Origin: Methylobacterium organophilum
GTDB taxonomy: Bacteria > Pseudomonadota > Alphaproteobacteria > Rhizobiales > Beijerinckiaceae
Direction of reading: 5' to 3'
DNA: 64,000 bases
Assembly: GCF_022179465.1 (NCBI RefSeq)
Contig: NZ_BPQV01000005.1
Location: 1-64,000 of the forward strand
Part shown: positions 1 to 64,000 of the stretch, one piece after another
Numbering within the stretch: position 1 is the stretch's first letter
Layout of the letters: each line of letters opens with the position of its first letter
Made by a program: the position numbers and the translations under genes
Notes under the pieces: generated by a model
What the model was told of the DNA's origin: nothing
Seen by the model: only the letters and a program-made list of their open reading frames with translations
The model's database searches: none

Positions 1-274
1 CGGTCAGGATCTTGTGCGGGTAGCACTGGTGCCCGACATCCCACACCACCCGGTCATAGGGCGTGTCGAACACGTGATGCAGCGCCACCGTCAGCTCGAC
101 CACGCCCAGACCCGAGCCCAGATGACCCCCGGTCACCGAGACCGCGTCGATCATCTCCGCACGGACCGCATCCGCGATCCCCTGAAGCTCGCCCTCCGGA
201 ACACGCCGAAGCGCATCCGGCGTCTCAAGCCCCTCCAATATCGAGGTGTCAACGAGTGCCAATGGATGCCTCAC
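1..274 (-). CDS. dxs: 1-deoxy-D-xylulose-5-phosphate synthase, N-terminal part (cut by window edge)
   Basis: Reading the minus strand gives the start of a Dxs protein: a short variable leader, then [19 protein letters not shown] and the thiamine-diphosphate enzyme segment [17 protein letters not shown], where the frame leaves the window. Dxs condenses pyruvate and glyceraldehyde 3-phosphate in the first step of the MEP isoprenoid pathway. No in-frame ATG exists upstream. The start is GTG at 274 or TTG at 262, and neither has a strong ribosome binding site, so the exact start is uncertain. It lies about 80 bp downstream of xseB on the same strand, an arrangement common in alphaproteobacteria. 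Confidence 0.9.
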
Positions 275-353
275 GCCGGAAATCGAGAAGAGCCGGCCTC
301 GCTCTGCCGGCTCGGAAGGACGGGAAGGATCGGGTCGATGCCCATGCTGGTCT

Positions 354-644
354 CTAGCCCACGTCGAGGGGCTCGGCCCCGGCGGCGCGGCCATCCGGCC
401 CCAGGGTGATCCGCTGGATGCGCGCCTCTGCCTTGCGCAGCAGAGCCTCGCAATGGCGCTTGAGGGCCTCACCGCGCTCGTAGATTTCCACCGACTCGTC
501 GAGGGGCACGTCGCCCTTCTCGAGGCGGCGCACGATATCCTCGAGCTGTTCGAGAGCCCTCTCGAACGGCAGGTCGGCGGAGTCCGAATCTATCCGCGCC
601 GCCTCGGACGCGGGCGCCTGCGCGGCGGAACGAGCGGCCGTCAT
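354..644 (-). CDS. xseB: Exodeoxyribonuclease VII small subunit
   Basis: This 96-residue protein carries the XseB core from about residue 25: [20 protein letters not shown] followed by [14 protein letters not shown]. XseB partners XseA in the nuclease that degrades single-stranded DNA to oligonucleotides. The ATG at 644 (MTAARS) gives the usual family size; a longer reading from 692 adds 16 residues without support. The N-terminal Ala-rich stretch and the C-terminal tail are variable in the family. It is followed by dxs on the same strand, and the two are probably co-transcribed. xseA is not in the window. Confidence 0.92.
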
Positions 645-777
645 CCTGTTCACCCCTTTTGGCGGGTTATGACGGGCGCGGAGCGGCGACACAACCCCGG
701 GGCGGTCGCGCGCAATTCGGTTGACGGGATTTGGCAGGGGCGGGCGGCCTTTGCGTCACAGTCGGATCGCGTCCGCA

Positions 778-1290
778 TCAGGCCAGGGTGAGCCGGAACG
801 GGCTGCCCTCGAACGCCTCCTCCCCCCGCCCGATCGCGGCGATGGCGGCGACCATCCGGCCCTCCCGGCCGAGATGGGCATCGGCGAGCTGGACGAGACG
901 CGGGTTCGGCGTCGCCGAGGGCGAGAGCCCGCGCAACTCCCGCGCGAGCTCCGCTTCGTCCCGCGCCGGGCACAGCGCACAGGCAGCGATGAAGGCGGCG
1001 GCCGTCGAGCGGCTGATACCGGCATAGCAATGGATGAGCAGGGGTGCCTGCCGCTCCCAGGCGAACACGAAGGAGAGGAAGCGCTCCACATGCGCCGTCT
1101 CGGGCAGGACATGCCCGTCGAGGGGCGCGACGATGTCGCTGAGATTGATCGTCAAATGACGTTCGGCGGGAATCGCGGCCGGCCGCTCCACCACCGTGCC
1201 GGGGGTGGTCAGGGTTATGAGGTGGCTTGGGCGGATGGAGGCCGCGGTCTCCGGGAGACGCGAGAGGGAGCAGACATATAGGCTCGGCAT
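778..1290 (-). CDS. Tyrosine phosphatase-like protein
   Basis: A 170-residue soluble protein. Residues 87-95 read HCYAGISRS, the phosphatase signature C-x5-R with Cys88 as nucleophile and Arg94 binding phosphate. An upstream Asp (near 52, SDIVAP) could be the general acid. This belongs to the alphaproteobacterial tyrosine phosphatase-like family of about 165-170 residues. The substrate is unknown; it could be a phosphoprotein or another phosphoester. It lies 3 bp downstream of the HD hydrolase gene on the same strand and so is probably the last gene of a tag-HD-phosphatase transcription unit. Confidence 0.8.
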   Translation of the reverse strand: MPSLYVCSLSRLPETAASIRPSHLITLTTPGTVVERPAAIPAERHLTINLSDIVAPLDGHVLPETAHVERFLSFVFAWERQAPLLIHCYAGISRSTAAAFIAACALCPARDEAELARELRGLSPSATPNPRLVQLADAHLGREGRMVAAIAAIGRGEEAFEGSPFRLTLA

Positions 1291-1293
1291 GGC

Positions 1294-1932
1294 TCAGGCG
1301 GCGCTTCGAAGCGTGGCGCTCAGGGCTTCGAAGCGATCCCGGTAGCGCTCCTGAGCCTGCGCCGTCGGCCAGCTCCGCGTCAGCGCCTCGATCTCGCGGG
1401 CGAGGCTGTCCGGCATCGGGCTCGGCCGCCCGAAATAGCGCTCGGCCTCCGCGGGCGCGAATCCGGCCAGGCGCGTCGCCTCCAGATAGGCCGCGATGCG
1501 GTCGGCCTTCTTGACGAGCCGGGTCAGGGCCGGCTCGGGGGCGGGCAGGCCGAAGCGGTGCCGGATCGCGACGAGCAGCCGGCGCTCGACACTCTTGTAG
1601 GCGTCGCCGATCGCCCCCTTCAGGGGGGAGATGATGTCCCCGATCACGTATTCCGGGGCGTCGTGCAGCAGCAGCTCCAGGCGCGGCGCCGGCCCGGCCG
1701 CGCCGACGAGCGCCCCGCCGATCGCCTCGACCAGCAGGGAATGCTGGGCGACGGAAAAGACGTGCGGCCCCTCCGTCTGCCCGTTCCAGCGGGCGACCCG
1801 GGCGAGCCCGTGGGCGATGTCGGCGATCTCGATGTCAAGCGGGGAGGGGTCGAGCAGGTCGAGGCGGCGGCCCGACAGCATGCGCTGCCAGGCCCGCGGC
1901 GGGGGCTTGGCCCGGGACGGACGGGCGCTCAC
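1294..1932 (-). CDS. HD-domain hydrolase, YfbR-like nucleotidase family
   Basis: A 212-residue protein with HD-superfamily metal-binding motifs: AQHSLLVE supplies an early His and LLHDAPEYVIGDI the HD pair. The order H...HD matches the YfbR-like group, which includes 5'-deoxynucleotidases; the alphaproteobacterial members are mostly uncharacterised. The start is a GTG whose TG overlaps the TGA of the upstream tag gene (GTGA overlap), indicating translational coupling. Function is inferred from the fold; the substrate cannot be read from sequence. Confidence 0.78.
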   Translation of the reverse strand: MSARPSRAKPPPRAWQRMLSGRRLDLLDPSPLDIEIADIAHGLARVARWNGQTEGPHVFSVAQHSLLVEAIGGALVGAAGPAPRLELLLHDAPEYVIGDIISPLKGAIGDAYKSVERRLLVAIRHRFGLPAPEPALTRLVKKADRIAAYLEATRLAGFAPAEAERYFGRPSPMPDSLAREIEALTRSWPTAQAQERYRDRFEALSATLRSAA

Positions 1933-2555
1933 CGGGGACGCTCCCGGCCGAGGGCGGCACAGGCCGCGTGCCGGTGGCAGCCGACGAGGTGATCGTTGAC
2001 CATCCCCACCGCCTGCATGAAGGCATGGACGATGGTCGGCCCGACGAAGCGGAATCCGTGCGCCTTCAAGGCCTTGGAGATCGTTCGCGAGAGTTCGGTC
2101 TCGGTAGCGATGTCGGCCCGGCTCCTCGGCTGAGGCTGGATGGGAACGCCGTCGCAGAAGTCCCAGAGAAACTTCGAGAAACCCGGCCCCGCCTCCTCAA
2201 TCCGGAGCCAGGCCCGGGCGCCGTTGATCGTGCCGACGATCTTGGCGCGGTTGCGGATGATGCCGGTGTCCTGCATCAGCCGCTCGACATCCGCCGCCCC
2301 GAACCGGGCGACGGCCTCGGGGTCGAACCCGGCGAAGGCCCTGCGGAAGCCCTCCCGCCGGCGCAGGATCGTGATCCAGGACAGCCCGGCCTGGAAGCCG
2401 TCGAGGATCAGCTTCTCGTAGAGGGCGCGGGCGCCGTATTCCGGCACGCCCCATTCCGTGTCGTGATAGGCCACGTAGAGCGGGTCGAGCCCCGCCCACC
2501 CGCAGCGGGGGCAGCCGTCGGGATGGGTGGCGAGGAGACCGTCGCTGTCGCTCAT
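1929..2555 (-). CDS. tag: DNA-3-methyladenine glycosylase I
   Basis: A 208-residue base-excision repair enzyme that removes 3-methyladenine. Diagnostic segments are RCGWAG near the N-terminus, YHDTEWGVP (residues 29-37), the helix-hairpin region QDTGIIRNRAKI, FVGPTIVHAFMQAVGMVNDH and the C-terminal CHRH. The conserved Cys and His residues of the Tag zinc site are present, although the N-terminal Cys sits further in because of a short leader. The length is slightly above the E. coli enzyme. It overlaps the downstream HD hydrolase by four bases. Confidence 0.95.
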   Translation of the reverse strand: MSDSDGLLATHPDGCPRCGWAGLDPLYVAYHDTEWGVPEYGARALYEKLILDGFQAGLSWITILRRREGFRRAFAGFDPEAVARFGAADVERLMQDTGIIRNRAKIVGTINGARAWLRIEEAGPGFSKFLWDFCDGVPIQPQPRSRADIATETELSRTISKALKAHGFRFVGPTIVHAFMQAVGMVNDHLVGCHRHAACAALGRERPR

Positions 2556-2561
2556 CGCGGC

Positions 2562-3419
2562 TCAGCCGGCCGGCGCGGCGGCGTCTTCGGGGAAGGCGAA
2601 GCGGGCGAAGGCCGGCTTCTCCACCGCCGCGAGCAGGCCCCCCGCCCGCACGGTCTCGCCCGCGGCGAGGGCGTCGGCGAGGCGGTCGAGCCGGATCGCG
2701 GCGAGCCCGCGCGCCCCGGCGCCGCTGCCGGTGCTGCCGAGACTCTTGCCCCCCGCCGTGACCTCGCTGCCGAAGGCCGGCGCCGCGCCCTCGCGATAGA
2801 CCAGGGGCAGGATGCGGGTGCGGGCGGTGCCGCGGTGCTGCATGCGCGAGACCACCTCCTGGCCGACATAGCAGCCCTTGCGGAAATCGACGCCGCCGAG
2901 TTGGTCCATCAGCGCCTCGTGCGGGAAGGCGTCGCCGAAGGCGAAGTCGCGCCCGCCCTCGGGCACGCCCAGGGCGATGCGGTGGGCGTGGTAATCGGCC
3001 TCCGTGGCATCCGCCGAGAAGGCGCCCTCCGCGAAATAGAGGCGGTCGCCGAGCGCGGGCAGGCGCCCGTCCTTCGGGGCCGAGACTTCAGCGGCGGGGG
3101 CGGCCCCGTCCCAGGCGGCGCCGATCCCGAGGGTCGGCTCGGCGGCGATCGTCACCTTCGCCCGCAGCTTATAGAGGGTCAGGCGCTTGAGGAAATCGGG
3201 CACGCGCTCGGCGGCGAGGTCGAAGCGGTAGCCCTCCGGCGTCCTCGACAGCAGGAAGTCGAACTGGATCTTGCCCTGGGGCGTGAGCAGGGCCCCGAGC
3301 CGGGCCTCCCCCTCGGGCAGGGTCTCGACGTTGCAGGTGAGGATCCCCTGCAGGAAGTCCGTCGCGTCCGGACCGGACACGGCGACCAGGGCGCGGTCCG
3401 GCAGCAGGGCGATGGGCAT
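2562..3419 (-). CDS. ygfZ: YgfZ/GcvT-type folate-binding protein
   Basis: A 285-residue member of the YgfZ family, tetrahydrofolate-dependent factors that help maintain Fe-S enzymes such as MiaB (established for E. coli YgfZ). The N-terminal DATDFLQGILTCNV and the signature KGCYVGQEVVSRM (about residues 194-206) are intact, including the redox-relevant Cys of KGCYxGQE. It starts with ATG at 3419 and ends 6 bp before tag, so the two genes probably share a transcript. It lies divergently from dihydroorotase across about 90 bp. Confidence 0.92.
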   Translation of the reverse strand: MPIALLPDRALVAVSGPDATDFLQGILTCNVETLPEGEARLGALLTPQGKIQFDFLLSRTPEGYRFDLAAERVPDFLKRLTLYKLRAKVTIAAEPTLGIGAAWDGAAPAAEVSAPKDGRLPALGDRLYFAEGAFSADATEADYHAHRIALGVPEGGRDFAFGDAFPHEALMDQLGGVDFRKGCYVGQEVVSRMQHRGTARTRILPLVYREGAAPAFGSEVTAGGKSLGSTGSGAGARGLAAIRLDRLADALAAGETVRAGGLLAAVEKPAFARFAFPEDAAAPAG

Positions 3420-3511
3420 GCGGGCTCCTCTCGAACGGGCGGCGTTGCGCGCCGCGAAGGGCTGACATAAGCCGCCCCGCAGCCGCTCTCAACGCTTGCA
3501 GGAGCCCCGGC

Positions 3512-4864
3512 ATGGGAACCCCTTCGGAAGCCCCGTTCGATCTCGTCCTCGCCGGCGGCACGCTGGTCAACCATGACGGCGCCCACGAGGCCGATCTCGG
3601 CATCCGGGCGGGCCGCGTCGCGGCGATCGGCGACCTGTCCCGCGCCGACACGGCCGAGCGGCGCGATTGCCGCGGGCTCCATCTGCTGCCCGGCGTGATC
3701 GACAGCCAGGTGCATTTCCGCGAGCCCGGCCTCGACCACAAGGAGGACCTGGAATCGGGCTCCCGCGCCGCGGTGATGGGCGGCGTGACCGCCGTGTTCG
3801 AGATGCCGAACACCCATCCGCAGACGACCAGCGCCGACGCGCTGGCCGACAAGGTCGCCCGCGCCCATCACCGCATGCATTGCGACTTCGCCTTCTGGGT
3901 CGGCGGCACCCACGAGAACGCCCATCAGGTCGCCGAGCTCGAGCGCCTGCCGGGGGCGGCGGGCATCAAGGTGTTCATCGGCTCCTCCACCGGCTCGCTG
4001 CTGGTGGAGGACGATGCCGGGGTGCGGGAGATCCTGTCGCGCATCCGCCGCCGCGCCGCCTTCCATTCGGAGGACGAGCCGATGCTGCGGGAGCGCAAGG
4101 GCCTGAGGGTCCCGAACGACCCGTCCTCGCACCCGGTCTGGCGCTCGCCCGAGGCCGCCGTGAAGGCGACGGAGCGCCTGATCGCGCTGGCCCGCGAGAC
4201 CGGCGCCCGCATCCACATCCTGCACATCTCGACCGCCGACGAGATGCCGATCCTGGCCCGCGCGAAGGACCTCGTCAGCGTCGAGGTGACGCCGCACCAC
4301 CTGACCCTGGACGGCAGCGAGGCCTATGCCCGGCTCGGCACCCTGGTGCAGATGAACCCGCCCGTGCGCGACGCCGCCCATCGCGACGGGATCTGGCACG
4401 GGCTCAGCCAGGGGATCGCCGACGTGCTCGGCTCCGACCACGCGCCGCACACGCTGGAGGAGAAGGCCAAGCCCTATCCGGATTCCCCCTCCGGCATGAC
4501 CGGGGTGCAGACCCTGGTGCCGGTCATGCTCGACCATGTCGCGGCCGGGCGCCTGTCGCTCGCCCGCTTCGTGGACCTGACCAGCGCCGGGCCGAAGCGC
4601 CTGTTCGGCATCGCCCGCAAGGGCCGCCTCGCGGTCGGCTACGATGCCGACGTGACGGTGGTGGACCTGAAGCGCCGGGAGACCATCCGCAACGCGTGGA
4701 TCGCCTCGAAATGCGGCTGGACGCCCTATGACGGCGTCACCGTCACCGGCTGGCCGGTGGGCACGGTGGTGCGCGGCCTGCCGGTGATGTGGCAGGGCGC
4801 TCTGGAAACGCCCGCGCGCGGCGAGGCGGTGGTGTTCGAGGAGGCGGTGCCGGCCGCCCGCTAG
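3512..4864 (+). CDS. Dihydroorotase / cyclic amidohydrolase
   Basis: A 450-residue amidohydrolase. The metal and lysine motifs are complete: DSQVHFREPG (HxH), GIKVFIGSS with the probable carboxylated Lys, AAFHSED, HILHIST and GSDHAPH. EMPNT in the second strand region is typical of dihydroorotases, which close carbamoyl aspartate to dihydroorotate in pyrimidine synthesis. It resembles class I PyrC-type enzymes found without an adjacent pyrB. No other pyrimidine synthesis gene flanks it, so a paralogous role is possible. It is monocistronic on the plus strand. Confidence 0.85.
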   Translation: MGTPSEAPFDLVLAGGTLVNHDGAHEADLGIRAGRVAAIGDLSRADTAERRDCRGLHLLPGVIDSQVHFREPGLDHKEDLESGSRAAVMGGVTAVFEMPNTHPQTTSADALADKVARAHHRMHCDFAFWVGGTHENAHQVAELERLPGAAGIKVFIGSSTGSLLVEDDAGVREILSRIRRRAAFHSEDEPMLRERKGLRVPNDPSSHPVWRSPEAAVKATERLIALARETGARIHILHISTADEMPILARAKDLVSVEVTPHHLTLDGSEAYARLGTLVQMNPPVRDAAHRDGIWHGLSQGIADVLGSDHAPHTLEEKAKPYPDSPSGMTGVQTLVPVMLDHVAAGRLSLARFVDLTSAGPKRLFGIARKGRLAVGYDADVTVVDLKRRETIRNAWIASKCGWTPYDGVTVTGWPVGTVVRGLPVMWQGALETPARGEAVVFEEAVPAAR

Positions 4865-4927
4865 CGGGCACGGCGTCGCGCGCTCACGCCCGCGGGTCGC
4901 GGCCTCTCAAACCCGACCGCGCCGGCC

Positions 4928-5179
4928 TCAATGCTGCAGGGTGGTGGTGAAGCCGCCCTCGCGGATGCGCTCGGGCAGGCCCTCGGCGTAGCGGGCGGTC
5001 GCCTCCTCGCCATAGGTCGCCACCAGTTCCTGGAAGGCGGCGAAGAGGGCGGCCTGGGCCATGCAGTCGCCGTCGAGCCCGTCGAGACAGCCTTCCGCGA
5101 AGGCTTCCGTCACGAGACCGAGCGCGACGCGCTTGTCGTTGGCGTCTGCGTCGAAGGGCGCGGGGGCGTCGTTATTCAT
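4928..5179 (-). CDS. Small acidic hypothetical protein
   Basis: An 83-residue acidic protein beginning MNNDAPAPFDADAND, with no signal peptide or membrane segment. The middle (RVALGLVTEAFAEG, CLDGLDGDCMAQAALFAAF) looks helical and has two Cys. I do not recognise the family. The ATG at 5179 is preferred over an upstream start because coding quality begins there. It is convergent with dihydroorotase. Confidence 0.6.
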   Translation of the reverse strand: MNNDAPAPFDADANDKRVALGLVTEAFAEGCLDGLDGDCMAQAALFAAFQELVATYGEEATARYAEGLPERIREGGFTTTLQH

Positions 5180-5344
5180 GGCTCTGGCACGTTTCTGTGC
5201 CGGACTGGGCCGGCCGAACACCTGCACGATACGCGAGCGCCCCCGGGCGGGCCAGCCGGTAATTTCGGATCGGTTAACGCGACCGCTCAAACCTGCAGGA
5301 ATTCGTGCAGGCCCGCCACATGTGGCCCGGGCGCCACAGGGCCG

Positions 5345-5809
5345 TCATCCGCCGAAGCGCCCGGCAATGGCATGGGACAGCCGGTCGCCCTCCGCGAGGA
5401 AGCGGGCGGTGGCCTCGCCGGCCGAGGGGGTGCAGATCCGATAGGTGAGGGCGTAGCCGCGATAGCCGCGGTTATAGGCCCCGGCGAGGCGGTCGCGCCG
5501 GTTCGGCGTCACGCCCTCCGTCTCCAGGAGCGCCCTCATCCGCGCCGGCCATTCCTCCGCATCCTGGGCGGCGCAGAGGCTGCGCAGGAAGGACAGGGAG
5601 CCGATCACCTCCGCGAGCCGCATCAGGTCGCGGTCATAGGGGGCCGGCGGCGGCTCGGCCGGGGGCGGGGGCTCCTTGTCCTTCTCGGGGGCCGGGGCCT
5701 TGCCGCCCTGCCGGGTCGGGGCGTTGCGCCATTGCGCGCCGGCCTCCGCCACCGGCCAGGCCGCGGCGAGGGTCGCGAGCAGCAGGAGCGCCGGGAGACG
5801 CGCGCTCAT
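5345..5809 (-). CDS. TIGR02301-family secreted protein
   Basis: A 154-residue exported protein with a signal peptide (residues 1-25, cleavage after AEAGAQ), a Pro/Lys-rich linker (about 38-57), then a domain starting [20 protein letters not shown]. The following [16 protein letters not shown] with conserved Cys residues matches the TIGR02301 family of alphaproteobacterial periplasmic proteins of unknown function. Its ATG overlaps the TGA of the upstream NUDIX gene by four bases, so translation is probably coupled. Confidence 0.8.
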
Positions 5810-6264
5810 GCCGCGACCTCCGCCGCGGCGACCCGGGCGAAGGCCTCGCGCAGGGTCTCGAACAGGCCCGGCGTGGTCTCCAGGGCCAGCACCTCCTCCG
5901 GCTCCGCCCAGCGCACGCCGAGGGCCTCCGGGCCGGGCATCGCCTCGCCGCCGCGCCAGAGGGCGGCATGGGGATGCACCACGTAATGGTGGCGCACGCG
6001 GCCGTCCGGCGCGCGCAGGATGATCTCGGTGGGCGTCAGGCTCGGGCCGACCACCGCCGCCTCGACCCCGACTTCCTCCCGAAGCTCGCGCAGCGCCGCC
6101 TCCGCCAGGGCTTCGCCGGGCTCGACGAGGCCGCCGGGCAGGGTCCAGACGCCGCGCATCGGCGGGTTGGCGCGGGCCGCGAGCAGCACGCGGCCGTCCC
6201 GGATCACCGCGATCGAGACGCCGAGGAACGGCCGGCTCGGGAAGGTGCGGGCCTCCTCGTTCAC
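5806..6264 (-). CDS. NUDIX hydrolase
   Basis: A 152-residue NUDIX-fold hydrolase. The Nudix box is complete: [20 protein letters not shown] followed by EVGV, with the REVREE-type glutamates that bind Mg. VWTLPGG precedes it. The family cleaves nucleoside diphosphates linked to another moiety; the substrate here, possibly an ADP-sugar or mutagenic nucleotide, is not determinable. The start is GTG overlapping the stop of the upstream secreted-protein gene (GTGA), and its own stop overlaps the next ATG. Confidence 0.88.
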
Positions 6265-7406
6265 CGTGCCGCCCCCGCAAGGCCGGGATCGACCACGGCG
6301 ACGCGCCCATCGGCGAGCCCGACCAGGAGGCGGGCCGCGTCCCCCCGACCGAGGGAGGCGAGGCCGGTCGCGGCCGGGGCGGGGAGGGGGATGCGGGCGC
6401 GCTCGCTCACCCCGTCCTTCAGGGAGACCAGGGCGAGGGCGCTGCGATCGGCCGAGGGCAGGGCGAGCAGCGGCACGGATCCGGTCTCGACGGCGGCGGC
6501 GAGAGGGGCCTCGCCCCGGGCGGCGGTGTAGCCCGGAGCCTCGTGCAGCAGGCGGAAGCCCTCCGGCGCGACCTCCCAGAGCTGGAGCATGCCGGCGCCG
6601 TCGGGGGCGCGCACGGCGGCGAGCTGGGTGCGGCCCTTGCCGGTGAAGTCGCCGGCGGCGGCGAAGGCGAGGGGCGCGCCCTCCGGCCCGGCGCCGGCCT
6701 GGGGCGGGGTCCGGGCGAGCACGGCCCAGTGCCCCGGCCCGTCCTTGCCGATCAGGAGCGCCGCGGAGGCGCCCCCGCCCAGGACCGCCACGGCGAGGAG
6801 GACCGGCTTGCCGGCGAGCCGGGCGACCAGGGGCGTGCGCGCGGCGAAGACCGCCTCGGCGCCCGGCGCCACGGTCTCCGTCGCGGTCGGCACCGGCTTC
6901 GGGTCGCGGGTCATCCCGATCGGCTGGCGCTCGCGGATGGTGAGGCCGGCGGCCTGGCCCGGGCCGCCGCCCAGGGCCCGGGTCGGGCCGGTGAGATAGG
7001 CGGTGAGCGGCCCGTCCAGCACCCGGCGGGCGCCGGGCACGGCGTTGCGCGGGGTCTCGGCCACCGTGAGGCCCTCGACCGCCTCCGCATCGATCGGGCT
7101 GACGCGGACCTGGCCCTCGCGGAGCGTCAGCACCGCGCCGCCGCCCTCGCCCCAGACCACGGCCAGCGGCTCCGGCCCCTCCGCCTCCGGCCCGATCTTC
7201 GGATCCGCGCTCGCGGGCTTGCGGCGGGTGCCGGGCACCAGGCCCGAGGTGGCGATGGAGAGCGCGGTCTCGCTGCCGGGGCCCCGCAGCGCGGTGGCGG
7301 CGAAGGGCAGGTCGAGGATCGCGACGGAGGGCCCGGCCGTCGCCGCGCCGGCCCCGATCATCCAGGCAGCCAGGGCGGCGAGCGCCGCCCTCGCGCGGTC
7401 AGACAT
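6261..7406 (-). CDS. Secreted hypothetical protein, probable beta-propeller
   Basis: A 381-residue protein with an N-terminal signal peptide (about residues 1-24, [12 protein letters not shown]) and no other membrane segment. The body is rich in short beta-prone repeats such as [20 protein letters not shown] and [15 protein letters not shown], resembling FG-GAP or VCBS propeller blades, with a closing [16 protein letters not shown]. The function is unknown. It overlaps the SDR gene by 8 bp upstream and the NUDIX gene by 4 bp downstream, so the four genes from 8151 to 5345 form one compact transcription unit. Confidence 0.7.
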
Positions 7407-8151
7407 GCTGCCCGCCGTTGATGTGCAGCTCGGCCCCGTTCACGTAGGAGGAGGCCTCCGTGCACAGGAAGTAGATCGCCTTGGCGACCTCGTCCGGCGT
7501 GCCGAGGCGGCGCTGCGGGATCTGCTGCACGAGCTTGTCGGTCCCGGGCGACAGGATCGAGGTGTCGATCTCGCCGGGGGAGATCGCGTTCACCCGCACG
7601 CCGAGGGGGCCGAAATCGGCCGCCATCTCCCGGGTCAGGCCGGCCAGCGCCGCCTTGGAGGTGCCGTAGGCCGCCCCCGCGAAGGGATGCACCCGGGAGC
7701 CCGCGATCGAGGTGACGTTGACGATCGAGCCCTTGGCCCGGGTGAGCTCGTCGCACAGGCCCCGCGCCAGCAGGATCGGCGCGAAGAAGTTCACCTGGAA
7801 CACCCGCGCCCAATCCTCGTAGGTCGTGCCCAGCGCCCCGAGGCGCTCGCCCTCGGGGCCCTTCGGCGAGATGCCGGCATTGTTGACGAGGGCGTGCAGC
7901 AGGCCGCCCTCCTTGGCGAGGCGCTCGGCCACCTCCCGCACGCCGCGCACGGTGTCCTGCGCATCGGCGAGATCGACCTGGAGGTGATCCTCCGGTCCCA
8001 TCTCCCAGGGACAGTTCTCGGGGAAGGGATGGCGCGAACAGGTGATGACCCGCCAGCCGGCGGCGGAGAATCGCTTCACGGTGGCATGCCCGATGCCCCG
8101 GCTCGCGCCGGTGAGCAGCATCACCCGTCGACGGTCGTTGGAGTAGGCCAA
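7399..8151 (-). CDS. Short-chain dehydrogenase/reductase
   Basis: A 250-residue classical SDR. It carries the nucleotide-binding motif TGASRGIG (residues 14-21), NNAG near residue 90, the catalytic Ser in VTSIAGS and YGTSK with catalytic Tyr and Lys, ending in a FabG-like INGGQHV. The substrate is unknown. The best start is TTG at 8151, preceded by a GAGGGA ribosome binding site at good spacing; no ATG or GTG fits. It is the first gene of the run that continues into the secreted protein, NUDIX and TIGR02301 genes. Confidence 0.88.
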   Translation of the reverse strand: MAYSNDRRRVMLLTGASRGIGHATVKRFSAAGWRVITCSRHPFPENCPWEMGPEDHLQVDLADAQDTVRGVREVAERLAKEGGLLHALVNNAGISPKGPEGERLGALGTTYEDWARVFQVNFFAPILLARGLCDELTRAKGSIVNVTSIAGSRVHPFAGAAYGTSKAALAGLTREMAADFGPLGVRVNAISPGEIDTSILSPGTDKLVQQIPQRRLGTPDEVAKAIYFLCTEASSYVNGAELHINGGQHV

Positions 8152-8415
8152 GGCCGTTCCCTCGCTGCCCCGGCACCGCAGGGGACGGGGGCCTACAGGT
8201 CTAAGCCGCGCCTAGCCGGAAATCCAGGGTCTGCGCTGCAATGCGAAAGAGGCCGGTTCCGTTCGCGGTTTCGCCTTGTATGCACGTTCCGCCTCGGTTG
8301 TGGCGGCGGCGCCCTTGCCGGCCGGGGAGGTTCGTGCGAGCGGCGGAACGGCCACGCTTGCCCCGGGCGCGGCCGGGCCGCGTCGGGGCACGACCGGATG
8401 CGTGAGGGAAGACGG

Positions 8416-8787
8416 GTGGGCACGCCGACAGAGCGTCCGATCGTGCTCGTGGTCGAGGACGACGCCGTGGTGCGCAGCGCCGCGGTGGAAACCCTCGAGG
8501 GGGCCGGCTTCGAGGCCCATCAGGCGGGCAACGGCAACGAGGCCATCCGGCATCTCGACCGCACCGACGGCGTGCGCGTGGTCCTCACGGACATCGACAT
8601 GCCCCTCGGCATCGACGGCATCAAGCTCGCCGCCTGCATCCATCGGCGCTGGCCGCGGATCGGCATCGTCATCACCTCCGGGAAGATCCGGCCGGAGCCC
8701 GGGGACGTCCCGGCCCGCGGCCAGTTCATCCCCAAGCCCTATACCGAGGCGGCGATCCTCGCGGCGATCCGCGGCCTGATGGCCTGA
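8416..8787 (+). CDS. Single-domain response regulator (receiver)
   Basis: A 123-residue CheY-like receiver with no output domain. The acidic pair (VVEDDAVV), the phosphoacceptor Asp in LTDIDMPLGIDG, the switch Ser/Thr in VITSGK and the conserved Lys in IPKPY are all present. The start is taken as GTG at 8416 because GAGGGAAGA sits just upstream; an ATG at 8398 is in frame but would place that site inside the gene. No cognate kinase is adjacent. The family acts in phosphorelays or as a chemotaxis-like output. Confidence 0.85.
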   Translation: MGTPTERPIVLVVEDDAVVRSAAVETLEGAGFEAHQAGNGNEAIRHLDRTDGVRVVLTDIDMPLGIDGIKLAACIHRRWPRIGIVITSGKIRPEPGDVPARGQFIPKPYTEAAILAAIRGLMA

Positions 8788-8790
8788 TCG

Positions 8791-9486
8791 TCAGGGATAG
8801 AGCCGCGCCCGGTCCCAGCCCGCGCCGGCCCTGGTGAAGCGGACGCGGTCGTGCAGACGGAAGTCGCCGTTCTGCCAGAACTCGATCTGCACCGGGGCGA
8901 TGCGGAAGCCGGTCCAGTTCTCCGGCCGGGGCACGGGGCCGTTCTCGTATCGCGCGGCGAGGGCCTCGACCTCGGCCATCAGGGTCGCCCGGTCGACGAG
9001 CGGACGCGACTGCCGGCTCGCGATGGCGCCCAGCCGGCTCTCCCGGCGGCGGCTCTCGAAATAGGCGTCCGCCTCCTCCGCCGTGACGCGGCTCACGGGG
9101 CCGCGGGCGCGGATCTGCCGGCGCAGAGACTTCCAGTGCAGCACGATCGCCGCCTGCGGGTTCTGCGCGAGCTCCTGGCCCTTGGCGGAGTCCACGTTGG
9201 TGTAGAAGACGATGCCGCGGGGATCGAGCCCCTTCATCAGGATCATGCGCACGTCCGGCAGCCCGTCGGACCCGGCCGTGGCGAGCGCCATGGCGTTGTG
9301 ATCCTCCGGCTCCGACAGGCGCGCCTCCTCCATCCAGGCGGCGAAGAGCGCCCAGGGATCCTCCGCCAGGGTGAAGTCGCCGGCCGCCTCGGCGGGAGGG
9401 TGCCGCGGCTCATCGATCTTTAACCCATCCAAGGTTTCATCCTCCGCAGTGGCATCCGGGTCGGGGGCACCGACGTTTGGGGGCAC
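8791..9486 (-). CDS. pdxH: Pyridoxamine/pyridoxine 5'-phosphate oxidase
   Basis: A 231-residue FMN enzyme making pyridoxal 5'-phosphate. Family segments: LPDVRMILMKGLD, IVFYTNVDSAKGQEL, HWKSLRRQIRARGPV (FMN and substrate contacts), ASRQSRPL and the C-terminal EFWQNGDFRLHDRVRF...W.RARLYP. The chosen start is GTG at 9486; the first 25 residues are poorly conserved, so the true start could lie inside. It is convergent with the receiver gene (3 bp apart) and divergent from the surface lipoprotein gene. Confidence 0.93.
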   Translation of the reverse strand: MPPNVGAPDPDATAEDETLDGLKIDEPRHPPAEAAGDFTLAEDPWALFAAWMEEARLSEPEDHNAMALATAGSDGLPDVRMILMKGLDPRGIVFYTNVDSAKGQELAQNPQAAIVLHWKSLRRQIRARGPVSRVTAEEADAYFESRRRESRLGAIASRQSRPLVDRATLMAEVEALAARYENGPVPRPENWTGFRIAPVQIEFWQNGDFRLHDRVRFTRAGAGWDRARLYP

Positions 9487-9523
9487 GACAGGCCGAACGG
9501 GTCATCGCGCGGGTTCAGGTGTA

Positions 9524-10087
9524 ATGCGTCGGAGCGACTGTAAAGCCCTCCCCGGGAACGACGTGCGCCCACGCCGCTCCCGGACGACCTCCGCCGGTGC
9601 GGCCCTGTTTCTCGCGATGGCGCTCCCGACATCGATCTGCGGTTGCAGCGGCCCGATCCTCACCTTCCGCAGCGAGGCCGCCGCCACGGCGCCAGAGGAG
9701 CCCACGACCACCGGCAGCCTCGCCAGGCCGGAACTGACCTTCGGCAAGGATCTGGGCGTCGAGGATTGGCGCCGGGCCCATGCCGCCCTGTCGGTGGCCC
9801 TCGATCCGCAGGGCAACGGCCGGCCGGTGAAATGGGAGAATCCCGAGACCGCGATGCGCGGCTCGGTGAATCCCACCGGCCTGCCCTACGTGAGCAACGA
9901 CGAGGTCTGCCGCGACTTCCTCGCCTCCGTGATCGGCGAGAGCACCAGCCGCTTCGTGCGCGGCACGGGCTGCAAGCCCTCCGGCAGCGCATGGGAGCTG
10001 CGGCGCCTGCGCACGGCCAAGGGGGAGGGCAAGCCGGACGAGAAGGGGGGCGCCAGAGGGCAGGCCAGGCCCGCCAGCAAGAGTTGA
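9524..10087 (+). CDS. Surface lipoprotein-like protein (RT0821/Lpp0805 type)
   Basis: A 187-residue exported protein. A hydrophobic segment ending ALPTSICGCSG supplies a plausible lipobox Cys. The domain DWRRAHAALSVALDPQGNG, PVKWENPETAMRGSV and CRDFLASV matches the 17-kDa surface-antigen-like family (RT0821/Lpp0805). This family is outer-membrane associated and of unknown function. The charged C-terminus (KGEGKPDEKGGARG) is atypical. The start ATG at 9524 is adopted because it directly precedes the basic N-region of the signal. Confidence 0.72.
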   Translation: MRRSDCKALPGNDVRPRRSRTTSAGAALFLAMALPTSICGCSGPILTFRSEAAATAPEEPTTTGSLARPELTFGKDLGVEDWRRAHAALSVALDPQGNGRPVKWENPETAMRGSVNPTGLPYVSNDEVCRDFLASVIGESTSRFVRGTGCKPSGSAWELRRLRTAKGEGKPDEKGGARGQARPASKS

Positions 10088-10160
10088 GGCGCCCGCCGCG
10101 CGGCGGACGATGGGCGCCGGTGCGGTCCCATCCCGCGGCGCACATTTGAGCCGACGAACA

Positions 10161-10180
10161 GCGTTGCAAAAAAGCAACGC
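10161..10180. promoter_or_regulatory. Perfect dyad upstream of the DnaJ-class gene
   Basis: GCGTTGC and GCAACGC flank an A6 loop as a perfect 7-bp inverted repeat, 70 bp before the DnaJ-class start. It has no T-tract on the plus strand, so it is a weak terminator candidate for the gene ending at 10087 and could instead be an operator. It is not a CIRCE element. Confidence 0.45.
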
Positions 10181-10249
10181 ATTCCCTACCTCGGTGGGAT
10201 GCTAACCTGGGCGGCCTCACCGCCGCCCGTGACCCCTCTCGAAGACCTG

Positions 10250-11194
10250 ATGATGCGCAATCCCTACGACGTTCTCGGAGTGCCGAAGGGCGCGAGCGAG
10301 GCCGACATCAAGAAGGCCTTCCGCAAGCTCGCCAAGACCTACCATCCCGACCGCAACAAGGACGACGCCAAGGCCAAGGACCGCTTCGCGGAAGCCAACA
10401 CCGCCTATGAGATCCTGGGCGACAAGGACAAGCGCGCGCAGTTCGACCGCGGCGAGATCGACGCCGAGGGCCGCCCGCGCGCGACCGGATTCGAGGGCTT
10501 TTCCGGCTTCGGCGGCGGCCCGGGCCGGGGCAATTTCGACTTCGAAGGCTTCACCCGCGGCGGCGGCGGCCGGGCCGGCGGCCCCGGCGGCATCGGCGAG
10601 GACATCTTCTCGCACCTGTTCGGCGAGGCCTTCCGGGCCGGCGGCGCCGGTCCCGGGGCGGGGGCCCGGGGCCCGATGCGCGGCGAGGACGTGGCGGCGG
10701 AGCTCGCCGTGACGCTGGAGCAGGTGGCGAGCGAGGAGAAGCTGCGCATCACCCTGCCCGGCGGCCGGGACGTCGATGTGGTGGTGCCCAAGGGCGTGAC
10801 CGACGGGCAGACCATCCGCCTGCGCGGGCTCGGCGGCTCCGGCGGCCCGCGGGGCGAGGCCGGCGACGCGCTGCTCACCATCCGCATCCTGCCCCATCCC
10901 CGCTTCAAGGTGGAGGGGGCGGACCTGCGCGCCACGGTCGACCTGCCGCTGGAAGACGCGGTGCTCGGCGGGATGCTGCGCGTGCCGACGCTCACCGGCG
11001 CCGTCGAGATGAAGGTGCCGCCCATGACCGGCTCCGGCCGCACCTTCCGCCTGCGCGGCAAGGGCCTGCCGAAGAAGGACGGCAGCCGCGGCGACCTGCT
11101 GGCGACGACGGCCATCGCCCTGCCCGACGGCGAGGATGCGGCGCTGACCGACTATGCCCGCCGCCGCCGCGAGGCGAAGGCCGGCACCGCCTGA
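10250..11194 (+). CDS. DnaJ-class (CbpA-like) co-chaperone
   Basis: A 314-residue J protein. The J domain is at residues 1-70 with the HPD motif in YHPDRNKDD, which stimulates Hsp70 ATPase. A Gly/Phe-rich linker follows ([27 protein letters not shown]), then the DnaJ C-terminal substrate-binding domains ([44 protein letters not shown]). There is no CxxCxGxG zinc finger, so this is a CbpA/DjlA-type class II J protein and not canonical DnaJ. Two adjacent ATGs (10250 and 10253) could start it. It is probably monocistronic. Confidence 0.9.
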
Positions 11195-11331
11195 GGCGCG
11201 GAGCCGGACGCACCGCGGCGCGGGAGGAAGGCCGCTTAAGGCTTTTTTCCCCGTCGGGGCTCCGCTAAGGATGCCCCGGCAGACGGGCGGCGGAGCATCG
11301 CCCGCCTGCGGGACAGCTTCAGGGTGCCTTG

Positions 11332-12192
11332 ATGTCGGAAACGAGCCCGGTTCAGAAATCCCCCGGCATCGGCGCCGCCGGAACCGGGCTTCTCGCCGGC
11401 AAGCGCGGCCTGATCCTCGGCGTCGCCAACAATCGTTCGATCGCCTGGGGCATCGCCAGGAGCGCCGCCGCCCATGGCGCTAAGCTCGCCTTCACCTACC
11501 AGGGCGACGCCCTGAAGAAGCGGGTCGAGCCCCTCGCCCGCGAGCTCGACGCCCATGTGGTCGGCCATTGCGACGTGACCGACGCGGCCTCGATCGACGC
11601 CGTCTTCGCCGCCACCGCCGAGCTCTTCCCCGAGGGCCTGGACTTCGTGGTCCATTGCATCGCCTTCTCCGACAAGGACGAGCTGACGGGCCGCTACGTC
11701 GAGACCAGCGAGGGCAACTTCACCAAGTCGCTGCTGATCTCCTGCTACTCCTTCACGGCCATCGCCCAGCGGGCCGAGACGCTGATGAAGAACGGCGGCT
11801 CGCTGCTGACGCTGACCTATTACGGCGCCGAGAAGTGGATGCCCCACTACAACGTCATGGGCGTGGCCAAGGCGGCGCTCGAGGCCTCCGTGCGCTACCT
11901 CGCCGCCGATCTCGGCCCCTCGAACATCCGCGTCAACGCGATCTCGGCCGGCCCGATCAAGACGCTGGCCGCCTCCGGCATCGGCGATTTCCGCTACATC
12001 CTGAAGTGGAACGAGTACAACGCGCCCCTGCGCCGGACCGTGACCATCGAGGAGGTCGGCGAGACCGCGACCTATCTCGTCTCCGACATGTCGAAGGGCA
12101 TGACCGGCGAGATCCTGCACGTGGATGCCGGCTACCACGTCGTCGGCATGAAGAACCCGGACGCCCCCGACCTCTCCCTCGACCGGGACTGA
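11332..12192 (+). CDS. fabI: Enoyl-ACP reductase (NADH), FabI
   Basis: A 286-residue FabI, the last reductive step of each fatty acid elongation cycle. The SDR-like divergent signature GVANNRSIAWGIA (the FabI form of the NAD site), the catalytic pair Tyr-x6-Lys in YYGAEKWMPHYNVMGVAKAA and RVNAISAGPIKTLAASGI are intact. A 20-residue N-terminal extension precedes LAGKRGLILG. The start ATG at 11332 follows a TTG codon in the same frame. It is a known target family of triclosan. Confidence 0.95.
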   Translation: MSETSPVQKSPGIGAAGTGLLAGKRGLILGVANNRSIAWGIARSAAAHGAKLAFTYQGDALKKRVEPLARELDAHVVGHCDVTDAASIDAVFAATAELFPEGLDFVVHCIAFSDKDELTGRYVETSEGNFTKSLLISCYSFTAIAQRAETLMKNGGSLLTLTYYGAEKWMPHYNVMGVAKAALEASVRYLAADLGPSNIRVNAISAGPIKTLAASGIGDFRYILKWNEYNAPLRRTVTIEEVGETATYLVSDMSKGMTGEILHVDAGYHVVGMKNPDAPDLSLDRD

Positions 12193-12198
12193 TCCGCC

Positions 12199-12882
12199 TC
12201 ACCCGTCGAGGCGCGCGCTCCAATCCTCCACGGCGGCCCTCTCCAGCCGCCGGGCGGCGAGCTGCCGCCAGGATTCCGACAGGGGCGCGAGGGCCGCGAT
12301 CTCCGTGAGGGCCGCCCGGTCGAGCCGGTCGACGTAGAACACGCGGAGCAGCCGGGCGAGCGGCCAGGACGGGCAGGGCCGCTCCACCAGCCGCAGGCGA
12401 TCCCCCGCCGCGACCATGCCCGGTTCCAGCACCCGGTAATACCAGCCCGTGCGCCCGCTCGCCTGCACGCGGCGCGCCATGTCCGGCACCCCGAAGCGCT
12501 CGTTGAGCTTCCAGCAAGGCTGACGGGCCTGGCTGACCTGGAGCAGGGCGCCCCCGGCGCGCAACACGTCGCCGATGCAGATCTCCGCCTCGGTCAGGCC
12601 GAGGCTGGACAGGTTCTCGCCGAAGGCCCCCGGCTGCCCGAGCAGGGCCGGCGGATCGGGCAGCTCCGCCCGCCAGGCCGCCGCATGGTCCAGCGCGTAG
12701 TGATGCACCGCCTTCTCGGGGCCGCCGTGATGGCGCGCGTCGGCCTGCGCGTCGCCGGACAGGCCGAGGGGGCCGATCGCGACGGGATCCGAGACCGGCG
12801 CCTTGGCGATCCCGCTCGGGGTGCCCTTCCGCCCCAGCGGGGCAACGGGCCCGACCAGGACCGCACGAATCGCAACATCCAT
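12199..12882 (-). CDS. MOSC domain-containing protein (YiiM-like)
   Basis: A 227-residue MOSC-domain protein. Recognisable are RKGTPSGIAKAPV, the metal/anion loop ARHHGGPEKAVHHYALDH, GAFGENLSSLG (the GENL box) and SQARQPCWKLNERFG with the conserved Cys that carries the sulfur or molybdenum ligand chemistry in this superfamily. YiiM-type proteins reduce N-hydroxylated purine analogues together with electron carriers (established for E. coli YiiM). The start ATG has a GGAG site upstream. It is divergent from an XRE-cupin regulator, its likely controller. Confidence 0.88.
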   Translation of the reverse strand: MDVAIRAVLVGPVAPLGRKGTPSGIAKAPVSDPVAIGPLGLSGDAQADARHHGGPEKAVHHYALDHAAAWRAELPDPPALLGQPGAFGENLSSLGLTEAEICIGDVLRAGGALLQVSQARQPCWKLNERFGVPDMARRVQASGRTGWYYRVLEPGMVAAGDRLRLVERPCPSWPLARLLRVFYVDRLDRAALTEIAALAPLSESWRQLAARRLERAAVEDWSARLDG

Positions 12883-12914
12883 CGCCCGCTCCTCCCAGAG
12901 ACGGTGTAAGTCCA

Positions 12915-12948
12915 AGACAACATGTTGTTTAGTGGAGCGAAGTTGTCT
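12915..12948. promoter_or_regulatory. Candidate operator between MOSC and XRE-cupin genes
   Basis: The divergent gap holds a perfect 12-bp palindrome ACAACATGTTGT (12917-12928). In addition AGACAAC at 12915-12921 is matched by its inverse GTTGTCT at 12942-12948. Three copies of an ACAAC/GTTGT half-site in 34 bp suggest a binding site for the adjacent XRE regulator. That assignment is an inference from position and symmetry. Confidence 0.6.
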
Positions 12949-12996
12949 CCCTGCGCGATGGTTGCCAGGAGACCGCCCCTGAGGCTTTGTCGCGCG

Positions 12997-13560
12997 ATGT
13001 CCGTTGCCAGCCGCATCCGCGCCCTTCGCCGCCGTCGTGGCCTCACCCTCGACGCGCTCGCCGAGGCGGTCGGCGTTCACAAGGGGCACCTGTCGCGGAT
13101 CGAGCGTGGGGAAAAGGCGCCTTCCCTCGCCACCCTGGAGGCGATCGGGACGGCTCTGGGCGCGGACATGGCCTCGCTGTTCGGCGAGCGGATCGAGGCG
13201 GACGAGGTCGTCGTCGTGCGCGGTGCGGAAGCCATGGGCGTGCGAGAGACGGGCGTGCGCGAGATGGGCGTGCGCGAGCCCGATTACGCCGTCCACGCCC
13301 TCGTGCCGGCCCGGGATGGGCGGGCGGCCGCGCTCTACCTGGTCGAGCCGGGGGACGCCTTCCACGATGCGGACCGACCGAGCCATGGCGGCCAGGAGAT
13401 CGCCTATGTCCTGCGGGGACGCGTCGAGCTCGCCGTGGCCGACCGCCGCGTCACCCTGCAGGCGGGCGATTGCGCCACCTATGACGGGGGCCTGCCCCAC
13501 CGCCTGCGCCGGCTCGGCCCGGATCCCGCGGCCGTCCTCGTGATGATCGCCGCCGGCTGA
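12997..13560 (+). CDS. XRE-family regulator with C-terminal cupin sensor
   Basis: A 187-residue regulator. Residues 5-60 form an XRE helix-turn-helix (LTLDALAEAVGVHKGHLSRI), and residues 115-187 a cupin_2 sensor (GGQEIAYVLRGRVELAVADR, LQAGDCATYDGGLPHRL). The inter-domain linker holds three 5-residue repeats of the type (M/T)GVRE (residues 80-94), encoded by three 15-bp units, unlike the usual family. The ATG at 12997 starts just before the HTH; the inverted repeat at 12915-12948 lies upstream and suggests autoregulation together with control of the MOSC gene. Confidence 0.85.
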   Translation: MSVASRIRALRRRRGLTLDALAEAVGVHKGHLSRIERGEKAPSLATLEAIGTALGADMASLFGERIEADEVVVVRGAEAMGVRETGVREMGVREPDYAVHALVPARDGRAAALYLVEPGDAFHDADRPSHGGQEIAYVLRGRVELAVADRRVTLQAGDCATYDGGLPHRLRRLGPDPAAVLVMIAAG

Positions 13561-13563
13561 GCC

Positions 13564-14736
13564 TCAGGCGCCTTCGTCGTCCTCGGAAAAGTCCCCGGCG
13601 AGGCGCAGCCCCTCGATCCAGGTCTCGCCGGCCCGCTTGATCACCACATGCGGCCGCACGCCGCCTTCCCGGGCGATCGCCGCGGCGAGCGGCTCGGAAT
13701 GCGTGACCAGCCAGACCTGCGTGCGGCGCGCGGCCAGGACGATCATCCGCGCCAGCGCCGGCATCAGGTCGGGATGCAGGCTCGTCTCCGGCTCGTTCAG
13801 GGCCACGAAGGAGGGCAGCCGATAGGCCAGCAGCGCGCCGGCGAGCGCCAGGAAGCGCAGGGTCCCGTCCGAGAGCTCGGAGGCCTGGAAGACGCGCTTC
13901 GGGTAATCCGGAAAGATCAGCCCGAATTCGGCGTCCCGGCCGGGCTCCGGCACGATGAGCCGGGCACCGGGAAAGGCGTGCTCGATCGCGGCGTCGAGCT
14001 CCGCGCTGTCCTGCCGGATGTGGCGGAGCGTGGCGAAGACGGCGGCGAGGTCGGCGCCGTCCGAGGCGAGCGTCGGCGTCGTCACCGCGAGGCAGGGCCG
14101 GCGCAGGGGTGAGGCCGCGTCGGAGCGGAAGCCGTGGTGGAAACGCCAGTCCTGCAGCGCCTGGCGCAGGATCTGGAGCTCCGGGAAGGCCACGGCGTCC
14201 TGGAGCGCGGCGAGCGCCGTCTCGCTCGGGAGGATGGCGACGCCGAAGGGGCGCTTGGCCCCGCCCTCGCCGCGCACGAAGCCCGTGGGGCCGTCGCGGT
14301 CGAGGAGGATCAGGGGGCGCCGGCCCGCGGTGAGGGTGAGGCGTTCCGTCTTCACCTGCGGCTCGAGGGCGAAGCCGGCCCCGAGGACGGTCACGTTGCC
14401 CCAGCCGTCGATCGATTGCGGGACCAGGCCAACCTCGACCGCGTAGAGGAAGCCCTGGCCGGTCTCGTCGTCGCAGAGTTCGGCGGTGAGCCTGACGCGG
14501 GCGCGGTCCTTAGCCCGGCGCGGGCCGGCCCAGAGCGCGGATTCCATCCCGCCCTCCGCCGCGATCGTGCGGGTCAGCCGTCCGGTCGCCGCGCCCTGCA
14601 GCAGCTCCAGCGCCCGATAGAGATTGGTCTTGCCGACGCCGTTGCCGCCGACGAACACGCTCAAGGCGCCGACCGGGAACCGGATCCCCTTGAGCGAACG
14701 GTAGCCGGCGACGGCGATCTCCCGGACCGTGAGCAT
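13564..14736 (-). CDS. AAA-family ATPase, COG4637-like
   Basis: A 390-residue SMC/RecF-like ATPase. It has Walker A GGNGVGKTNLYRAL (residues 25-38), an ABC-type signature ASELSDGTLRFLALAGALL, Walker B-like FVALNEPETSLHPDL and the switch His VWLVTHS. This matches the predicted ATPase group COG4637, of unknown function and sometimes linked to DNA repair or defence. The start is the ATG at 14736 (MLTVREIAVAGYRSL). No partner nuclease is adjacent, so a two-gene defence system is not supported here. Confidence 0.82.
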   Translation of the reverse strand: MLTVREIAVAGYRSLKGIRFPVGALSVFVGGNGVGKTNLYRALELLQGAATGRLTRTIAAEGGMESALWAGPRRAKDRARVRLTAELCDDETGQGFLYAVEVGLVPQSIDGWGNVTVLGAGFALEPQVKTERLTLTAGRRPLILLDRDGPTGFVRGEGGAKRPFGVAILPSETALAALQDAVAFPELQILRQALQDWRFHHGFRSDAASPLRRPCLAVTTPTLASDGADLAAVFATLRHIRQDSAELDAAIEHAFPGARLIVPEPGRDAEFGLIFPDYPKRVFQASELSDGTLRFLALAGALLAYRLPSFVALNEPETSLHPDLMPALARMIVLAARRTQVWLVTHSEPLAAAIAREGGVRPHVVIKRAGETWIEGLRLAGDFSEDDEGA

Positions 14737-15015
14737 GGCGTCCCCGCAGCAAGGCAGGGCCGATCGAAGGCGAGCCGCCGCGATTTGGCAAGGGCGGCCG
14801 TCAGGAGGACCCCGGGCCTGCAACTACGCGCTCGCCCCGGCGGGACGGGCGGTGGAGGGGGCGGGCTTCAGCCGGACCGCCTGCTTCCCCGGCTGGGACG
14901 GCCCGGCGCCTGCCAAGCCGATCCCGCCCTGAAGCCGCGCCTCGACGCGACGCGGCTCGGCGACCCGCCCCTGTTCCCGCCGGGCGCGATGTACGCGATC
15001 CGGTGAGCCCCGCGC
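14737..15015. other. Intergenic stretch, possible eroded coding sequence
   Basis: Between the ATPase and PPK2 genes I see no complete gene. Plus-strand reading gives fragments with protein-like character in two frames (for example FSRTACFPGWDGPAPAKP and, in another frame, DPPLFPPGAMYAIR before a stop at 15004-15006), as if a frameshifted 3' end had survived. I could not assign a family. Confidence 0.3.
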
Positions 15016-15996
15016 TCAGTCGGGCACGACGAGGCCGTCGAGCTCCGCGGGCGCGGCCGGGTGGCGCGGGTCCATCGCCTCCAGGGTGTCGGCGATGGTG
15101 CGCGCCACGGCGAGGTTGCGCGCCCATTTCCGGTTGGCCGGGACCACGTGCCAGGGGGCGTAGGGCGTGGAGCAGCGCTGGAGCGCGTCGTTGAAGGCGC
15201 CCTGATAGGCGTCCCAGGATTTCCGCTCGACGAGGTCGGCGGGGTCGAACTTCCAGCGCTTCTCGGGATCGGCGAGCCGCGCTTCCAGGCGCTTCTTCTG
15301 CTCGTCCTTCGAGATGTGCAGGAAGAACTTCAGGATCGTGACGCCCGACGCGGTGAGCAGCCGCTCGAAATCGTTGATGAGGCCGTAGCGCTCCTGCCAG
15401 ACCGCCTCCGGCACGAGCTTCTTCACCCGCACCACCAGCACGTCCTCGTAATGGCTGCGGTTGAACACGCCGATCAGCCCGCGGCCCGGCACCCGGGCGT
15501 GGTAGCGCCAGAGGAAGTCCTGATCGAGCTCCTCGGCGCTCGGCACCTTGAAGGACCAGACCCGGCAGCCCTGGGGATTCACCCCCTGGAACACGTTGCG
15601 GACGGTCCCGTCCTTGCCGCCGGTGTCGATGGCCTGCAGCACCACGAGCAGGCTGCGGCGATGCTCGGCGTAGAGCTTCTCCTGGGCGGCCTCGATCCGG
15701 GCGCGGGCCGCCTCGAGCAGGGCCTTGGCCGCATCCTTCTCGACATCGCCGACCGCCTCCGGATCGACGGCGGACAGGTCGAAGGGCCGCCCCGGCTCCA
15801 CCGTCACGATCCCCGGCGCCGCGGTGACCAGAGCCGGGCGATGGCCCCCGATCAGCTCCGGGGCTTCCTCGGCGAGGGCGCTTGCGCTCCGCGCCCAGCG
15901 CGCGGAAGAGGGCGGATCGCCGGGCACCTGCGACCCTGTTGCATGGACTTTTCCCGGCTTTGGGTGCGCTGCATGCTTGCCGTGCTTCTTGGCCAT
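15016..15996 (-). CDS. ppk2: Polyphosphate kinase 2 family protein
   Basis: A 326-residue PPK2. The N-terminal 70 residues are a variable basic leader (MAKKHGKHAAHPKPGK). The catalytic core has VLQAIDTGGKDGTVRNVF (Walker A), GVNPQGCRVWSFKVPS, FNRSHYEDVLVVRVKK (Walker B region) and PWHVVPANRKWARNL at the end. These enzymes transfer phosphate between polyphosphate and nucleotides; class (NDP or NMP phosphorylation) cannot be decided here. It is divergent from the histidine phosphatase gene. Confidence 0.92.
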   Translation of the reverse strand: MAKKHGKHAAHPKPGKVHATGSQVPGDPPSSARWARSASALAEEAPELIGGHRPALVTAAPGIVTVEPGRPFDLSAVDPEAVGDVEKDAAKALLEAARARIEAAQEKLYAEHRRSLLVVLQAIDTGGKDGTVRNVFQGVNPQGCRVWSFKVPSAEELDQDFLWRYHARVPGRGLIGVFNRSHYEDVLVVRVKKLVPEAVWQERYGLINDFERLLTASGVTILKFFLHISKDEQKKRLEARLADPEKRWKFDPADLVERKSWDAYQGAFNDALQRCSTPYAPWHVVPANRKWARNLAVARTIADTLEAMDPRHPAAPAELDGLVVPD

Positions 15997-16110
15997 GGGG
16001 AAAGACTGCTCTCCATCGAGACATCTGAGGCCGGGGGCGGCCTGCAACATCGGAGATCGTCGCGTGAGCCCCGAGTGGACCCGACGGCCGGCCCTGGACG
16101 GAGCCGGACG

Positions 16111-16707
16111 GTGACACGCTACCCGACGATCTGGTTCGTCCGCCACGGGCAGACGGACTGGAACGCGCAAAGGCGGCTTCAGGGCCATCGCGACATCGAT
16201 CTGAACCCGATCGGCCTCGCCCAGGCGGGGGAGGCGGCCCGCCGCCTGCACGCCGTCGCCGGCGACGCGCTCGGGCAGGCCCGCTTCGTGGCGAGCCCGC
16301 TCCTGCGCGCCCGCCGGACCATGACGGCCCTGCGCAGAGCCCTGGCCCTGCCCCCCGAGGGCTTCGACACGGACGACCGGCTCAAGGAGCTCGGCTTCGG
16401 GATCTGGGAGGGGCTGACCTGGGCGCAGGTACGCCAGGCCGATCCCCGGGGCGCCACCGGCCGGGACCGCGACCGCTGGGGCTTCCGGCCCGCGGGGGAG
16501 GGGGCGGAGAGCTACGCCATGCTCGCCGAGCGCGTCGGCGCCTTCCTGCGGGAGCTCGACGGGCCGAGCGTCGTGGTCGGCCACGGCGGCACCGCCCGCG
16601 CCCTGCTCTATGCCCTCGGGCATCTCGACGCCCAGGCGGCCCCGCGGGTGGGCATCCGCCAGGGCGTCGTGCTCGTCCTCGAGGCGGAGGGGTGGCGCTG
16701 GGCGTAG
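16111..16707 (+). CDS. Histidine phosphatase family protein
   Basis: A 198-residue phosphoglycerate-mutase-like phosphatase. FVRHGQTDWN carries the catalytic RHG, ASPLLRARRT the second Arg, and VVVGHGGTARAL the second His. Members hydrolyse diverse phosphoesters (phosphoglycerate, cobalamin or sugar phosphates); the substrate is unknown. The start is GTG at 16111; upstream in-frame codons run into the leader of the divergent PPK2 gene. It is followed by about 200 bp before the NRPS gene. Confidence 0.87.
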   Translation: MTRYPTIWFVRHGQTDWNAQRRLQGHRDIDLNPIGLAQAGEAARRLHAVAGDALGQARFVASPLLRARRTMTALRRALALPPEGFDTDDRLKELGFGIWEGLTWAQVRQADPRGATGRDRDRWGFRPAGEGAESYAMLAERVGAFLRELDGPSVVVGHGGTARALLYALGHLDAQAAPRVGIRQGVVLVLEAEGWRWA

Positions 16708-16909
16708 CCGGAACGGGGCGAGATGCGGATGGCATTCAAGCCCGGTTCAAGCTACCCCGGGAAGATGCTACGAGGCGCTCCGAGTTGCGGATGCCGCGGA
16801 GCGGGCACGAAGCCGTCTCAATCCGGCCAAGCGCAACGGACATCTCCATCGGCACGGTGGCGCAGATCGACGAGCGGCGATCCTGCGTGGGTCGTCAGCG
16901 GAGCAGTGC

Positions 16910-19900
16910 ATGAGCAGTCTCGCCGAGAAGAGCCGGACTCGGCAGGCGGATTCCGGATCGATTCTCGAAGGGCGCGCCTTCCTGCGCGGCCCCGTGCGCC
17001 CGGACTTGGTCCGCGACGAGCTGCTGCCCGAGATCTTCCGTGCGAGCGCTGCGGCGCGGGGGGACCATCCCTGCCTGATCGACGGAGCGGATCCGGCCAG
17101 GACCGCCCTGACCTATGCCGAGGTGGATGCGCGCTCGGATGCCCTCGCGGCGGCGCTCGCCGCCCGCGGCCTCGGCCCCGGCGACGTGGTCGGCCTCTGG
17201 ATGGCCCGCGGGCCGGAGCTGCTGGTCGCCCAGATCGGCATCACCAAATCGGGCGCCGCCTGGCTGCCCTTCGACGCGGAGGCCCCGGCCGACCGTGTGG
17301 CCGTCTGCCTGAAGGATGCCGAGGCCAAGGCGCTGTTCGTCTCGGAGGCCCTGCGCCCGGCCGCCCCCGCCGGCACGCCCCTGGTCACCACCGCCGCGCT
17401 CCTGGAGGCCGCCGGCGGCGCCCCCGCGCCGGACCTGCGCGCCCGGGGCCTGACCCGGGAGCACCCGGCCTACCTGATCTACACCTCGGGCTCGACCGGC
17501 GTGCCCAAGGGCATCGTCATCAGCCACGCCAACATCTGCCACTTCCTGCGCTCCGGCAACGCGCTCTACGGCATGCGCGCGGACGACGTGGTGTTCCAGG
17601 GCGCCTCGGTCGCCTTCGACCTCTCCATGGAGGAGATCTGGGTCCCCTATCTCGTCGGCGCGACCCTGTTCGTGGCGAGCCCCGCCATGATGGGCGACGT
17701 GGAGAGCCTGCCGGCGATCATCGCGCAGAACGCGATCACGGTGCTCGACACCGTGCCGACCTTGCTCGCCATGATCCCGGGCGAGTTGGAGAGCGTGCGC
17801 CTGGTCCTGCTCGGCGGCGAGGCCCTGCCCGAGCCCCTGGTGGCCCGCTGGGCCGTGAACGGGCGCCAGCTCTTCAACACCTACGGCCCGACCGAGGCCA
17901 CGGTGGTCGCCACCGCCGCGCAGATGCGGCCGGGCGAGCCCGTCACCATCGGCGGCCCGATTCCGAACTACACGATCTACGTCGCCGACGAGGGGCTGAA
18001 CCTGCTCGGCCCCGGCGAGCAGGGCGAGCTCCTGATCGGCGGCCCCGGCGTCGCCAGCGGCTACCTGCAGCGCCCGGAGCTGACGGCGGAGAAATTCGTC
18101 GCCAATCCCTACCCCTCCGACGGGGCGGATCCCGTGCTCTACCGCTCGGGCGACGCCGTCTCCCTCGACGCGAAGGGCAACATCCTCTTCCACGGCCGCA
18201 TCGACGATCAGGTCAAGATCCGCGGCTTCCGGGTCGAGCTCGGCGAGATCGAGGCGCGGATCCGGGCGCAGGACGGCATCAACCAGGCCGCCGTGGTGCT
18301 GCGGCAGGACGACGGCGTGGACCGGCTCGTGGCCTTCCTCGTGCCCGAGCGCGGCGCCGCCCTCGACCTGCCCGCCCTGCGCCGGACGCTGGCCCGCGAG
18401 ATGCCGCCCTACATGGTGCCGGGCCATTTCGAGAGCGTGGAGACGCTGCCGCGCCTCACCTCGGGCAAGGTCGACCGCAAGGCGCTGCGGATCGCGCCCC
18501 TCACCGTGGCCGCGACCGAGGGCGAGCAGGAGCCGCCGGAGAACGAGACCGAGGCCGCCCTGCTCGCCGCCGCGCATCAGGTCTTCGGCAACCAGCCCAT
18601 CGGCTTCGAGGCGGATTTCTTCGCCGATCTCGGCGGGCATTCGCTGCTCGCCGCCCGCTTCGTCGGCGCGGTGCGCGAGATCCCGGCGCTGGCCGGCATC
18701 ACCCTGCAGGACGTCTACGCCAAGCGGACGCTGCGCAGCATGGCCCAGGCGCTGATCGAGCGCACGGGCGGGGTGGGCGCGCAGGCGGCGATCCGCGATC
18801 TCGGATTCGTCGCGCCCCCGCTCCTGCGCCGGGTGCTCTGCGGGCTGGCCCAGGCCGTGGCGCTGCCCTTCGTGATCGCGCTGGCGACCGCGCAATGGCT
18901 CGGCATCTTCGTGACCTACCTGCTGCTGACCGGCGGCAGCCTCGGCTTCTGGGCCGAGCTCGGCGTCCTGCTGCTCGTCTATATCGGCATCAACTTCGTC
19001 ACCGCCTGCATCGCCGTCGCGGCGAAGTGGCTAATCCTCGGCCGGACCCGGCCGGGGCGCTACCCGCTCTGGGGCAGCTATTACTTCCGCTGGTGGCTGA
19101 CCCAGCGCCTGACGCCCCTGGTGCACATCAAGTGGCTGCAGGGCTCGCCGGCCATCACCGCCTATCTCCGCCTGCTCGGGGCGAAGATCGGCCCGGACGT
19201 GCTCATCTCCGACATCGATGTCGGGGCGCCGGACCTGCTCAGCATCGGCCGTGGCTCCTCCCTGGGGGGCCGGCTCGTCATCGCCAATGCCGAGGTGGTC
19301 GGCAACGAGCTCGTCATCGGCCACACGACGATCGGCGAGGACGTGGCCATCGGCAGCTCCTGCGTCGTCGGCGCCAACACGGTGATCGGCGACCATGCGG
19401 AACTCGCCGACCTCACCACCGTGCCGGCGGGCACCGAGGTCGGCACCGCCGAATCCTGGGACGGCTCGCCCGGCCGGCGCGTCGGCACCGTCAATTTCGC
19501 CGATCTGCCCGAGCCCGCCACCGCGAGCCCGGCGCGGCGGGCCGCCTTCACCGCGGCCTATGCCTTCCTGCTCGCGGCGATTCCCGCGGTCGGGCTGCTG
19601 CCGATCTTCCCGGCCTTCTACCTCTTCGACCAGATCTCGGACCAGCTCTCCGAGATCACCGATATCGACTACCACGCCTATCTGCCGCTGCTGACCTGGC
19701 CCACCGCCATGCTGATGACGGCGGGCACGGTGCTGCTCATCGCGGGCATCCGCTGGGCGGTGCTGCCGCGCCGGCGCGCGGGCACCTACTCGATCTGGTC
19801 GGGCTTCTACCTGCGCAAGTGGCTGGTGGCGCTGGCGAGCGAGGTGACGCTGGAGACGCTCTCCTCCCTCTTCGCCACCGTCTACATGCGGGCCTGGTAC

Positions 19901-20965
19901 CGCCTGATGGGCGCGCGGATGGGCAAGGGCGCCGAGATCTCGACCAATCTCGGCAGCCGGCACGACCTCGCGGAGGTGGGCTTCAAGAACTTCATCGCCG
20001 ACGAGGTGGTGTTCGGCGAAGAGGAGATCCGCCGGGGCTGGATGCACCTGCACGAGGTCAGGACCGGCGCCCGCGTCTTCGTGGGTAATGACGGCGTGGT
20101 GCCCCCGGGCGCCGACATCCCCGACGACGTGCTGATCGGCATCAAGTCGAAGCCGCCGGCCAATGCCGAGATGGCGCCGGGCGAGACCTGGTTCGGCTCG
20201 CCCCCGATCAAGCTGCCCGTGCGCCAGAAGGTCGATCTCGGCTCCACCGCCCAGACCTACGAGCCGGGCGTGTGGCCGAAGCTGCGCCGGGGCGTGTTCG
20301 AGGCCTTCGCGACCTCGTTCTCGCCGATGCTCTACCTGACCCTCGCGATCTGCGCGATCGACTGGTACTTCTACCCGGCGATCCTGGAGCGCGACTGGGC
20401 CGGCCTCGCCGTCTCCTTCGTGGCCGCGAGCGTGATCATCGCCCTGATCCAGACCTCCACCGTCATCGCCCTGAAATGGCTGCTGATGGGCGTCTACCGG
20501 CCGGGCATGCGGCCGATGTGGTCCTGGTGGGCCATGCGCACCGAGGCCATCGCCGTCGCCTATTGGGGCCTCGCCGGCAAGGTGCTGCTGGAGCACCTGA
20601 TGGGCACGCCCTTCCTGCCCTGGGTGCTGCGCCTGCTCGGGGTGAAGGTCGGCCAGGGGGTGTGCATGCTTACCACCGACATCACCGAGTTCGACTGCGT
20701 GCGCATCGGCGACTTCTCGGCGATCAACCGCACCTCGGCCCTGCAGACCCATCTCTACGAGGACCGCATCATGAAGGTTGGCCGGGTCGAGGTCGGGCGC
20801 GGGGTCTCGGTCGGCGCCTTCTCCACCGTCCTCTACGACACCCGGGTCGGCGACTACGCGCGGCTGCGCCCCCTCACCATCGTGATGAAGGGCGAGTCCC
20901 TGCCAAGCCATTCGGAGTGGGAAGGGGCGCCGGCCGTGCCGGTGGTGCACGCCAAGGCGGCGTGA
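16910..20965 (+). CDS. Pls/PosA-type non-ribosomal peptide synthetase
   Basis: A 1351-residue synthetase. Adenylation domain about 40-530: A3 LIYTSGSTGVPKG (near 188), A4 FDLSMEEIW (236-244, with the Asp that binds an amino acid alpha-amino group), A5 NTYGPTEA (323), GRIDDQVKIRGFRVELGEIE and the A10 Lys in SGKVDRKAL. Carrier domain with GGHSL, phosphopantetheine Ser578. Then three pairs of membrane segments (about 637-709, 878-952, 1138-1194), each followed by a soluble domain with hexapeptide-like repeats. This is the layout of Streptomyces epsilon-poly-lysine synthetase (Pls). There is no thioesterase. A GGAG site precedes the ATG. The product is unknown; a homopoly-amino acid is inferred. 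Confidence 0.88.
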   Translation: MSSLAEKSRTRQADSGSILEGRAFLRGPVRPDLVRDELLPEIFRASAAARGDHPCLIDGADPARTALTYAEVDARSDALAAALAARGLGPGDVVGLWMARGPELLVAQIGITKSGAAWLPFDAEAPADRVAVCLKDAEAKALFVSEALRPAAPAGTPLVTTAALLEAAGGAPAPDLRARGLTREHPAYLIYTSGSTGVPKGIVISHANICHFLRSGNALYGMRADDVVFQGASVAFDLSMEEIWVPYLVGATLFVASPAMMGDVESLPAIIAQNAITVLDTVPTLLAMIPGELESVRLVLLGGEALPEPLVARWAVNGRQLFNTYGPTEATVVATAAQMRPGEPVTIGGPIPNYTIYVADEGLNLLGPGEQGELLIGGPGVASGYLQRPELTAEKFVANPYPSDGADPVLYRSGDAVSLDAKGNILFHGRIDDQVKIRGFRVELGEIEARIRAQDGINQAAVVLRQDDGVDRLVAFLVPERGAALDLPALRRTLAREMPPYMVPGHFESVETLPRLTSGKVDRKALRIAPLTVAATEGEQEPPENETEAALLAAAHQVFGNQPIGFEADFFADLGGHSLLAARFVGAVREIPALAGITLQDVYAKRTLRSMAQALIERTGGVGAQAAIRDLGFVAPPLLRRVLCGLAQAVALPFVIALATAQWLGIFVTYLLLTGGSLGFWAELGVLLLVYIGINFVTACIAVAAKWLILGRTRPGRYPLWGSYYFRWWLTQRLTPLVHIKWLQGSPAITAYLRLLGAKIGPDVLISDIDVGAPDLLSIGRGSSLGGRLVIANAEVVGNELVIGHTTIGEDVAIGSSCVVGANTVIGDHAELADLTTVPAGTEVGTAESWDGSPGRRVGTVNFADLPEPATASPARRAAFTAAYAFLLAAIPAVGLLPIFPAFYLFDQISDQLSEITDIDYHAYLPLLTWPTAMLMTAGTVLLIAGIRWAVLPRRRAGTYSIWSGFYLRKWLVALASEVTLETLSSLFATVYMRAWYRLMGARMGKGAEISTNLGSRHDLAEVGFKNFIADEVVFGEEEIRRGWMHLHEVRTGARVFVGNDGVVPPGADIPDDVLIGIKSKPPANAEMAPGETWFGSPPIKLPVRQKVDLGSTAQTYEPGVWPKLRRGVFEAFATSFSPMLYLTLAICAIDWYFYPAILERDWAGLAVSFVAASVIIALIQTSTVIALKWLLMGVYRPGMRPMWSWWAMRTEAIAVAYWGLAGKVLLEHLMGTPFLPWVLRLLGVKVGQGVCMLTTDITEFDCVRIGDFSAINRTSALQTHLYEDRIMKVGRVEVGRGVSVGAFSTVLYDTRVGDYARLRPLTIVMKGESLPSHSEWEGAPAVPVVHAKAA

Positions 20966-20975
20966 CGGGAGGGGC

Positions 20976-21722
20976 CTATTCCACCCGCACCCAGCCCTGG
21001 GGCATCAGGCGCTCCTGCGGGCGGAAGCGGGCCTTGTAGTCCATCTTGCGGGAGCCCTCGACCCAGTAGCCGAGATACAGGTAGGGCAGCCCGAGGGCGC
21101 GCGCCCGCTGGACGTGATCGAGGATCATGTAGGTGCCGAGGCTGCGGCTCGCCTCCTCGGGATCGTAGAACGAGTAGACCATCGACAGGCCGTCGGCGAG
21201 CACGTCGGTCAGGCAGACCGCCACCGGCGCGCCCTTGCCGCGGCCGTTGATCGCCGTGTCCGGCCCCCGGGGCCGGTAGACCACGAGATGCGTGTCGACA
21301 TGGCTGTCCTCGATCATCATCGCGTAGTCGAGCACGGTCATGTCGACCATGCCGCCATCCCCGTGCCGCGCCTCGAGGTAGCGGCGGAACAGGGCGTATT
21401 GCTCGGAGGCCGGGCGGTTGGGCTCCGGCGTCCCGACGAGGTCGGCGTTGCGCTGGAGGATGCGCTTCTGGCTGCCGGTGAGCGTCAGGTCGTCCACCAC
21501 GACCCGCACGGAGACGCAGGCGCGGCAGGATTCGCAGGCCGGGCGGTAGGCGATGGTCTGCGAGCGGCGGAAGCCGCCCTGCGTCAGGATCTCGTTGAGG
21601 TCGCGGGCCCGTCGGCCGACGAGATGGGTGAACACTTTCCGCTCCTCCTGGCCCGGCAGATACGGGCAGGGGGAGGGGGCCGTGAGGTAGAATTGCGGGG
21701 TGTCGCGCGGATGGCTCGTCAC
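20976..21722 (-). CDS. bpt: Aspartate/glutamate leucyltransferase (arginyltransferase family)
   Basis: A 248-residue aminoacyl-tRNA-protein transferase of the bacterial Bpt type. It tags N-terminal Asp or Glu with Leu for the N-degron pathway. Motifs: [25 protein letters not shown] at the start (read in pieces: [14 protein letters not shown], then EERKVFT), [22 protein letters not shown] with its Cys cluster, and [20 protein letters not shown]. The start is GTG at 21722 (VTSHPRD), matching the family N-terminus; an upstream reading to 21827 adds an unlikely leader. It converges with the NRPS gene. Confidence 0.92.
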
Positions 21723-21846
21723 GCTCGGGGCTGGCCTCGATAGCCGGCGGCTCGGGCGCCGGCCTGCCCTTGAGTGTAGCGCTGTCGCGGCCGCGCTCAA
21801 CTGGCCATGAAGGCCATGCGACAGCAATTTCTGAGGCGCGGGGCCC

Positions 21847-22326
21847 TCAGGGGCGCACCACCGCGAGCCCGAGGAGCAGGTCGTGCCCCAGCCGGCGGTC
21901 CGAGCGAACCAGGCCGAACAGGATGTCCAGGCACCAGAGCAGGAAGGTCGAGATCGCCAGGTAGAACAGGAGGGCGTGCACGGCCGCGGTGATCACGTCG
22001 ACCGGCCGCCCGCTTTCCGGAGCGACCACCCGCAGGCCCATCATGCGCATGCCGAGCGTGCTCTGGCGGGCGCCGCCCACGGTGAGGGCGCTGTAGAGGA
22101 TCCCGCTCGCCGGCAGGATCGCGAACAGCGTCCAGCCGAAGCCGAAGGTCACCACGCCCAGCACCGCGATGGCGGTGGCGAGGAGCGCCGTGAAGCCGAA
22201 GATGAACACGATGTCGAGGAGATAGGCCACGAAGCGCGCCCCGAGGCTCGCCCGGACATAGGGCACGGGCATCGCGGGGGCGTAGGTCTCGTAGCGTTCG
22301 GCGTAGCCGTGCTGGGGGTTCGTCAT
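21847..22326 (-). CDS. RDD-family membrane protein
   Basis: A 159-residue inner-membrane protein with an RDD domain: [18 protein letters not shown] gives the R and DD-type positions in the first helix, followed by two or three further hydrophobic segments ([48 protein letters not shown]) and a [12 protein letters not shown]-terminal motif. RDD proteins are small membrane proteins with few assigned functions, sometimes ion-related. It lies about 120 bp downstream of the bpt start on the same strand as the lipoprotein and hemB genes. Confidence 0.85.
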
Positions 22327-22407
22327 GGCGGCGTCCTCGGCGCGGACGAAATCGTCGTCGGCCAGGACATGGGGGGCCGGACGGCCCCGCTCAAGATCCC
22401 GCCCGCC

Positions 22408-25092
<2,685 letters not shown>

Positions 25093-25106
25093 GGGGAGGG
25101 GAAGCC

Positions 25107-25580
25107 TTGCGGGGTCTCAACAAGGTCGCGACCACCCGGGACGGGCGCGGACGCGCCCGCGGCTGGGAGAGCGCCGACGACCGGATCGAGGGTTCGCCGA
25201 GCAAGCAGCAGACCCAGTGGGACACGGTGCTGGTCTGGTTCATGCGCATCGCCGCCCTGGTCTGGATCGCCAAGGGGCTCGCGACCTGGGCCGAGATCCT
25301 GGACGTGTTGCCGGGCGGGCGTCCCTTCGAATCGGAGCCGCTCGGGCGGCAGGCGGTGATCGTCTATCTCGCGGTGATCGACTTCGTGGCCGCCATCGGC
25401 CTGTGGCTCACCAGCGCCTGGGGCGGGGTGGTCTGGCTGCTCGCGGCGACGAGCACCCTGACATTGGCGCTCACCACGCCGCAGCTCTTGCCGATGTCGC
25501 TGCCTTTCGTGATCGCGCAGGCAGTCTTCGTGGCGATATACTTTGTCATTTCTTTCGCGGCGGCGCGCGAGATCCGGTGA
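25107..25580 (+). CDS. DUF6163-like membrane protein
   Basis: A 157-residue protein with a 40-residue polar, basic N-terminus and four predicted membrane segments (VWFMRIAALVWIAKGLATW, AVIVYLAVIDFVAAIGLW, VVWLLAATSTLTLALT, LPFVIAQAVFVAIYFVISF). This fits the DUF6163 group found beside ldtR in Rhizobiales; its role is unknown. The start is TTG at 25107 because GAGGGGAGGGGAAG sits just upstream. A TTG start for a membrane protein with so strong a ribosome binding site is plausible but not certain. Confidence 0.72.
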   Translation: MRGLNKVATTRDGRGRARGWESADDRIEGSPSKQQTQWDTVLVWFMRIAALVWIAKGLATWAEILDVLPGGRPFESEPLGRQAVIVYLAVIDFVAAIGLWLTSAWGGVVWLLAATSTLTLALTTPQLLPMSLPFVIAQAVFVAIYFVISFAAAREIR

Positions 25581-25606
25581 ACGGAGTGTTACGGAGATGG
25601 TTTCAT

Positions 25607-25637
25607 TTTGCATTTACCGAGAGAGGTAAATCGCAAA
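25607..25637. promoter_or_regulatory. Long inverted repeat upstream of ldtR
   Basis: ATTTACC at 25612-25618 and GGTAAAT at 25625-25631 form a perfect 7-bp dyad around GAGAGA. The arms extend as TTTGC (25607-25611) and GCAAA (25633-25637) with one bulged base. Its AT-richness stands out from the surroundings. It may be the LdtR operator or an RNA hairpin ending the DUF6163-like transcript; no T-tract follows. Confidence 0.55.
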
Positions 25638-25743
25638 TTCATCCTGTCGCTTAAACCGCCTTTCATTCGCGGACCCTAGCTTGGCCCCATAAGCGGCGCC
25701 GAACAGCACGGAGCCGGAACGAACAGATCGACAGAGGCGTCCC

Positions 25744-26256
25744 ATGAAATCCCAGACTGCGAAGGTGATCGACACCAACTCCACCGAAGATCAGGCCAAC
25801 GCCCCCGGCGCCTACTTGGAGGCCCTGCATCTCGTCGAGCGGCTGCACCGCCGCCTGCTCGACGTGATCAAGGACGAGTTCGAGCGCCGCGGCCGCGAGG
25901 ACGTCAACAGCGTCCAGGCCCTGCTGCTCTACAATATCGGCGACAAGGAACTCACCGCGAGCGAGCTGCGCTCGAAGGGCTACTATCTCGGCTCCAACGT
26001 CTCCTACAACGTCAAGAAGCTGGTCGAGGCGGGCTACCTGCATCACGCCCGCTCCAAGACCGACCGCCGCTCGGTGCGCATCAGCCTGACCCAGAAGGGC
26101 CGGGAGGTGCACGAGATCATCCGCGGGCTCTACGACAAGCATTCCCGCACGATCCAGCCGATCGGCGGCATCTCGGACGACGATTTCGGCCGGCTCAACC
26201 AGGCCCTCGGCCGCCTGGAGCGCTTCTGGACCGACCAGATCCGCTACAAGCTCTGA
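25744..26256 (+). CDS. ldtR: MarR-family winged-helix regulator, LdtR
   Basis: A 170-residue MarR-type regulator. The winged helix spans about residues 55-115: VQALLLYNIGDKELTASELR, the recognition region KGYYLGSNVSYNVKKLVEAG and the wing HHARSKTDRRSVRISLT. It matches LdtR, which in Liberibacter and rhizobia controls L,D-transpeptidase and stress-tolerance genes (established for Liberibacter). Its neighbour DUF6163 is the usual one. A likely operator dyad lies at 25607-25637, and a strong terminator follows at 26302. Confidence 0.87.
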   Translation: MKSQTAKVIDTNSTEDQANAPGAYLEALHLVERLHRRLLDVIKDEFERRGREDVNSVQALLLYNIGDKELTASELRSKGYYLGSNVSYNVKKLVEAGYLHHARSKTDRRSVRISLTQKGREVHEIIRGLYDKHSRTIQPIGGISDDDFGRLNQALGRLERFWTDQIRYKL

Positions 26257-26301
26257 TCTGCGGGCTTCGGATCCGGGACGCGCCCCGCGCGTGTCCCCGG
26301 A

Positions 26302-26350
26302 AGCGGCGAGGGCCGGACGCCGGGAAGCGTCCGGCCCTCGCCGCTTTTTC
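26302..26350 (+). terminator. Strong intrinsic terminator after ldtR
   Basis: A perfect 19-bp stem: the left arm 26302-26320 and right arm 26327-26345 are exact reverse complements around the loop CGGGAA. TTTTT ends the right arm's downstream side. This is the strongest terminator in the window and ends the ldtR transcript 45 bp after the stop codon. Confidence 0.9.
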
Positions 26351-26370
26351 ATGTACGGGCAGCGCCCATG

Positions 26371-26399
26371 AAAAAGGCGCCCCCCTCGCGGGAGGCGCC
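26371..26399 (-). terminator. Intrinsic terminator after the pqqA pair
   Basis: On the minus strand a 10-bp stem (one G-T wobble) with loop GCGA is followed by five T residues at 26375-26371. It ends the pqqA transcript 31 bp after the second stop and before the convergent ldtR terminator, showing that no pqqB follows in the same unit. Confidence 0.85.
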
Positions 26400-26429
26400 C
26401 CGTTCACCGGAAGCCCGGCGACGACCTTC

Positions 26430-26519
26430 TTAGTTGAAGGTGTCGATCTCGGCGGACTCGTAGCTGGTGACTTCCATGCCGACGCAGACTTCCTGGACGA
26501 TCGGAGCAGACCACTTCAT
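26430..26519 (-). CDS. pqqA: PQQ precursor peptide PqqA, copy 2 (promoter-distal)
   Basis: A 29-residue peptide. The core MEVTSYESAEIDTFN is the PqqA signature, with Glu16 and Tyr20 (E-x3-Y) that PqqE, with PqqD, cross-links on the way to PQQ, the cofactor of methanol and other quinoprotein dehydrogenases. An AGGAG ribosome binding site lies 8 bases before the ATG. It follows the other pqqA copy by 56 bp on the same strand. The two peptides differ at residues 7 (Ile here) and 11 (Val here). It is followed by a terminator and no other pqq gene. Confidence 0.96.
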   Translation of the reverse strand: MKWSAPIVQEVCVGMEVTSYESAEIDTFN

Positions 26520-26575
26520 GACGTTTCTCCTGCGTTAAGAGGGGATGAAGGATCGGGCCCGGGGGCCCGGACACC

Positions 26576-26665
26576 TCAGTTGAAGGTGTCGATCTCCGCC
26601 GACTCGTAGCTGGTGACTTCCATGCCGACGCAGATTTCCTGAACGACCGGGGCAGACCACTTCAT
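26576..26665 (-). CDS. pqqA: PQQ precursor peptide PqqA, copy 1 (promoter-proximal)
   Basis: A 29-residue PqqA with Val7 and Ile11, otherwise identical to its neighbour, including Glu16 and Tyr20 in MEVTSYESAE. AAGGAG precedes the ATG. The stop is TGA where the other copy uses TAA, and silent differences are scattered, so duplication is not very recent. A candidate promoter lies at 26694-26723. No pqqBCDE genes are in the window, so processing relies on enzymes encoded elsewhere. Confidence 0.96.
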   Translation of the reverse strand: MKWSAPVVQEICVGMEVTSYESAEIDTFN

Positions 26666-26693
26666 GGCGGATCTCCTTCGTGCTGACGGGGAA

Positions 26694-26723
26694 AACATAG
26701 GCGATCTGTTGGGCGCAACTCAA
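26694..26723 (-). promoter_or_regulatory. Candidate promoter of the pqqA pair
   Basis: Minus-strand TTGAGT (26723-26718) and TATGTT (26699-26694) are separated by 18 bp, a reasonable sigma-70-like promoter. The implied leader is about 25 nt to the first pqqA ATG. The surrounding 26690-26870 stretch is unusually AT-rich for this window and also holds TTTGGAACCAAA at 26802-26813. Confidence 0.5.
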
Positions 26724-26971
26724 GTGGACGCGACACTTATATTTCTCACAGATCGGCGAGAAAGTGCAGATTCCGGGGTCGCACCCGCCTCCAACACACC
26801 GTTTGGAACCAAATTTCCCCTTACCGACCAAGGATATGGGGACGATATCGCCGGTTTTTAACCCACGCACGACATGCGGCGCCGCCTGACGGCCGCAGGC
26901 GGGGGGTTGCAATCGGCACGCGACCATGGCCGTGCGGAGCCGCCAGAATCCCGCAGACGAGTGCCGAGTCG

Positions 26972-28339
26972 ATGAGCGAGAGTCCTGCCACCAACCGAAT
27001 CGATCCCTCGGTGCTCGCGGCGCGGCTCGCGGACGAACGGGCCGCCGACATCGTCGAGGCCCTGAACGAGGAGGCGCCCGAGGTCGCCGCGGCGATCCTG
27101 GTCAGCCTGCCCCACGAGAAGGCGGTGGAGGTGCTGGACCAGCCGGAGCTGGAGCAGGCGGCCGACATCGTCGAGATGCTGCCGCGCGACCGGGTCGGCG
27201 CCTATCTCTCCGGCATGTCGGCCGACCGGGTCACCGACCTCTTCCGCGAGATCGAGGAGCCCGGCCGCTCCGACCTGCGGGCGCGCCTCGACGCCGAGAC
27301 CCGGGGCACGATCGACCGGCTCAGCGCCTATGGCGAGGAGACGGTCGGCTCGCTGATGACCACCGAGTTCGTGAGCGTGCCCGCGACCTGGACGGTCGCC
27401 GAGACCCTGGCCCATGTCCGCCAGGTGGAGCGCACCCGCGAGACGGTCTACGCGATCTTCGTGCTCGACCCGCGCACCCAGGTGCTCGCCAAGTCGGTGC
27501 CCCTGCGCCGCCTCATCTCCGGCGAGCCCATGGACAGCGTGCTCAGCGTCGCCCCGGGGATGCGCCCCTTGAGCGTCTCGCCCAATGCGAGCCGCGAGGA
27601 GGCGGCCCGGCTGATCTCGAAATACGACCTGCTGGCGCTGCCGGTGGTCGATTCGGTCGGCCACGTCATCGGCATCGTCACGGTGGACGACATCATCGAC
27701 GCCATGGTCGCCAAGCAGACGGAGGACGTGCAGCGCTTCGGCGGCATGGCCGCCCTCGACCAGCCCTACATGGATATCGGCTTCCTCACGATGATCGGGA
27801 AGCGGGCCGGCTGGCTCTGCGTGCTGTTCCTGTCGGAGATGCTCACCGCCTCGGCCATGCAGGGCTTCCAGGGGGAGCTCGAGAAGGCGATCGTCCTCAC
27901 CCTGTTCATCCCGCTCATCATGAGCTCGGGCGGCAATTCCGGCAGCCAGGCGACCTCGCTGCTGATCCGGGCCCTGGCGCTCGAACAGGTGCGCCTGCGC
28001 GACTGGTGGCGCGTGGCCCTGCGCGAATTGCCGACCGGCGTGACGCTCGGCGCGATCCTCGGCCTGATCGCGGTCGCGCGGATCGTGATCTGGCAGAAGG
28101 CCGGCCTCTACGATTACGGGCCGCATTGGGCCCTCGTCGCGGCCACCGTCGGCGCGGCGCTGGTCGGCATCGTCACCTTCGGCTCCATGGCCGGCTCGAT
28201 GCTGCCCTTCGCCCTGAAGCGCCTCGGCTTCGATCCGGCGACCGCCTCGGCACCCTTCGTGGCCACGCTCGTCGATGTGAGCGGCCTCGTCATCTATTTC
28301 ACGGTGGCCCTGCTCATCCTGAGGGGCACCCTGCTGTGA
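26972..28339 (+). CDS. mgtE: Magnesium transporter MgtE
   Basis: A 455-residue MgtE-type divalent cation channel. N-domain: residues 1-130 with LAARLADERAADIVEALN repeats. Tandem CBS domains, about 130-260 (GSLMTTEFVSVPATWTVAE, LLALPVVDSVGHVIGIVTVD). Five C-terminal membrane segments, including the pore helix region LFIPLIMSSGGNSGSQATSL. In characterised MgtE the N and CBS domains sense cytosolic Mg. Its position between pqqA and lanmodulin is notable, but MgtE is common and may be unrelated to methylotrophy. Confidence 0.94.
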   Translation: MSESPATNRIDPSVLAARLADERAADIVEALNEEAPEVAAAILVSLPHEKAVEVLDQPELEQAADIVEMLPRDRVGAYLSGMSADRVTDLFREIEEPGRSDLRARLDAETRGTIDRLSAYGEETVGSLMTTEFVSVPATWTVAETLAHVRQVERTRETVYAIFVLDPRTQVLAKSVPLRRLISGEPMDSVLSVAPGMRPLSVSPNASREEAARLISKYDLLALPVVDSVGHVIGIVTVDDIIDAMVAKQTEDVQRFGGMAALDQPYMDIGFLTMIGKRAGWLCVLFLSEMLTASAMQGFQGELEKAIVLTLFIPLIMSSGGNSGSQATSLLIRALALEQVRLRDWWRVALRELPTGVTLGAILGLIAVARIVIWQKAGLYDYGPHWALVAATVGAALVGIVTFGSMAGSMLPFALKRLGFDPATASAPFVATLVDVSGLVIYFTVALLILRGTLL

Positions 28340-28479
28340 GCCGGCCTGCCTTGCCGGGTTTACCCGACCGGCATTGCCGCATTGCAAGATCGGGTCTGTG
28401 TTCCATTTGACGGTGCGGCTACGCTGCCGCGCCTCTCGATGGCGTCCCGATCATCCCCCAGTATGGGAGAGTTGAACGC

Positions 28480-28893
28480 ATGATGAAGATCAACCGGAAC
28501 GTGCTTCTCCTCGCCGCTGCAGCCCTGGTTCTGCCGGCCGCGGCCGGCCCGGCCTTCGCCAAGAAGGGCGCGGCGAGCATCATCAAGCAGATCGACACCG
28601 ACAATGACGGCACGATCGACCTCAAGGAGGTCCAGGCCGCCGCGGAGGCGACCTTCGCCAAGCTCGATCCCGACAACGACGGCACCCTCGACGTGAAGGA
28701 GCTGAAGGGCCGCCTCAGCGCCGCCGACCTCAAGAAGGCCGATCCGGACAACGACGGCACCCTCGACAAGAAGGAATACCTCGCCCTGGTCGAGACCCTG
28801 TTCAAGGAAGCCGATCCGGACAACGACGGCACCCTGGACGCCAAGGAGCTGAAGACTCCGGCCGGCAAGGCTCTGGTCAAGCTCATCAAGTAA
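28480..28893 (+). CDS. lanM: Lanmodulin-type lanthanide-binding EF-hand protein
   Basis: A 137-residue periplasmic protein with a signal peptide (residues 1-27, GPAFA). Four EF-hand loops lie at 39-50 (DTDNDGTIDLKE), 63-74, 88-99 and 112-123 (each DPDNDGTLD.KE), 24-25 residues apart. Pro at loop position 2 and Asp at position 9 are the lanmodulin hallmarks giving picomolar lanthanide affinity (established in Methylorubrum extorquens). Here loop 1 has Thr instead of Pro, and loop 4 starts with Asp where the extorquens protein has Asn. GGGAGA precedes the ATG. A terminator follows. Confidence 0.93.
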   Translation: MMKINRNVLLLAAAALVLPAAAGPAFAKKGAASIIKQIDTDNDGTIDLKEVQAAAEATFAKLDPDNDGTLDVKELKGRLSAADLKKADPDNDGTLDKKEYLALVETLFKEADPDNDGTLDAKELKTPAGKALVKLIK

Positions 28894-28915
28894 GCGTCCC
28901 GAGACGGGCGATGCG

Positions 28916-28947
28916 GGCCGCTCCGGGGGGATCCGGGGCGGCCTTTT
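28916..28947 (+). terminator. Intrinsic terminator after lanmodulin
   Basis: An 11-bp stem with one G-T wobble (28916-28926 against 28933-28943) and a six-base loop is followed by TTTT. Lanmodulin is therefore probably its own transcription unit. Confidence 0.8.
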
Positions 28948-29073
28948 CGCGTCCGCTCACGGGATCGTAAGCGGAAAATAAGCTCGATTGCCCGCCATTC
29001 GCTTGCACGCAAGTCTGTTCGCGCCGATCCGCCGCTCCATAACTCCCCGGGCAACCGAACGGGGATTATCGAG

Positions 29074-29748
29074 ATGCAACGTTCCCTTACCGCGGCCCTG
29101 GCCGGCCTGATCGCGCTCACCGGCTCGGCGCTCGCCGCGCCCCAGCTGGAGCGGGTGCGCGGCACTATCGAGAAGGCGGAAGCCGGCTCGGTCACCATCA
29201 AGACCCTCGACGGCAAGTCCGAGACGGTGGCCCTCGACGGGGCCAATTACGCCTGGGTGGTCAAGTCGAGCCTCGACGCCGTGAAGGACGGCGTCTTCAT
29301 CGGCACGGCGACCAAGGGCGAGAACCCGCCGACCGCCCTGGAGGTGGTGATCTTCCCTGAATCGATGCGCGGCACCGGCGAGGGCCACTACGCCTGGGAC
29401 GCCATCACCGACCAGACGGCCGGCGGCGACAAGGTGAAGAGCGCCATGACCAACGGCACCGTGAAGGCCGCCTCCGGCGCCCCCAAGGTCAAGAGCGCCA
29501 TGACCAACGGCACGGTCAAGGCGAGCCAGGGCGGGGAGGGCGAGAAGACCCTCACCGTCACCTACGACAAGGAGGGCTCGAAGACGATCGTGGTGCCGCC
29601 CAAGGCGCCGATCGTCGCCTTCGAGCCGGCCGACAAGGCGATCCTGACGCCGGGCGGCAAGATCTTCGTGGTGGCCGCCAAGGAGGGCGACACACTCACC
29701 GGCAAGCTCGTCGCGGTCGGCAAGGACGGCCTGACCCCGCCGATGTGA
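29074..29748 (+). CDS. Secreted hypothetical protein with duplicated motif
   Basis: A 224-residue protein with a signal peptide (residues 1-22, GSALAA). The N-terminal half (ERVRGTIEKAEAGSVTIKTLDGK) looks like a small OB-type or DUF5666-like beta domain. Residues 120-132 and 138-150 repeat KVKSAMTNGTVKA exactly, an 18-residue period. The C-terminal part has VTYDKEGSKTIVVPPKAPIV. I do not recognise the family with certainty. It follows lanmodulin by 180 bp after a terminator, so it has its own promoter; a link to metal handling is speculative. Confidence 0.7.
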   Translation: MQRSLTAALAGLIALTGSALAAPQLERVRGTIEKAEAGSVTIKTLDGKSETVALDGANYAWVVKSSLDAVKDGVFIGTATKGENPPTALEVVIFPESMRGTGEGHYAWDAITDQTAGGDKVKSAMTNGTVKAASGAPKVKSAMTNGTVKASQGGEGEKTLTVTYDKEGSKTIVVPPKAPIVAFEPADKAILTPGGKIFVVAAKEGDTLTGKLVAVGKDGLTPPM

Positions 29749-29766
29749 GCCGCACCTGCGGGGGGG

Positions 29767-29787
29767 GGCGCCGGCTCAACCGGCGCC
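29767..29787. terminator. Hairpin between convergent genes
   Basis: GGCGCCGG and CCGGCGCC form a perfect 8-bp stem around CTCAA at 29775-29779. The stop codon of the minus-strand gene lies in the loop. No T-tract is present, so it may be a bidirectional stabiliser and not a classical terminator. Confidence 0.5.
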
Positions 29788-30000
29788 GTAGCCGCCCTTG
29801 GCATTGCCGTCGCCCGTCCGGCGGCGGCTTTCGCCCCCCTCGTCCCGGGGATGGCGCTCGTAGCCGCCCGCCTCGGGTTCGTCCTCGCGGCGCTGCGGCG
29901 GCGGCGGGGAATGCGGTCCGGGGGACGGTTCGTCCCGGCCGCTGCGGCGATCCGCTTCCCTGGCATAGGTTTCCAGGCCGTTCCGTTTCGTCTCGCCCAT
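29776..30000 (-). CDS. Small charged hypothetical protein
   Basis: A 74-residue, highly hydrophilic protein starting MGETKRNGLETYAREADRR and continuing with Pro, Glu, Arg and Gly runs (SPPPPQRREDEPEAGG). It is probably intrinsically disordered. GGAG lies 8 bases before the ATG. Similar short charged proteins are common in Methylobacterium, but I cannot name a family. It converges with the secreted repeat-protein gene. Confidence 0.55.
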   Translation of the reverse strand: MGETKRNGLETYAREADRRSGRDEPSPGPHSPPPPQRREDEPEAGGYERHPRDEGGESRRRTGDGNAKGGYGAG

Positions 30001-30189
30001 CACGCGACTCCGCTGCGCCCTTTCCGGGATAGGCGGCGGGACCCGGGCGGGTTCCGTGGAAAGCGGCCGGCGCGGCCCGATTCCGATGTGCTGCGGCGCA
30101 CGTCGAGCCGCGGGACGGCGCCCCATCTCCGCCTCATCGCACAAGACGGCCCGCCTCGAGACGGGCCATGCCAACGACGGAGCTTTTCC

Positions 30190-30444
30190 ATGACCGCACG
30201 CAGCACGATCGCCGCCCTCGCCCTGGCCGCCGGCCTCGCTGTGCCGGGCGCCGCCCTGGCCCAGAGTTTCACCGCCCCCGCCGGCATCCCCGCCGCCGCC
30301 GCCCTCGGCACGGCGGCGAGCCCGCTGATCGGGCAGGGCTACGCCACCACCGCGCGCAGCGACCTCGCCGCCCCCTTCGGCAACGAGGTGGCGACCGGCT
30401 CGGTCGGCCGTTCGGGCCACCTGCGCACGCACCACGCCCGCTGA
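30190..30444 (+). CDS. Small secreted hypothetical protein
   Basis: An 84-residue protein with a signal peptide (residues 1-25, VPGAALAQ) and a mature part of about 59 residues, low in charge and ending GHLRTHHAR. ACGGAG precedes the ATG. It lacks Cys in the mature part. No family is recognised. A terminator follows 28 bp after the stop. Confidence 0.6.
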   Translation: MTARSTIAALALAAGLAVPGAALAQSFTAPAGIPAAAALGTAASPLIGQGYATTARSDLAAPFGNEVATGSVGRSGHLRTHHAR

Positions 30445-30472
30445 CAGCGCGGCCAAAGACGTTCGTCCCGAC

Positions 30473-30504
30473 GGGTCGGCTCTCCGGAGCCGACCCCTCT
30501 TTTT
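30473..30504 (+). terminator. Intrinsic terminator
   Basis: A perfect 10-bp stem (30473-30482 with 30487-30496) and the stable tetraloop TCCG are followed by CTCTTTTT. It ends the small secreted protein gene. Confidence 0.85.
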
Positions 30505-30863
30505 GCCCCGCAGGGTGCGGATCGACGGCGCGAGAACGCACGCCTCTCACGTGTTCGAAGGGATGCCTGATACTGGCAACCCACCGGACGAGGGGACGAC
30601 CCGGTTCGCCGCAGACTCCCCGCCGCCGGTCGTGGAGCGACCGGAAAACGCGAAGCCTGAGCAGCGCCCATCACGGCCGGATGGCCGAGACGGTCATTCG
30701 ACGGCCAGCATCGCGGCAAGACAAATCCCTTCTGTCGGGAACCACTCAGGCTCGCCGCGCGGCTGACGGCGGAGCAGATGCAGAGTGGCTGTCATGAGCG
30801 GAGTCCGGACGGTCCTCTTCGGTTTCAACGTACAAGAACGGACCTTCCGGCGCCCGTCTTCGG
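30505..30863. other. Gene-poor stretch
   Basis: About 360 bp between a terminator and the DJ-1-like gene. Open frames exist on both strands but lack starts, ribosome binding sites and recognisable domains. Base composition drops relative to the flanks, as it does in the following two genes, which hints that the 30.5-32.8 kb segment has a different history. Confidence 0.45.
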
Positions 30864-31523
30864 TCAGCCGAGCAGAGCCTCCCGCTCCCGTCGTGACCCG
30901 GCCATGCGGACTCTTGCGGCCTCGACGATCGAAGGCGGGGCCGTGCTCGGAAGACCGGCGTCGAAGGGGGGTGCCGGCGCATATTCCAGCGCGAGCTGGA
31001 TCGTCTCGGCTTCCTCGCGACCCATCAGCTCCGCGACGACGATCAGTCCGAAGTCGATGCCCGAGGTCACGCCGCCGGCGGTGATGAGCGAGCCATCCTG
31101 CACGACGCGTTGCTCGACCGAGGTCGCGCCCAAGCGAGGCAGGAAGTCTAGCGCGTTCCAGTGCGTGGTGGCGCGCCGGCCGGCCAGAAGCCCCGCCTTC
31201 CCCAACACGAGCGATCCCGTGCAGACGGATGTGACGAACCGTGCCCGCGATGCCTTGTCCCGGAGGAAGGCTAGCACCGTCTCGTCCGTCAGGAGCGCGT
31301 TGATTCCACTACCGCCCGGCACGCAGAGGACGTCGAAATCCGGGGCTTCGGCAAGGGTCGTGTCGGGGATCAGCATCAGGCCCGTCGCCGATCGGATCGG
31401 TTCGAGGCTCTTCCAGACGAGATGGACCGTGGCGCCCTCGGCGGACGCGAAGACCTCGTAGGGGCCGGTCAGGTCGAGTTGCTGGACGCCGGGGAAACAG
31501 AGAATACCGAAGCGAAGCGTCAT
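30864..31523 (-). CDS. DJ-1/PfpI family protein, isonitrile hydratase-like
   Basis: A 219-residue class I glutamine amidotransferase-like protein. The strand-turn LCVPGGSGINAL and the nucleophile elbow TSVCTGSLVLGKAGLLAGRRATTHW with Cys near residue 99 match the DJ-1 superfamily, nearest to isonitrile hydratase (InhA) and to the ligand domains of GATase1-AraC regulators. It may act on small electrophiles. It is divergent from such an AraC regulator across 75 bp, an arrangement in which the regulator usually controls this gene. Confidence 0.85.
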   Translation of the reverse strand: MTLRFGILCFPGVQQLDLTGPYEVFASAEGATVHLVWKSLEPIRSATGLMLIPDTTLAEAPDFDVLCVPGGSGINALLTDETVLAFLRDKASRARFVTSVCTGSLVLGKAGLLAGRRATTHWNALDFLPRLGATSVEQRVVQDGSLITAGGVTSGIDFGLIVVAELMGREEAETIQLALEYAPAPPFDAGLPSTAPPSIVEAARVRMAGSRREREALLG

Positions 31524-31568
31524 GGATTCGTTCCTCCTCTTGACGGAGGAACCTTATCGCGGGACGAG

Positions 31569-31584
31569 TTGGCAATCGCGCCAA
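31569..31584. promoter_or_regulatory. Candidate operator in the divergent DJ-1/AraC gap
   Basis: TTGGC-N6-GCCAA is a perfect dyad; a further GCCAATC follows at 31600. It lies immediately before the AraC-type gene start and may bind that regulator. The site is short, so chance occurrence is possible. Confidence 0.4.
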
Positions 31585-31598
31585 TCATCGCTCGTTTC

Positions 31599-32570
31599 AT
31601 GCCAATCGTCCGAAGGCCTCCCCATCGTGTCGAGATCCTTGTTTTCGGCAGGGCACAGATCCTGGACGTGACCGGTCCGGCGCAGGTCTTCGCCACGGCC
31701 AACGACCTGACACCCCGCGGGACGCCCGAGCCCTACGAGATCGCCCTCGTTTCCCTCGAGTCCGACATCGTCACCAGCTCCGGCATCGGCCTGAAGACCG
31801 AGAACGCTCGGATCTGCGGGGACGCGATCGGGACGCTCATCGTCTCGGGCGGATACGGCGTGGACGCTGCGCGGCGCGATGGCGAACTGATCGACTGGAT
31901 CCGCCGACGCGCACCGCTCGCGACCCGGACCGCCTCCGTTTGCAGCGGTGCGATCCTCCTCGCCGAAGCGGGGTTATTGGACGGACGCCGGGCGGTGACG
32001 CACTGGCAGCGCTGCGCCGAGTTCAGGGCTTGCTACCCCGCCGTCCTCCTCGATCCCGAGCCCATCTTCGTGCGGGACGGTTCGATCTGGACGTCGGCGG
32101 GCGTGACGGCGGGGATCGACCTGGCCTTGGCGATGGTTGAAGCGGACCATGGCCGGGCGCTTGCGCTGGCCGTGGCACGCCAACTCGTGGTGTTTCTCAA
32201 GCGTCCGGGCGGGCAGGGGCAGTTCAGCACCGCGCTCGCGCTCCAGTCGGCCGACGGGACCTTCGAGGCCTTGCACGGCTGGATCGCGGCGCATCTCGAC
32301 CGCGACCTGTCGCTGGCAACGCTGGCGGATCAAGCCGGCATGAGCCTTCGCACGTTCTGCCGACACTACCGCGCGGGCACGGGCCGTACCCCCGCCGAGG
32401 GGGTCGAGCTGATCCGGGTGGAGGGCGCCCGGCGGCATCTGGAGGAGGGGGTAAGCGTCACGCGAGCCGCCGCCCGATGCGGTTTCGGCTCGACCGAAAC
32501 CATGCGGCGCGCCTTCCTGCGGCACCTCGGGATTGTCCCACAAGCCTACCGCGACCGCTTCCATATGTGA
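31599..32570 (+). CDS. GATase1-like AraC-family transcriptional regulator
   Basis: A 323-residue regulator. Residues 10-185 are a DJ-1/PfpI-like sensor domain (RTASVCSGAILLAEAGLLDGRR has the elbow Cys). Residues 220-320 are the AraC double helix-turn-helix (LSLATLADQAGMSLRTFCRHY, TRAAARCGFGSTETMRRAFLRH, ending LGIVPQAYRDRF). This is the FtrA/GlxA layout. The sensor shows homology to the neighbouring divergent DJ-1 protein, so the ligand may be related. The ATG at 31599 gives the usual length. Confidence 0.88.
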   Translation: MPIVRRPPHRVEILVFGRAQILDVTGPAQVFATANDLTPRGTPEPYEIALVSLESDIVTSSGIGLKTENARICGDAIGTLIVSGGYGVDAARRDGELIDWIRRRAPLATRTASVCSGAILLAEAGLLDGRRAVTHWQRCAEFRACYPAVLLDPEPIFVRDGSIWTSAGVTAGIDLALAMVEADHGRALALAVARQLVVFLKRPGGQGQFSTALALQSADGTFEALHGWIAAHLDRDLSLATLADQAGMSLRTFCRHYRAGTGRTPAEGVELIRVEGARRHLEEGVSVTRAAARCGFGSTETMRRAFLRHLGIVPQAYRDRFHM

Positions 32571-32829
32571 GACGACCCGCAAGGACATGCGAGGGCCGCG
32601 TCTTGGATCGGAATCGGGATCACGTGCTGTCCCGAATGGGTCGGACGTAGAAAGGCCACATGCGGCGGATCGCCGACATTGCCGTGATGCCGACGCTCAG
32701 CCTCGAGCGTCACGCCCCCCTCCTGATCGGACGAACCGCCGGGAAGGTTCGGACGAGCAGACGACGCCGAGTGCAGATCCCGGCCCTCGAGATCCGAATG
32801 CTCCACCCTTCTGCCTCGCCCCGCCGCCC

Positions 32830-34254
32830 TCAGGCGAAGGGGCCGGCGCGGTCGATGGTCCGGTCGAGCACGCGGCCGCGTCCGGGTTCGGACAGGATGC
32901 GGCCCTCCTCGGCGATCACCTGGCCGCCGGCGATGGTCATCACCGGCCAGCCGGTCACGGCAAAGCCCTCCCAGGGCGTGTAGTCGGAGCCGTGGTGGAG
33001 GTTCTTCTGGGTGATGGTCTCCCGCCGCTTCGGGTCCCACAGGGTCAGGTCGGCATCGAAGCCCGGCCCGATCGAGCCCTTCCGGGGATAGAGCCCGTAG
33101 AGCTTGGCGTGGTTGGTCGCGGTCAGCGCCACGAAGCGGTTGAGGGAGATCCGGCCCTTGGAGACGCCCTCCGAGAACAGGAGCGGCAGCCGGGTCTCGA
33201 TGCCGGGGAGGCCGTTGGGGATCCAGCGGAAGGAGGTCCGCCCCTTCGGGTTCAGCTTGCCCTGGGGATCGTCGTAGCGGAACGGGCAATGGTCGGAGGA
33301 GACCAGGTCGAACACGCCCCGCTGCAGGCCGGACCAGATCGCCGCCTGGCTCGCCGCGTCCCGCGGCGGCGGCGAGCAGACGTATTTCGCCCCCGCGATC
33401 GGATCCTCCGCGCCCAGGCCCTTCATGTCCTCGGCGGTGAGGGTGAGGTATTGCGGGCAGGTCTCGGCATGGATCTTCAGGCCGCGGCCCTGGGCCCAGG
33501 CGATCTGCTCCATCGCCTCCTCGCCGGAGACGTGGACGATGACGATCGGCAGGTCGACGAGCTCCGCATGGGTGATGGCGCGGTGGGCCGCCTCGCGCTC
33601 CACCGGCTGGGGCCGGGACAGGGCGTGGCCGTAGGGGCCGGTCTGCCCGCTGCGCTCCAGCCGCTCGGAGAGGTAGCGGATCGTGTCGTAGCCCTCCGCA
33701 TGCACCATCACCCGGGCGCCCTCGCGGCGGGCGACCTCGAACACCTCCAGGATCTGGCGGTCGTTCAGGACGAGGTCGTCATAGGTCATGAACACCTTGA
33801 AGGAAGTGTAGCCGGCGGTGATCAGCGCCGGCAGCTCCTGGCCGAGCACCGCCGGGGTCGGGTCGGAGACGATCAGGTGGATCGCCACGTCGATGTGGCA
33901 GCGCCCCTCCGCCTTGGCCCGGTAGGCGGCGGCGACCTCCCGCAGGGACTCGCCCCGCGGCTGCAGGGCGAAGGGCATCACGCAGGTATTGCCCCCCGCC
34001 GCCGCGGCCCGCGTCGCCGAGGCGAAGTCGTCGGCCATGACGATGCCGGGGCCGGAGGGCTGGTCGATATGGACATGGCTGTCGATGCCGCCGGGCAGCA
34101 CCAGCAGCCCGCCCGCATCGATAGTGCGGGCGGCGTCGCCGACGCGGCTCGCCACCGCCGCGATGCGCCCGTCGCGGATGCCGATCTCCGCCGGGAAGGT
34201 GTCGGCGGCGGTCACCACGGTGCCGCCGCGGATCGCGAGGTCGAATTCGGGCAT
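32830..34254 (-). CDS. hydA: Dihydropyrimidinase / D-hydantoinase
   Basis: A 474-residue amidohydrolase opening cyclic imides such as dihydrouracil or hydantoins. GGIDSHVHIDQPSG (HxH), YTSFKVFMTYDD with the carboxylated Lys, VMVHAEG, IVIVHVSG and VSSDHCPFRYDD complete the binuclear metal site. It ends EPGRGRVLDRTIDRAGPFA. Downstream of the racemase-family gene on the same strand, it completes a pyrimidine or hydantoin degradation theme. No carbamoylase gene is present here. Confidence 0.9.
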   Translation of the reverse strand: MPEFDLAIRGGTVVTAADTFPAEIGIRDGRIAAVASRVGDAARTIDAGGLLVLPGGIDSHVHIDQPSGPGIVMADDFASATRAAAAGGNTCVMPFALQPRGESLREVAAAYRAKAEGRCHIDVAIHLIVSDPTPAVLGQELPALITAGYTSFKVFMTYDDLVLNDRQILEVFEVARREGARVMVHAEGYDTIRYLSERLERSGQTGPYGHALSRPQPVEREAAHRAITHAELVDLPIVIVHVSGEEAMEQIAWAQGRGLKIHAETCPQYLTLTAEDMKGLGAEDPIAGAKYVCSPPPRDAASQAAIWSGLQRGVFDLVSSDHCPFRYDDPQGKLNPKGRTSFRWIPNGLPGIETRLPLLFSEGVSKGRISLNRFVALTATNHAKLYGLYPRKGSIGPGFDADLTLWDPKRRETITQKNLHHGSDYTPWEGFAVTGWPVMTIAGGQVIAEEGRILSEPGRGRVLDRTIDRAGPFA

Positions 34255-34357
34255 GCTGTTCTTCGTCTCAGGGTTCGGGCGCGGGCGGAAGCTACTCAGC
34301 CGGGCCGCGTGTTTCGAGTGCTCGTTTGCGGACGGGGCGCTGCCCTCCCTGGCGCGC

Positions 34358-35086
34358 TCACCGGCCGGCCAGCAGGCGTTCGAGGCCCAGGCCGAGGCCG
34401 ACGCTCTCGGTCGCGGGATGAACGGTCCGGGGCGAAGCGCCCGCCCGCGCCGCGGCCAGGACGGCGCGGGTGCCGGCCTCCACGGAGCAGAGCACGGGGA
34501 CCGGCACGGCGGGCTGGATCCGCCCGGCGAGGCCGGCCAGGGCGGCGCCGCCGAGGATCACGGCCCCGGCGCCGTCCTCCTCCGCGCAGGCCCGGCAGGC
34601 CGCGGCGAGGAGGCCGAGGGCAGCCTCCGGATCCCGGGCGATCTCGCCCCCCGTCGGCGCCACGGTGCGGATGCCGGACAGCCGCTCCGCGAGGCCGAGC
34701 CCCGCCACGAGCTCCGTCAGCATCGGCCCCCACAGGGCCCCGCCGGTGACGATGCCGAAGCGGTCCGCCTGGGCGCAGGCGCATTCGCAAGCGGCCTGCG
34801 CCATGCCGACCACCGGGACCGGCGCGATCTCGCGCAGGGCGAACAGCCCGGGATCGCCGAAACAGGCGAGATAGACCGCGTCGCAGCCGGCGCCGTGCTC
34901 GGCCAGGGCGTCGAGGGCAGCATGGGCGGCCACCGCCGAGGCCGCCCGGCTGGCGATGTAGCGGGCGCCGAATCGGCCGGTCACCGGCACGAAGGCGGCT
35001 TCGTCGCCGGACATCGCCTGGACATGGCCGGCCAGCAGCGCGGTCACGGCCGGGGACGTGTTCGGATTGATGAGCAGGATGCGCAT
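34358..35086 (-). CDS. Asp/Glu/hydantoin racemase-family protein lacking the second Cys
   Basis: A 242-residue member of the Asp/Glu/hydantoin racemase superfamily. The N-terminal INPNTSPAVT and the first catalytic loop YLACFGDPG (Cys75) are intact. At the second loop, where hydantoin racemases have ILGCAGM, this protein reads ILGGAAL, so the second Cys is Gly180. Proton transfer from the other face would be lost, as in arylmalonate decarboxylase-like members with a single Cys. Racemase function is therefore doubtful. It lies 82 bp after deoA and before the dihydropyrimidinase gene. Confidence 0.8.
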   Translation of the reverse strand: MRILLINPNTSPAVTALLAGHVQAMSGDEAAFVPVTGRFGARYIASRAASAVAAHAALDALAEHGAGCDAVYLACFGDPGLFALREIAPVPVVGMAQAACECACAQADRFGIVTGGALWGPMLTELVAGLGLAERLSGIRTVAPTGGEIARDPEAALGLLAAACRACAEEDGAGAVILGGAALAGLAGRIQPAVPVPVLCSVEAGTRAVLAAARAGASPRTVHPATESVGLGLGLERLLAGR

Positions 35087-35168
35087 GGGGCTCGTTTCCG
35101 GCGCCGGGCGACGCAAGGAGCGTGCACGGACCCGGCGAGGTCCGTCCGCCCCGACCGGCGGAGGCGCC

Positions 35169-36479
35169 TCACCCGATCCGTTCGAGCACCGCCGGGCCGA
35201 TCTCCGGCGCCGCCTCGCCGAGCCGGTAGGCCGCCCGCAGGGCCGCCGCCGCCCGCTCCGCCGCCGCCTCGTCGCGGGCATGGACGAGGCCGAGGGGTGC
35301 CTCCGGCCCGACCGCGTCGCCGGGGCGGGCGAGGCGGGAGAAGCCGACGCTCCCGTCGATACCGTCCTGCGGCCGGGTGCGGCCGCCGCCGAGGCCGATC
35401 ACCGCGAGCCCGATCGCCCGGGTCGCCACCCCGGCGACGAAGCCCGCCCGTTCCGGAAGAACCGGCCGGATCACCGGTGCCCGCGGCAGGTGCCGCTGCG
35501 GCGCCTCGACCAGATCCGGCGGGCCGCCGAGGGCCGCGACCATGCGCGCGAAGTGCTCGGTCGCCCGGCCGGAGGCGAGGGCCGCCTCCAGCCTGCCCTC
35601 GGCCTCCGCCACATCGGCGGCGAGGCCGCCCGTCACCAGCATCTGCGCGCAGAGCGCCAGGGTGACCGCGTGGAAGCGCGGCTCGCGCCGCGCCCCGGTC
35701 AGGTAGTCGATGGAATAGGCCACCTCCACGGCGTTGCCGGCGGCGGAGGCCAGCGGCGCGTCCATGTCCGTCACCAGCGCCACGGTGGGGCAGCCGGCGC
35801 CGTTCGCCACCGCGACGATGCTTCGGGCGAGGGCGCGGGCGGCCTCTCGGTCTTCCATGAAGGCCCCCGAACCGGTCTTCACATCCATCACCAGGCCATC
35901 GAGCCCGGCGGCCAGCTTCTTCGACAGAATCGAAGCCGTAATCAGATCGAGGGACTCGACCGTGCCGGTCACGTCGCGGATGGCGTAGAGCCGCTTGTCG
36001 GCGGGGGCGAGGTCGGCGGTCTGGCCGATGATGGCGCAGCCCGCCTCCCGGGTGACGGCGCGGAAGCGGTCGAGGCCGGGGGTGGCGTCGTAGCCCGGGA
36101 TGCTCTCGAGCTTGTCGAGGGTGCCGCCGGTATGGCCGAGGCCGCGGCCGGAGATCATCGGCACGTAGCCGCCGCAGGCCGCCACCATCGGGGCGAGCAC
36201 GAGGCTGACCGCATCGCCGATCCCGCCGGTGGAATGCTTGTCGAGGGCAGGGCCGGGCAGGTCCCAGTTCAGCACCGTGCCCGAGCGGGTCATGGCCTGC
36301 GTCAGCGCCACCCGCTCGTCGAGGGAGAGGCCGCGGAAGAACACGGCCATGGCGAAGGCCGCCGCCTGGCCCTCGGTCACCGCGCCCTCGGTGAGCCCGG
36401 CGATGAAGCCGGCGATCTCCTCCGGGGCCAGCGCCTTGCCGTCGCGCTTGTCCCGGATGATCTCCTGCGGGAGCCTCAT
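35169..36479 (-). CDS. deoA: Thymidine phosphorylase
   Basis: A 436-residue pyrimidine nucleoside phosphorylase. The family signature is complete: [33 protein letters not shown] and the substrate region [17 protein letters not shown] with Lys in [19 protein letters not shown]. It splits thymidine or deoxyuridine to base and deoxyribose 1-phosphate. Its ATG overlaps the deoC stop by four bases. Together with cdd, punA and deoC it forms a salvage operon. Confidence 0.95.
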
Positions 36480-37204
36480 CGTGCCGTCTCCTGCGCATCG
36501 ACCAGCGCCGCGTAGAGGCTGCTCGCCCCGATGCGGAAGGTATCGGGGCCCGCCCAGCCCGGCCCCCTGATCCGGTCGGCGAGAGCGAGATAGAGGGCGG
36601 CATCCGCCACCGTGCGGAGGCCGCCGGAGACCTTGAGCCCGCCCGCGCCGTGCGCCTTCAGCACGGTCAGCATCGCCTCCGCCGCCTCGGGCGTCGCCGA
36701 GACCGGGCTCTTGCCAGTGGAGGTCTTGATGAAGTCGGCCCCGCCCGCGAGGGCGAGGGCACTCGCCCGGGCGATCACCTCCGGGTCGCGGAGTTCGCCG
36801 GTCTCCAGAATGACCTTGAGGCAGGCTCCGGCGCAGGCCGCCCGCACGGCCTCGACCATCCGGCAAGCGGTCGCCTCCTCGCCGCGCAGAAGGGCGCGAT
36901 AGGGCAGGACGAGGTCGATCTCGCCGGCCCCGTCCGCGAGGCAGGCCCGCGTCTGCGCCACCACCGGGTCCGGATCCTCGTCCCCGGCGGGGAAATTGAC
37001 CACGGTCGCAATCCCGATTCCCGTCCCCGTCAGCGCCCGCGCCCCCTGCGCGACGAAGGCCGGCCAGACGCAGATCGCCGCGACACGCCCGGCGGCCGCG
37101 TCCCGGCACAGGGCCGCCACGGCCGCCTCGGTGCAGGATTCGCCGAGATCGGTGAGGTCGAGGAGGGGCAGCGCGCGGGCCGCGATGTCGGGAGCGTTCG
37201 TCAT
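36476..37204 (-). CDS. deoC: Deoxyribose-phosphate aldolase
   Basis: A 242-residue class I aldolase cleaving deoxyribose 5-phosphate to acetaldehyde and glyceraldehyde 3-phosphate. The two lysines are in [10 protein letters not shown] and FIKTSTGK (the Schiff-base Lys). [12 protein letters not shown] precedes them. It starts at ATG 37204, overlaps deoA by four bases and follows punA by 13 bp, consistent with one operon. Confidence 0.93.
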
Positions 37205-37217
37205 CGGCGCCCTCGTA

Positions 37218-38027
37218 TCACGGGGCCGGCAGCCGCGCGACGAAGGCGGCGACCAGCCGCGCGAGATCCGCCCCCGCCCGCGCCGCCACCGCCTTGGTCT
37301 CGGCATGGTGCGGATCGCCCGCGCCGAAGCCGGCGGCGAAGTTGGTCACCACCGAGACGGCGGCGACCCGGAGGCCCAGGAAGCGGGCGAGGATCGCCTC
37401 CGGCACCGTCGACATGCCGACGAGGTCGGCTCCGAGGCGGCCGGCCATCCGGATTTCCGCCGGGGTCTCGAAGCTCGGACCCGAGAACCAGGCATAGACC
37501 CCCTCAGGCAGGGACAGGCCGCAGGCCCGTGCCGCCTCTTGAAGGGTCGCGCGCAGGGCGGGATCGTAGGCATCGACCATGGGCACGAAGCGCCCGTCGC
37601 TCGGCTCGCCGATCAGCGGGTTCATGCCCGACAGGTTGAGATGGTCGGAGAGCGCGACGAGGCCGCCCGGGCCGGCCTGCGGCATCAGCGAGCCCGCGGC
37701 GTTGGTGAGAAGCAGGGCCTTCGTCCCGAGCGCGGCGGCCAGGGCCAGGGGCCGACGCATCGCCGCCGGGTCGCCGCGCTCGTAGGCGTGGCTGCGGCCC
37801 TCGAAGACGAGCACCGCGCGCCCGGCGATGCGGCCCTCGTGCAGCCTGCCGGCATGGCCGCTGACGCCGGGCGGGGGAAAGCCGGGGATCTCCGCGTAGG
37901 GGAGGGTGCGCGGCGCCTCGATCCCCTCGACCAGGGCACCGAGGCCGGTGCCGCAGACGAGGGCACAGGCATAGTCGCCGGAAAACCCCGCCTGCCGGAC
38001 ACGGGCGAGGGCCGCTTCCGGGCTCAC
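37218..38027 (-). CDS. punA: Purine nucleoside phosphorylase
   Basis: A 269-residue trimeric-type purine nucleoside phosphorylase. The phosphate loop CGTGLGALVEGI, the His-containing GRSHAYERGDP, LLLTNAAGSL, the PNP motif GPSFETPAEIRM and VSVVTNFAAGFG are present. Start: GTG at 38027, whose TG overlaps the cdd stop (GTGA). Converts inosine, guanosine and deoxy forms to base plus sugar 1-phosphate. Confidence 0.92.
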   Translation of the reverse strand: MSPEAALARVRQAGFSGDYACALVCGTGLGALVEGIEAPRTLPYAEIPGFPPPGVSGHAGRLHEGRIAGRAVLVFEGRSHAYERGDPAAMRRPLALAAALGTKALLLTNAAGSLMPQAGPGGLVALSDHLNLSGMNPLIGEPSDGRFVPMVDAYDPALRATLQEAARACGLSLPEGVYAWFSGPSFETPAEIRMAGRLGADLVGMSTVPEAILARFLGLRVAAVSVVTNFAAGFGAGDPHHAETKAVAARAGADLARLVAAFVARLPAP

Positions 38028-38425
38028 GCGAGATTCTCCGGGCCGAAGGCGTGGGGCAGGAGCGCGTCGAGGGTGAGCGACAGGCGCAGGCCGTTCGGGT
38101 CGGCCACGTGGATCGGCGTCTCGGGCCGGGCGAATTCGCGGATGCGCTGGCGGCACGCGCCGCAGGGCGTGACCGGGGCGTCCCCGTCGCCGAGCACGAG
38201 GATGGCCCGGATCGCGCGACCGCCGCCGGCAATCATGGCGGCGATGGCACCGGCCTCGGCGCAGGTGCCGACGGGATAGGCGGCGTTCTCGACGTTGCAG
38301 CCGGCATGGATGCGGCCCTCCCCATCGAGCACGGCCGCCCCGACGGAAAAACGCGAATAGGGCGCATAGGCCCGCGCGCGGGCCGCCCGAGCCGCCTCGA
38401 ACAGGGCGGCGACCTCTTCCGTCAT
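38024..38425 (-). CDS. cdd: Cytidine deaminase
   Basis: A 133-residue homotetrameric-type cytidine deaminase. SRFSVGAAVLDGEGRIHAGC-type substrate strand, then NVENAAYPVGTCAEAGAIAA with the zinc Cys and the catalytic Glu, and VTPCGACRQRIREF with the CxxC zinc ligands. It deaminates cytidine and deoxycytidine. GAGGAGCCG precedes the ATG at 38425, supporting this start. It is the first gene of the cdd-punA-deoC-deoA operon. Confidence 0.95.
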   Translation of the reverse strand: MTEEVAALFEAARAARARAYAPYSRFSVGAAVLDGEGRIHAGCNVENAAYPVGTCAEAGAIAAMIAGGGRAIRAILVLGDGDAPVTPCGACRQRIREFARPETPIHVADPNGLRLSLTLDALLPHAFGPENLA

Positions 38426-38566
38426 CGGCTCCTCACCTCGGCAACACGCTCCGACGAGGGATGTTTGGCCCGCCGTCGGCGCCCCTGTCGAGAGCCGCAT
38501 CGACAAGCCCTCGGCCGGGACCTATGAACCCTCGCGAGATCCTTTCATCCGGAACGGAGTCAGCCC

Positions 38567-38788
38567 ATGCTCGGTCGATACGACCGCGGAACGCCGGCCG
38601 GCGAGGCCAAGGTCGAGTACGGCGACGGCACCATGCGCGTGATCAAGCCCGGCAGCTTCGTGCGCTGCGCGGTCACCGGCGAGGCCATCCCCCTCGATGA
38701 CCTGCGCTACTGGAGCGTCGACCGCCAGGAGGCCTACGCGACGCCGGAGGCGGTGATGCAGCGCATGAAGGAAGCCGGCGAAGCCTAA
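38567..38788 (+). CDS. DUF2093 protein
   Basis: A 73-residue protein matching DUF2093: KVEYGDGTMRVIKPGSFVRC, then AVTGEAIPLDDLRYWSVDRQ and EAYATPEAVMQR. It is restricted to Rhizobiales and relatives; the function is unknown. Beta-rich, single-domain, cytosolic. It is divergent from cdd across about 140 bp, and its stop overlaps the lpxK stop on the other strand. Confidence 0.9.
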   Translation: MLGRYDRGTPAGEAKVEYGDGTMRVIKPGSFVRCAVTGEAIPLDDLRYWSVDRQEAYATPEAVMQRMKEAGEA

Positions 38789-39786
38789 GGCGACGCAGCG
38801 CTTTTCCTCCACCCGCTCAGCCCGGCGAGCTGCGCGTGGAGGGTCTGCCGATCCTCGAAGCGCAGCCTGACGGCGAGCACGGCAACGCGTTCCCGGAAGC
38901 CCGGCGGCAGGCGCAGGGCATCCTTCTCGGTGGTGACGAGAGCCGCCCCCGCCCGCGCCGCCGCTTCGGCGAGGGAGGCCAGTTCGGCCTGGCGGAAGGG
39001 GTGATGGTCCGGGAAGGGCCGGCGCCCGACGATCTCCGCGCCGGCGGCGGCGAGGGTGCCGAAGAACTTTTCCGGCCGCCCGATTCCCGCGAAGGCGAAG
39101 ACCCTTCGTCCGGCGAAGGCATCCGGCGCGTCCGGCTCCAGGCGGGCGCGATGCACCGGCAGCCCGCGCGCCTGCGCCTCGGCCGCCACCGCCGCACCGG
39201 CGGCGCCCTCGCCGATCAGCACGAGGCCCGTCACGTGCGGCCATTGCCGGGCCAGGGGCACCCTGAGCGGGCCGGCCGGAAAGGGCAGGCCGTTGCCGAG
39301 CCCCACCTGCGCATCGACCACGGCCAGCGCCCGATCCTTGAGGAGGCTCGGATTCTGCAGGCCGTCATCCATCACGATCACGTCCGCGCCGAGCCCGGCG
39401 CAGAGCCGGGCCCCGGCGGGCCGGTCCCGCGCGACGACGGTCGGGGCCGCCCGGGCCAGCAACAGCGGCTCGTCGCCCACCTCCTCCGCCCGGTGGCGCT
39501 CCAGCACGACACGGACGGGACCGGGCAGACGGCCGCCATAGCCGCGGCTCAGGAAAGCCGGTCGCAGCCCGGCCTCGCGCAGGAGATCCGCCAGGGCGAG
39601 GGCGGTCGGCGTCTTGCCGGCCCCGCCGAGGGTGAAGTTGCCGACGCAGAGCACGGGGCAGGGGGCCGCGATCCCGGGGCGGTCCATCCGCGCGGCGGTC
39701 AGCGCGCCGTAGGCCGCACCGAGCGGCGCGAGCAGGCGCGCCGCCGGGTGCCCGGGCGGGGCCGACCAGAAGCGGGGCGGCCTCAC
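38785..39786 (-). CDS. lpxK: Tetraacyldisaccharide 4'-kinase
   Basis: A 333-residue membrane-associated kinase phosphorylating lipid A disaccharide. The P-loop is GNFTLGGAGKTPTALALADL (from about residue 49), and VIVMDDGLQNPSL is the conserved DDGxQ segment. The start is GTG at 39786. It lies 14 bp from waaA on the same strand, which together with the acyltransferase gene forms a lipid A/Kdo module. Confidence 0.92.
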   Translation of the reverse strand: MRPPRFWSAPPGHPAARLLAPLGAAYGALTAARMDRPGIAAPCPVLCVGNFTLGGAGKTPTALALADLLREAGLRPAFLSRGYGGRLPGPVRVVLERHRAEEVGDEPLLLARAAPTVVARDRPAGARLCAGLGADVIVMDDGLQNPSLLKDRALAVVDAQVGLGNGLPFPAGPLRVPLARQWPHVTGLVLIGEGAAGAAVAAEAQARGLPVHRARLEPDAPDAFAGRRVFAFAGIGRPEKFFGTLAAAGAEIVGRRPFPDHHPFRQAELASLAEAAARAGAALVTTEKDALRLPPGFRERVAVLAVRLRFEDRQTLHAQLAGLSGWRKSAASP

Positions 39787-39800
39787 CCCTCAGGCCCCGG

Positions 39801-41105
39801 TCACGAGAGGCCCCGGGCCGCGAGCTTCATCTGCGCGACATAGGGGTCGAGCACGGCGAGCGTCCGAGCGACGGCGCCTTCGAGGGGGGCCAGGGCGGCA
39901 TGCCCGCGCTCGGCCATGGCCGCCATGCGGGCGGGATCCGACAGGAGATCGCCGACCGCGGTCGTCAGCTCCGCCGCGTCGGTGACTGCCAGGGCCCCCC
40001 CGGCCGCGTCGAGGGCGCGATAGGGCTCGAGGAAGTTGCCGATATGGGGGCCGTGCAGCACCGCCGCCTCGAGGCGCACCGGCTCGATCGGATTCTGGCC
40101 CCCGTGCGGCACCAGCGAGCCGCCCAGGAAGACGAGGGGGCTCAGGCGGTAGAACAGCCCGACCTCGCCGATCGTGTCCGCGATATAGACTTCGACTTGG
40201 CCGTGCGGCCGCCCGCCCTTGGAGCGGCGGCTCGCCCGCAGGCCCTCGGCCGCGACGCAGGCGGCGACCTCGTCCCCGCGGCGGGGATGGCGGGGCACGA
40301 TGATGGTGAGCAGGCCGGGCAGGCGCTCCTTCAGCGCGGCATGGGCCCGCGCGACGAGGGCGTCCTCGCCCGAATGCGTGCTCGCCGCCACCCAGACCGG
40401 GCGCCTGCCGACGAGGTCGCCGAGATAGGCGAGTTGCTGGGCATCCGCCGGCGGCATGGCGGAATCGTATTTCAGGTTGCCGACGACGCTGATGCGCGGG
40501 GCGCCGAGCCGGGCGAAGCGGGCGGCATCGTCGTTCGTCTGCACGAGGCAGACGGCGATGCGGGAGAGCAGCGCCTGGGCCGTGCGCGGGGAGCGCCCCC
40601 AGCCCTTGGCCGAACGCTCGGACATGCGGCCGTTGACGAGGACGAGGGGGATCCTGCGCTCGTGAAGGCCGAGGATGGTGTTCGGCCACAGCTCGGACTC
40701 GGCGATCACGGCGAGGTCGGGCTGCCAGTGATCGAGGAAGCGGCTCACCCAGCGCGGCGCGTCGAGGGGCATGTACTGGTGCACGGCGCCGGCCGGCAGG
40801 CGGGTGCCGAGCAGCTCGGCCGCCGTCTTGGTGCCGGTGGTGACGAGCACCGACAGGCCGCGGGCGATCATGCCCTCGACGAGGCCGATGAGCGACAGGG
40901 CCTCGCCGACGCTCGCCCCGTGCATCCAGACGAGATTGCCCACCGGCCGCGCCCGGCCCGGGCGACCGCGCCGCTCCGGAAGGCGGCCGGGATCCTCCTT
41001 GCCCCGGCGGGAGCGCCAGGCGAGCAGGCCCGCGATGGCCGGCTCGCCGAGGGTCAGGCCGCAGCGATAGGCCCGGAGCGTGACCGGGATCGGGGGGACC
41101 CTCAC
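39801..41105 (-). CDS. waaA: 3-deoxy-D-manno-octulosonic acid transferase (Kdo transferase)
   Basis: A 434-residue GT30 glycosyltransferase adding Kdo to lipid IVA. WMHGASVGEALS (about residue 60) contains the catalytic Glu region, then GRMSERSAKGW, VWVAASTHSGED, IVPRHPRRG and a C-terminal LVPHGGQNPIEPVRL. The start is GTG at 41105 with its TG inside the stop of the acyltransferase gene (GTGA), so translation is coupled. An internal insert around residues 285-305 (RRSKGGRPHGQ) is unusually basic. Confidence 0.92.
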   Translation of the reverse strand: MRVPPIPVTLRAYRCGLTLGEPAIAGLLAWRSRRGKEDPGRLPERRGRPGRARPVGNLVWMHGASVGEALSLIGLVEGMIARGLSVLVTTGTKTAAELLGTRLPAGAVHQYMPLDAPRWVSRFLDHWQPDLAVIAESELWPNTILGLHERRIPLVLVNGRMSERSAKGWGRSPRTAQALLSRIAVCLVQTNDDAARFARLGAPRISVVGNLKYDSAMPPADAQQLAYLGDLVGRRPVWVAASTHSGEDALVARAHAALKERLPGLLTIIVPRHPRRGDEVAACVAAEGLRASRRSKGGRPHGQVEVYIADTIGEVGLFYRLSPLVFLGGSLVPHGGQNPIEPVRLEAAVLHGPHIGNFLEPYRALDAAGGALAVTDAAELTTAVGDLLSDPARMAAMAERGHAALAPLEGAVARTLAVLDPYVAQMKLAARGLS

Positions 41106-41875
41106 GCGGGATTCCTCAAGCCGTCGTTCTCCAGGGCGGCCGGCGGCTCGGCATGGCCGCGGTAACCGACCCGATCCTGACGGCCGACCAGGGCATAAGC
41201 GTGATCGTGCACCCGGTTCATCTCGGCCTGAACCTTCAGGCGCAGGGCCTCGACCTCCGCCGGCTCGACCTCGCGGGGCACGTGGATCGGCTCGCCGAAC
41301 ACCATGGCGCCGCGCCCGTGCGGCAGGCCGAGGCAGGCCCGGTCCCAGCTGTTGAAGCGGATGTGCCGGCTCGTCACCACGGCGACGGGCACGATCGGAC
41401 GGCCCGAGAAACGGGCGAGCATGATGATGCCCGCGTCGCAGATGCGGGAGAGCTTGGGCACGTCGGCCGAGAAGGCGACGGTCTCGCCGCCCTTCAACGC
41501 CTTCACCATGGCGCGCAGGCCCTCGGCACCGCCCTTGGCCCGGACGTCGCGCACCACCCGGCCGCGGGCGCCGGAGGCGCGCATCACCCGGATGCCGAGC
41601 CTCTCCAGGGCCATGGTGTTGATGTTGCCGTCCGGCGAGCGGGAGATGATCGTCGCGACACGATCCTGGGGCCGGCGCAGGAAGGGGACCATGATGTGCT
41701 GGCCGTGCCACATCCCGGCGATGAAGGGCCCGATCGCGTCGAGCCGGGCATAGGCGTCCCCCGGCACCACGGTGAACCGGTTGGAGCGCCGCACCCAGGC
41801 GAGATAGCGGGACGCGACGCGTGCGAGCAGGCGCTGGACGAGGGGGGTGCGGCCGATGGTCTTGATCACGCCCAT
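41102..41875 (-). CDS. Lysophospholipid acyltransferase-like protein (DUF374)
   Basis: A 257-residue protein of the DUF374 group. FIAGMWHGQHIMVPFLRRP carries the H-motif, then IISRSPDGNINTMALERLGI, AFSADVPKLSRICDAGI and ARFSGRPIVPVAVVTSRHI. In alphaproteobacteria this gene is linked to waaA and lpxK, suggesting a role in lipid A or outer-membrane lipid acylation. It is the first gene of this module and starts at ATG 41875. Confidence 0.87.
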   Translation of the reverse strand: MGVIKTIGRTPLVQRLLARVASRYLAWVRRSNRFTVVPGDAYARLDAIGPFIAGMWHGQHIMVPFLRRPQDRVATIISRSPDGNINTMALERLGIRVMRASGARGRVVRDVRAKGGAEGLRAMVKALKGGETVAFSADVPKLSRICDAGIIMLARFSGRPIVPVAVVTSRHIRFNSWDRACLGLPHGRGAMVFGEPIHVPREVEPAEVEALRLKVQAEMNRVHDHAYALVGRQDRVGYRGHAEPPAALENDGLRNPA

Positions 41876-42132
41876 GCGGGAGCGTCGTTTCCTGAGGCGA
41901 TCCGGCGCCCGCGCCGGCCGTGGTCGGAGGTGGATCCGGTGACCGGGGAGGGGGCCCCGCGGCGAGTCCGCGGAGATCGGCGGCTGTCTATCCCCGAACC
42001 CCTTGGCGGCGCAACGGCCGTCCTCTGCCACAAAACCTGGTAAAAGATTCCCGTCTTTCACCCGGCCTTTTGGGGAACCGGACCTCCGCTTTTCCGATTC
42101 TTCCCGCAGTTCAAATGATTCGGAGGAAACTC

Positions 42133-42522
42133 GTGAAGAAGCTTTCGATCGGCGTGGGCGCCGCGGCGCTCCTGCTCTCCGTGTCCACGGCCTTCGCCGC
42201 ACCGTGCAGCACCGGCTCGACCAAGGGCAAGAGCCCGAACGAGCAGACCAACGCGAAGAGCTCGGACACGGACCAGTCCAGCAAGAACATCGCCGGCGGC
42301 CAGCAGCCCGGCTCCCCCGGCACGGTCGGTGCCATGAACAACGTGGGTGCCAATCAGCAGGTCGGCGACAAGGGCAACCAGAAGGAAGGCTCTGATCCCG
42401 GCAGCAAGAATCTCGCCGGCGGCCAGCAGCCCGCCGCGCCCGGCACCGTCGGCGCCATGAACAGCACCGGCGCCCAGCAGGATGTCGGCACCCAGGCGAG
42501 CAAGGGCGGCGACGACTGCTGA
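42133..42522 (+). CDS. Secreted repeat protein, low-complexity
   Basis: A 129-residue exported protein with a signal peptide (residues 1-23, STAFAA). Two near-identical segments (about 50-78 and 91-119) repeat SKN.AGGQQP..PGTVGAMN at a 41-residue period. The mature protein is rich in Gly, Gln, Asn and Ser. A Cys sits at each end. The start is GTG at 42133 because CGGAGGAAAC lies just upstream; an ATG at 42115 is less likely. The function is unknown. A terminator follows. Confidence 0.7.
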   Translation: MKKLSIGVGAAALLLSVSTAFAAPCSTGSTKGKSPNEQTNAKSSDTDQSSKNIAGGQQPGSPGTVGAMNNVGANQQVGDKGNQKEGSDPGSKNLAGGQQPAAPGTVGAMNSTGAQQDVGTQASKGGDDC

Positions 42523-42552
42523 TCCGCTCCGCCTCTCACCTGTGACGCGTTC

Positions 42553-42583
42553 GCCCGCCCGGCTCCGGCCGCGGCGGGCTTTT
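42553..42583 (+). terminator. Intrinsic terminator
   Basis: A 7-bp GC stem (GCCCGCC with GGCGGGC) followed by TTTT ends the repeat-protein gene. Confidence 0.7.
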
Positions 42584-42618
42584 CGTGTCGGGGGGCCGGA
42601 CCCGAGCAAGAACTCTTG

Positions 42619-42660
42619 TCTGGAACGATTCCAAAGTGTATATCTGGAATTGTTCTAAAG
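42619..42660 (+). promoter_or_regulatory. Two tandem Irr/ICE-like palindromes
   Basis: Two sites of the form TCTGGAA-N3-TTCYAAAG lie in tandem: TGGAA-CGA-TTCCA (42621-42633, perfect) and TGGAA-TTG-TTCTA (42645-42657), 24 bp centre to centre. TGTATAT between them resembles a -10 element. The shape and the TTCTAAA edge match the iron control element recognised by Irr in Rhizobiales (established family). The sites lie just upstream of a VIT-type iron transporter gene, where MbfA is a known Irr target. Confidence 0.7.
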
Positions 42661-42670
42661 AGGTTCCCTC

Positions 42671-43204
42671 ATGCTCCTGTCCGCTCCTTCCCTCCCTCTG
42701 TCCGCCGTGGAGCGTGCCGAGAAGCAGCGCGCCTTCGTGCTGCAATATATCCAGCCGGGCCTGGCCGGACTGATCGACGGCTCGGTCTCGACCCTGGCGC
42801 CGATCTTCGCCGCGGCCTTCGCCACCCACAGCAACGGGGCGACCTTCCTGGTCGGTCTCGCCGCCTCGATCGGCGCCGGGATCAGCATGGGCTTCACCGA
42901 GGCCCTGTCGGATGACGGGGCGGTGACCGGGCGCGGGTCCCCGCTCACCCGCGGCATCGTCTGCGGCGTGATGACGGCGCTCGGCGGCCTCGGCCACACC
43001 CTGCCCTACGCGATCCCCGATTCCTGGCCGAACGCCTTCGGCCTGGCGACCGGCCTCGCCATCCTGGTCGTGCTGGTGGAGCTCGTCGCCATCGCCGCGG
43101 TGCGCACCCGCTACATGGCGACGCCCTTCGTCCGCGCCGCCCTCCAGGTGGTGCTCGGCGGCGCCCTGGTCCTCGGGGCCGGCGTCCTGATCGGGAACGC
43201 CTAG
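42671..43204 (+). CDS. VIT/MbfA-type transporter domain protein (probable iron exporter)
   Basis: A 177-residue integral membrane protein resembling the VIT1-like transport domain of MbfA. YIQPGLAGLIDGSVSTLAPIF and FLVGLAASIGAGISMGFTEAL are the hallmark segments, with conserved acidic residues, followed by three further helices. Full-length MbfA has an N-terminal ferritin-like domain, absent here; only about 30 residues precede the first helix. It probably exports iron or manganese. Repression by Irr is inferred from the upstream palindromes. Confidence 0.8.
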   Translation: MLLSAPSLPLSAVERAEKQRAFVLQYIQPGLAGLIDGSVSTLAPIFAAAFATHSNGATFLVGLAASIGAGISMGFTEALSDDGAVTGRGSPLTRGIVCGVMTALGGLGHTLPYAIPDSWPNAFGLATGLAILVVLVELVAIAAVRTRYMATPFVRAALQVVLGGALVLGAGVLIGNA

Positions 43205-43297
43205 AACCGCGTTCACGCAGCCGGGACGGTTGACGCGCGGCGCATCCGCCGCGATTGCGGGCAATCCCGTTCCCGCCCGCGGCCCGATCCGGACCCG

Positions 43298-44209
43298 ATG
43301 TTCCGTCTCGCCCACCTCACCGACCCGCATGTCGGGCCGCTGCCCCGGCCGCGGCTGCGCCAGCTCCTGAGCAAGCGGGCCACCGGCTACGTCAACTGGC
43401 GGCGGGGGCGCGGCAAGGTCCACGACATGGACCTGCTCGCCGCCCTCGTCGCCGACCTGCGGCGGCAGGATTGCGACCACATCGCCTGTACCGGCGACCT
43501 GTGCAATCTCGGGCTGCCGGACGAGTGGGAGACGGCCCGCATCTTCCTGGAAGCGCTGGGCGGCCCCGAGGGGGTCAGCTTCGTACCCGGCAACCACGAC
43601 GCCTATGTCCGCGGCTCCCTGGAGGGCCTTCTCGCGGCCTGCGGCCCCTGGACGGGAGCGGATGCCGGCGGCACCGGCCACTTTCCCTATCTGCGCCGGC
43701 GCGGGCCCCTCGCCCTGATCGGCCTGTCCTCGGCGATCCCCACCAAACCCTTCGCCGCCACGGGCCGGCTCGGGCCGGCCCAGATCGCGGCCGCCGAGCG
43801 CCTGCTGCTGGACCTCGGCGCCGAGGCCGCGCCGCCCTGCCGGGTCGTGATGATCCACCATCCGCCCCATCCCGGCGGCGCCGCGCCGGGGCGCGAGCTG
43901 AAGGACGCCGCCGCCTTCACGGCGATGATCGGCCGGGCCGGTGCCGAGCTCGTCCTGCACGGCCACAACCACCGGGGCATGCTCGCCTATGTCGATGGGC
44001 CCCGCGGCAGCCGGGTGCCGGTGGCCGGCGCCCCCTCGGCCTCGGCCCGCAGCGCGCATTTCAACCGGCGAGCCTCCTACTATCTCTACACGATCGCTCC
44101 CACGGGCGCCGCCGCGGGCGGCCGCTACCGGATCCGCGCGATCGAACGGGGCCTGAACGAAGCCGGCGCGATCGCCGAGCTCGCGAGCTTCCCGCTGACG
44201 CTGGGGTGA
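43298..44209 (+). CDS. Metallophosphoesterase
   Basis: A 303-residue calcineurin-type phosphoesterase. The metal motifs are DPHVG, TGDLCNLG, PGNHDAY, MIHHPPHP and LHGHNHRGM. The group hydrolyses cyclic nucleotides or other phosphodiesters; the substrate is not determinable. It starts at ATG 43298, 90 bp after the VIT gene, and is followed by coaD. Confidence 0.88.
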   Translation: MFRLAHLTDPHVGPLPRPRLRQLLSKRATGYVNWRRGRGKVHDMDLLAALVADLRRQDCDHIACTGDLCNLGLPDEWETARIFLEALGGPEGVSFVPGNHDAYVRGSLEGLLAACGPWTGADAGGTGHFPYLRRRGPLALIGLSSAIPTKPFAATGRLGPAQIAAAERLLLDLGAEAAPPCRVVMIHHPPHPGGAAPGRELKDAAAFTAMIGRAGAELVLHGHNHRGMLAYVDGPRGSRVPVAGAPSASARSAHFNRRASYYLYTIAPTGAAAGGRYRIRAIERGLNEAGAIAELASFPLTLG

Positions 44210-44269
44210 GACCCGATCGGCGGCGCGGCTGTTCCCTGCGCCCGCAAAATGCTCTACGCGCTGTCGGCG

Positions 44270-44770
44270 ATGACCCGCACCGCGCTCTATGCCGGCTCCT
44301 TCGATCCGGTCACCAACGGCCATCTCGACGTGGTCCGCCAGGCCTGCCGGCTGGTGCCCCGCATCGTGCTCGCCATCGGCGTGCATCCGGGCAAGGCACC
44401 GACCTTCTCGGCGGAGGAGCGCGCCGAGCTGCTGCGGGCGACCTGCGCGCCGCTCGCCCAGGCCGAGGGCGCGGCCCTCGAGATCATCACCTTCGACGAC
44501 CTCGCCGTCTCAGCCGCCCGCCGCTGCGGCGCCAGCCTGTTCATCCGCGGCCTGCGCGACGGCACCGACCTCGACTACGAGATGCAGCTCGCCGGCATGA
44601 ACGGCGCCATGGCGCCGGAGGTGCAGACCGTGTTCCTGCCCGCCTCGACCGGCGTGCGCCCGATCACGGCCACCCTGGTGCGCCAGATCGCGGCCATGGG
44701 CGGGGACGTCTCGCCCTTCGTGCCGCGGATCGTGGCCGAACGCCTCGCCGCCCGCTTCGCGAAATCGTGA
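44270..44770 (+). CDS. coaD: Phosphopantetheine adenylyltransferase
   Basis: A 166-residue enzyme for the penultimate step of CoA synthesis. [15 protein letters not shown] with the T/H nucleotidyl-transferase motif, [16 protein letters not shown] and the C-terminal [16 protein letters not shown] region are typical. ATG at 44270 (MTRTALYAG) fits the family start; an ATG at 44249 would add seven residues. Neither has a strong ribosome binding site. It precedes two cyclophilin genes. Confidence 0.92.
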
Positions 44771-44823
44771 GCCTCACCGCAACGACCGCTTGGACATGGC
44801 GGATCGACAGGAGAAGACGCCGC

Positions 44824-45375
44824 ATGAACCGTCGCCACGCCGTCCTCGCGCTCGCCCTCGCCGCCGGGCTCGGCCTGTCCGCGCCCGCACGGGCCGCGGA
44901 TGCCAACACCGTCTATCTCGACACCAAGGACGGCCGCATCACCATCGAGCTGCGCCCGGAGATCGCCCCCAAGCACGCCCAGCAGCTCAAGACGCTGATC
45001 AAGCGCGGCTTCTATGACGGGCTGAAGTTCCACCGGGTGATCGACGGCTTCATGGCCCAGACCGGCGATCCGAAGGGCAACGGCACCGGCGGCTCCGACC
45101 TGCCCAACATCCCGGCCGAGTTCTCCTCCGCCCCGTTCAAGCGCGGCACCGTGGGCATGGCCCGCTCGCAGGATCCGAACTCCGCCAATTCGCAGTTCTT
45201 CATCTGCCTCGCCGACGCGCCCTTCCTGAACAACCAGTACACGGTGGTCGGCGTCGTCACGAGCGGCATGGACGTGGTCGACAAGATCAAGAAGGCGGCG
45301 AGCGGCGCGCCGGGGGGGACGGTCCAGAACCCTGACAAGATCGTGAAGATGCAGCTCGCCGAAGGCGCCAAGTAG
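44824..45375 (+). CDS. Periplasmic cyclophilin peptidyl-prolyl isomerase
   Basis: A 183-residue cyclophilin with a signal peptide (residues 1-24, APARAAD). FHRVIDGFMAQTGDPKGNG and SANSQFFICLAD are the catalytic segments. It assists folding of exported proteins. The stop TAG is followed at once by the GTG of the next gene. A cytosolic paralogue lies at 46066, and the two probably arose by duplication. Confidence 0.92.
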   Translation: MNRRHAVLALALAAGLGLSAPARAADANTVYLDTKDGRITIELRPEIAPKHAQQLKTLIKRGFYDGLKFHRVIDGFMAQTGDPKGNGTGGSDLPNIPAEFSSAPFKRGTVGMARSQDPNSANSQFFICLADAPFLNNQYTVVGVVTSGMDVVDKIKKAASGAPGGTVQNPDKIVKMQLAEGAK

Positions 45376-45855
45376 GTGCCCGGGGAGCGGCACGGGAGAC
45401 CCGCCCTCCGGGCCGCCCTGCCGCTCCTGATCGGCCTGAGCGCCGAGGCCCGGGGCTTCTACCAGCCCCCGCTGCCCCTGCCGGAGACCCTGCGCGGCAC
45501 CGTGCAGGTGCCGGTATCGCCGGGCGGAGAGGCCCCGGCCGACACCCTGCAGCAGCTCTATCCCCGGCTCGCAGCCTGCTGGCGGGCACCGGAGGGACTC
45601 GCCCGGTTCGAGCGCACGGAGATCACCGTGCGCTTCAGCCTGCGCCGGGACGGTTCCGTGATCGGCCCTCCGCGGATCACCTTCGCGCAGGCGCCGGCCG
45701 ATGCCCGCGGCCGGGCGCTCCTCGAGGAGGCCGCCCTCTCCGCGATCCGGCGCTGCACCCCGGCCCGGGTCACGCCCGGGCTCGGCGGCGCCATCGCGGG
45801 GCGGCCGATCGCCCTGCGCTTCGTCTACGAAGGGCCGCGGGGGAGGGACCTGTGA
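45376..45855 (+). CDS. Secreted hypothetical protein, TonB-C-like
   Basis: A 159-residue protein starting with GTG directly after the previous stop codon, so it is translated from the same transcript. A hydrophobic segment (LRAALPLLIGLSAEA) serves as a signal peptide. The C-terminal half, ITVRFSLRRDGSVIGPPRIT and ALSAIRRCTP, resembles a TonB C-terminal-like fold. The function is unknown. Confidence 0.6.
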   Translation: MPGERHGRPALRAALPLLIGLSAEARGFYQPPLPLPETLRGTVQVPVSPGGEAPADTLQQLYPRLAACWRAPEGLARFERTEITVRFSLRRDGSVIGPPRITFAQAPADARGRALLEEAALSAIRRCTPARVTPGLGGAIAGRPIALRFVYEGPRGRDL

Positions 45856-46065
45856 GGGACCCGGCCGCGGCCTCGGACGGTTCAGGGCTTGAGATCGACC
45901 GGCCCCAGCACGTAGACGGGGGCGTGGCCTGGATCGGCCTGCCATCTCCCGGCGGGCCGCCGACAGACGCGTCCCTCGGATCGGGGACGAGACAGGCGCG
46001 GGCCGGCCGCCGAAGCGGCTTCCCCGCAACGAACGACGTTCAAGAACAAAAGGAGTCGTGACGAC

Positions 46066-46527
<462 letters not shown>

Positions 46528-46562
46528 ACGAGAGACCGCGGCCGGCTTTCAGGACGCGTCAC

Positions 46563-46598
46563 CCACCCGCCCTCTCGCCGAAGGCAGAGGGCGGGTGG
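46563..46598. repeat. Long hairpin, possible dispersed intergenic repeat or terminator
   Basis: A perfect 13-bp stem (46563-46575 with 46586-46598), CCACCCGCCCTCT against its complement, encloses a loop that itself pairs GCC-GAA-GGC. Only TTT follows, so termination is weak. The C-rich and purine-rich arms resemble dispersed hairpin repeats found between genes in many high-GC proteobacteria. Confidence 0.6.
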
Positions 46599-46816
46599 TT
46601 TCCGGGTGCGATCGCAACGGGCGGTGCCCCTCGGCGCACAAGGCCAGGCCCACCCGTCACCGTGTCCAGACACAACTCTTGCGAGATATTATAAATCAAA
46701 CGCAATTATTAAGGGAAACAACGTTACGATTCTACATTGTACTCTGCGGCAAATTTAAGTGGTTCTTAGATAAGCCCTTGCAAACAGAGGTCACCGCATC
46801 AGCAAAGCGACCTCCC

Positions 46817-48814
46817 ATGAATCTCGGCATACGCTCGCGCCTCTACGCCGGTTTCGGCAGCCTCATGGTGATCGCCGTCGGGCTCGGCGGCTTCGCGCAG
46901 CATCAGCTCGGCAGCGTCGTGAGCCAGTACGACGAGCGCAGCCGCCTCGAGGGGGTCGCCCGCTCCATCTTCACCGTGAACAGCCTTACGGCCCGGCTCA
47001 TCGCACAGACGGAGGATTACTGGTCCTCGCCCAAGCCGGAGCGGCTCGCCGAGCTGGAAAAGACCCGGCAATCCCTGGAAGACGTCAGCGCGAATCTCGC
47101 AGCGACGGCCGTGTCGCAGGAACGACTGCGGATCTATGTCCAGCTGCGTGACAGCGCCCACGAGCTCAAGGGCGAGGTCCAGCGTCTCGGGACCGCCGGC
47201 TCCACCATCCTCGACGCGAAGAACAAGCTCTTCACGGGCGGTGACGAGTTGACCCGGGCCACCGGCGCGCTCCTGACCGAGATGCGCGCCCGCGGCAGCG
47301 ATGCCCAGATCGGGCAGGCCGCAGCAGCGGAGAGCGCCGTGCTGCTCGTCCGGGTCGCGAACTGGCGCTTCCTCGCGACCCAGGATCCGAAGGGGCCGGC
47401 CACCTTCGCCGCCAATATCGGCAAGGCCGAAGGCGCCCTGAAGGCGCTGCGCGGCCTCGATCCGGACGGCGATTTCGCGCAGCCGATCAAGACCGTCGAA
47501 CAGGCCCTCGCCGGCTACGCCGCCGCGTTCCGGGCGACCACCGCGGCCCTGGGCGAGAGCCAGGCCGTGTACGATACGGGCATCACGCCGCGCACGACGG
47601 CGATCACGGAAGCCGGAGCGTCCGTGCGCGACAACATCCAGAACGCGGTGGAAGCGATCGCGACGGAGACGACCGCGCAGGTGGGCACCGCCCGCACCGT
47701 GCAGCTCGGCCTGATCGCCGTTGCCCTGGCTCTCGGCGCCGCCCTGGCCTTCCTGATCGCCCGCAGCATCATCGGCCCCGTCGCCGGCATGACCGCCGCC
47801 ATGAAGCGCCTGGCCGCCGGTGACAACGCCGTCGACGTCCCCTCCCGCGACGCCGTCGACGAGATGGGCGAGATGGCCCAGGCCGTGGAAGTGTTCCGGC
47901 AGAACGCCATCGCCCGGGTCGAACTCGAAGCCGCTCAGGTCGCCGAGCAATCCGCCCGCCAGCGCCGCGCCGACCGGGTCGACCAGCTCGTGAAGACCTT
48001 CCAGCAGCGCGTCGCCGGATCCCTGGAGATCGTCACCGCCGCCGCCACGGAGCTCGATGCCACCGCCCGCTCCATGACCCAGGTCGCCGACGACACCAAC
48101 AGCCAGGCCGTCGCCTCCAGCGCCGCCGCCGAGCAGACCGCCGTCAACGTCCAGACCGTGGCCGCCGCCTCCGAGGAGATGGTCTCCTCCCTGCAGGAGA
48201 TCGAGCGGCAGGTGATCCGCAGCAACGACGTCGCCAACCACGCCGCCCACGAGGCCGAGATCACCAACGCCGCCATGGTCAGCCTCGGCGCCGCCGCGGA
48301 GCAGATCGGCGCCGCCGTGACCACGATCTCGGCCATCGCCGGCCAGACCAACCTGCTCGCCCTGAACGCCACGATCGAGGCGGCCCGGGCCGGCGAGGCG
48401 GGCCGGGGCTTCGCGGTGGTGGCCGCCGAGGTCAAGGAACTCGCCGGCCAGACCGCCCGGGCGACCAGCGAGATCGGCGACCAGATCGCGGCGATCCAGG
48501 CCACCACCGGCCAGGCCGCCACCGCGATCCAGCAGATCGGCCGCACCATCGCGACCATGAAGGAGATCAGCGAGGCGGTCGCGGCCACGGTGACCGAGCA
48601 GGCCGCCGCGACCAACGAGATCTCGCGCAATGCCGGCGAGGCCGCCCGCGGGACCCAGGACGTCTCGGCCATCGTCGCCCGGGTGCTCGCCGCCTCGGGC
48701 GAGACCGGCAGCGCCGCGACCCAGGTGCTCGGTGCCGCCGCCGAGCTCGCCACGCAGTCCCTCACCGTCAAGCGCGAGGTCGACGGCTTCCTGCGCGACA
48801 TCCAGGCCGCGTGA
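46817..48814 (+). CDS. Methyl-accepting chemotaxis protein
   Basis: A 665-residue chemoreceptor. The first membrane helix is at about 9-30 ([18 protein letters not shown]), the periplasmic ligand domain at about 31-290 is helical, the second helix at about 297-316 ([17 protein letters not shown]), then HAMP ([20 protein letters not shown]). The C-terminal signalling domain has [20 protein letters not shown] and [19 protein letters not shown]. No CheB/CheR pentapeptide is evident at the end. The ligand is unknown. Its upstream region is AT-rich (46678-46800). Confidence 0.93.
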
Positions 48815-48888
48815 GGCGAGGGAAACCCGCCGCCTCGAAGACCGGGAACGCCCGCCCGATTGCCCCAGGTGGTCGGGCGCCGCGGCTC

Positions 48889-49488
48889 TCAGCCGAGATC
48901 CAGCGCCTGTGCCATCGCCAGATCCTCGGGCGTGTTGAGGTTGAGGAAGGGATCGACCGGATCGACCGGCCAGGAGGCCACCGCCGCCTCGTGACGGGCG
49001 ATGAAGCCGCCGACCCGGCGCTCGCCAGCATCCAGGTAGCGCCGCAGGTCGCCCCGGAGCGAGACGGGCCAGAGGGCGATCGTGTGGTGCCGCCGCTCGC
49101 CCGAAGCCGCCAGCGCGATGCCGCCCTCGGGACGCACCGCTTGCAGCCGCGCGACGAGGTCCCCCGGCAGAAGGGGGGCGTCACCCGACACGCTGACGAT
49201 CTCGAAAATCCCTTGCGCGGCGGCCTGCTCCAGCCCCGCCAGGATGCCCGCAAGCGGCCCGAGCCGGCCCGGCAGCGGGTCAGGCAGGATCGCCCCCGGA
49301 AACCCGGCGAACCGCCCCGCCTCGCCATGGACGCTGAGGGCCAGTCCCGCGCCGCATTGCGGCCCGAGCCGCGCACAGATGCGTTCGAGCAGGGTGAGGC
49401 CGCCGAGCCGCAGCAGGGGCTTGTCGCCCCCGCCCATCCGCCGCGCCTGGCCGCCGGCCAGGATCAGGCCCAGCACCGGCGGGGCCAC
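48889..49488 (-). CDS. mobA: Molybdenum cofactor guanylyltransferase
   Basis: A 199-residue nucleotidyltransferase that adds GMP to molybdopterin. LILAGGQARRMGGGDKPLL is the nucleotide motif, DPLPGRLGPLAGILAGLE follows, and VSVSGDAPLLPGDLV carries the metal Asp. Start GTG at 49488, 7 bp after the mrp gene on the same strand, so a shared transcript is likely. It serves bis-MGD enzymes such as formate dehydrogenase. Confidence 0.9.
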   Translation of the reverse strand: MAPPVLGLILAGGQARRMGGGDKPLLRLGGLTLLERICARLGPQCGAGLALSVHGEAGRFAGFPGAILPDPLPGRLGPLAGILAGLEQAAAQGIFEIVSVSGDAPLLPGDLVARLQAVRPEGGIALAASGERRHHTIALWPVSLRGDLRRYLDAGERRVGGFIARHEAAVASWPVDPVDPFLNLNTPEDLAMAQALDLG

Positions 49489-49495
49489 GCGCGCC

Positions 49496-50626
49496 TCACT
49501 CGATGACGATGCGCGGCGCCGCCCGGGTGGCGGAGGCGCCGGTCAGGTTGGACCAGAGCTTGGCCGCGATCGCGCGATAGACCTTGGCATGCGGCCCGTC
49601 CGGATCCGTCGCCACGACGGGACGGCCCGCATCCGAGGTCTCGCGGATCGTCATGTCGAGGGGCACCTCGCCGAGGAAGGGCACGTCGAGGCGCTGGGCC
49701 TCGAGCCGGGCGCCGCCATGGCCGAAGATGTGGGAGGTGTGGCCGCAATTCGGGCAGACGAAGGTCGCCATGTTCTCGATCACGCCGAGGATCGGCACCG
49801 AGACCTTGCGGAACATCGCCACGCCCCGGCGGGCATCGATCAGGGCGAGATCCTGCGGCGTCGAGACGATGACCGAGCCTGAGAGCGGCGTCGCCTGAGC
49901 CATGGTGAGCTGGGCGTCGCCCGTGCCCGGGGGCATGTCCACCACGAGCACGTCGAGCTCGCCCCAGGCGACCTCGCGCAGCATCTGGGTGATCGCCGAC
50001 TGCACCATCGGCCCGCGCCAGATCATCGCCGTGTCGGCATCGATCAGGAAGCCGATGGACATCACTTTGAGGCCGAAGCCGGTGAGCGGCTCGAGCAGCT
50101 TGTCCTCGATCACCCGGGGCTTGCCACCGATGCCGAGCAGCTTCGGCATGGAGGGCCCGTAGATATCGGCGTCGAGCAGGCCGACCTTCAGCCCCTGCGC
50201 GTGCAACGCCAGGGCGAGATTGCAGGCGGTGGTCGACTTGCCGACGCCGCCCTTGCCGGAAGCGACCGCGATGATGTGGCGCACGCCGGGCAGGGCCGGG
50301 CCGGAAGGGCGCGGGGGCTGCGGGGCGCCGGGGCCGCCCGATCGCCGCGGGGCCTGGGGCGCCGGAGCGTTCGGCCCGCGCTCCGACGTGAGACTCGCGA
50401 AGACGCCGGAGACGCCGGGCAGCGCCAGCACCCGCCCCTCGGCCTGGCGGCGGATCGGCTCGAAGCGCGGGGCCTCGCTCGGATCGACCAGGATCGAGAA
50501 CATCACGCGGTTGGTCGGGTCGACCACCACCTGCGAGAGACGGCCGGAGCCGGGCAGGGAGGTGCCACCCGCATCGACCGCGACGCCTTCGAGCGCCTTG
50601 ATCACGTCGTCGCGGCTGATCGCCAA
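49496..50626 (-). CDS. mrp: Mrp/ApbC Fe-S cluster carrier ATPase
   Basis: A 376-residue P-loop protein. N-terminal MIP18-like domain (about 1-90), a Pro-rich linker (NAPAPQAPRRSGGPGAPQPP), then IIAVASGKGGVGKSTTACN and DADIYGPSMPKLLG. VCPNCGHTSHIFG carries the CxxC that binds the cluster. It delivers 4Fe-4S clusters to client enzymes. The start is TTG at 50626, supported by GGAGAAG upstream; no ATG fits. mobA follows. Confidence 0.92.
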   Translation of the reverse strand: MAISRDDVIKALEGVAVDAGGTSLPGSGRLSQVVVDPTNRVMFSILVDPSEAPRFEPIRRQAEGRVLALPGVSGVFASLTSERGPNAPAPQAPRRSGGPGAPQPPRPSGPALPGVRHIIAVASGKGGVGKSTTACNLALALHAQGLKVGLLDADIYGPSMPKLLGIGGKPRVIEDKLLEPLTGFGLKVMSIGFLIDADTAMIWRGPMVQSAITQMLREVAWGELDVLVVDMPPGTGDAQLTMAQATPLSGSVIVSTPQDLALIDARRGVAMFRKVSVPILGVIENMATFVCPNCGHTSHIFGHGGARLEAQRLDVPFLGEVPLDMTIRETSDAGRPVVATDPDGPHAKVYRAIAAKLWSNLTGASATRAAPRIVIE

Positions 50627-50765
50627 GGTACTTCTCCAACGGGCACGGGCCGGGAGCGCCCGGCCGGGTCATCCCCTGCATGTAACCAAGCGGTCCCAGA
50701 ACACCAGACCCCCGACCCCAGAGCCGTCGGCCCTCGGCGCGGCGGCGGCCGGTGGGACGCCCGGC

Positions 50766-51071
50766 TCAGCGCCGCGGTCCGGGCGGGATCGCCACGAGGT
50801 TGCAGACCTCCATCCGCCCCCGCACCAGCGAGCCGTCCCCGCGCCGGTAGGAGCCGTTGCGGACATGGCGGCAGCCGGGCGGGCCGGGCAACCTCCGCAC
50901 CCGGGCGATATGCACGCTGCGAGAGCGGCGGTTCGCGACATCGTGGCCGCCGATGCGCACGCCCTGCCCGTAGCGCACCTCTGCGAGGGCCGGCGCTGGC
51001 CCCAGGACGAGGCCAATCCCCACAAGGCACTGCGGGATGAGGCAGCGCAGCCGCGACCCTCTGCCGCCCAT
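50766..51071 (-). CDS. Small secreted Arg-rich hypothetical protein
   Basis: A 101-residue protein with a signal peptide (about residues 1-30, GIGLVLGPAPALA). The mature part is very basic (NRRSRSVHIARVRRLPG) with two Cys. GAGGGAG sits 6 bases before the ATG, supporting the start. No family is recognised. It is divergent from the stress-protein gene. Confidence 0.6.
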   Translation of the reverse strand: MGGRGSRLRCLIPQCLVGIGLVLGPAPALAEVRYGQGVRIGGHDVANRRSRSVHIARVRRLPGPPGCRHVRNGSYRRGDGSLVRGRMEVCNLVAIPPGPRR

Positions 51072-51221
51072 CGATTCTCCCTCCCGTATCGCCCACCCCT
51101 CGGCGGGGGCTGAACCAAGCCCCGCCTCGCCCGTTGTCGGGACGACTTCGGGGCAAGGCGCGCGAACGCGCCGCCGCGCCCGACTTCGGCAAAGTCACGC
51201 GACGCGCAGGAGACCGCTTTC

Positions 51222-51725
51222 ATGCATCAGGGCAACCACCGCGACCACGAGGGCGCGAAGAAGCTGTTCGAGCTGATCAAGGACGTGAAGATCGCGATGA
51301 TGACCACCGCCGATCCCGACGGCACGCTCAACAGCCGCCCGATGTGGAACAACGAGGCCGACGAGAACGGCGACCTGTGGTTCTTCACCAAGCTGCACTC
51401 GCCCAAGACGGCCGAGATCAGCCGCGACAACCAGATCAACCTGTCCTACGCGGATCCCTCCAGCCAGAACTACGTCTCGGTGGCGGGCAAGGCCGAGATC
51501 GTGAAGGACCGGGCCACCATCGACGCGAAGTGGCAGGAGAGCCTGAAGACCTGGTTCCCCAAGGGCAAGGACGATCCCGAGGTGGCGCTGATCCGGGTCC
51601 ATCCGGAGAAGGGCGAGTACTGGGACAGCCCCAGCAGCACGATGGTCCACCTCTACGGCTACGTGAAAGCCACGCTCACCGGCGAGAGCCCCAAGACCGA
51701 GGTGAAGAAGGTCAATCTGGCCTGA
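51222..51725 (+). CDS. Pyridoxamine 5'-phosphate oxidase-like, general stress protein 26 family
   Basis: A 167-residue FMN-binding split-barrel protein. IAMMTTADPDGTLNSRPMW, LWFFTKLHSPKTAEI and VSVAGKAEIVKDRATIDAKW are typical of the general stress protein 26 group. The activity is unknown; flavin binding is inferred. It starts at ATG 51222 and ends 53 bp before a terminator that overlaps the convergent rhlE gene. Confidence 0.87.
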   Translation: MHQGNHRDHEGAKKLFELIKDVKIAMMTTADPDGTLNSRPMWNNEADENGDLWFFTKLHSPKTAEISRDNQINLSYADPSSQNYVSVAGKAEIVKDRATIDAKWQESLKTWFPKGKDDPEVALIRVHPEKGEYWDSPSSTMVHLYGYVKATLTGESPKTEVKKVNLA

Positions 51726-51779
51726 GGATCCGCACGCCGCCGCGTCGCGCGAAGCGCTTCAGCGGCGAGCGGTCACGAA

Positions 51780-51814
51780 GGGAAGGGAGCCTCGGAGGCT
51801 CACTTCCCTTTTTT
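51780..51814 (+). terminator. Terminator embedded in the end of rhlE
   Basis: GGGAAG-G-GAGCCT and AGGCTC-A-CTTCCC form a 12-bp stem (one mismatch) with loop CGG, followed by six T (51809-51814). The right arm coincides with the last codons and stop of the convergent rhlE gene (Lys-Gly-Lys-stop), so a protein C-terminus doubles as a terminator arm. Confidence 0.85.
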
Positions 51815-53269
51815 CATGCCGGTGGGGCGGAGCAGGAAGGCCGGGACATGGGCGCCGAGGCCGATCGGCGTGTCGCCGTCGTCCTCGTGATCGTGCCGGC
51901 GGCCGCGGGAGCGGTTCTCCGCCGGACGCGGCGGGCGATACCCGTCCCTGACCGCCTCGACCACGGCCGGCGTCTCGGGCTCGGCCTCGGGACGGCGGGC
52001 AGGCGCGCTGCCGCGACGGCCCCGGCTGGAGCGCGCGCCGCCGTTCTCGGTGCGGGCGGGGGCGCGCCCGCTCTCCCCGCGCCGGCCCCGGCTGCGGGTG
52101 CGGCTCTCCTCGACCTCCTCGGGCCCGTCGTCGGGCAGGGTCGACAGATCGCCCTCCATCCACGGGATCGGCTGGCCGATCAGCGTCTCGATCGCCGAGA
52201 GGGAGCGGGTATCGGCCCGGCTCACCAGGGTGAAGGCGTGGCCGGAGCGCCCGGCGCGGCCGGTGCGGCCGATCCGGTGGACGTAATCCTCCGGGTGATG
52301 CGGCACGTCGAAATTGAAGACGTGGCTCACCGCCGGGATGTCGAGGCCGCGGGCGGCGACGTCCGAGGCCACGAGCAGGGGCGTCTCGCCGGTGCGGAAG
52401 CCGTCGAGCGCGGCCATGCGCGCGCGCTGGTCCATGTCGCCATGGAGCGCGGCGGCGTTGAAGCCGTGGTTCGAGAGCGACTTCTGAAGCAGCGCGACAT
52501 CGCGCTTGCGGTTGCAGAAGATGATGCCGTTGTTCAGCTCCTCCGCGCCGCGGATGAGCTTGCGCAGGACCTTGCGCTTCTCGTGCCCCTCGGCGCGGCA
52601 CGCGACGAGCTTCTGGTCGATGGTCGTGGCGGCGGAAGCGGGCCGGGCCACCTCCACCCGCTGCGGGTTGTGCAGGAACATGTCCGCGAGCCGCTCGATC
52701 TCCGGCGGCATGGTCGCGGAGAAGAACAGCGTCTGACGCGTGAAGGGCACCATCTTCACGATGCGCTCGATGTCGGGGATGAAGCCCATGTCGAGCATCC
52801 GGTCGGCCTCGTCGATGACGAGGAGCTCGACGCCGGTCAGCAGCAGCTTGCCGCGCTCGAAATGGTCGAGCAGGCGGCCCGGCGTCGCGATCAGCACGTC
52901 GGTGCCGCGGGTCAGCTTGGCGTCCTGGTCGGCGAAGGAAACGCCGCCGATGATGAGCGCCACGTTAAGCTTGTGGTTGCTGCCGTAGCGCTCGAAATTC
53001 TCCTCGACCTGCGCCGCGAGTTCGCGGGTCGGCTCCAGAATCAGCGTGCGCGGCATGCGGGCGCGGGCGCGACCCGCCTCCAGCATGGTCAGCATCGGCA
53101 GGGTGAAGGCCGCGGTCTTGCCGGTGCCGGTCTGCGCGATGCCCAGCACGTCGCGGCGTGCCAGGACGTGGGGAATCGCCTGCGCCTGGATCGGCGTGGG
53201 CTCGGTGTAGCCGGCTGCGGCGACGGCCTGGAGGACCTTGTCGCTCAGTCCGAGATCGGCGAAAGACAT
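51800..53269 (-). CDS. rhlE: DEAD-box RNA helicase, RhlE type
   Basis: A 489-residue helicase. Core about 1-370: AQTGTGKTAA (motif I), PTRELA, TPGR, DEADRML (II), SATMPP (III), ASDVAARGLDIP (V) and HRIGRTGRAGRSG (VI). The C-terminal 110 residues are Arg, Gly and Glu-rich (RTRSRGRRGESGRAP, SRGRRGSAPARRPE), an RNA-binding tail. It remodels RNA in ribosome assembly or decay. Its last codons form part of a terminator on the opposite strand. Confidence 0.95.
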   Translation of the reverse strand: MSFADLGLSDKVLQAVAAAGYTEPTPIQAQAIPHVLARRDVLGIAQTGTGKTAAFTLPMLTMLEAGRARARMPRTLILEPTRELAAQVEENFERYGSNHKLNVALIIGGVSFADQDAKLTRGTDVLIATPGRLLDHFERGKLLLTGVELLVIDEADRMLDMGFIPDIERIVKMVPFTRQTLFFSATMPPEIERLADMFLHNPQRVEVARPASAATTIDQKLVACRAEGHEKRKVLRKLIRGAEELNNGIIFCNRKRDVALLQKSLSNHGFNAAALHGDMDQRARMAALDGFRTGETPLLVASDVAARGLDIPAVSHVFNFDVPHHPEDYVHRIGRTGRAGRSGHAFTLVSRADTRSLSAIETLIGQPIPWMEGDLSTLPDDGPEEVEESRTRSRGRRGESGRAPARTENGGARSSRGRRGSAPARRPEAEPETPAVVEAVRDGYRPPRPAENRSRGRRHDHEDDGDTPIGLGAHVPAFLLRPTGMKKGK

Positions 53270-53436
53270 GCTGCGTCAGAAACCGTTGCGCGCGGGAGAG
53301 TCGGTCGACCGGGCGGGAGCGATCGCGGCAACGGCCCTATGGCCGGGTGGCGTTGCGCCGACCGACCGCGCGTGCGAATGCGCGCGACACTTGCGGGCGC
53401 AATATCAATTTGTCAATCGGCGCTTCGGCGCGGGGC

Positions 53437-53703
53437 TCAGCGCAAGCCCGGCGAACCGGACTTCGGCAGGGCGCAGGGATCGAGGGCGGCCCTCCCCACG
53501 ATCGAACCGGTGACCTCCGGATCGAAGGCACCCGCCCGCGACGCGGCCGAGCGCGCCATGTAGTGGGTCGCCCCCACGGAGACGAGCCCGACGACGAGCA
53601 CCACCTTCACCGCCCAGCGCAGGAGCAGCGGGGAACGGATCTCTTCGGAGGAGGTCACGGGCGGCGGGCCTTCGGAGCATCGGTGGCGGGCAGGACCGAT
53701 CAT
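53437..53703 (-). CDS. Small single-span membrane protein
   Basis: An 88-residue protein with one membrane segment (LLLRWAVKVVLVVGLVSVGATHYM) and a short tail AFDPEVTGSIVGRAALDP. The ATG at 53703 is one start; GTG at 53658 would remove 15 residues and is more consistent with the short polar N-terminus. The function is unknown. It is on the same strand as rhlE, 168 bp upstream. Confidence 0.5.
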   Translation of the reverse strand: MIGPARHRCSEGPPPVTSSEEIRSPLLLRWAVKVVLVVGLVSVGATHYMARSAASRAGAFDPEVTGSIVGRAALDPCALPKSGSPGLR

Positions 53704-54044
53704 CCGCGATCTTAGTTAACAAGCCGGCACGGACCTGCAGGTGACTTAAGAATACGTCAGGAAAGTATAGCTCTCGCCTCCCAACCGTCGCAGCGAGTCC
53801 TGTTTCGAGCCAGGTTCGTGAATTTCAATTCACCGGAACGGGCAGATCCGACCTCGTCGGAACCACACTTGTTAGTGCGCTGGAGCACATCCGGTAGAGG
53901 GCTTCACTCACGCCCGCGTAACCTTCACCTTTCGTTGACGGGTTGCTGCGCATCTGATGGTCTTGTTGCAGGAAAGCGACAGACCCTGGGCGCCCCCTGG
54001 GGATACAAGCTGCTCCGGCTCAAGCCAAACCAGGACCTTCAAGA
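53704..54044. other. AT-enriched promoter region of the outer-membrane barrel gene
   Basis: About 340 bp without a convincing gene. 53720-53790 is notably AT-rich, and TTGACG at 53935-53940 is a possible -35 element, but a convincing -10 at the right distance is not evident. A long leader for the abundant outer-membrane protein that follows is likely. Short frames here have no ribosome binding site. Confidence 0.4.
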
Positions 54045-54929
54045 ATGAAGAACATTCTCCTCACCTCGACCGTGCTGGTCGGCCTCACCGCCGCCGCCTC
54101 CGCTGCCGACCTGCCCCGCCGCGCGGCTCCCCCGCCGGTCTTCACCCCGGTTCCGGTCTTCACCTGGACGGGCTTCTACGCGGGTTTCAACGCCGGCTAC
54201 GGCTTCGGCACCCGTGACGACCGCAGCCCGACCGTCGTCGGCGTCCCGGCTTCCGCCGGCGTGTTCGCCAACAACGGCGTCCTGACCAACGGCGTCCTCG
54301 CCTTCAGCAACCGCAACAACAACGAAGGCTTCGTTGGCGGTGGTCAGATCGGCTACAACTATCAGTTCACCCCGGGCTCCGGCTTCGTCGTCGGCGTCGA
54401 GGCGGACGCCCAGTACGCCGATTTCGGCCGCAACCGGAACCGCTTCGCCTTCGCCTCGACCGGCACCATCATCCCGGGCACGCTCGTCTACAACCCGACC
54501 GGCCTGTCGGGCCTCGACTACTTCGGCACCGTCCGCGGTCGTCTCGGCTACGCCTTCGACCGCACCCTCGTCTACGCCACCGGCGGTTTCGCCTACGGCT
54601 CGGGCGGCGGCCGCGACTTCGGCACCGGCGTGTCCTCCGACGACTTCCAGACCGGCTGGGTCGCCGGCGGTGGCGTCGAGTACGCCCTCCCGACCGACTC
54701 CTTCCTGAACTTCTTCAAGTCGTCCGCCGTGACGCTGAAGGTGGAAGGTCTGTACGTGAACCTCGACCGCGGCTCCGGCCTGCGTGGCGCCTTCGCCACC
54801 AACGCCGCCGGCACCACGATCACGACCGCGAGCCCCGGTGTCGTGCTCGTCTCCGGCCCGACCAGCCGCTCCAACACCGAGTTCGCGGTCGTCCGCGCCG
54901 GCATCAACTACAAGTTCGGCTCGTACTAA
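54045..54929 (+). CDS. Outer-membrane beta-barrel protein (Omp25/RopB-like)
   Basis: A 294-residue porin-like barrel with a signal peptide (residues 1-20, TAAASAAD). WTGFYAGFNAGYGFGTRDD, then GGQIGYNYQF, VEADAQYAD, GRLGYAF and a C-terminal AGINYKFGSY ending in aromatic Tyr are typical of the Omp25/31 and RopB family. It is probably an abundant surface protein. A Pro-rich linker (RRAAPPPVFTPVPVFT) precedes the barrel. Codon use is strongly biased to C-ending codons, suggesting high expression. A strong terminator follows. Confidence 0.9.
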   Translation: MKNILLTSTVLVGLTAAASAADLPRRAAPPPVFTPVPVFTWTGFYAGFNAGYGFGTRDDRSPTVVGVPASAGVFANNGVLTNGVLAFSNRNNNEGFVGGGQIGYNYQFTPGSGFVVGVEADAQYADFGRNRNRFAFASTGTIIPGTLVYNPTGLSGLDYFGTVRGRLGYAFDRTLVYATGGFAYGSGGGRDFGTGVSSDDFQTGWVAGGGVEYALPTDSFLNFFKSSAVTLKVEGLYVNLDRGSGLRGAFATNAAGTTITTASPGVVLVSGPTSRSNTEFAVVRAGINYKFGSY

Positions 54930-54974
54930 GCCGAACCGTCCCGCGGAGCCGCCCGGCTTCGCGGGGCCTCCTCG

Positions 54975-55006
54975 AAAGCCCGGCATATCCTGCCGGGCTT
55001 TTTCGT
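54975..55006 (+). terminator. Strong intrinsic terminator after the barrel gene
   Basis: A perfect 11-bp stem (AAAGCCCGGCA, 54975-54985, with its complement at 54991-55001) and loop TATCC run into TTTTTC. Confidence 0.9.
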
Positions 55007-55126
55007 TTGCGCACCGCACGCCGAAGCGGGCATTTCTCGTGACCGCCGCGGATCCGGACGGTTAAGCTGCCGTTTACCCTGCAAACGGATTCTCCCCGGC
55101 ATCCGCTGCAGCGAACGAGGGCGTCC

Positions 55127-55471
55127 TTGCGCAGCCTGCTCCTTGCCGTCCTCGCCGGCGCCGCCCTCGGGCCGTCTTCCGCCTCCGCACAGGAACCGCT
55201 CTTCCTGCGCATCCGGCCCAATCCGGCCCCGGAGGCCGCCTCCGGCGGCGCAGACCGTTCGGATGCGGCGGTCGCCGCCGCGGCCCACGAGGCGGTCTGG
55301 GAGCGCGCCAATCGCCGCGCCCGCATCGCCATCGCCTCGGTCTGCACGGGCTGCCTGCCCCCGCCGCCGCGGGCGGTGCCTCCTGCCCCGGCACCCACGG
55401 AGGCCGCCGCGGCGGAGCCGCCCGCGGGCCCCTCCATCCGTACCATCGCCCAGAAAACAGGTGAGCCATGA
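55127..55471 (+). CDS. Secreted Pro/Ala-rich hypothetical protein
   Basis: A 114-residue protein with a signal peptide (residues 1-21, LGPSSASAQ) and a CxxC in SVCTGCLPPPP. The C-terminus is Ala- and Pro-rich. The start is TTG at 55127 with GAGGGC upstream. Its stop overlaps the next gene's ATG (ATGA), so translation is coupled. Confidence 0.6.
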   Translation: MRSLLLAVLAGAALGPSSASAQEPLFLRIRPNPAPEAASGGADRSDAAVAAAAHEAVWERANRRARIAIASVCTGCLPPPPRAVPPAPAPTEAAAAEPPAGPSIRTIAQKTGEP

Positions 55472-55872
55472 CCCAAGCGCACCCGACCACCGGCGCCACC
55501 GTCGATCCGGACTGCCCGGTCTCCCTCGAGCTCCTCGGTGAGGTCTACCGGGCGGACGAGTACGACCTGCCCTACATCCTGGAGAAGATCCCGCCGCTTA
55601 CCCGGGCCAAGCTCGCGGCCTATCTCTACGGCAAGAGCCACATGCACCAGCTCGGCCTCAAGGTGGCCCGGGCCTGCGAGCGCGACGACCTCGTCCGCGC
55701 CGTCGGCGAGATCGGCGCGGTGATCTATGGCCAGTCGCATCTCAAGCCGGCCCGCGAGCCGGAGACGCCCGCGCCGACGGCGGCCCGCGCCAAGCCGGGC
55801 GCGGCGCCGGGCCAAAAGAAGATCAGCCTCGGCGGCTCGGCCGCGAAGGGCCGCGGCTTCGACTTCGACTGA
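55468..55872 (+). CDS. Hypothetical cytosolic protein
   Basis: A 134-residue protein. The N-terminal 85 residues are ordered (LLGEVYRADEYDLPYILEKI, LTRAKLAAYLYGKSHMHQLGLKVARAC), the rest is basic and Pro-rich ending RGFDFD. I do not recognise the family. It overlaps the upstream secreted-protein gene by four bases. Confidence 0.65.
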   Translation: MTQAHPTTGATVDPDCPVSLELLGEVYRADEYDLPYILEKIPPLTRAKLAAYLYGKSHMHQLGLKVARACERDDLVRAVGEIGAVIYGQSHLKPAREPETPAPTAARAKPGAAPGQKKISLGGSAAKGRGFDFD

Positions 55873-56048
55873 ACCCGCCTCCGCGACGGCCTCTGGACCG
55901 CCGCCCGCCCCATCCGGGATGGGCGGCAGCCATGACTTTGGTACGGGAGCCATGCCCGTGCGTTCCTTCTATGTTGCACTGCAACCTCGGAACGCGGCAG
56001 AACCGCTCCGGTCAGACCCAGAAAAGATTCGCGCACGGAGCGGGCGGC

Positions 56049-56309
56049 ATGTTCGGACCCTGGTGGCAGCTCGGCATCGACACCACGATGCTGGCCTTCG
56101 AATCGCAGGCGGTGATCGGGATGCGGCTCGCCAAGCTCGCCGCCGGGGGCACCGCGGCGCAGGTCGAGGCGCAACGCATGGTGAGCGAGAAGATCCTGGC
56201 GGCCAGCGAGGCGGCCATGCTGATGGCCACCGGCGGCTCGACGCACAGCGTGGTCGCCGGCTATCGCCGCAAGGTCCGGGCGAACCGGCGCCGCCTGTCC
56301 CGGGGCTGA
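56049..56309 (+). CDS. Hypothetical helical protein, phasin-like
   Basis: An 86-residue protein. It reads MFGPWWQLGIDTTMLAFESQ then VIGMRLAKLAAGG and SEKILAASEAAML, an amphipathic helix, with a basic C-terminus. This resembles small phasin-like proteins of alphaproteobacteria; polyhydroxybutyrate granule binding is a guess. ACGGAG is upstream of the ATG. Confidence 0.6.
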   Translation: MFGPWWQLGIDTTMLAFESQAVIGMRLAKLAAGGTAAQVEAQRMVSEKILAASEAAMLMATGGSTHSVVAGYRRKVRANRRRLSRG

Positions 56310-56424
56310 GGAACCCACACCGGAGGCGCAAAGCCACACCGGGCATGCTGCGGCGCATCGTTAAGGCCCTCTTAACCATCCGCTCCCATCGTCGGAGAAG
56401 GTCGGGCGAGAGGAGAACGTGGAC

Positions 56425-56766
56425 ATGAGCCGAGACGAGAACCGGGTGCGCGAGCGCGCCTATTACATCTGGGAAGACGAAGGCCGGATCGACGGCCGCG
56501 CCGAGGCCCATTGGTTCCAGGCCGAGGCGGAGCTGAACCCGGCGCCGGTCACCGCGGTAGCCGCCCCCGTGGTGGAGGCCCAGGCGGCGCAGAGCCCCGC
56601 CAAGGTGCTGAAGCCCCGCGCCCCGAAGGCGAAGTCGCCCGCCAAGGCCGCGGCCGCCCAGGTCGCCGCCGCCGGCACCGGCCGCACGAAGGCCGCGGCC
56701 CCGGCCAAGAGCGCGGCCAAGCCGCGCGCGCCCCGCGCCACCACCGGATCGATCGCCCTGCACTGA
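56425..56766 (+). CDS. DUF2934-containing basic protein
   Basis: A 113-residue protein. The DUF2934 domain is residues 5-35 (RVRERAYYIWEDEGRIDGRA, then EAHWFQAEAEL); the rest is an Ala/Lys/Pro-rich histone H1-like tail (PKAKSPAKAAAAQ, KPRAPRATTGS), suggesting DNA or RNA binding. AGGAGA sits 8 bases before the ATG at 56425, favouring it over GTG at 56419. A terminator follows. Confidence 0.8.
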   Translation: MSRDENRVRERAYYIWEDEGRIDGRAEAHWFQAEAELNPAPVTAVAAPVVEAQAAQSPAKVLKPRAPKAKSPAKAAAAQVAAAGTGRTKAAAPAKSAAKPRAPRATTGSIALH

Positions 56767-56792
56767 CCGGGCGGTCACCTGCGACAAACCGA

Positions 56793-56822
56793 GCCGCCGT
56801 CCCGGAAGGGGCGGCGGCTTTT
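56793..56822 (+). terminator. Intrinsic terminator
   Basis: An 11-bp stem with one G-T wobble (56793-56803 with 56808-56818), tetraloop GGAA, then TTTT, ends the DUF2934 gene. Confidence 0.8.
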
Positions 56823-56919
56823 CATTGGGTCGGCTGCCCCGCAGCGCAGGAACATGGACGCGGCTTGGCCGTTTCTTCCGGCAAGTTCTTCCGGCAAGAC
56901 GATCGAGGAGTTCGGAACG

Positions 56920-57210
56920 GTGCGGATCGCGACGGGATGCTTCTGGGGCGGCCTCGCGGCCCTCTCCGCCCTCGTTCCCCTGACGGCCGAAGCGCGCGGC
57001 GAGCGCTGGCCCACGCCTGCCTACGAGGTCGAGACGACGGGCTCCGTCGGCGGGCGCGCACCCTGGAACCAGCCCTGGGAATACGATTCGGGCAGCGGCA
57101 ACGACCGGCGCCCCGAACTTCCCTATTACCAGCAGGGGCGCGGGCAGCAGACCGGCGGCCCAGCCCGGAACCTGCTGCCCGACGACGGCCTGCATCTCTT
57201 TCCGCAATGA
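56920..57210 (+). CDS. Small secreted hypothetical protein
   Basis: A 96-residue protein with a signal peptide (about residues 1-25, LSALVPLTAEAR) and a Trp/Tyr/Pro-rich mature part (APWNQPWEYDSGSG, ELPYYQQGRG). The start is GTG at 56920, supported by GAGGAG 9 bases upstream. Its stop overlaps the HAD gene start (ATGA). The function is unknown. Confidence 0.6.
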   Translation: MRIATGCFWGGLAALSALVPLTAEARGERWPTPAYEVETTGSVGGRAPWNQPWEYDSGSGNDRRPELPYYQQGRGQQTGGPARNLLPDDGLHLFPQ

Positions 57211-57893
57211 GTCGACCGATGCCGGTGAAGGCCGTCGTCTTCGACATCGACGGGACGCTGCTCGACAGCGTGGATCTCCACGCCGCGGCCTGGTCCGAGG
57301 CCTTCGCCGAATTCGGGATCGCCGTGTCCCCGGAGGCCGCGCGGCGCCAGATCGGCAAGGGCGGAGATCGCCTGCTGCGCGCCTTCCTCGACGAGGAGCG
57401 GGTCGCCCGGGAGGGCGAGCGGATCGAGGCCTACCGGTCCGATCTGTTCAAGCGACGCTATCTCGACAAGGCGAAGCCGTTTCCCGGCGTGCGTGCCCTC
57501 CTCGACAGGGTGCGGAGCGAGGGGCAGCTCGTCGCCCTTGCCTCCTCCGGCAAGGCAGCGGAGGTCGAGCACTACCAGAAGATCCTCGGCATCGCCGATT
57601 TGGTCGAGGTGGTGGTGACGTCCGACGACGTCGAGAGCTCGAAGCCGGCCCCCGACATCTTCGAGGCCACCCTGTCGAAGCTGAGGGGAATCGCCCCGGC
57701 CGAGGCCGCCGCCGTCGGCGACACCCCCTACGACGCGGAAGCGGCGGGCCAGGCGGGACTCGCGACCATCGGCCTGCTCTGTGGAGGATTTCCTTCTGAA
57801 GATCTGACCCGCGCAGGATGCATAGCCCTGTTCAAGGACCCGCAAGACCTTCTCGCGTGCTACGGGCAATCGCCCCTGAGCCCTCGTGCTTAG
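57207..57893 (+). CDS. HAD-family hydrolase
   Basis: A 228-residue HAD phosphatase of the beta-phosphoglucomutase/Gph-like subgroup. VVFDIDGTLLDSVD gives the nucleophile, LVALASSGK the Ser/Thr motif, SSKPAPDIFE the Lys motif and VGDTPYDAEAA the final acidic motif. A helical cap lies at about 20-85. The substrate is unknown. Its ATG overlaps the preceding stop. Confidence 0.88.
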   Translation: MSRPMPVKAVVFDIDGTLLDSVDLHAAAWSEAFAEFGIAVSPEAARRQIGKGGDRLLRAFLDEERVAREGERIEAYRSDLFKRRYLDKAKPFPGVRALLDRVRSEGQLVALASSGKAAEVEHYQKILGIADLVEVVVTSDDVESSKPAPDIFEATLSKLRGIAPAEAAAVGDTPYDAEAAGQAGLATIGLLCGGFPSEDLTRAGCIALFKDPQDLLACYGQSPLSPRA

Positions 57894-58048
57894 AGGGAAA
57901 TGGCGCTCGAAGACGCTGTCCGGCCCAAGGACACGGGTGCGTCACCTCACAACAACATGTGAGTAACCACAGCCGGCAAACCTATGGCGCGAAGCGTCGA
58001 AACGTTCTAACGAGCGCCCCGCGAAACGGACGCCGACGGAACGACATC

Positions 58049-58252
58049 ATGGCACTCACGGCCGAGCCGACTGTAACGTTCTCCCAGACCTCGATTGAGG
58101 AGCAGGTCGCCGAAGCGGTCCGCGACCGGGCCCTGCCCATCAGCCAGCTCCTGCGCCTGATGTGGGCGCTCGATGCCGACCAGAATGCCGTCAACCAGAA
58201 CCTGCGCGCCCAGTTGCGCGCCCGCATCGGCGCTCCCCCGCTCAACGCCTGA
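58049..58252 (+). CDS. Small hypothetical protein
   Basis: A 67-residue protein (MALTAEPTVTFSQTSIEEQV to AQLRARIGAPPLNA), predicted helical and cytosolic. It starts at ATG 58049 after a 155-bp leader downstream of the HAD gene. No family is recognised and no strong ribosome binding site is visible. Confidence 0.5.
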   Translation: MALTAEPTVTFSQTSIEEQVAEAVRDRALPISQLLRLMWALDADQNAVNQNLRAQLRARIGAPPLNA

Positions 58253-58279
58253 ACGCGACGCCCGCGACGCGCACGCCCG

Positions 58280-58849
58280 TCAGAAGGGCAGAGCCGGCGG
58301 CCCTTCCAGCGCCTGCCGCTGGGTTTCCCCCACATCGAAGAAGGCCTCCTGCCGGAACCCGAGGGCGGAGGCCAGGAACGCGTCCGGACGACGGGCCAGA
58401 GCCGCATTGTAGTCGGCCACAGCCCGGTTGAAGACCCGGCGCGCAGCCGCGATCCGGTTGTCGAGGCGGGCGAGATCCGCTTCGAGCGCCCTGAAGCGCG
58501 GATCGGCCCGCAAGGTGGGATGCGCCTCGCCGATGAGCACGAGATCCCCGATCGCGGTCTGGAGCACGCCTTCGCTCGCGGCCTGCTGATTCGAGCCCTG
58601 CGCGCTCATCGCCGCCTTGCAGGCCTGGAGCGCCGCGTTGCGATGCGACCGGCCCGCCCCTTCTCCGAGGACCTCGACGAGGGAGGGAACCTGGCGGTGA
58701 CGCTCCGCGAACAGGGCCGAGAGGGTCGTGAAGGCGCGACTCACATCCTGCCCGAGCCGGCGCAAGCGACGCCAGATCCAGGCGGCCCAGATCCCTGCCA
58801 GAACGAGGGGGCCGGCCGCGGCAAGGCGCAGGATCCAGCCCATCGACAT
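58280..58849 (-). CDS. LemA family protein
   Basis: A 189-residue LemA-type protein: one N-terminal membrane anchor (about 5-25, LRLAAAGPLVLAGIWAAWIW), then a coiled helical domain with SLVEVLGEG, NQQAASEGV, ADPRFRALEADLARLDNRI and FNRAVADYNAALARRPDAFLA (the conserved YN segment). LemA proteins are membrane-tethered helical bundles of unclear role. It converges with the small gene at 58049. Confidence 0.87.
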   Translation of the reverse strand: MSMGWILRLAAAGPLVLAGIWAAWIWRRLRRLGQDVSRAFTTLSALFAERHRQVPSLVEVLGEGAGRSHRNAALQACKAAMSAQGSNQQAASEGVLQTAIGDLVLIGEAHPTLRADPRFRALEADLARLDNRIAAARRVFNRAVADYNAALARRPDAFLASALGFRQEAFFDVGETQRQALEGPPALPF

Positions 58850-58874
58850 CCTCCACGCCGCCGGCGCCCTCGGC

Positions 58875-59171
58875 TCACGGCAGGATCCAGAGACAGGAGG
58901 ATGCCCCCTCGACCGCGAGGCATTCGAACGGCATGCCGCCGATCACGGATCGGCGCTGCATCGCGCCGAGTCCGCCGCGCGCCACGGTGCGGCAGGCCGG
59001 AAAGCCCGGCAGCGCCGCATGGAGGGCCGCCTCGCCCGCGGCTTCCACGGAGAGCCGGCGCAGGCTGACGAGATCGTCGCAGCCGATCACCCCGGTCTCC
59101 TCGGCCCGAACGGAAGGCGCCGCGGCGGCCGCGAGCAGGAGGCCGCACCAGGCCGCAGCGGCGCCACGCAT
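58875..59171 (-). CDS. Small secreted Cys-containing protein (paralogue of the gene at 59617)
   Basis: A 98-residue protein with a signal peptide (residues 1-22, AAAPSVRAE) and four Cys in the mature part (CDDLVSLRRL, PACRTVA, FECLAVE, SSCLWIL). The order C-LxxLR, P-x-C, F-x-CL, C-x-W-x-L is shared with the protein at 59617-60087, so two disulfides are likely. Its ATG shares one base with the stop of the tyrosine-rich gene (TGATG). Confidence 0.6.
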   Translation of the reverse strand: MRGAAAAWCGLLLAAAAAPSVRAEETGVIGCDDLVSLRRLSVEAAGEAALHAALPGFPACRTVARGGLGAMQRRSVIGGMPFECLAVEGASSCLWILP

Positions 59172-59449
59172 CAGTAATAGTACCGGCGGCGCCAGTAAGG
59201 ACGCGGGCGATAGTAGCCGTAGGGCCGGTAATACGGGCGGGGACGGTAATAGCCGTAGGGCCGGTAGTAGCGGCGGCGCCAGTAGGGGCGAGGCCCGACA
59301 TAGACGTATTGCGCCAGCGCGACCGCCGGAGCGGCCTCTCCGGCAACCGCAGGGGCCGGCGCGAAATTCGCGGCCGAGGCTTCCGAGCCCGCCACGACGA
59401 TTCCTCCGAAGAGAGCCGCCGCGACCACGAGACCTTTCAGCATACGCAC
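59171..59449 (-). CDS. Secreted Tyr/Arg/Pro-rich repeat protein
   Basis: A 92-residue protein with a signal peptide (residues 1-26, GSEASAAN). Residues 54-92 consist of repeats such as RPYWRRRYY, RPYGYYRPRPYYRP and GYYRPRPYWRRR, i.e. near-tandem units with Tyr at about 40 percent. It probably forms a surface or wall-associated low-complexity protein, comparable to Tyr-rich structural proteins. The function is unknown. The Cys-containing gene follows. Confidence 0.65.
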   Translation of the reverse strand: MRMLKGLVVAAALFGGIVVAGSEASAANFAPAPAVAGEAAPAVALAQYVYVGPRPYWRRRYYRPYGYYRPRPYYRPYGYYRPRPYWRRRYYY

Positions 59450-59616
59450 CTCCCTGCCTGTTCACATGTTCCGCACGCCTGAGCGCACGGCCGAAGACGG
59501 GCGCCCGAGCAGCAACGCAGGAGCAAGCTTGAGGGTTTCACGCAATCGTGCCGTGCAGGCGTGTCATGCTTAACGCCACCCGGAAAGCGGCTACCGCCAC
59601 CGGCTTCGGCGGGGCT

Positions 59617-60087
59617 TCAGCGGCGGGGCTTTTCCACGCCGGACGGCGGCTTCTCGGGCCCGCGGGTCTTACGGGGCGCGGCCTGTACCGGGACGAGCGC
59701 GCCGGCGAGCGTCCAGTGGCACATCCCGTGGTCCCGTAAGGACAGGCAATCATAGGCCTGGCCGTCGAGGACGAGATGCTCGGCAAGCTCGGTTACCGTC
59801 CCGGGATCGACCGGGCCGCAGCCGAGATCGGAGCGGGGATCCTGCGCCTTGGCGAGGGCCGCGCTGGGATCGCCCTTCGTATCCCGCAGCAGCATCCGGA
59901 GATTGGCAAGCGAGGTGCAGCCGAGGGCCGGAGGCCGGGCCGAGTCGGGGCGCGACCGCGCGGGCGGGGCCGCCTCCTGCGAAAGGGCCTGGGCCCGCAT
60001 CGGCGCCGGAGCGAGACCGCAGGCGAGCAGCAGCGCGAGGCCAACAGGACGGGCGCGGCGGCGAAGCGGAGGACGAGCCGGATCCAT
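59617..60087 (-). CDS. Secreted Cys-containing protein (paralogue of the gene at 58875)
   Basis: A 156-residue protein with a basic N-region and signal peptide (about 10-31, GLALLLACGLAPAPMRA). The C-terminal half (LGCTSLANLRMLLRDT, GCGPVDPG, AYDCLSLRDHGMCHW) repeats the Cys layout of the smaller protein at 58875. The rest is Pro- and Arg-rich. ATG at 60087 has AAAGG upstream and is preferred over 60102. The function is unknown. Confidence 0.6.
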   Translation of the reverse strand: MDPARPPLRRRARPVGLALLLACGLAPAPMRAQALSQEAAPPARSRPDSARPPALGCTSLANLRMLLRDTKGDPSAALAKAQDPRSDLGCGPVDPGTVTELAEHLVLDGQAYDCLSLRDHGMCHWTLAGALVPVQAAPRKTRGPEKPPSGVEKPRR

Positions 60088-60279
60088 GCGGCCCTTTAGC
60101 ATGGCCGCAGGCCGGCGCACCACGCGCAGGTCGCCGCGCGGCAACACCCGAGAGCGGATGTCCGCACCCGGCTGCAACGTGATGGTGAGCCCTTCGGCTG
60201 CATGCTAGGTCTGATAGCAATGGCGAGGGGCCGCCGTCCCGGCTCGGGTCTCTGCATCGCCTCGACCGGAAGCTGTTCC

Positions 60280-62694
60280 ATGCTCGCGAGCCGCTCGGGC
60301 CAGTCCGACGAGATCCCGTCGACCCTGGCCACGACGCAGGCGAATCGCAGGCAGCGCGGGCTGGCGCTGCTGGTCTGCCTCGCCTTCGGCGCGGTGACCC
60401 TCGGCCTCCTGCCGGTCGCGTCCCAGCCGGCCCCGCCGGTCCCGGGCTTCGTCCCGGTCTACCAATCGACGCTCATCGTCGTCTACGCGCTGACCAGCTA
60501 CCTCTTCCTCGCGCAGCACCGCCGCACGGGTTCGGCGGCCCTCCTCACCATGGGCCTCGGCAGCCTGTTCGTGATGCTGATGGTGCTGCTGCAGCTCCTC
60601 TCCTTCCCGAACGTGCTGGCGTCCGGGCGCCTCGTCGGGAACAGCCCAGACACGACGATCTGGCTCTGGACCTTCTGGCATATCGGACCGCCGCTCTTCG
60701 CGCTGCCCTTCACCCTCCTCGAGCGCAGCGGCGGGCGGCGGAAGGTCTCCGGCCGTCAGGCGCTGCTCGCGGTCGCGGCGACCCTCGGACTGGTGGTGCT
60801 CGTCGCCCTCGCCGTGACCCGCTACGTCGGCTGGCTGCCCCGCAGCGTCGAGGGCGACGACTATCGCCTGCTCACCACCACCGGGATCGGTCCCGCGGTG
60901 ATGGGGCTGACCGTGCTGGCGCTCGCCCTGCTGTGCTGGACGACGCGGCTGCGGACGGTCCTGCAGCTCTGGCTCGCGGTCTCGCTGCTGCTCCTCGTCT
61001 TCGACAACCTCGTCACGCTTTCCGGCGGGGCCCGCGGCACCCTCGGCTGGCTGGCCGGGCGGCTCGAAGCCCTGGTCGCCGGCATCATCCTGCTGGGCGT
61101 CTACCTGCGGGAGGTCGACGTGCTGCAGGAGCGGGCGGAGACCACCGCCCGGGAGCGGGGGCGCGAGAAGGCGGCCCTGCAATCGGCCCGGGACAGCCTC
61201 GCCCTCGCCCTCGACGCGGCCGGCATGGGCGACTGGGAGATCGACTTCGTCACCGGCGCCACGCGCCGCACGCCCCGGCACGACGCGATCTTCGGGCATG
61301 CCCAGCCGGTGGCGGGGTGGACGCTGGACGCCTTCCTTGCCCACGTGGTTCCGGAGGACCGGGCCGCGGCCCGCGCCGCTCTCCAGGCGGTCGAGGCCAC
61401 CGAGCGGCTCGACCTGCAATGCCGCATCACCCGCGCCGACGACGGCACCCAGCGCTGGATCCTGATGCGCGGCCGCGGCTATCGCGGCGCGGATGGCCGC
61501 CTGCGCTCCATGGCGGGCGTGGTCATGGACACGACCGAGCGGCACGAGGCCGAGGAACGGCTCGCACAGGCCCAAAAGATGGAGGCGGTGGGCCAGCTCA
61601 CCGGCGGCGTCGCCCACGACTTCAACAACCTCCTGACCATCATCACCGGCAATCTCGACATGATCGCCCGCGCCCCCGACAACCGGGCGCGGGTCGAGCG
61701 GCTCGCCGGGTCGAGCCTGCAGGCGGCTCGCCGGGGGGCGGAGCTCACCGAGAAGCTGCTCGCCTTCTCGCGCCGGCAGGTGCTGCGGCCGGAGACCGTG
61801 AACCCCAACCGCCTGCTCCGGGATTTCCAGGGGCTGCTCGGCCGCGCCGTGGGGGAGACAGTCCGGGTCCATCTCGACCTCGACCCGGTGCTCGATCCCG
61901 TGCGGATCGACCCGGGCCAGTTCGAGAACGCAGTGCTCAACCTCGCGGTGAACGCCCGCGACGCCATGCAGGGCGGCGGCACCCTCACCCTGAGGACCTG
62001 CAACGCGATGCTCTCCGAACAGGAGATCGCCGATCGTCCCGACCTCGCGCCGGGGCCCTACGTGCTGGTGGCGGTGAGCGATACCGGCACGGGCATGGAG
62101 CCGGCCGTGCTCGCCCATGCCTTCGAGCCGTTCTTCACCACCAAGGATGTCGGCCGGGGCACCGGCCTCGGCCTGAGCCAGGTCTACGGCTTCGTGCGCC
62201 AGGCCGGCGGCTATGCCCGGCTGAAGAGCGTGCCCGGCGAGGGCACGACGGTGGAGCTCTACCTGCCCCGTTCCGCCGAAGCGGCGGCGCCCCCGCGCCC
62301 GGATACGGCGATTCCTCTGCGCCGGGCGACGCAGGGCGAGGTGGTGCTCGCCGTCGAGGACGAGCCGGGCGTGCTGGAGATGGCGGTGGAGAGCCTGAGC
62401 GAGCTCGGCTACCGCACCCTCACCGCGACCCATGCCGCCGCCGCCCTCGATAGGCTTCGGGGGCCCGAGCGCATCGACATCCTGTTCTCGGACGTGGTGA
62501 TGCCCGGCGGCATGAACGGCGTGCAGCTCGCCGTGGAGGCCCGACGCCTGCGGCCAGGCCTGCGGGTTCTCCTGACCTCGGGCTATACCGGCGCGCCGCA
62601 GAACCTGCCGGGCGACCTGCCGCTCCTCGGCAAGCCCTATCGCCGGGAGCAGCTCGCCGAGAAGCTGCGCGTGGTGCTGGAGAAGGCCAGCTGA
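60280..62694 (+). CDS. Hybrid sensor histidine kinase (MASE4-PAS-HisKA-HATPase-REC)
   Basis: An 804-residue kinase. Residues about 25-285 hold seven or so membrane helices of MASE4 type. A PAS/PAC domain follows (about 300-420, WEIDFVTGATRRTPRHDAIF). The HisKA box VGQLTGGVAHDFNNLLTII carries His446, and HATPase motifs include NAVLNLAVNARDAM, DTGTGM and GTGLGLSQVYGFV. The C-terminal receiver has Asp738 in FSDVVMPGG. The signal is unknown. ATG at 60280 has GGAAG upstream; ATG codons at 60202 and 60220 are in frame. Confidence 0.9.
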   Translation: MLASRSGQSDEIPSTLATTQANRRQRGLALLVCLAFGAVTLGLLPVASQPAPPVPGFVPVYQSTLIVVYALTSYLFLAQHRRTGSAALLTMGLGSLFVMLMVLLQLLSFPNVLASGRLVGNSPDTTIWLWTFWHIGPPLFALPFTLLERSGGRRKVSGRQALLAVAATLGLVVLVALAVTRYVGWLPRSVEGDDYRLLTTTGIGPAVMGLTVLALALLCWTTRLRTVLQLWLAVSLLLLVFDNLVTLSGGARGTLGWLAGRLEALVAGIILLGVYLREVDVLQERAETTARERGREKAALQSARDSLALALDAAGMGDWEIDFVTGATRRTPRHDAIFGHAQPVAGWTLDAFLAHVVPEDRAAARAALQAVEATERLDLQCRITRADDGTQRWILMRGRGYRGADGRLRSMAGVVMDTTERHEAEERLAQAQKMEAVGQLTGGVAHDFNNLLTIITGNLDMIARAPDNRARVERLAGSSLQAARRGAELTEKLLAFSRRQVLRPETVNPNRLLRDFQGLLGRAVGETVRVHLDLDPVLDPVRIDPGQFENAVLNLAVNARDAMQGGGTLTLRTCNAMLSEQEIADRPDLAPGPYVLVAVSDTGTGMEPAVLAHAFEPFFTTKDVGRGTGLGLSQVYGFVRQAGGYARLKSVPGEGTTVELYLPRSAEAAAPPRPDTAIPLRRATQGEVVLAVEDEPGVLEMAVESLSELGYRTLTATHAAAALDRLRGPERIDILFSDVVMPGGMNGVQLAVEARRLRPGLRVLLTSGYTGAPQNLPGDLPLLGKPYRREQLAEKLRVVLEKAS

Positions 62695-62697
62695 GCC

Positions 62698-63201
62698 TCA
62701 GCCCGCCGTTCGGCGCAGCTTGGCGTACCGCTTGAGCGCCCGCTCGCGCCGCAGCCGCGTCAGCCGCTCGATCCAGAAGACGCCGTCGAGCTGGTCGATC
62801 TCGTGCTGAAGACAGGCGGCGAGGAATCCCTCCGCCTGCTCCTCCTGCGCCGCGCCGTCGAGGTCGCGGTAGCGCACCGTGACCGCGGCGGGACGCTCCA
62901 CCGGCTCCATCACGCCCGGCATCGAGACGCTGCCCTCCTGATGCGACGCCGTCTCGGCTGAGGCCGCGGCGATCTCCGGATTGACGTAGAGGACGGGGGC
63001 GAGATCGGGCTGCAGGCGGATGATCGCGACCCGCTGCGGCAGGCCGAGATGCACCGCCGTCAGCCCGATTGCGGAGACCGCCGCCAGGGTCTCGAGCAGA
63101 TCGTCGGCCAAGGCGCGCAGATCGGCATCGAACCGCGTCACGGGCTGCGCGACGGCGCGCAGACGGGGATCAGGATAATAGATCAGCTCACGGGCCGGCA
63201 T
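62698..63201 (-). CDS. Peptide deformylase-like protein lacking metal ligands
   Basis: A 167-residue protein of the deformylase fold. Motif 1 is degenerate (AIGLTAVHLGL at 44-54 instead of GxGLAAxQ). Motif 2 reads EGSVSMPG (89-96), so the metal-ligand Cys of EGCLS is Ser91. Motif 3 reads QHEIDQLDG (132-140), so the second His ligand of HExxH is Gln137. One His and the catalytic Glu remain. Deformylase activity is therefore doubtful; a true deformylase is presumably encoded elsewhere. It converges with the kinase gene. Confidence 0.85.
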   Translation of the reverse strand: MPARELIYYPDPRLRAVAQPVTRFDADLRALADDLLETLAAVSAIGLTAVHLGLPQRVAIIRLQPDLAPVLYVNPEIAAASAETASHQEGSVSMPGVMEPVERPAAVTVRYRDLDGAAQEEQAEGFLAACLQHEIDQLDGVFWIERLTRLRRERALKRYAKLRRTAG

Positions 63202-63339
63202 ATTGGAAGGCTCTTTCTCCGTCTGGACGAGAATCGCGCGGATCGAAAGCGGGATCAGGCTGCCCGGACATCAGTCTCCCGGGAACATCCCGACAGGCGA
63301 TGCATTGGCCTTCCGACGATGAGAAAGGAGGCAACGATT

Positions 63340-63591
63340 ATGAAGTCCATGAAGACCTTGCTCGCCGGCGCCGTTCTCGCCACTTCGATGGTGGGTGCCG
63401 GGACGATATCGGCCAGCGCGCAACAGATCTATCTGGGGCCAAACGGCCCAGGGGTGGACCTGCGCTCCCGCGCCCAGCGCGACCGCGACGATCGCCGCGA
63501 GATGATGCGCCGGGACGACGACCGCTACTACCGCCAGCAACGCTTCGGCGACCGCAGGGACCGCGGCTACCGCCGCGACTACGATTACTGA
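63340..63591 (+). CDS. Small secreted Arg/Asp-rich protein
   Basis: An 83-residue protein with a signal peptide (residues 1-28, GTISASAQQ). The mature part is very charged (AQRDRDDRREMMRRDDDRYY, RRDRGYRRDYDY), with alternating Arg and Asp. AAAGGAG precedes the ATG. Similar short charged exported proteins are common in Methylobacterium; no function is known. A terminator follows. Confidence 0.6.
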   Translation: MKSMKTLLAGAVLATSMVGAGTISASAQQIYLGPNGPGVDLRSRAQRDRDDRREMMRRDDDRYYRQQRFGDRRDRGYRRDYDY

Positions 63592-63627
63592 CCGGCCATC
63601 GGCGGCGTCCAGCCGTCAGGCCCTGGG

Positions 63628-63654
63628 AAAGGGGTGGGAAACCGCCCCCTTTTT
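63628..63654 (+). terminator. Intrinsic terminator
   Basis: GGGGTGG and CCGCCCC (63631-63637 with 63642-63648, one G-T wobble) around GAAA are followed by five T. It ends the small secreted gene. Confidence 0.75.
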
Positions 63655-63685
63655 CATGCCCGCAGCCGAGCGCCGTGCCCGGCGC

Positions 63686-63988
63686 TCAGGAGGAGAGGGC
63701 CGAGAGCACGTCACGGCCCTCGGGGCTCGCCGCGTAGCGCGTGCGCTGAGTGCGGGGGTCGCGGGTCGTCACCACGATGAGGGCTGCCCCGGTCAGGGTC
63801 TCCACCGCCCGCAGCACCAGGGCATGCTCCACCCCGAAGACCCGGGCGAAGCTGCGACTATCCGCGGAGAAGCCGAGGTGAAGCCCGGCCAGGATGCCAG
63901 CTTCGAGCAAGCTCAGTTCCGGGCGCAGGGCGGAGAGCGTCTCCGCCGCCGCCAGGAAGGTCTCCGCATCGGCGGGAGGCTCACTCAT
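63686..63988 (-). CDS. Hypothetical winged-helix-like protein
   Basis: A 100-residue protein. LSLLEAGILAGLHLGFSADS, then RVFGVEHALVLRAVETLTGA and a basic turn TTRDPRTQRTRYAASPEG, resembles a small MarR- or PadR-like winged helix (recognition helix and wing). The DNA target is unknown. It starts at ATG 63988, 12 bp from the window edge, so a further upstream start cannot be excluded. Confidence 0.6.
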   Translation of the reverse strand: MSEPPADAETFLAAAETLSALRPELSLLEAGILAGLHLGFSADSRSFARVFGVEHALVLRAVETLTGAALIVVTTRDPRTQRTRYAASPEGRDVLSALSS

Positions 63989-64000
63989 GCCGCGGCGGCG

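Follow-up and report, generated by a model that had tools for sequence, protein, structure and literature searches.

Introduction

The closest described systems to the gene analysed here are PosA of Acinetobacter baumannii (PMC10522769; structures 8g95-8g98), the delta-poly-L-ornithine synthetase, and Pls, the epsilon-poly-L-lysine synthetase of Streptomyces albulus. PosA has the same architecture as our gene product and its gene likewise lacks biosynthetic neighbours, while Pls shares the adenylation (A) domain, carrier (T) domain, three membrane pairs and three soluble units. In the PosA pocket, Asp and Glu are both essential, and loss of Ser313 costs 183-fold (PMC10522769). Enzymes of this family sit in the membrane and link basic amino acids into short cationic polymers. 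Few such polymers are known, and their biological significance has been called unclear (PMC10522769; PMC9606270).

Related genes have been reported in and near the genus Methylobacterium. Two Methylorubrum extorquens genomes carry one epsilon-polylysine-like NAPAA cluster each (PMC10353431), and Methylobacterium is one of three genera with NAPAA clusters according to PMC9964534. In 2023, Methylobacterium homologues with the pocket code DLEDIGTV(T/V/I)K were listed in a group with rhizobial and archaeal members, with no substrate assigned (PMC10522769), and the code DLedLgTVvK was printed for the NAPAA gene of Bosea, in NBC_00550 and in a further seven complete genomes, by a genome announcement that gives no product (PMC10508160). 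The family and the pocket signature are already in print, and the preliminary description of our locus, in which a homopoly-amino acid or isopeptide from the membrane of a methylotroph was thought to be new, is not supported on this point. No product of the DLED branch was found reported in the literature searched.

Results

The window, a 64 kb stretch of Methylobacterium organophilum DNA, contains a complete gene of the Pls/PosA family, hereafter pls (Table 1). Its start is supported by a GGAG at 16900-16903 and by 32 of 36 other genus orthologues, which align from residue 1. Given its domains and its conservation in the genus, we rejected an antisense or spurious reading frame. No Rfam family reached its gathering score across the window, and an uninformative promoter and terminator scan of 15900-21100 found none.

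Table 1. Features of the pls gene and its upstream neighbours (window positions; aa, residues of the Pls/PosA-family protein).
Feature	Position	Strand	Evidence
fabI-like enoyl reductase; in relatives, part of a fabI-phosphatase-pls-aroC row	11329..12192	+	PF13561, synteny
PPK2-type kinase gene, divergent	15016..15996	-	PF03976, 240.2 bits; true start probably at 15996 (MAKKHGKHA)
Histidine phosphatase (branch 1) gene, 202 bp upstream of pls	16111..16707	+	PF00300, 138.8 bits; GTG start at 16111 guessed
Pls/PosA-family NRPS gene, complete, 1351 aa	16910..20965	+	NCBIfam TIGR02353, 573.3 bits (cut-off 423.1)
Adenylation core (AMP-binding), aa 43-386	17036..18067	+	PF00501, E 6.7e-82
Stretch holding pocket residues D237, L238, E241, D280, L301, G303, T324, V332, V333	17618..17908	+	Alignment
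A-domain C-terminal subdomain (AMP-binding_C), aa 446-520, last residue Lys520 (18467-18469)	18245..18469	+	PF13193
Carrier (T) domain, PP-binding, aa 551-615; Ser578 at 18641-18643	18560..18754	+	PF00550
NRPS_term_dom, membrane polymerisation part, aa 647-1342	18848..20935	+	TIGR02353, profile 2-695 of 695
Transmembrane pair 1, aa 638-712	18821..19045	+	Hydropathy
Transmembrane pair 2, aa 878-953	19541..19768	+	Hydropathy
Transmembrane pair 3, aa 1132-1196	20303..20497	+	Hydropathy
Candidate catalytic motif Q1279-T-H1281-L-Y-E1284, third unit	20744..20761	+	Q, H and E in 41/41 aligned rows

The encoded protein is an intact member of the family, as the profile score, the domains, the membrane pairs and three homologous units attest, and the preliminary description was right in this assignment as well as in the order of A domain, T domain and six membrane segments in three pairs. 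Hydropathy also marked an extra marginal segment, 243-261, inside the A domain. The carrier domain scored 24.9 bits in the whole protein and 31.7 bits as a fragment (cut-off 20.8), Ser578 was conserved in every row of the pocket alignment, and two phosphopantetheinyl-transferase family matches were present in the genome. A Pfam search of the protein returned no thioesterase or condensation domain, the former in line with the preliminary description. Three hexapeptide-like domains had also been claimed. The three units of membrane pair plus soluble part were mutually homologous (profile comparison probabilities 100, 100 and 99.7, against 0.7 and 0.2 for two controls with the A domain), as expected for the tandem acetyltransferase-like units of the family; the Pfam hexapeptide signature exceeded its cut-off in unit 1 only, reached 22.1 bits (cut-off 27) in unit 3 and was absent from unit 2. 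Similarly, hexapeptide spacing beat shuffles in unit 1 only: out of 1000 shuffles, 1, 88 and 115 matched the value of units 1, 2 and 3, respectively. The Q-T-H-L-Y-E pattern occurred once in the protein, units 1 and 2 differing at the aligned residues, and Q1279, H1281, E1284, K1289, Y1309, K1327 and E1329 were invariant in all 41 aligned rows.

The nine pocket residues in Table 1 together with K520 gave, by alignment, the ten-residue code DLEDLGTVVK, which was identical in 37/37 genus genomes from one search. It equals the code printed for Bosea, likewise an alphaproteobacterium, and matches the V form of the published Methylobacterium code at nine of ten positions, the exception being Ile in place of Leu at a position without substrate contact in PosA. 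A text search with six pocket-code strings matched only the Bosea paper, and of the 18 papers that matched six-letter code strings, PMC5311044 alone concerned NRPS codes, as judged by title and passage. The A4 Asp, earlier proposed to indicate an alpha-amino acid substrate, is Asp237, and together with Glu241 it fits a basic alpha-amino acid.

Among solved structures, the A core alone best matched the PosA A domain (372 bits). With the full-length query, the PosA A domain scored 377 bits versus 255 bits for the Pls A domain (7wew), and linear gramicidin synthase chains, whose two A domains are summed, and 8xjz outscored PosA. In the A-domain tree, all 22 DLED-type rows joined four of the five DMEH rows, which carry the PosA code, at 100/100; the fifth was placed elsewhere in both this and the C-terminal tree. 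A DMEH member scored 543 bits against PosA. The join to PosA-type rows in the C-terminal tree was not firm (84/100, with the long-branched L237 inside). By the A-domain tree, the A domain is sister to PosA-type enzymes.

The pocket itself nonetheless differs from that of PosA. The PosA code, DMEHNGTVSK, equals ours at six of ten positions, and three of the five PosA contacts (D217, M218, E221, T304 and S313) are identical, Thr304 corresponding to Thr324, whereas Met218 is replaced by Leu and Ser313 by Val333. Because of this last exchange and that of PosA His260 for Asp280, the pocket is not that of PosA. The comparison of specificity residues suggested in the preliminary description thus yielded the Asp, Glu and Thr of PosA, but neither its full code nor the second-position Ala of Pls, which is Leu238 here.

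These differences bear on the choice of monomer. Among the assigned codes collected, the closest was that for lysine, DGEDHGTVVK (8/10), ahead of ornithine codes at 7/10 and 6/10, and the Methylorubrum announcement likewise calls its cluster epsilon-polylysine-like (PMC10353431). That the isopeptide polymer consists of a different diamino acid, as epsilon-poly-lysine or gamma-poly-2,4-diaminobutyrate, nevertheless appears rather unlikely: the second pocket position is Ala in characterised poly-lysine enzymes and Phe in poly-Dap/Dab enzymes, while the Leu found here is near in size to the Met of PosA, and in neither tree did the two Lys-type DAES rows or the Dab/Dap-type DFE rows fall with the DLED rows. 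The A domain might instead activate arginine or some other basic amino acid whose side chain lacks a free amine, from which the membrane part would form an alpha-linked product or a short conjugate, such as one with a lipid or polyamine. The code matches the published arginine consensus at 7/10 positions, E-D-I-G is common to arginine-activating Planktothrix codes, and one Bdellovibrionales family member was modestly active with arginine in vitro. However, Leu stands here where the consensus calls for Ala/Val (position 2), Thr where it calls for Ala (322) and Val where it calls for Thr/Asp (331), no gene for making an acceptor adjoins pls, and diamino acids are what the characterised enzymes of the family named in PMC10522769 polymerise. 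We regard this reading as improbable.

Next to pls there is no gene for tailoring, export or a thioesterase, in line with the preliminary description, which overlooked the histidine phosphatase gene upstream on the same strand. The phosphatase gene was upstream of pls in 61/71 genus loci (50/60 once identical proteins were removed), and the PPK2 gene was upstream on the minus strand in 60/71 (49/60). Outside the genus, pls was located between fabI-phosphatase and aroC in 12/48 loci. The downstream genes in the window (ATE, RDD, HemB and ECH) were matched in none of the flanks retrieved for 71 genus loci, 48 other loci and three second-copy loci, and the aroC and fabI of relatives are housekeeping genes; we therefore rejected the idea that an operon partner points to the function.

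The gene was present with an open frame in all 37 genus genomes from one search, and a second full copy lies on contig C7 of the M. organophilum genome. At the threshold used, pls was missing from 87 of 298 family genomes, so that the family as a whole does not depend on it. Values of dN/dS were 0.235-0.381 (nine pairs), a sequence-level demonstration of purifying selection. A degenerate or non-functional gene, for which we found no supporting evidence, is extremely improbable against the open frames, the invariant pocket and these ratios.

Discussion

We consider the pls product to be a homopolymer synthetase of the Pls/PosA family, NRPS-like, stand-alone and bound to the membrane (probability about 0.7). 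In this enzyme, the A domain would adenylate one basic alpha-amino acid and pass it to the phosphopantetheine on Ser578, where it would be held as a thioester. Three hexapeptide-like repeats make up the membrane part, which would have a single putative active site, surrounding His1281 in the third repeat; there, the side-chain amine of each next unit would be coupled to the carboxyl of the loaded one, over and over, a linkage proposed from characterised relatives, and a short isopeptide-linked polycation would result at or across the membrane. Such a cationic oligomer is the most likely product. As its monomer we tentatively favour L-ornithine, at somewhat less than even odds; lysine is a distinctly weaker candidate, with Dab and, equally, other basic residues such as arginine a little behind it.

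In Methylobacterium and many Beijerinckiaceae, the synthetase looks like a kept core function and not an accessory antibiotic cluster. More speculatively, the DLED branch may make a polycation new from such bacteria, with a conserved core role in Methylobacterium and other Beijerinckiaceae that is not antibiotic, for instance in the charge balance of envelope or polyphosphate, as the conservation of PPK2 next to pls within the genus might suggest. With pls in every sampled genus genome (37/37), an invariant pocket and a row of housekeeping genes around it in relatives, the role of such polymers for their own maker becomes testable, for example in Methylorubrum extorquens AM1, a laboratory strain that is tractable and non-pathogenic.

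Domain architecture and conservation

Translation of pls gave a 1351-aa protein with no internal stop. Residues 647–1342 scored 573.3 bits (cut-off 423.1) against the NCBIfam model TIGR02353, named "Pls/PosA family non-ribosomal peptide synthetase", the Pfam matches above cut-off were AMP-binding, AMP-binding_C, PP-binding, and Hexapep, and hydropathy revealed three hydrophobic pairs. In profile-profile comparisons (39 aligned members), the three units composed of a membrane pair and a soluble part matched each other with probabilities of 100, 100, and 99.7, against 0.7 and 0.2 in two control comparisons of units with the adenylation (A) domain, indicating that the units are repeats, with the hexapeptide signature above the Pfam cut-off in the first only. 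These matches, pairs, and repeats bear out the domain reading of the preliminary description. A GGAG motif is present at 16900–16903, upstream of the start at 16910, 32 of the other 36 orthologues in the genus aligned from residue 1, and dN/dS was 0.235–0.381 across nine pairs (Nei-Gojobori script). pls is a real, intact, and well-conserved member of a known family, and its pocket code is already in print.

TIGR02353 was above cut-off in 40 of the 61 genomes of the relatives search, comprising the organism's own genome, all 36 other members of Methylobacterium/Methylorubrum, and 3 of 24 genomes from other families of the order. Among the family, class, and phylum samples, which overlap, matches were found in 211/298 (E 1e-60; 205 above cut-off, 87 without match), 10/385, and 27/398 genomes, respectively. 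All 25 genus genomes among those listed in the family sample matched, and the first non-matching rows of this kinship-ordered listing, which leaves out 67 of the non-matching genomes, were other genera.

Substrate pocket and likely monomer

Aligned pocket positions 237, 238, 241, 280, 301, 303, 324, 332, 333, and 520 read DLEDLGTVVK, identical in 37/37 genus genomes. Second copies in three genus genomes, including the organism's own (contig C7), had DLEDLGSVVK, and the family sample contained a second match in two further genus genomes. Among the best 80 of at least 579 confirmed places, a selection skewed toward near relatives, 77 codes were readable (41 DLEDLGTVVK, 33 DLEDLGSVVK, 2 DLESLGSVVK, and 1 DLEDMGTVVK), the other three loci being truncated.

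By plain identity to 19 collected codes, the nearest assigned code was DGEDHGTVVK (8/10), whose lysine assignment is our interpretation of section 11 of PMC12283262; ornithine DGEDHGTVTK and PosA matched at 7/10 and 6/10 positions, and the arginine consensus at 7/10. The available portions of PMC12283262 and PMC5311044 give ornithine, lysine, and arginine as substrates of codes with Glu239 and Asp278. In PosA (DMEHNGTVSK), according to the accessible part of PMC10522769, the essential residues are Asp217 and Glu221, Thr304 and Ser313 contribute, Met218 affects length, and no contact with the substrate is made by His260 or Asn280. The pls pocket retains the Asp, Glu, and Thr, but has Leu in place of Met, has lost the Ser (Val333), and carries an extra acid at 280. 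The comparison of the ten specificity residues with known synthetases, proposed earlier as a check, predicts a basic amino acid and, by itself, nothing further.

Trees of the A domain and the C-terminal part (39 rows each, excluding loci L046 and L238) placed the 22 DLED-type rows on one side of a branch (98/99 and 98/93, respectively). In the A-domain tree, support was 100/100 for their join with four of five DMEH rows, L233 being the one placed elsewhere; in the C-terminal tree the join (84/100) was not firm and included the long-branched L237. The pls protein scored 377 bits to PosA and 255 to Pls, and the DAES member L240 scored higher to Pls (295) than to PosA (239), linear gramicidin synthase chains, with two A domains each, exceeding PosA or Pls in both searches; such chains also scored high in the search with the DMEH member L227, which matched the PosA A domain with 543 bits. 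Given the branching with PosA and the Leu at the place of PosA Met218, ornithine is our leading, though tentative, monomer candidate (probability about 0.4). The chemistry predicted in the preliminary description, a homopoly-amino acid or isopeptide made at the membrane, is sound.

By analogy with characterised relatives, as described in the accessible part of PMC10522769, the A domain would adenylate the amino acid, load it onto the carrier, and side-chain amide bonds would be formed iteratively. Residues present in 41/41 aligned rows were K706, R727, and W729 in the first unit, D1031 and N1060 in the second, and Q1279, H1281, E1284, K1289, Y1309, K1327, and E1329 in the third. The Q-x-H-x-x-E pattern occurs once in pls, and units 1 and 2 have different residues at the aligned place. 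A single putative polymerising site may lie around His1281; we found no discussion of such a site in the available main text of PMC10522769.

Genomic context and related loci

Genes around pls (Pfam run on ten chosen window genes)
Feature	Position	Strand	Basis or remark
DnaJ	10199	+	Pfam
FabI	11329	+	Pfam
MOSC	12199	-	Pfam
AAA	13564	-	Pfam
PPK2-type kinase	15016-15996 (likelier start 15996)	-	Pfam; divergent from phosphatase-pls pair
Histidine phosphatase	~16111-16707	+	PF00300, 138.8 bits
pls	16910-20965	+	TIGR02353, Pfam
ATE	20976	-	Pfam
RDD	21847	-	Pfam
HemB	22787	-	Pfam
ECH	24031	+	Pfam
MgtE	26972	+	Pfam

The phosphatase gene, masked by an over-long antisense reading of PPK2, ends 202 bp before pls. 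As described earlier, no tailoring, export, or thioesterase gene was present among the window genes examined, nor was a precursor gene. PPK2, a polyphosphate-related enzyme, lies close to a predicted polycation synthetase, possibly by chance.

Among 71 genus loci (including L142, whose name goes no further than Beijerinckiaceae MAG), 11 proteins matched some of the 36 sampled orthologues exactly across the final 600 residues; counts without these are out of 60. Upstream of pls, the phosphatase lay on the same strand in 61/71 (50/60) and PPK2 on the opposite strand in 60/71 (49/60), and fabI was present in 38/71 (32/60); aroC was downstream in 0/71. At 48 other loci, the phosphatase, fabI, and aroC occurred on these same sides of pls in 14, 19, and 19, respectively, all three together in 12, and at least one in 26; none was found in 22, including Azospirillum and magnetospirilla, many flanks ending at contig ends. 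The flanks retrieved for pls loci elsewhere contained no match to ATE, RDD, HemB, or ECH. All of 14 genomes selected because they had no pls match contained aroC, with the phosphatase within its 1.5 kb flank in seven and at most ~170 bp away in three; in each of these three, fabI came before the phosphatase. Given these flank counts and the same row in pls-less genomes, pls was most likely inserted, within the family, into a pre-existing fabI-phosphatase-aroC row. Methylobacterium most likely then retained the phosphatase side, acquired PPK2 there, and became separated from aroC.

The full-length C7 copy (L087:7321-11328), with a chaperonin gene ~3 kb upstream, fell, in the A-domain tree, into a group of 8 rows (100/100) of Azospirillum and Rhodospirillales type, apart from the window copy, but stood alone in the C-terminal tree; its acquisition by transfer is therefore likely, but not proven. 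L046 has an unusual layout, with a 1116-aa protein (6102-9452, minus strand) in which four tandem carrier domains with a near-identical motif, spaced by 86 residues, precede a Pls-type terminal domain. Its neighbours (610-12212) encode an 823-aa partial condensation-A-T protein (DIWQVGADDK), a TauD oxygenase, an aminotransferase, a phosphopantetheinyl transferase, and a PALP enzyme with an ornithine-cyclodeaminase-family enzyme, a pair we take to be reminiscent of diaminopropionate synthesis. Other codes were DVEAAGTGSK, DSECVGGVTK, DFEHVGTCSK, and, twice, DAESLGTVIK in the class (L232, L237, L239, L240, and L241, respectively) and DFEAVGTVTK in the family (L242); L238 is a 3474-aa frame, partly reading N, that contains a Pls-type terminal domain.

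No product for the DLED branch was found among the open-licence literature matches listed. DLEDIGTV(T/V/I)K is listed for Archaea, Rhizobia, Methylobacterium, and others without assigned substrate (PMC10522769, available part). Two Methylorubrum extorquens strains have one epsilon-polylysine-like NAPAA cluster each (PMC10353431), and the accessible part of a study of soybean soil bacteria reports 47 NAPAA clusters across Arthrobacter, Methylobacterium, and Microbacterium (PMC9964534). With such clusters and near-identical codes already reported, and the pocket code itself printed for Bosea (PMC10508160), the earlier claim of newness for a methylotroph does not hold. The interest of pls lies in its product and its role.
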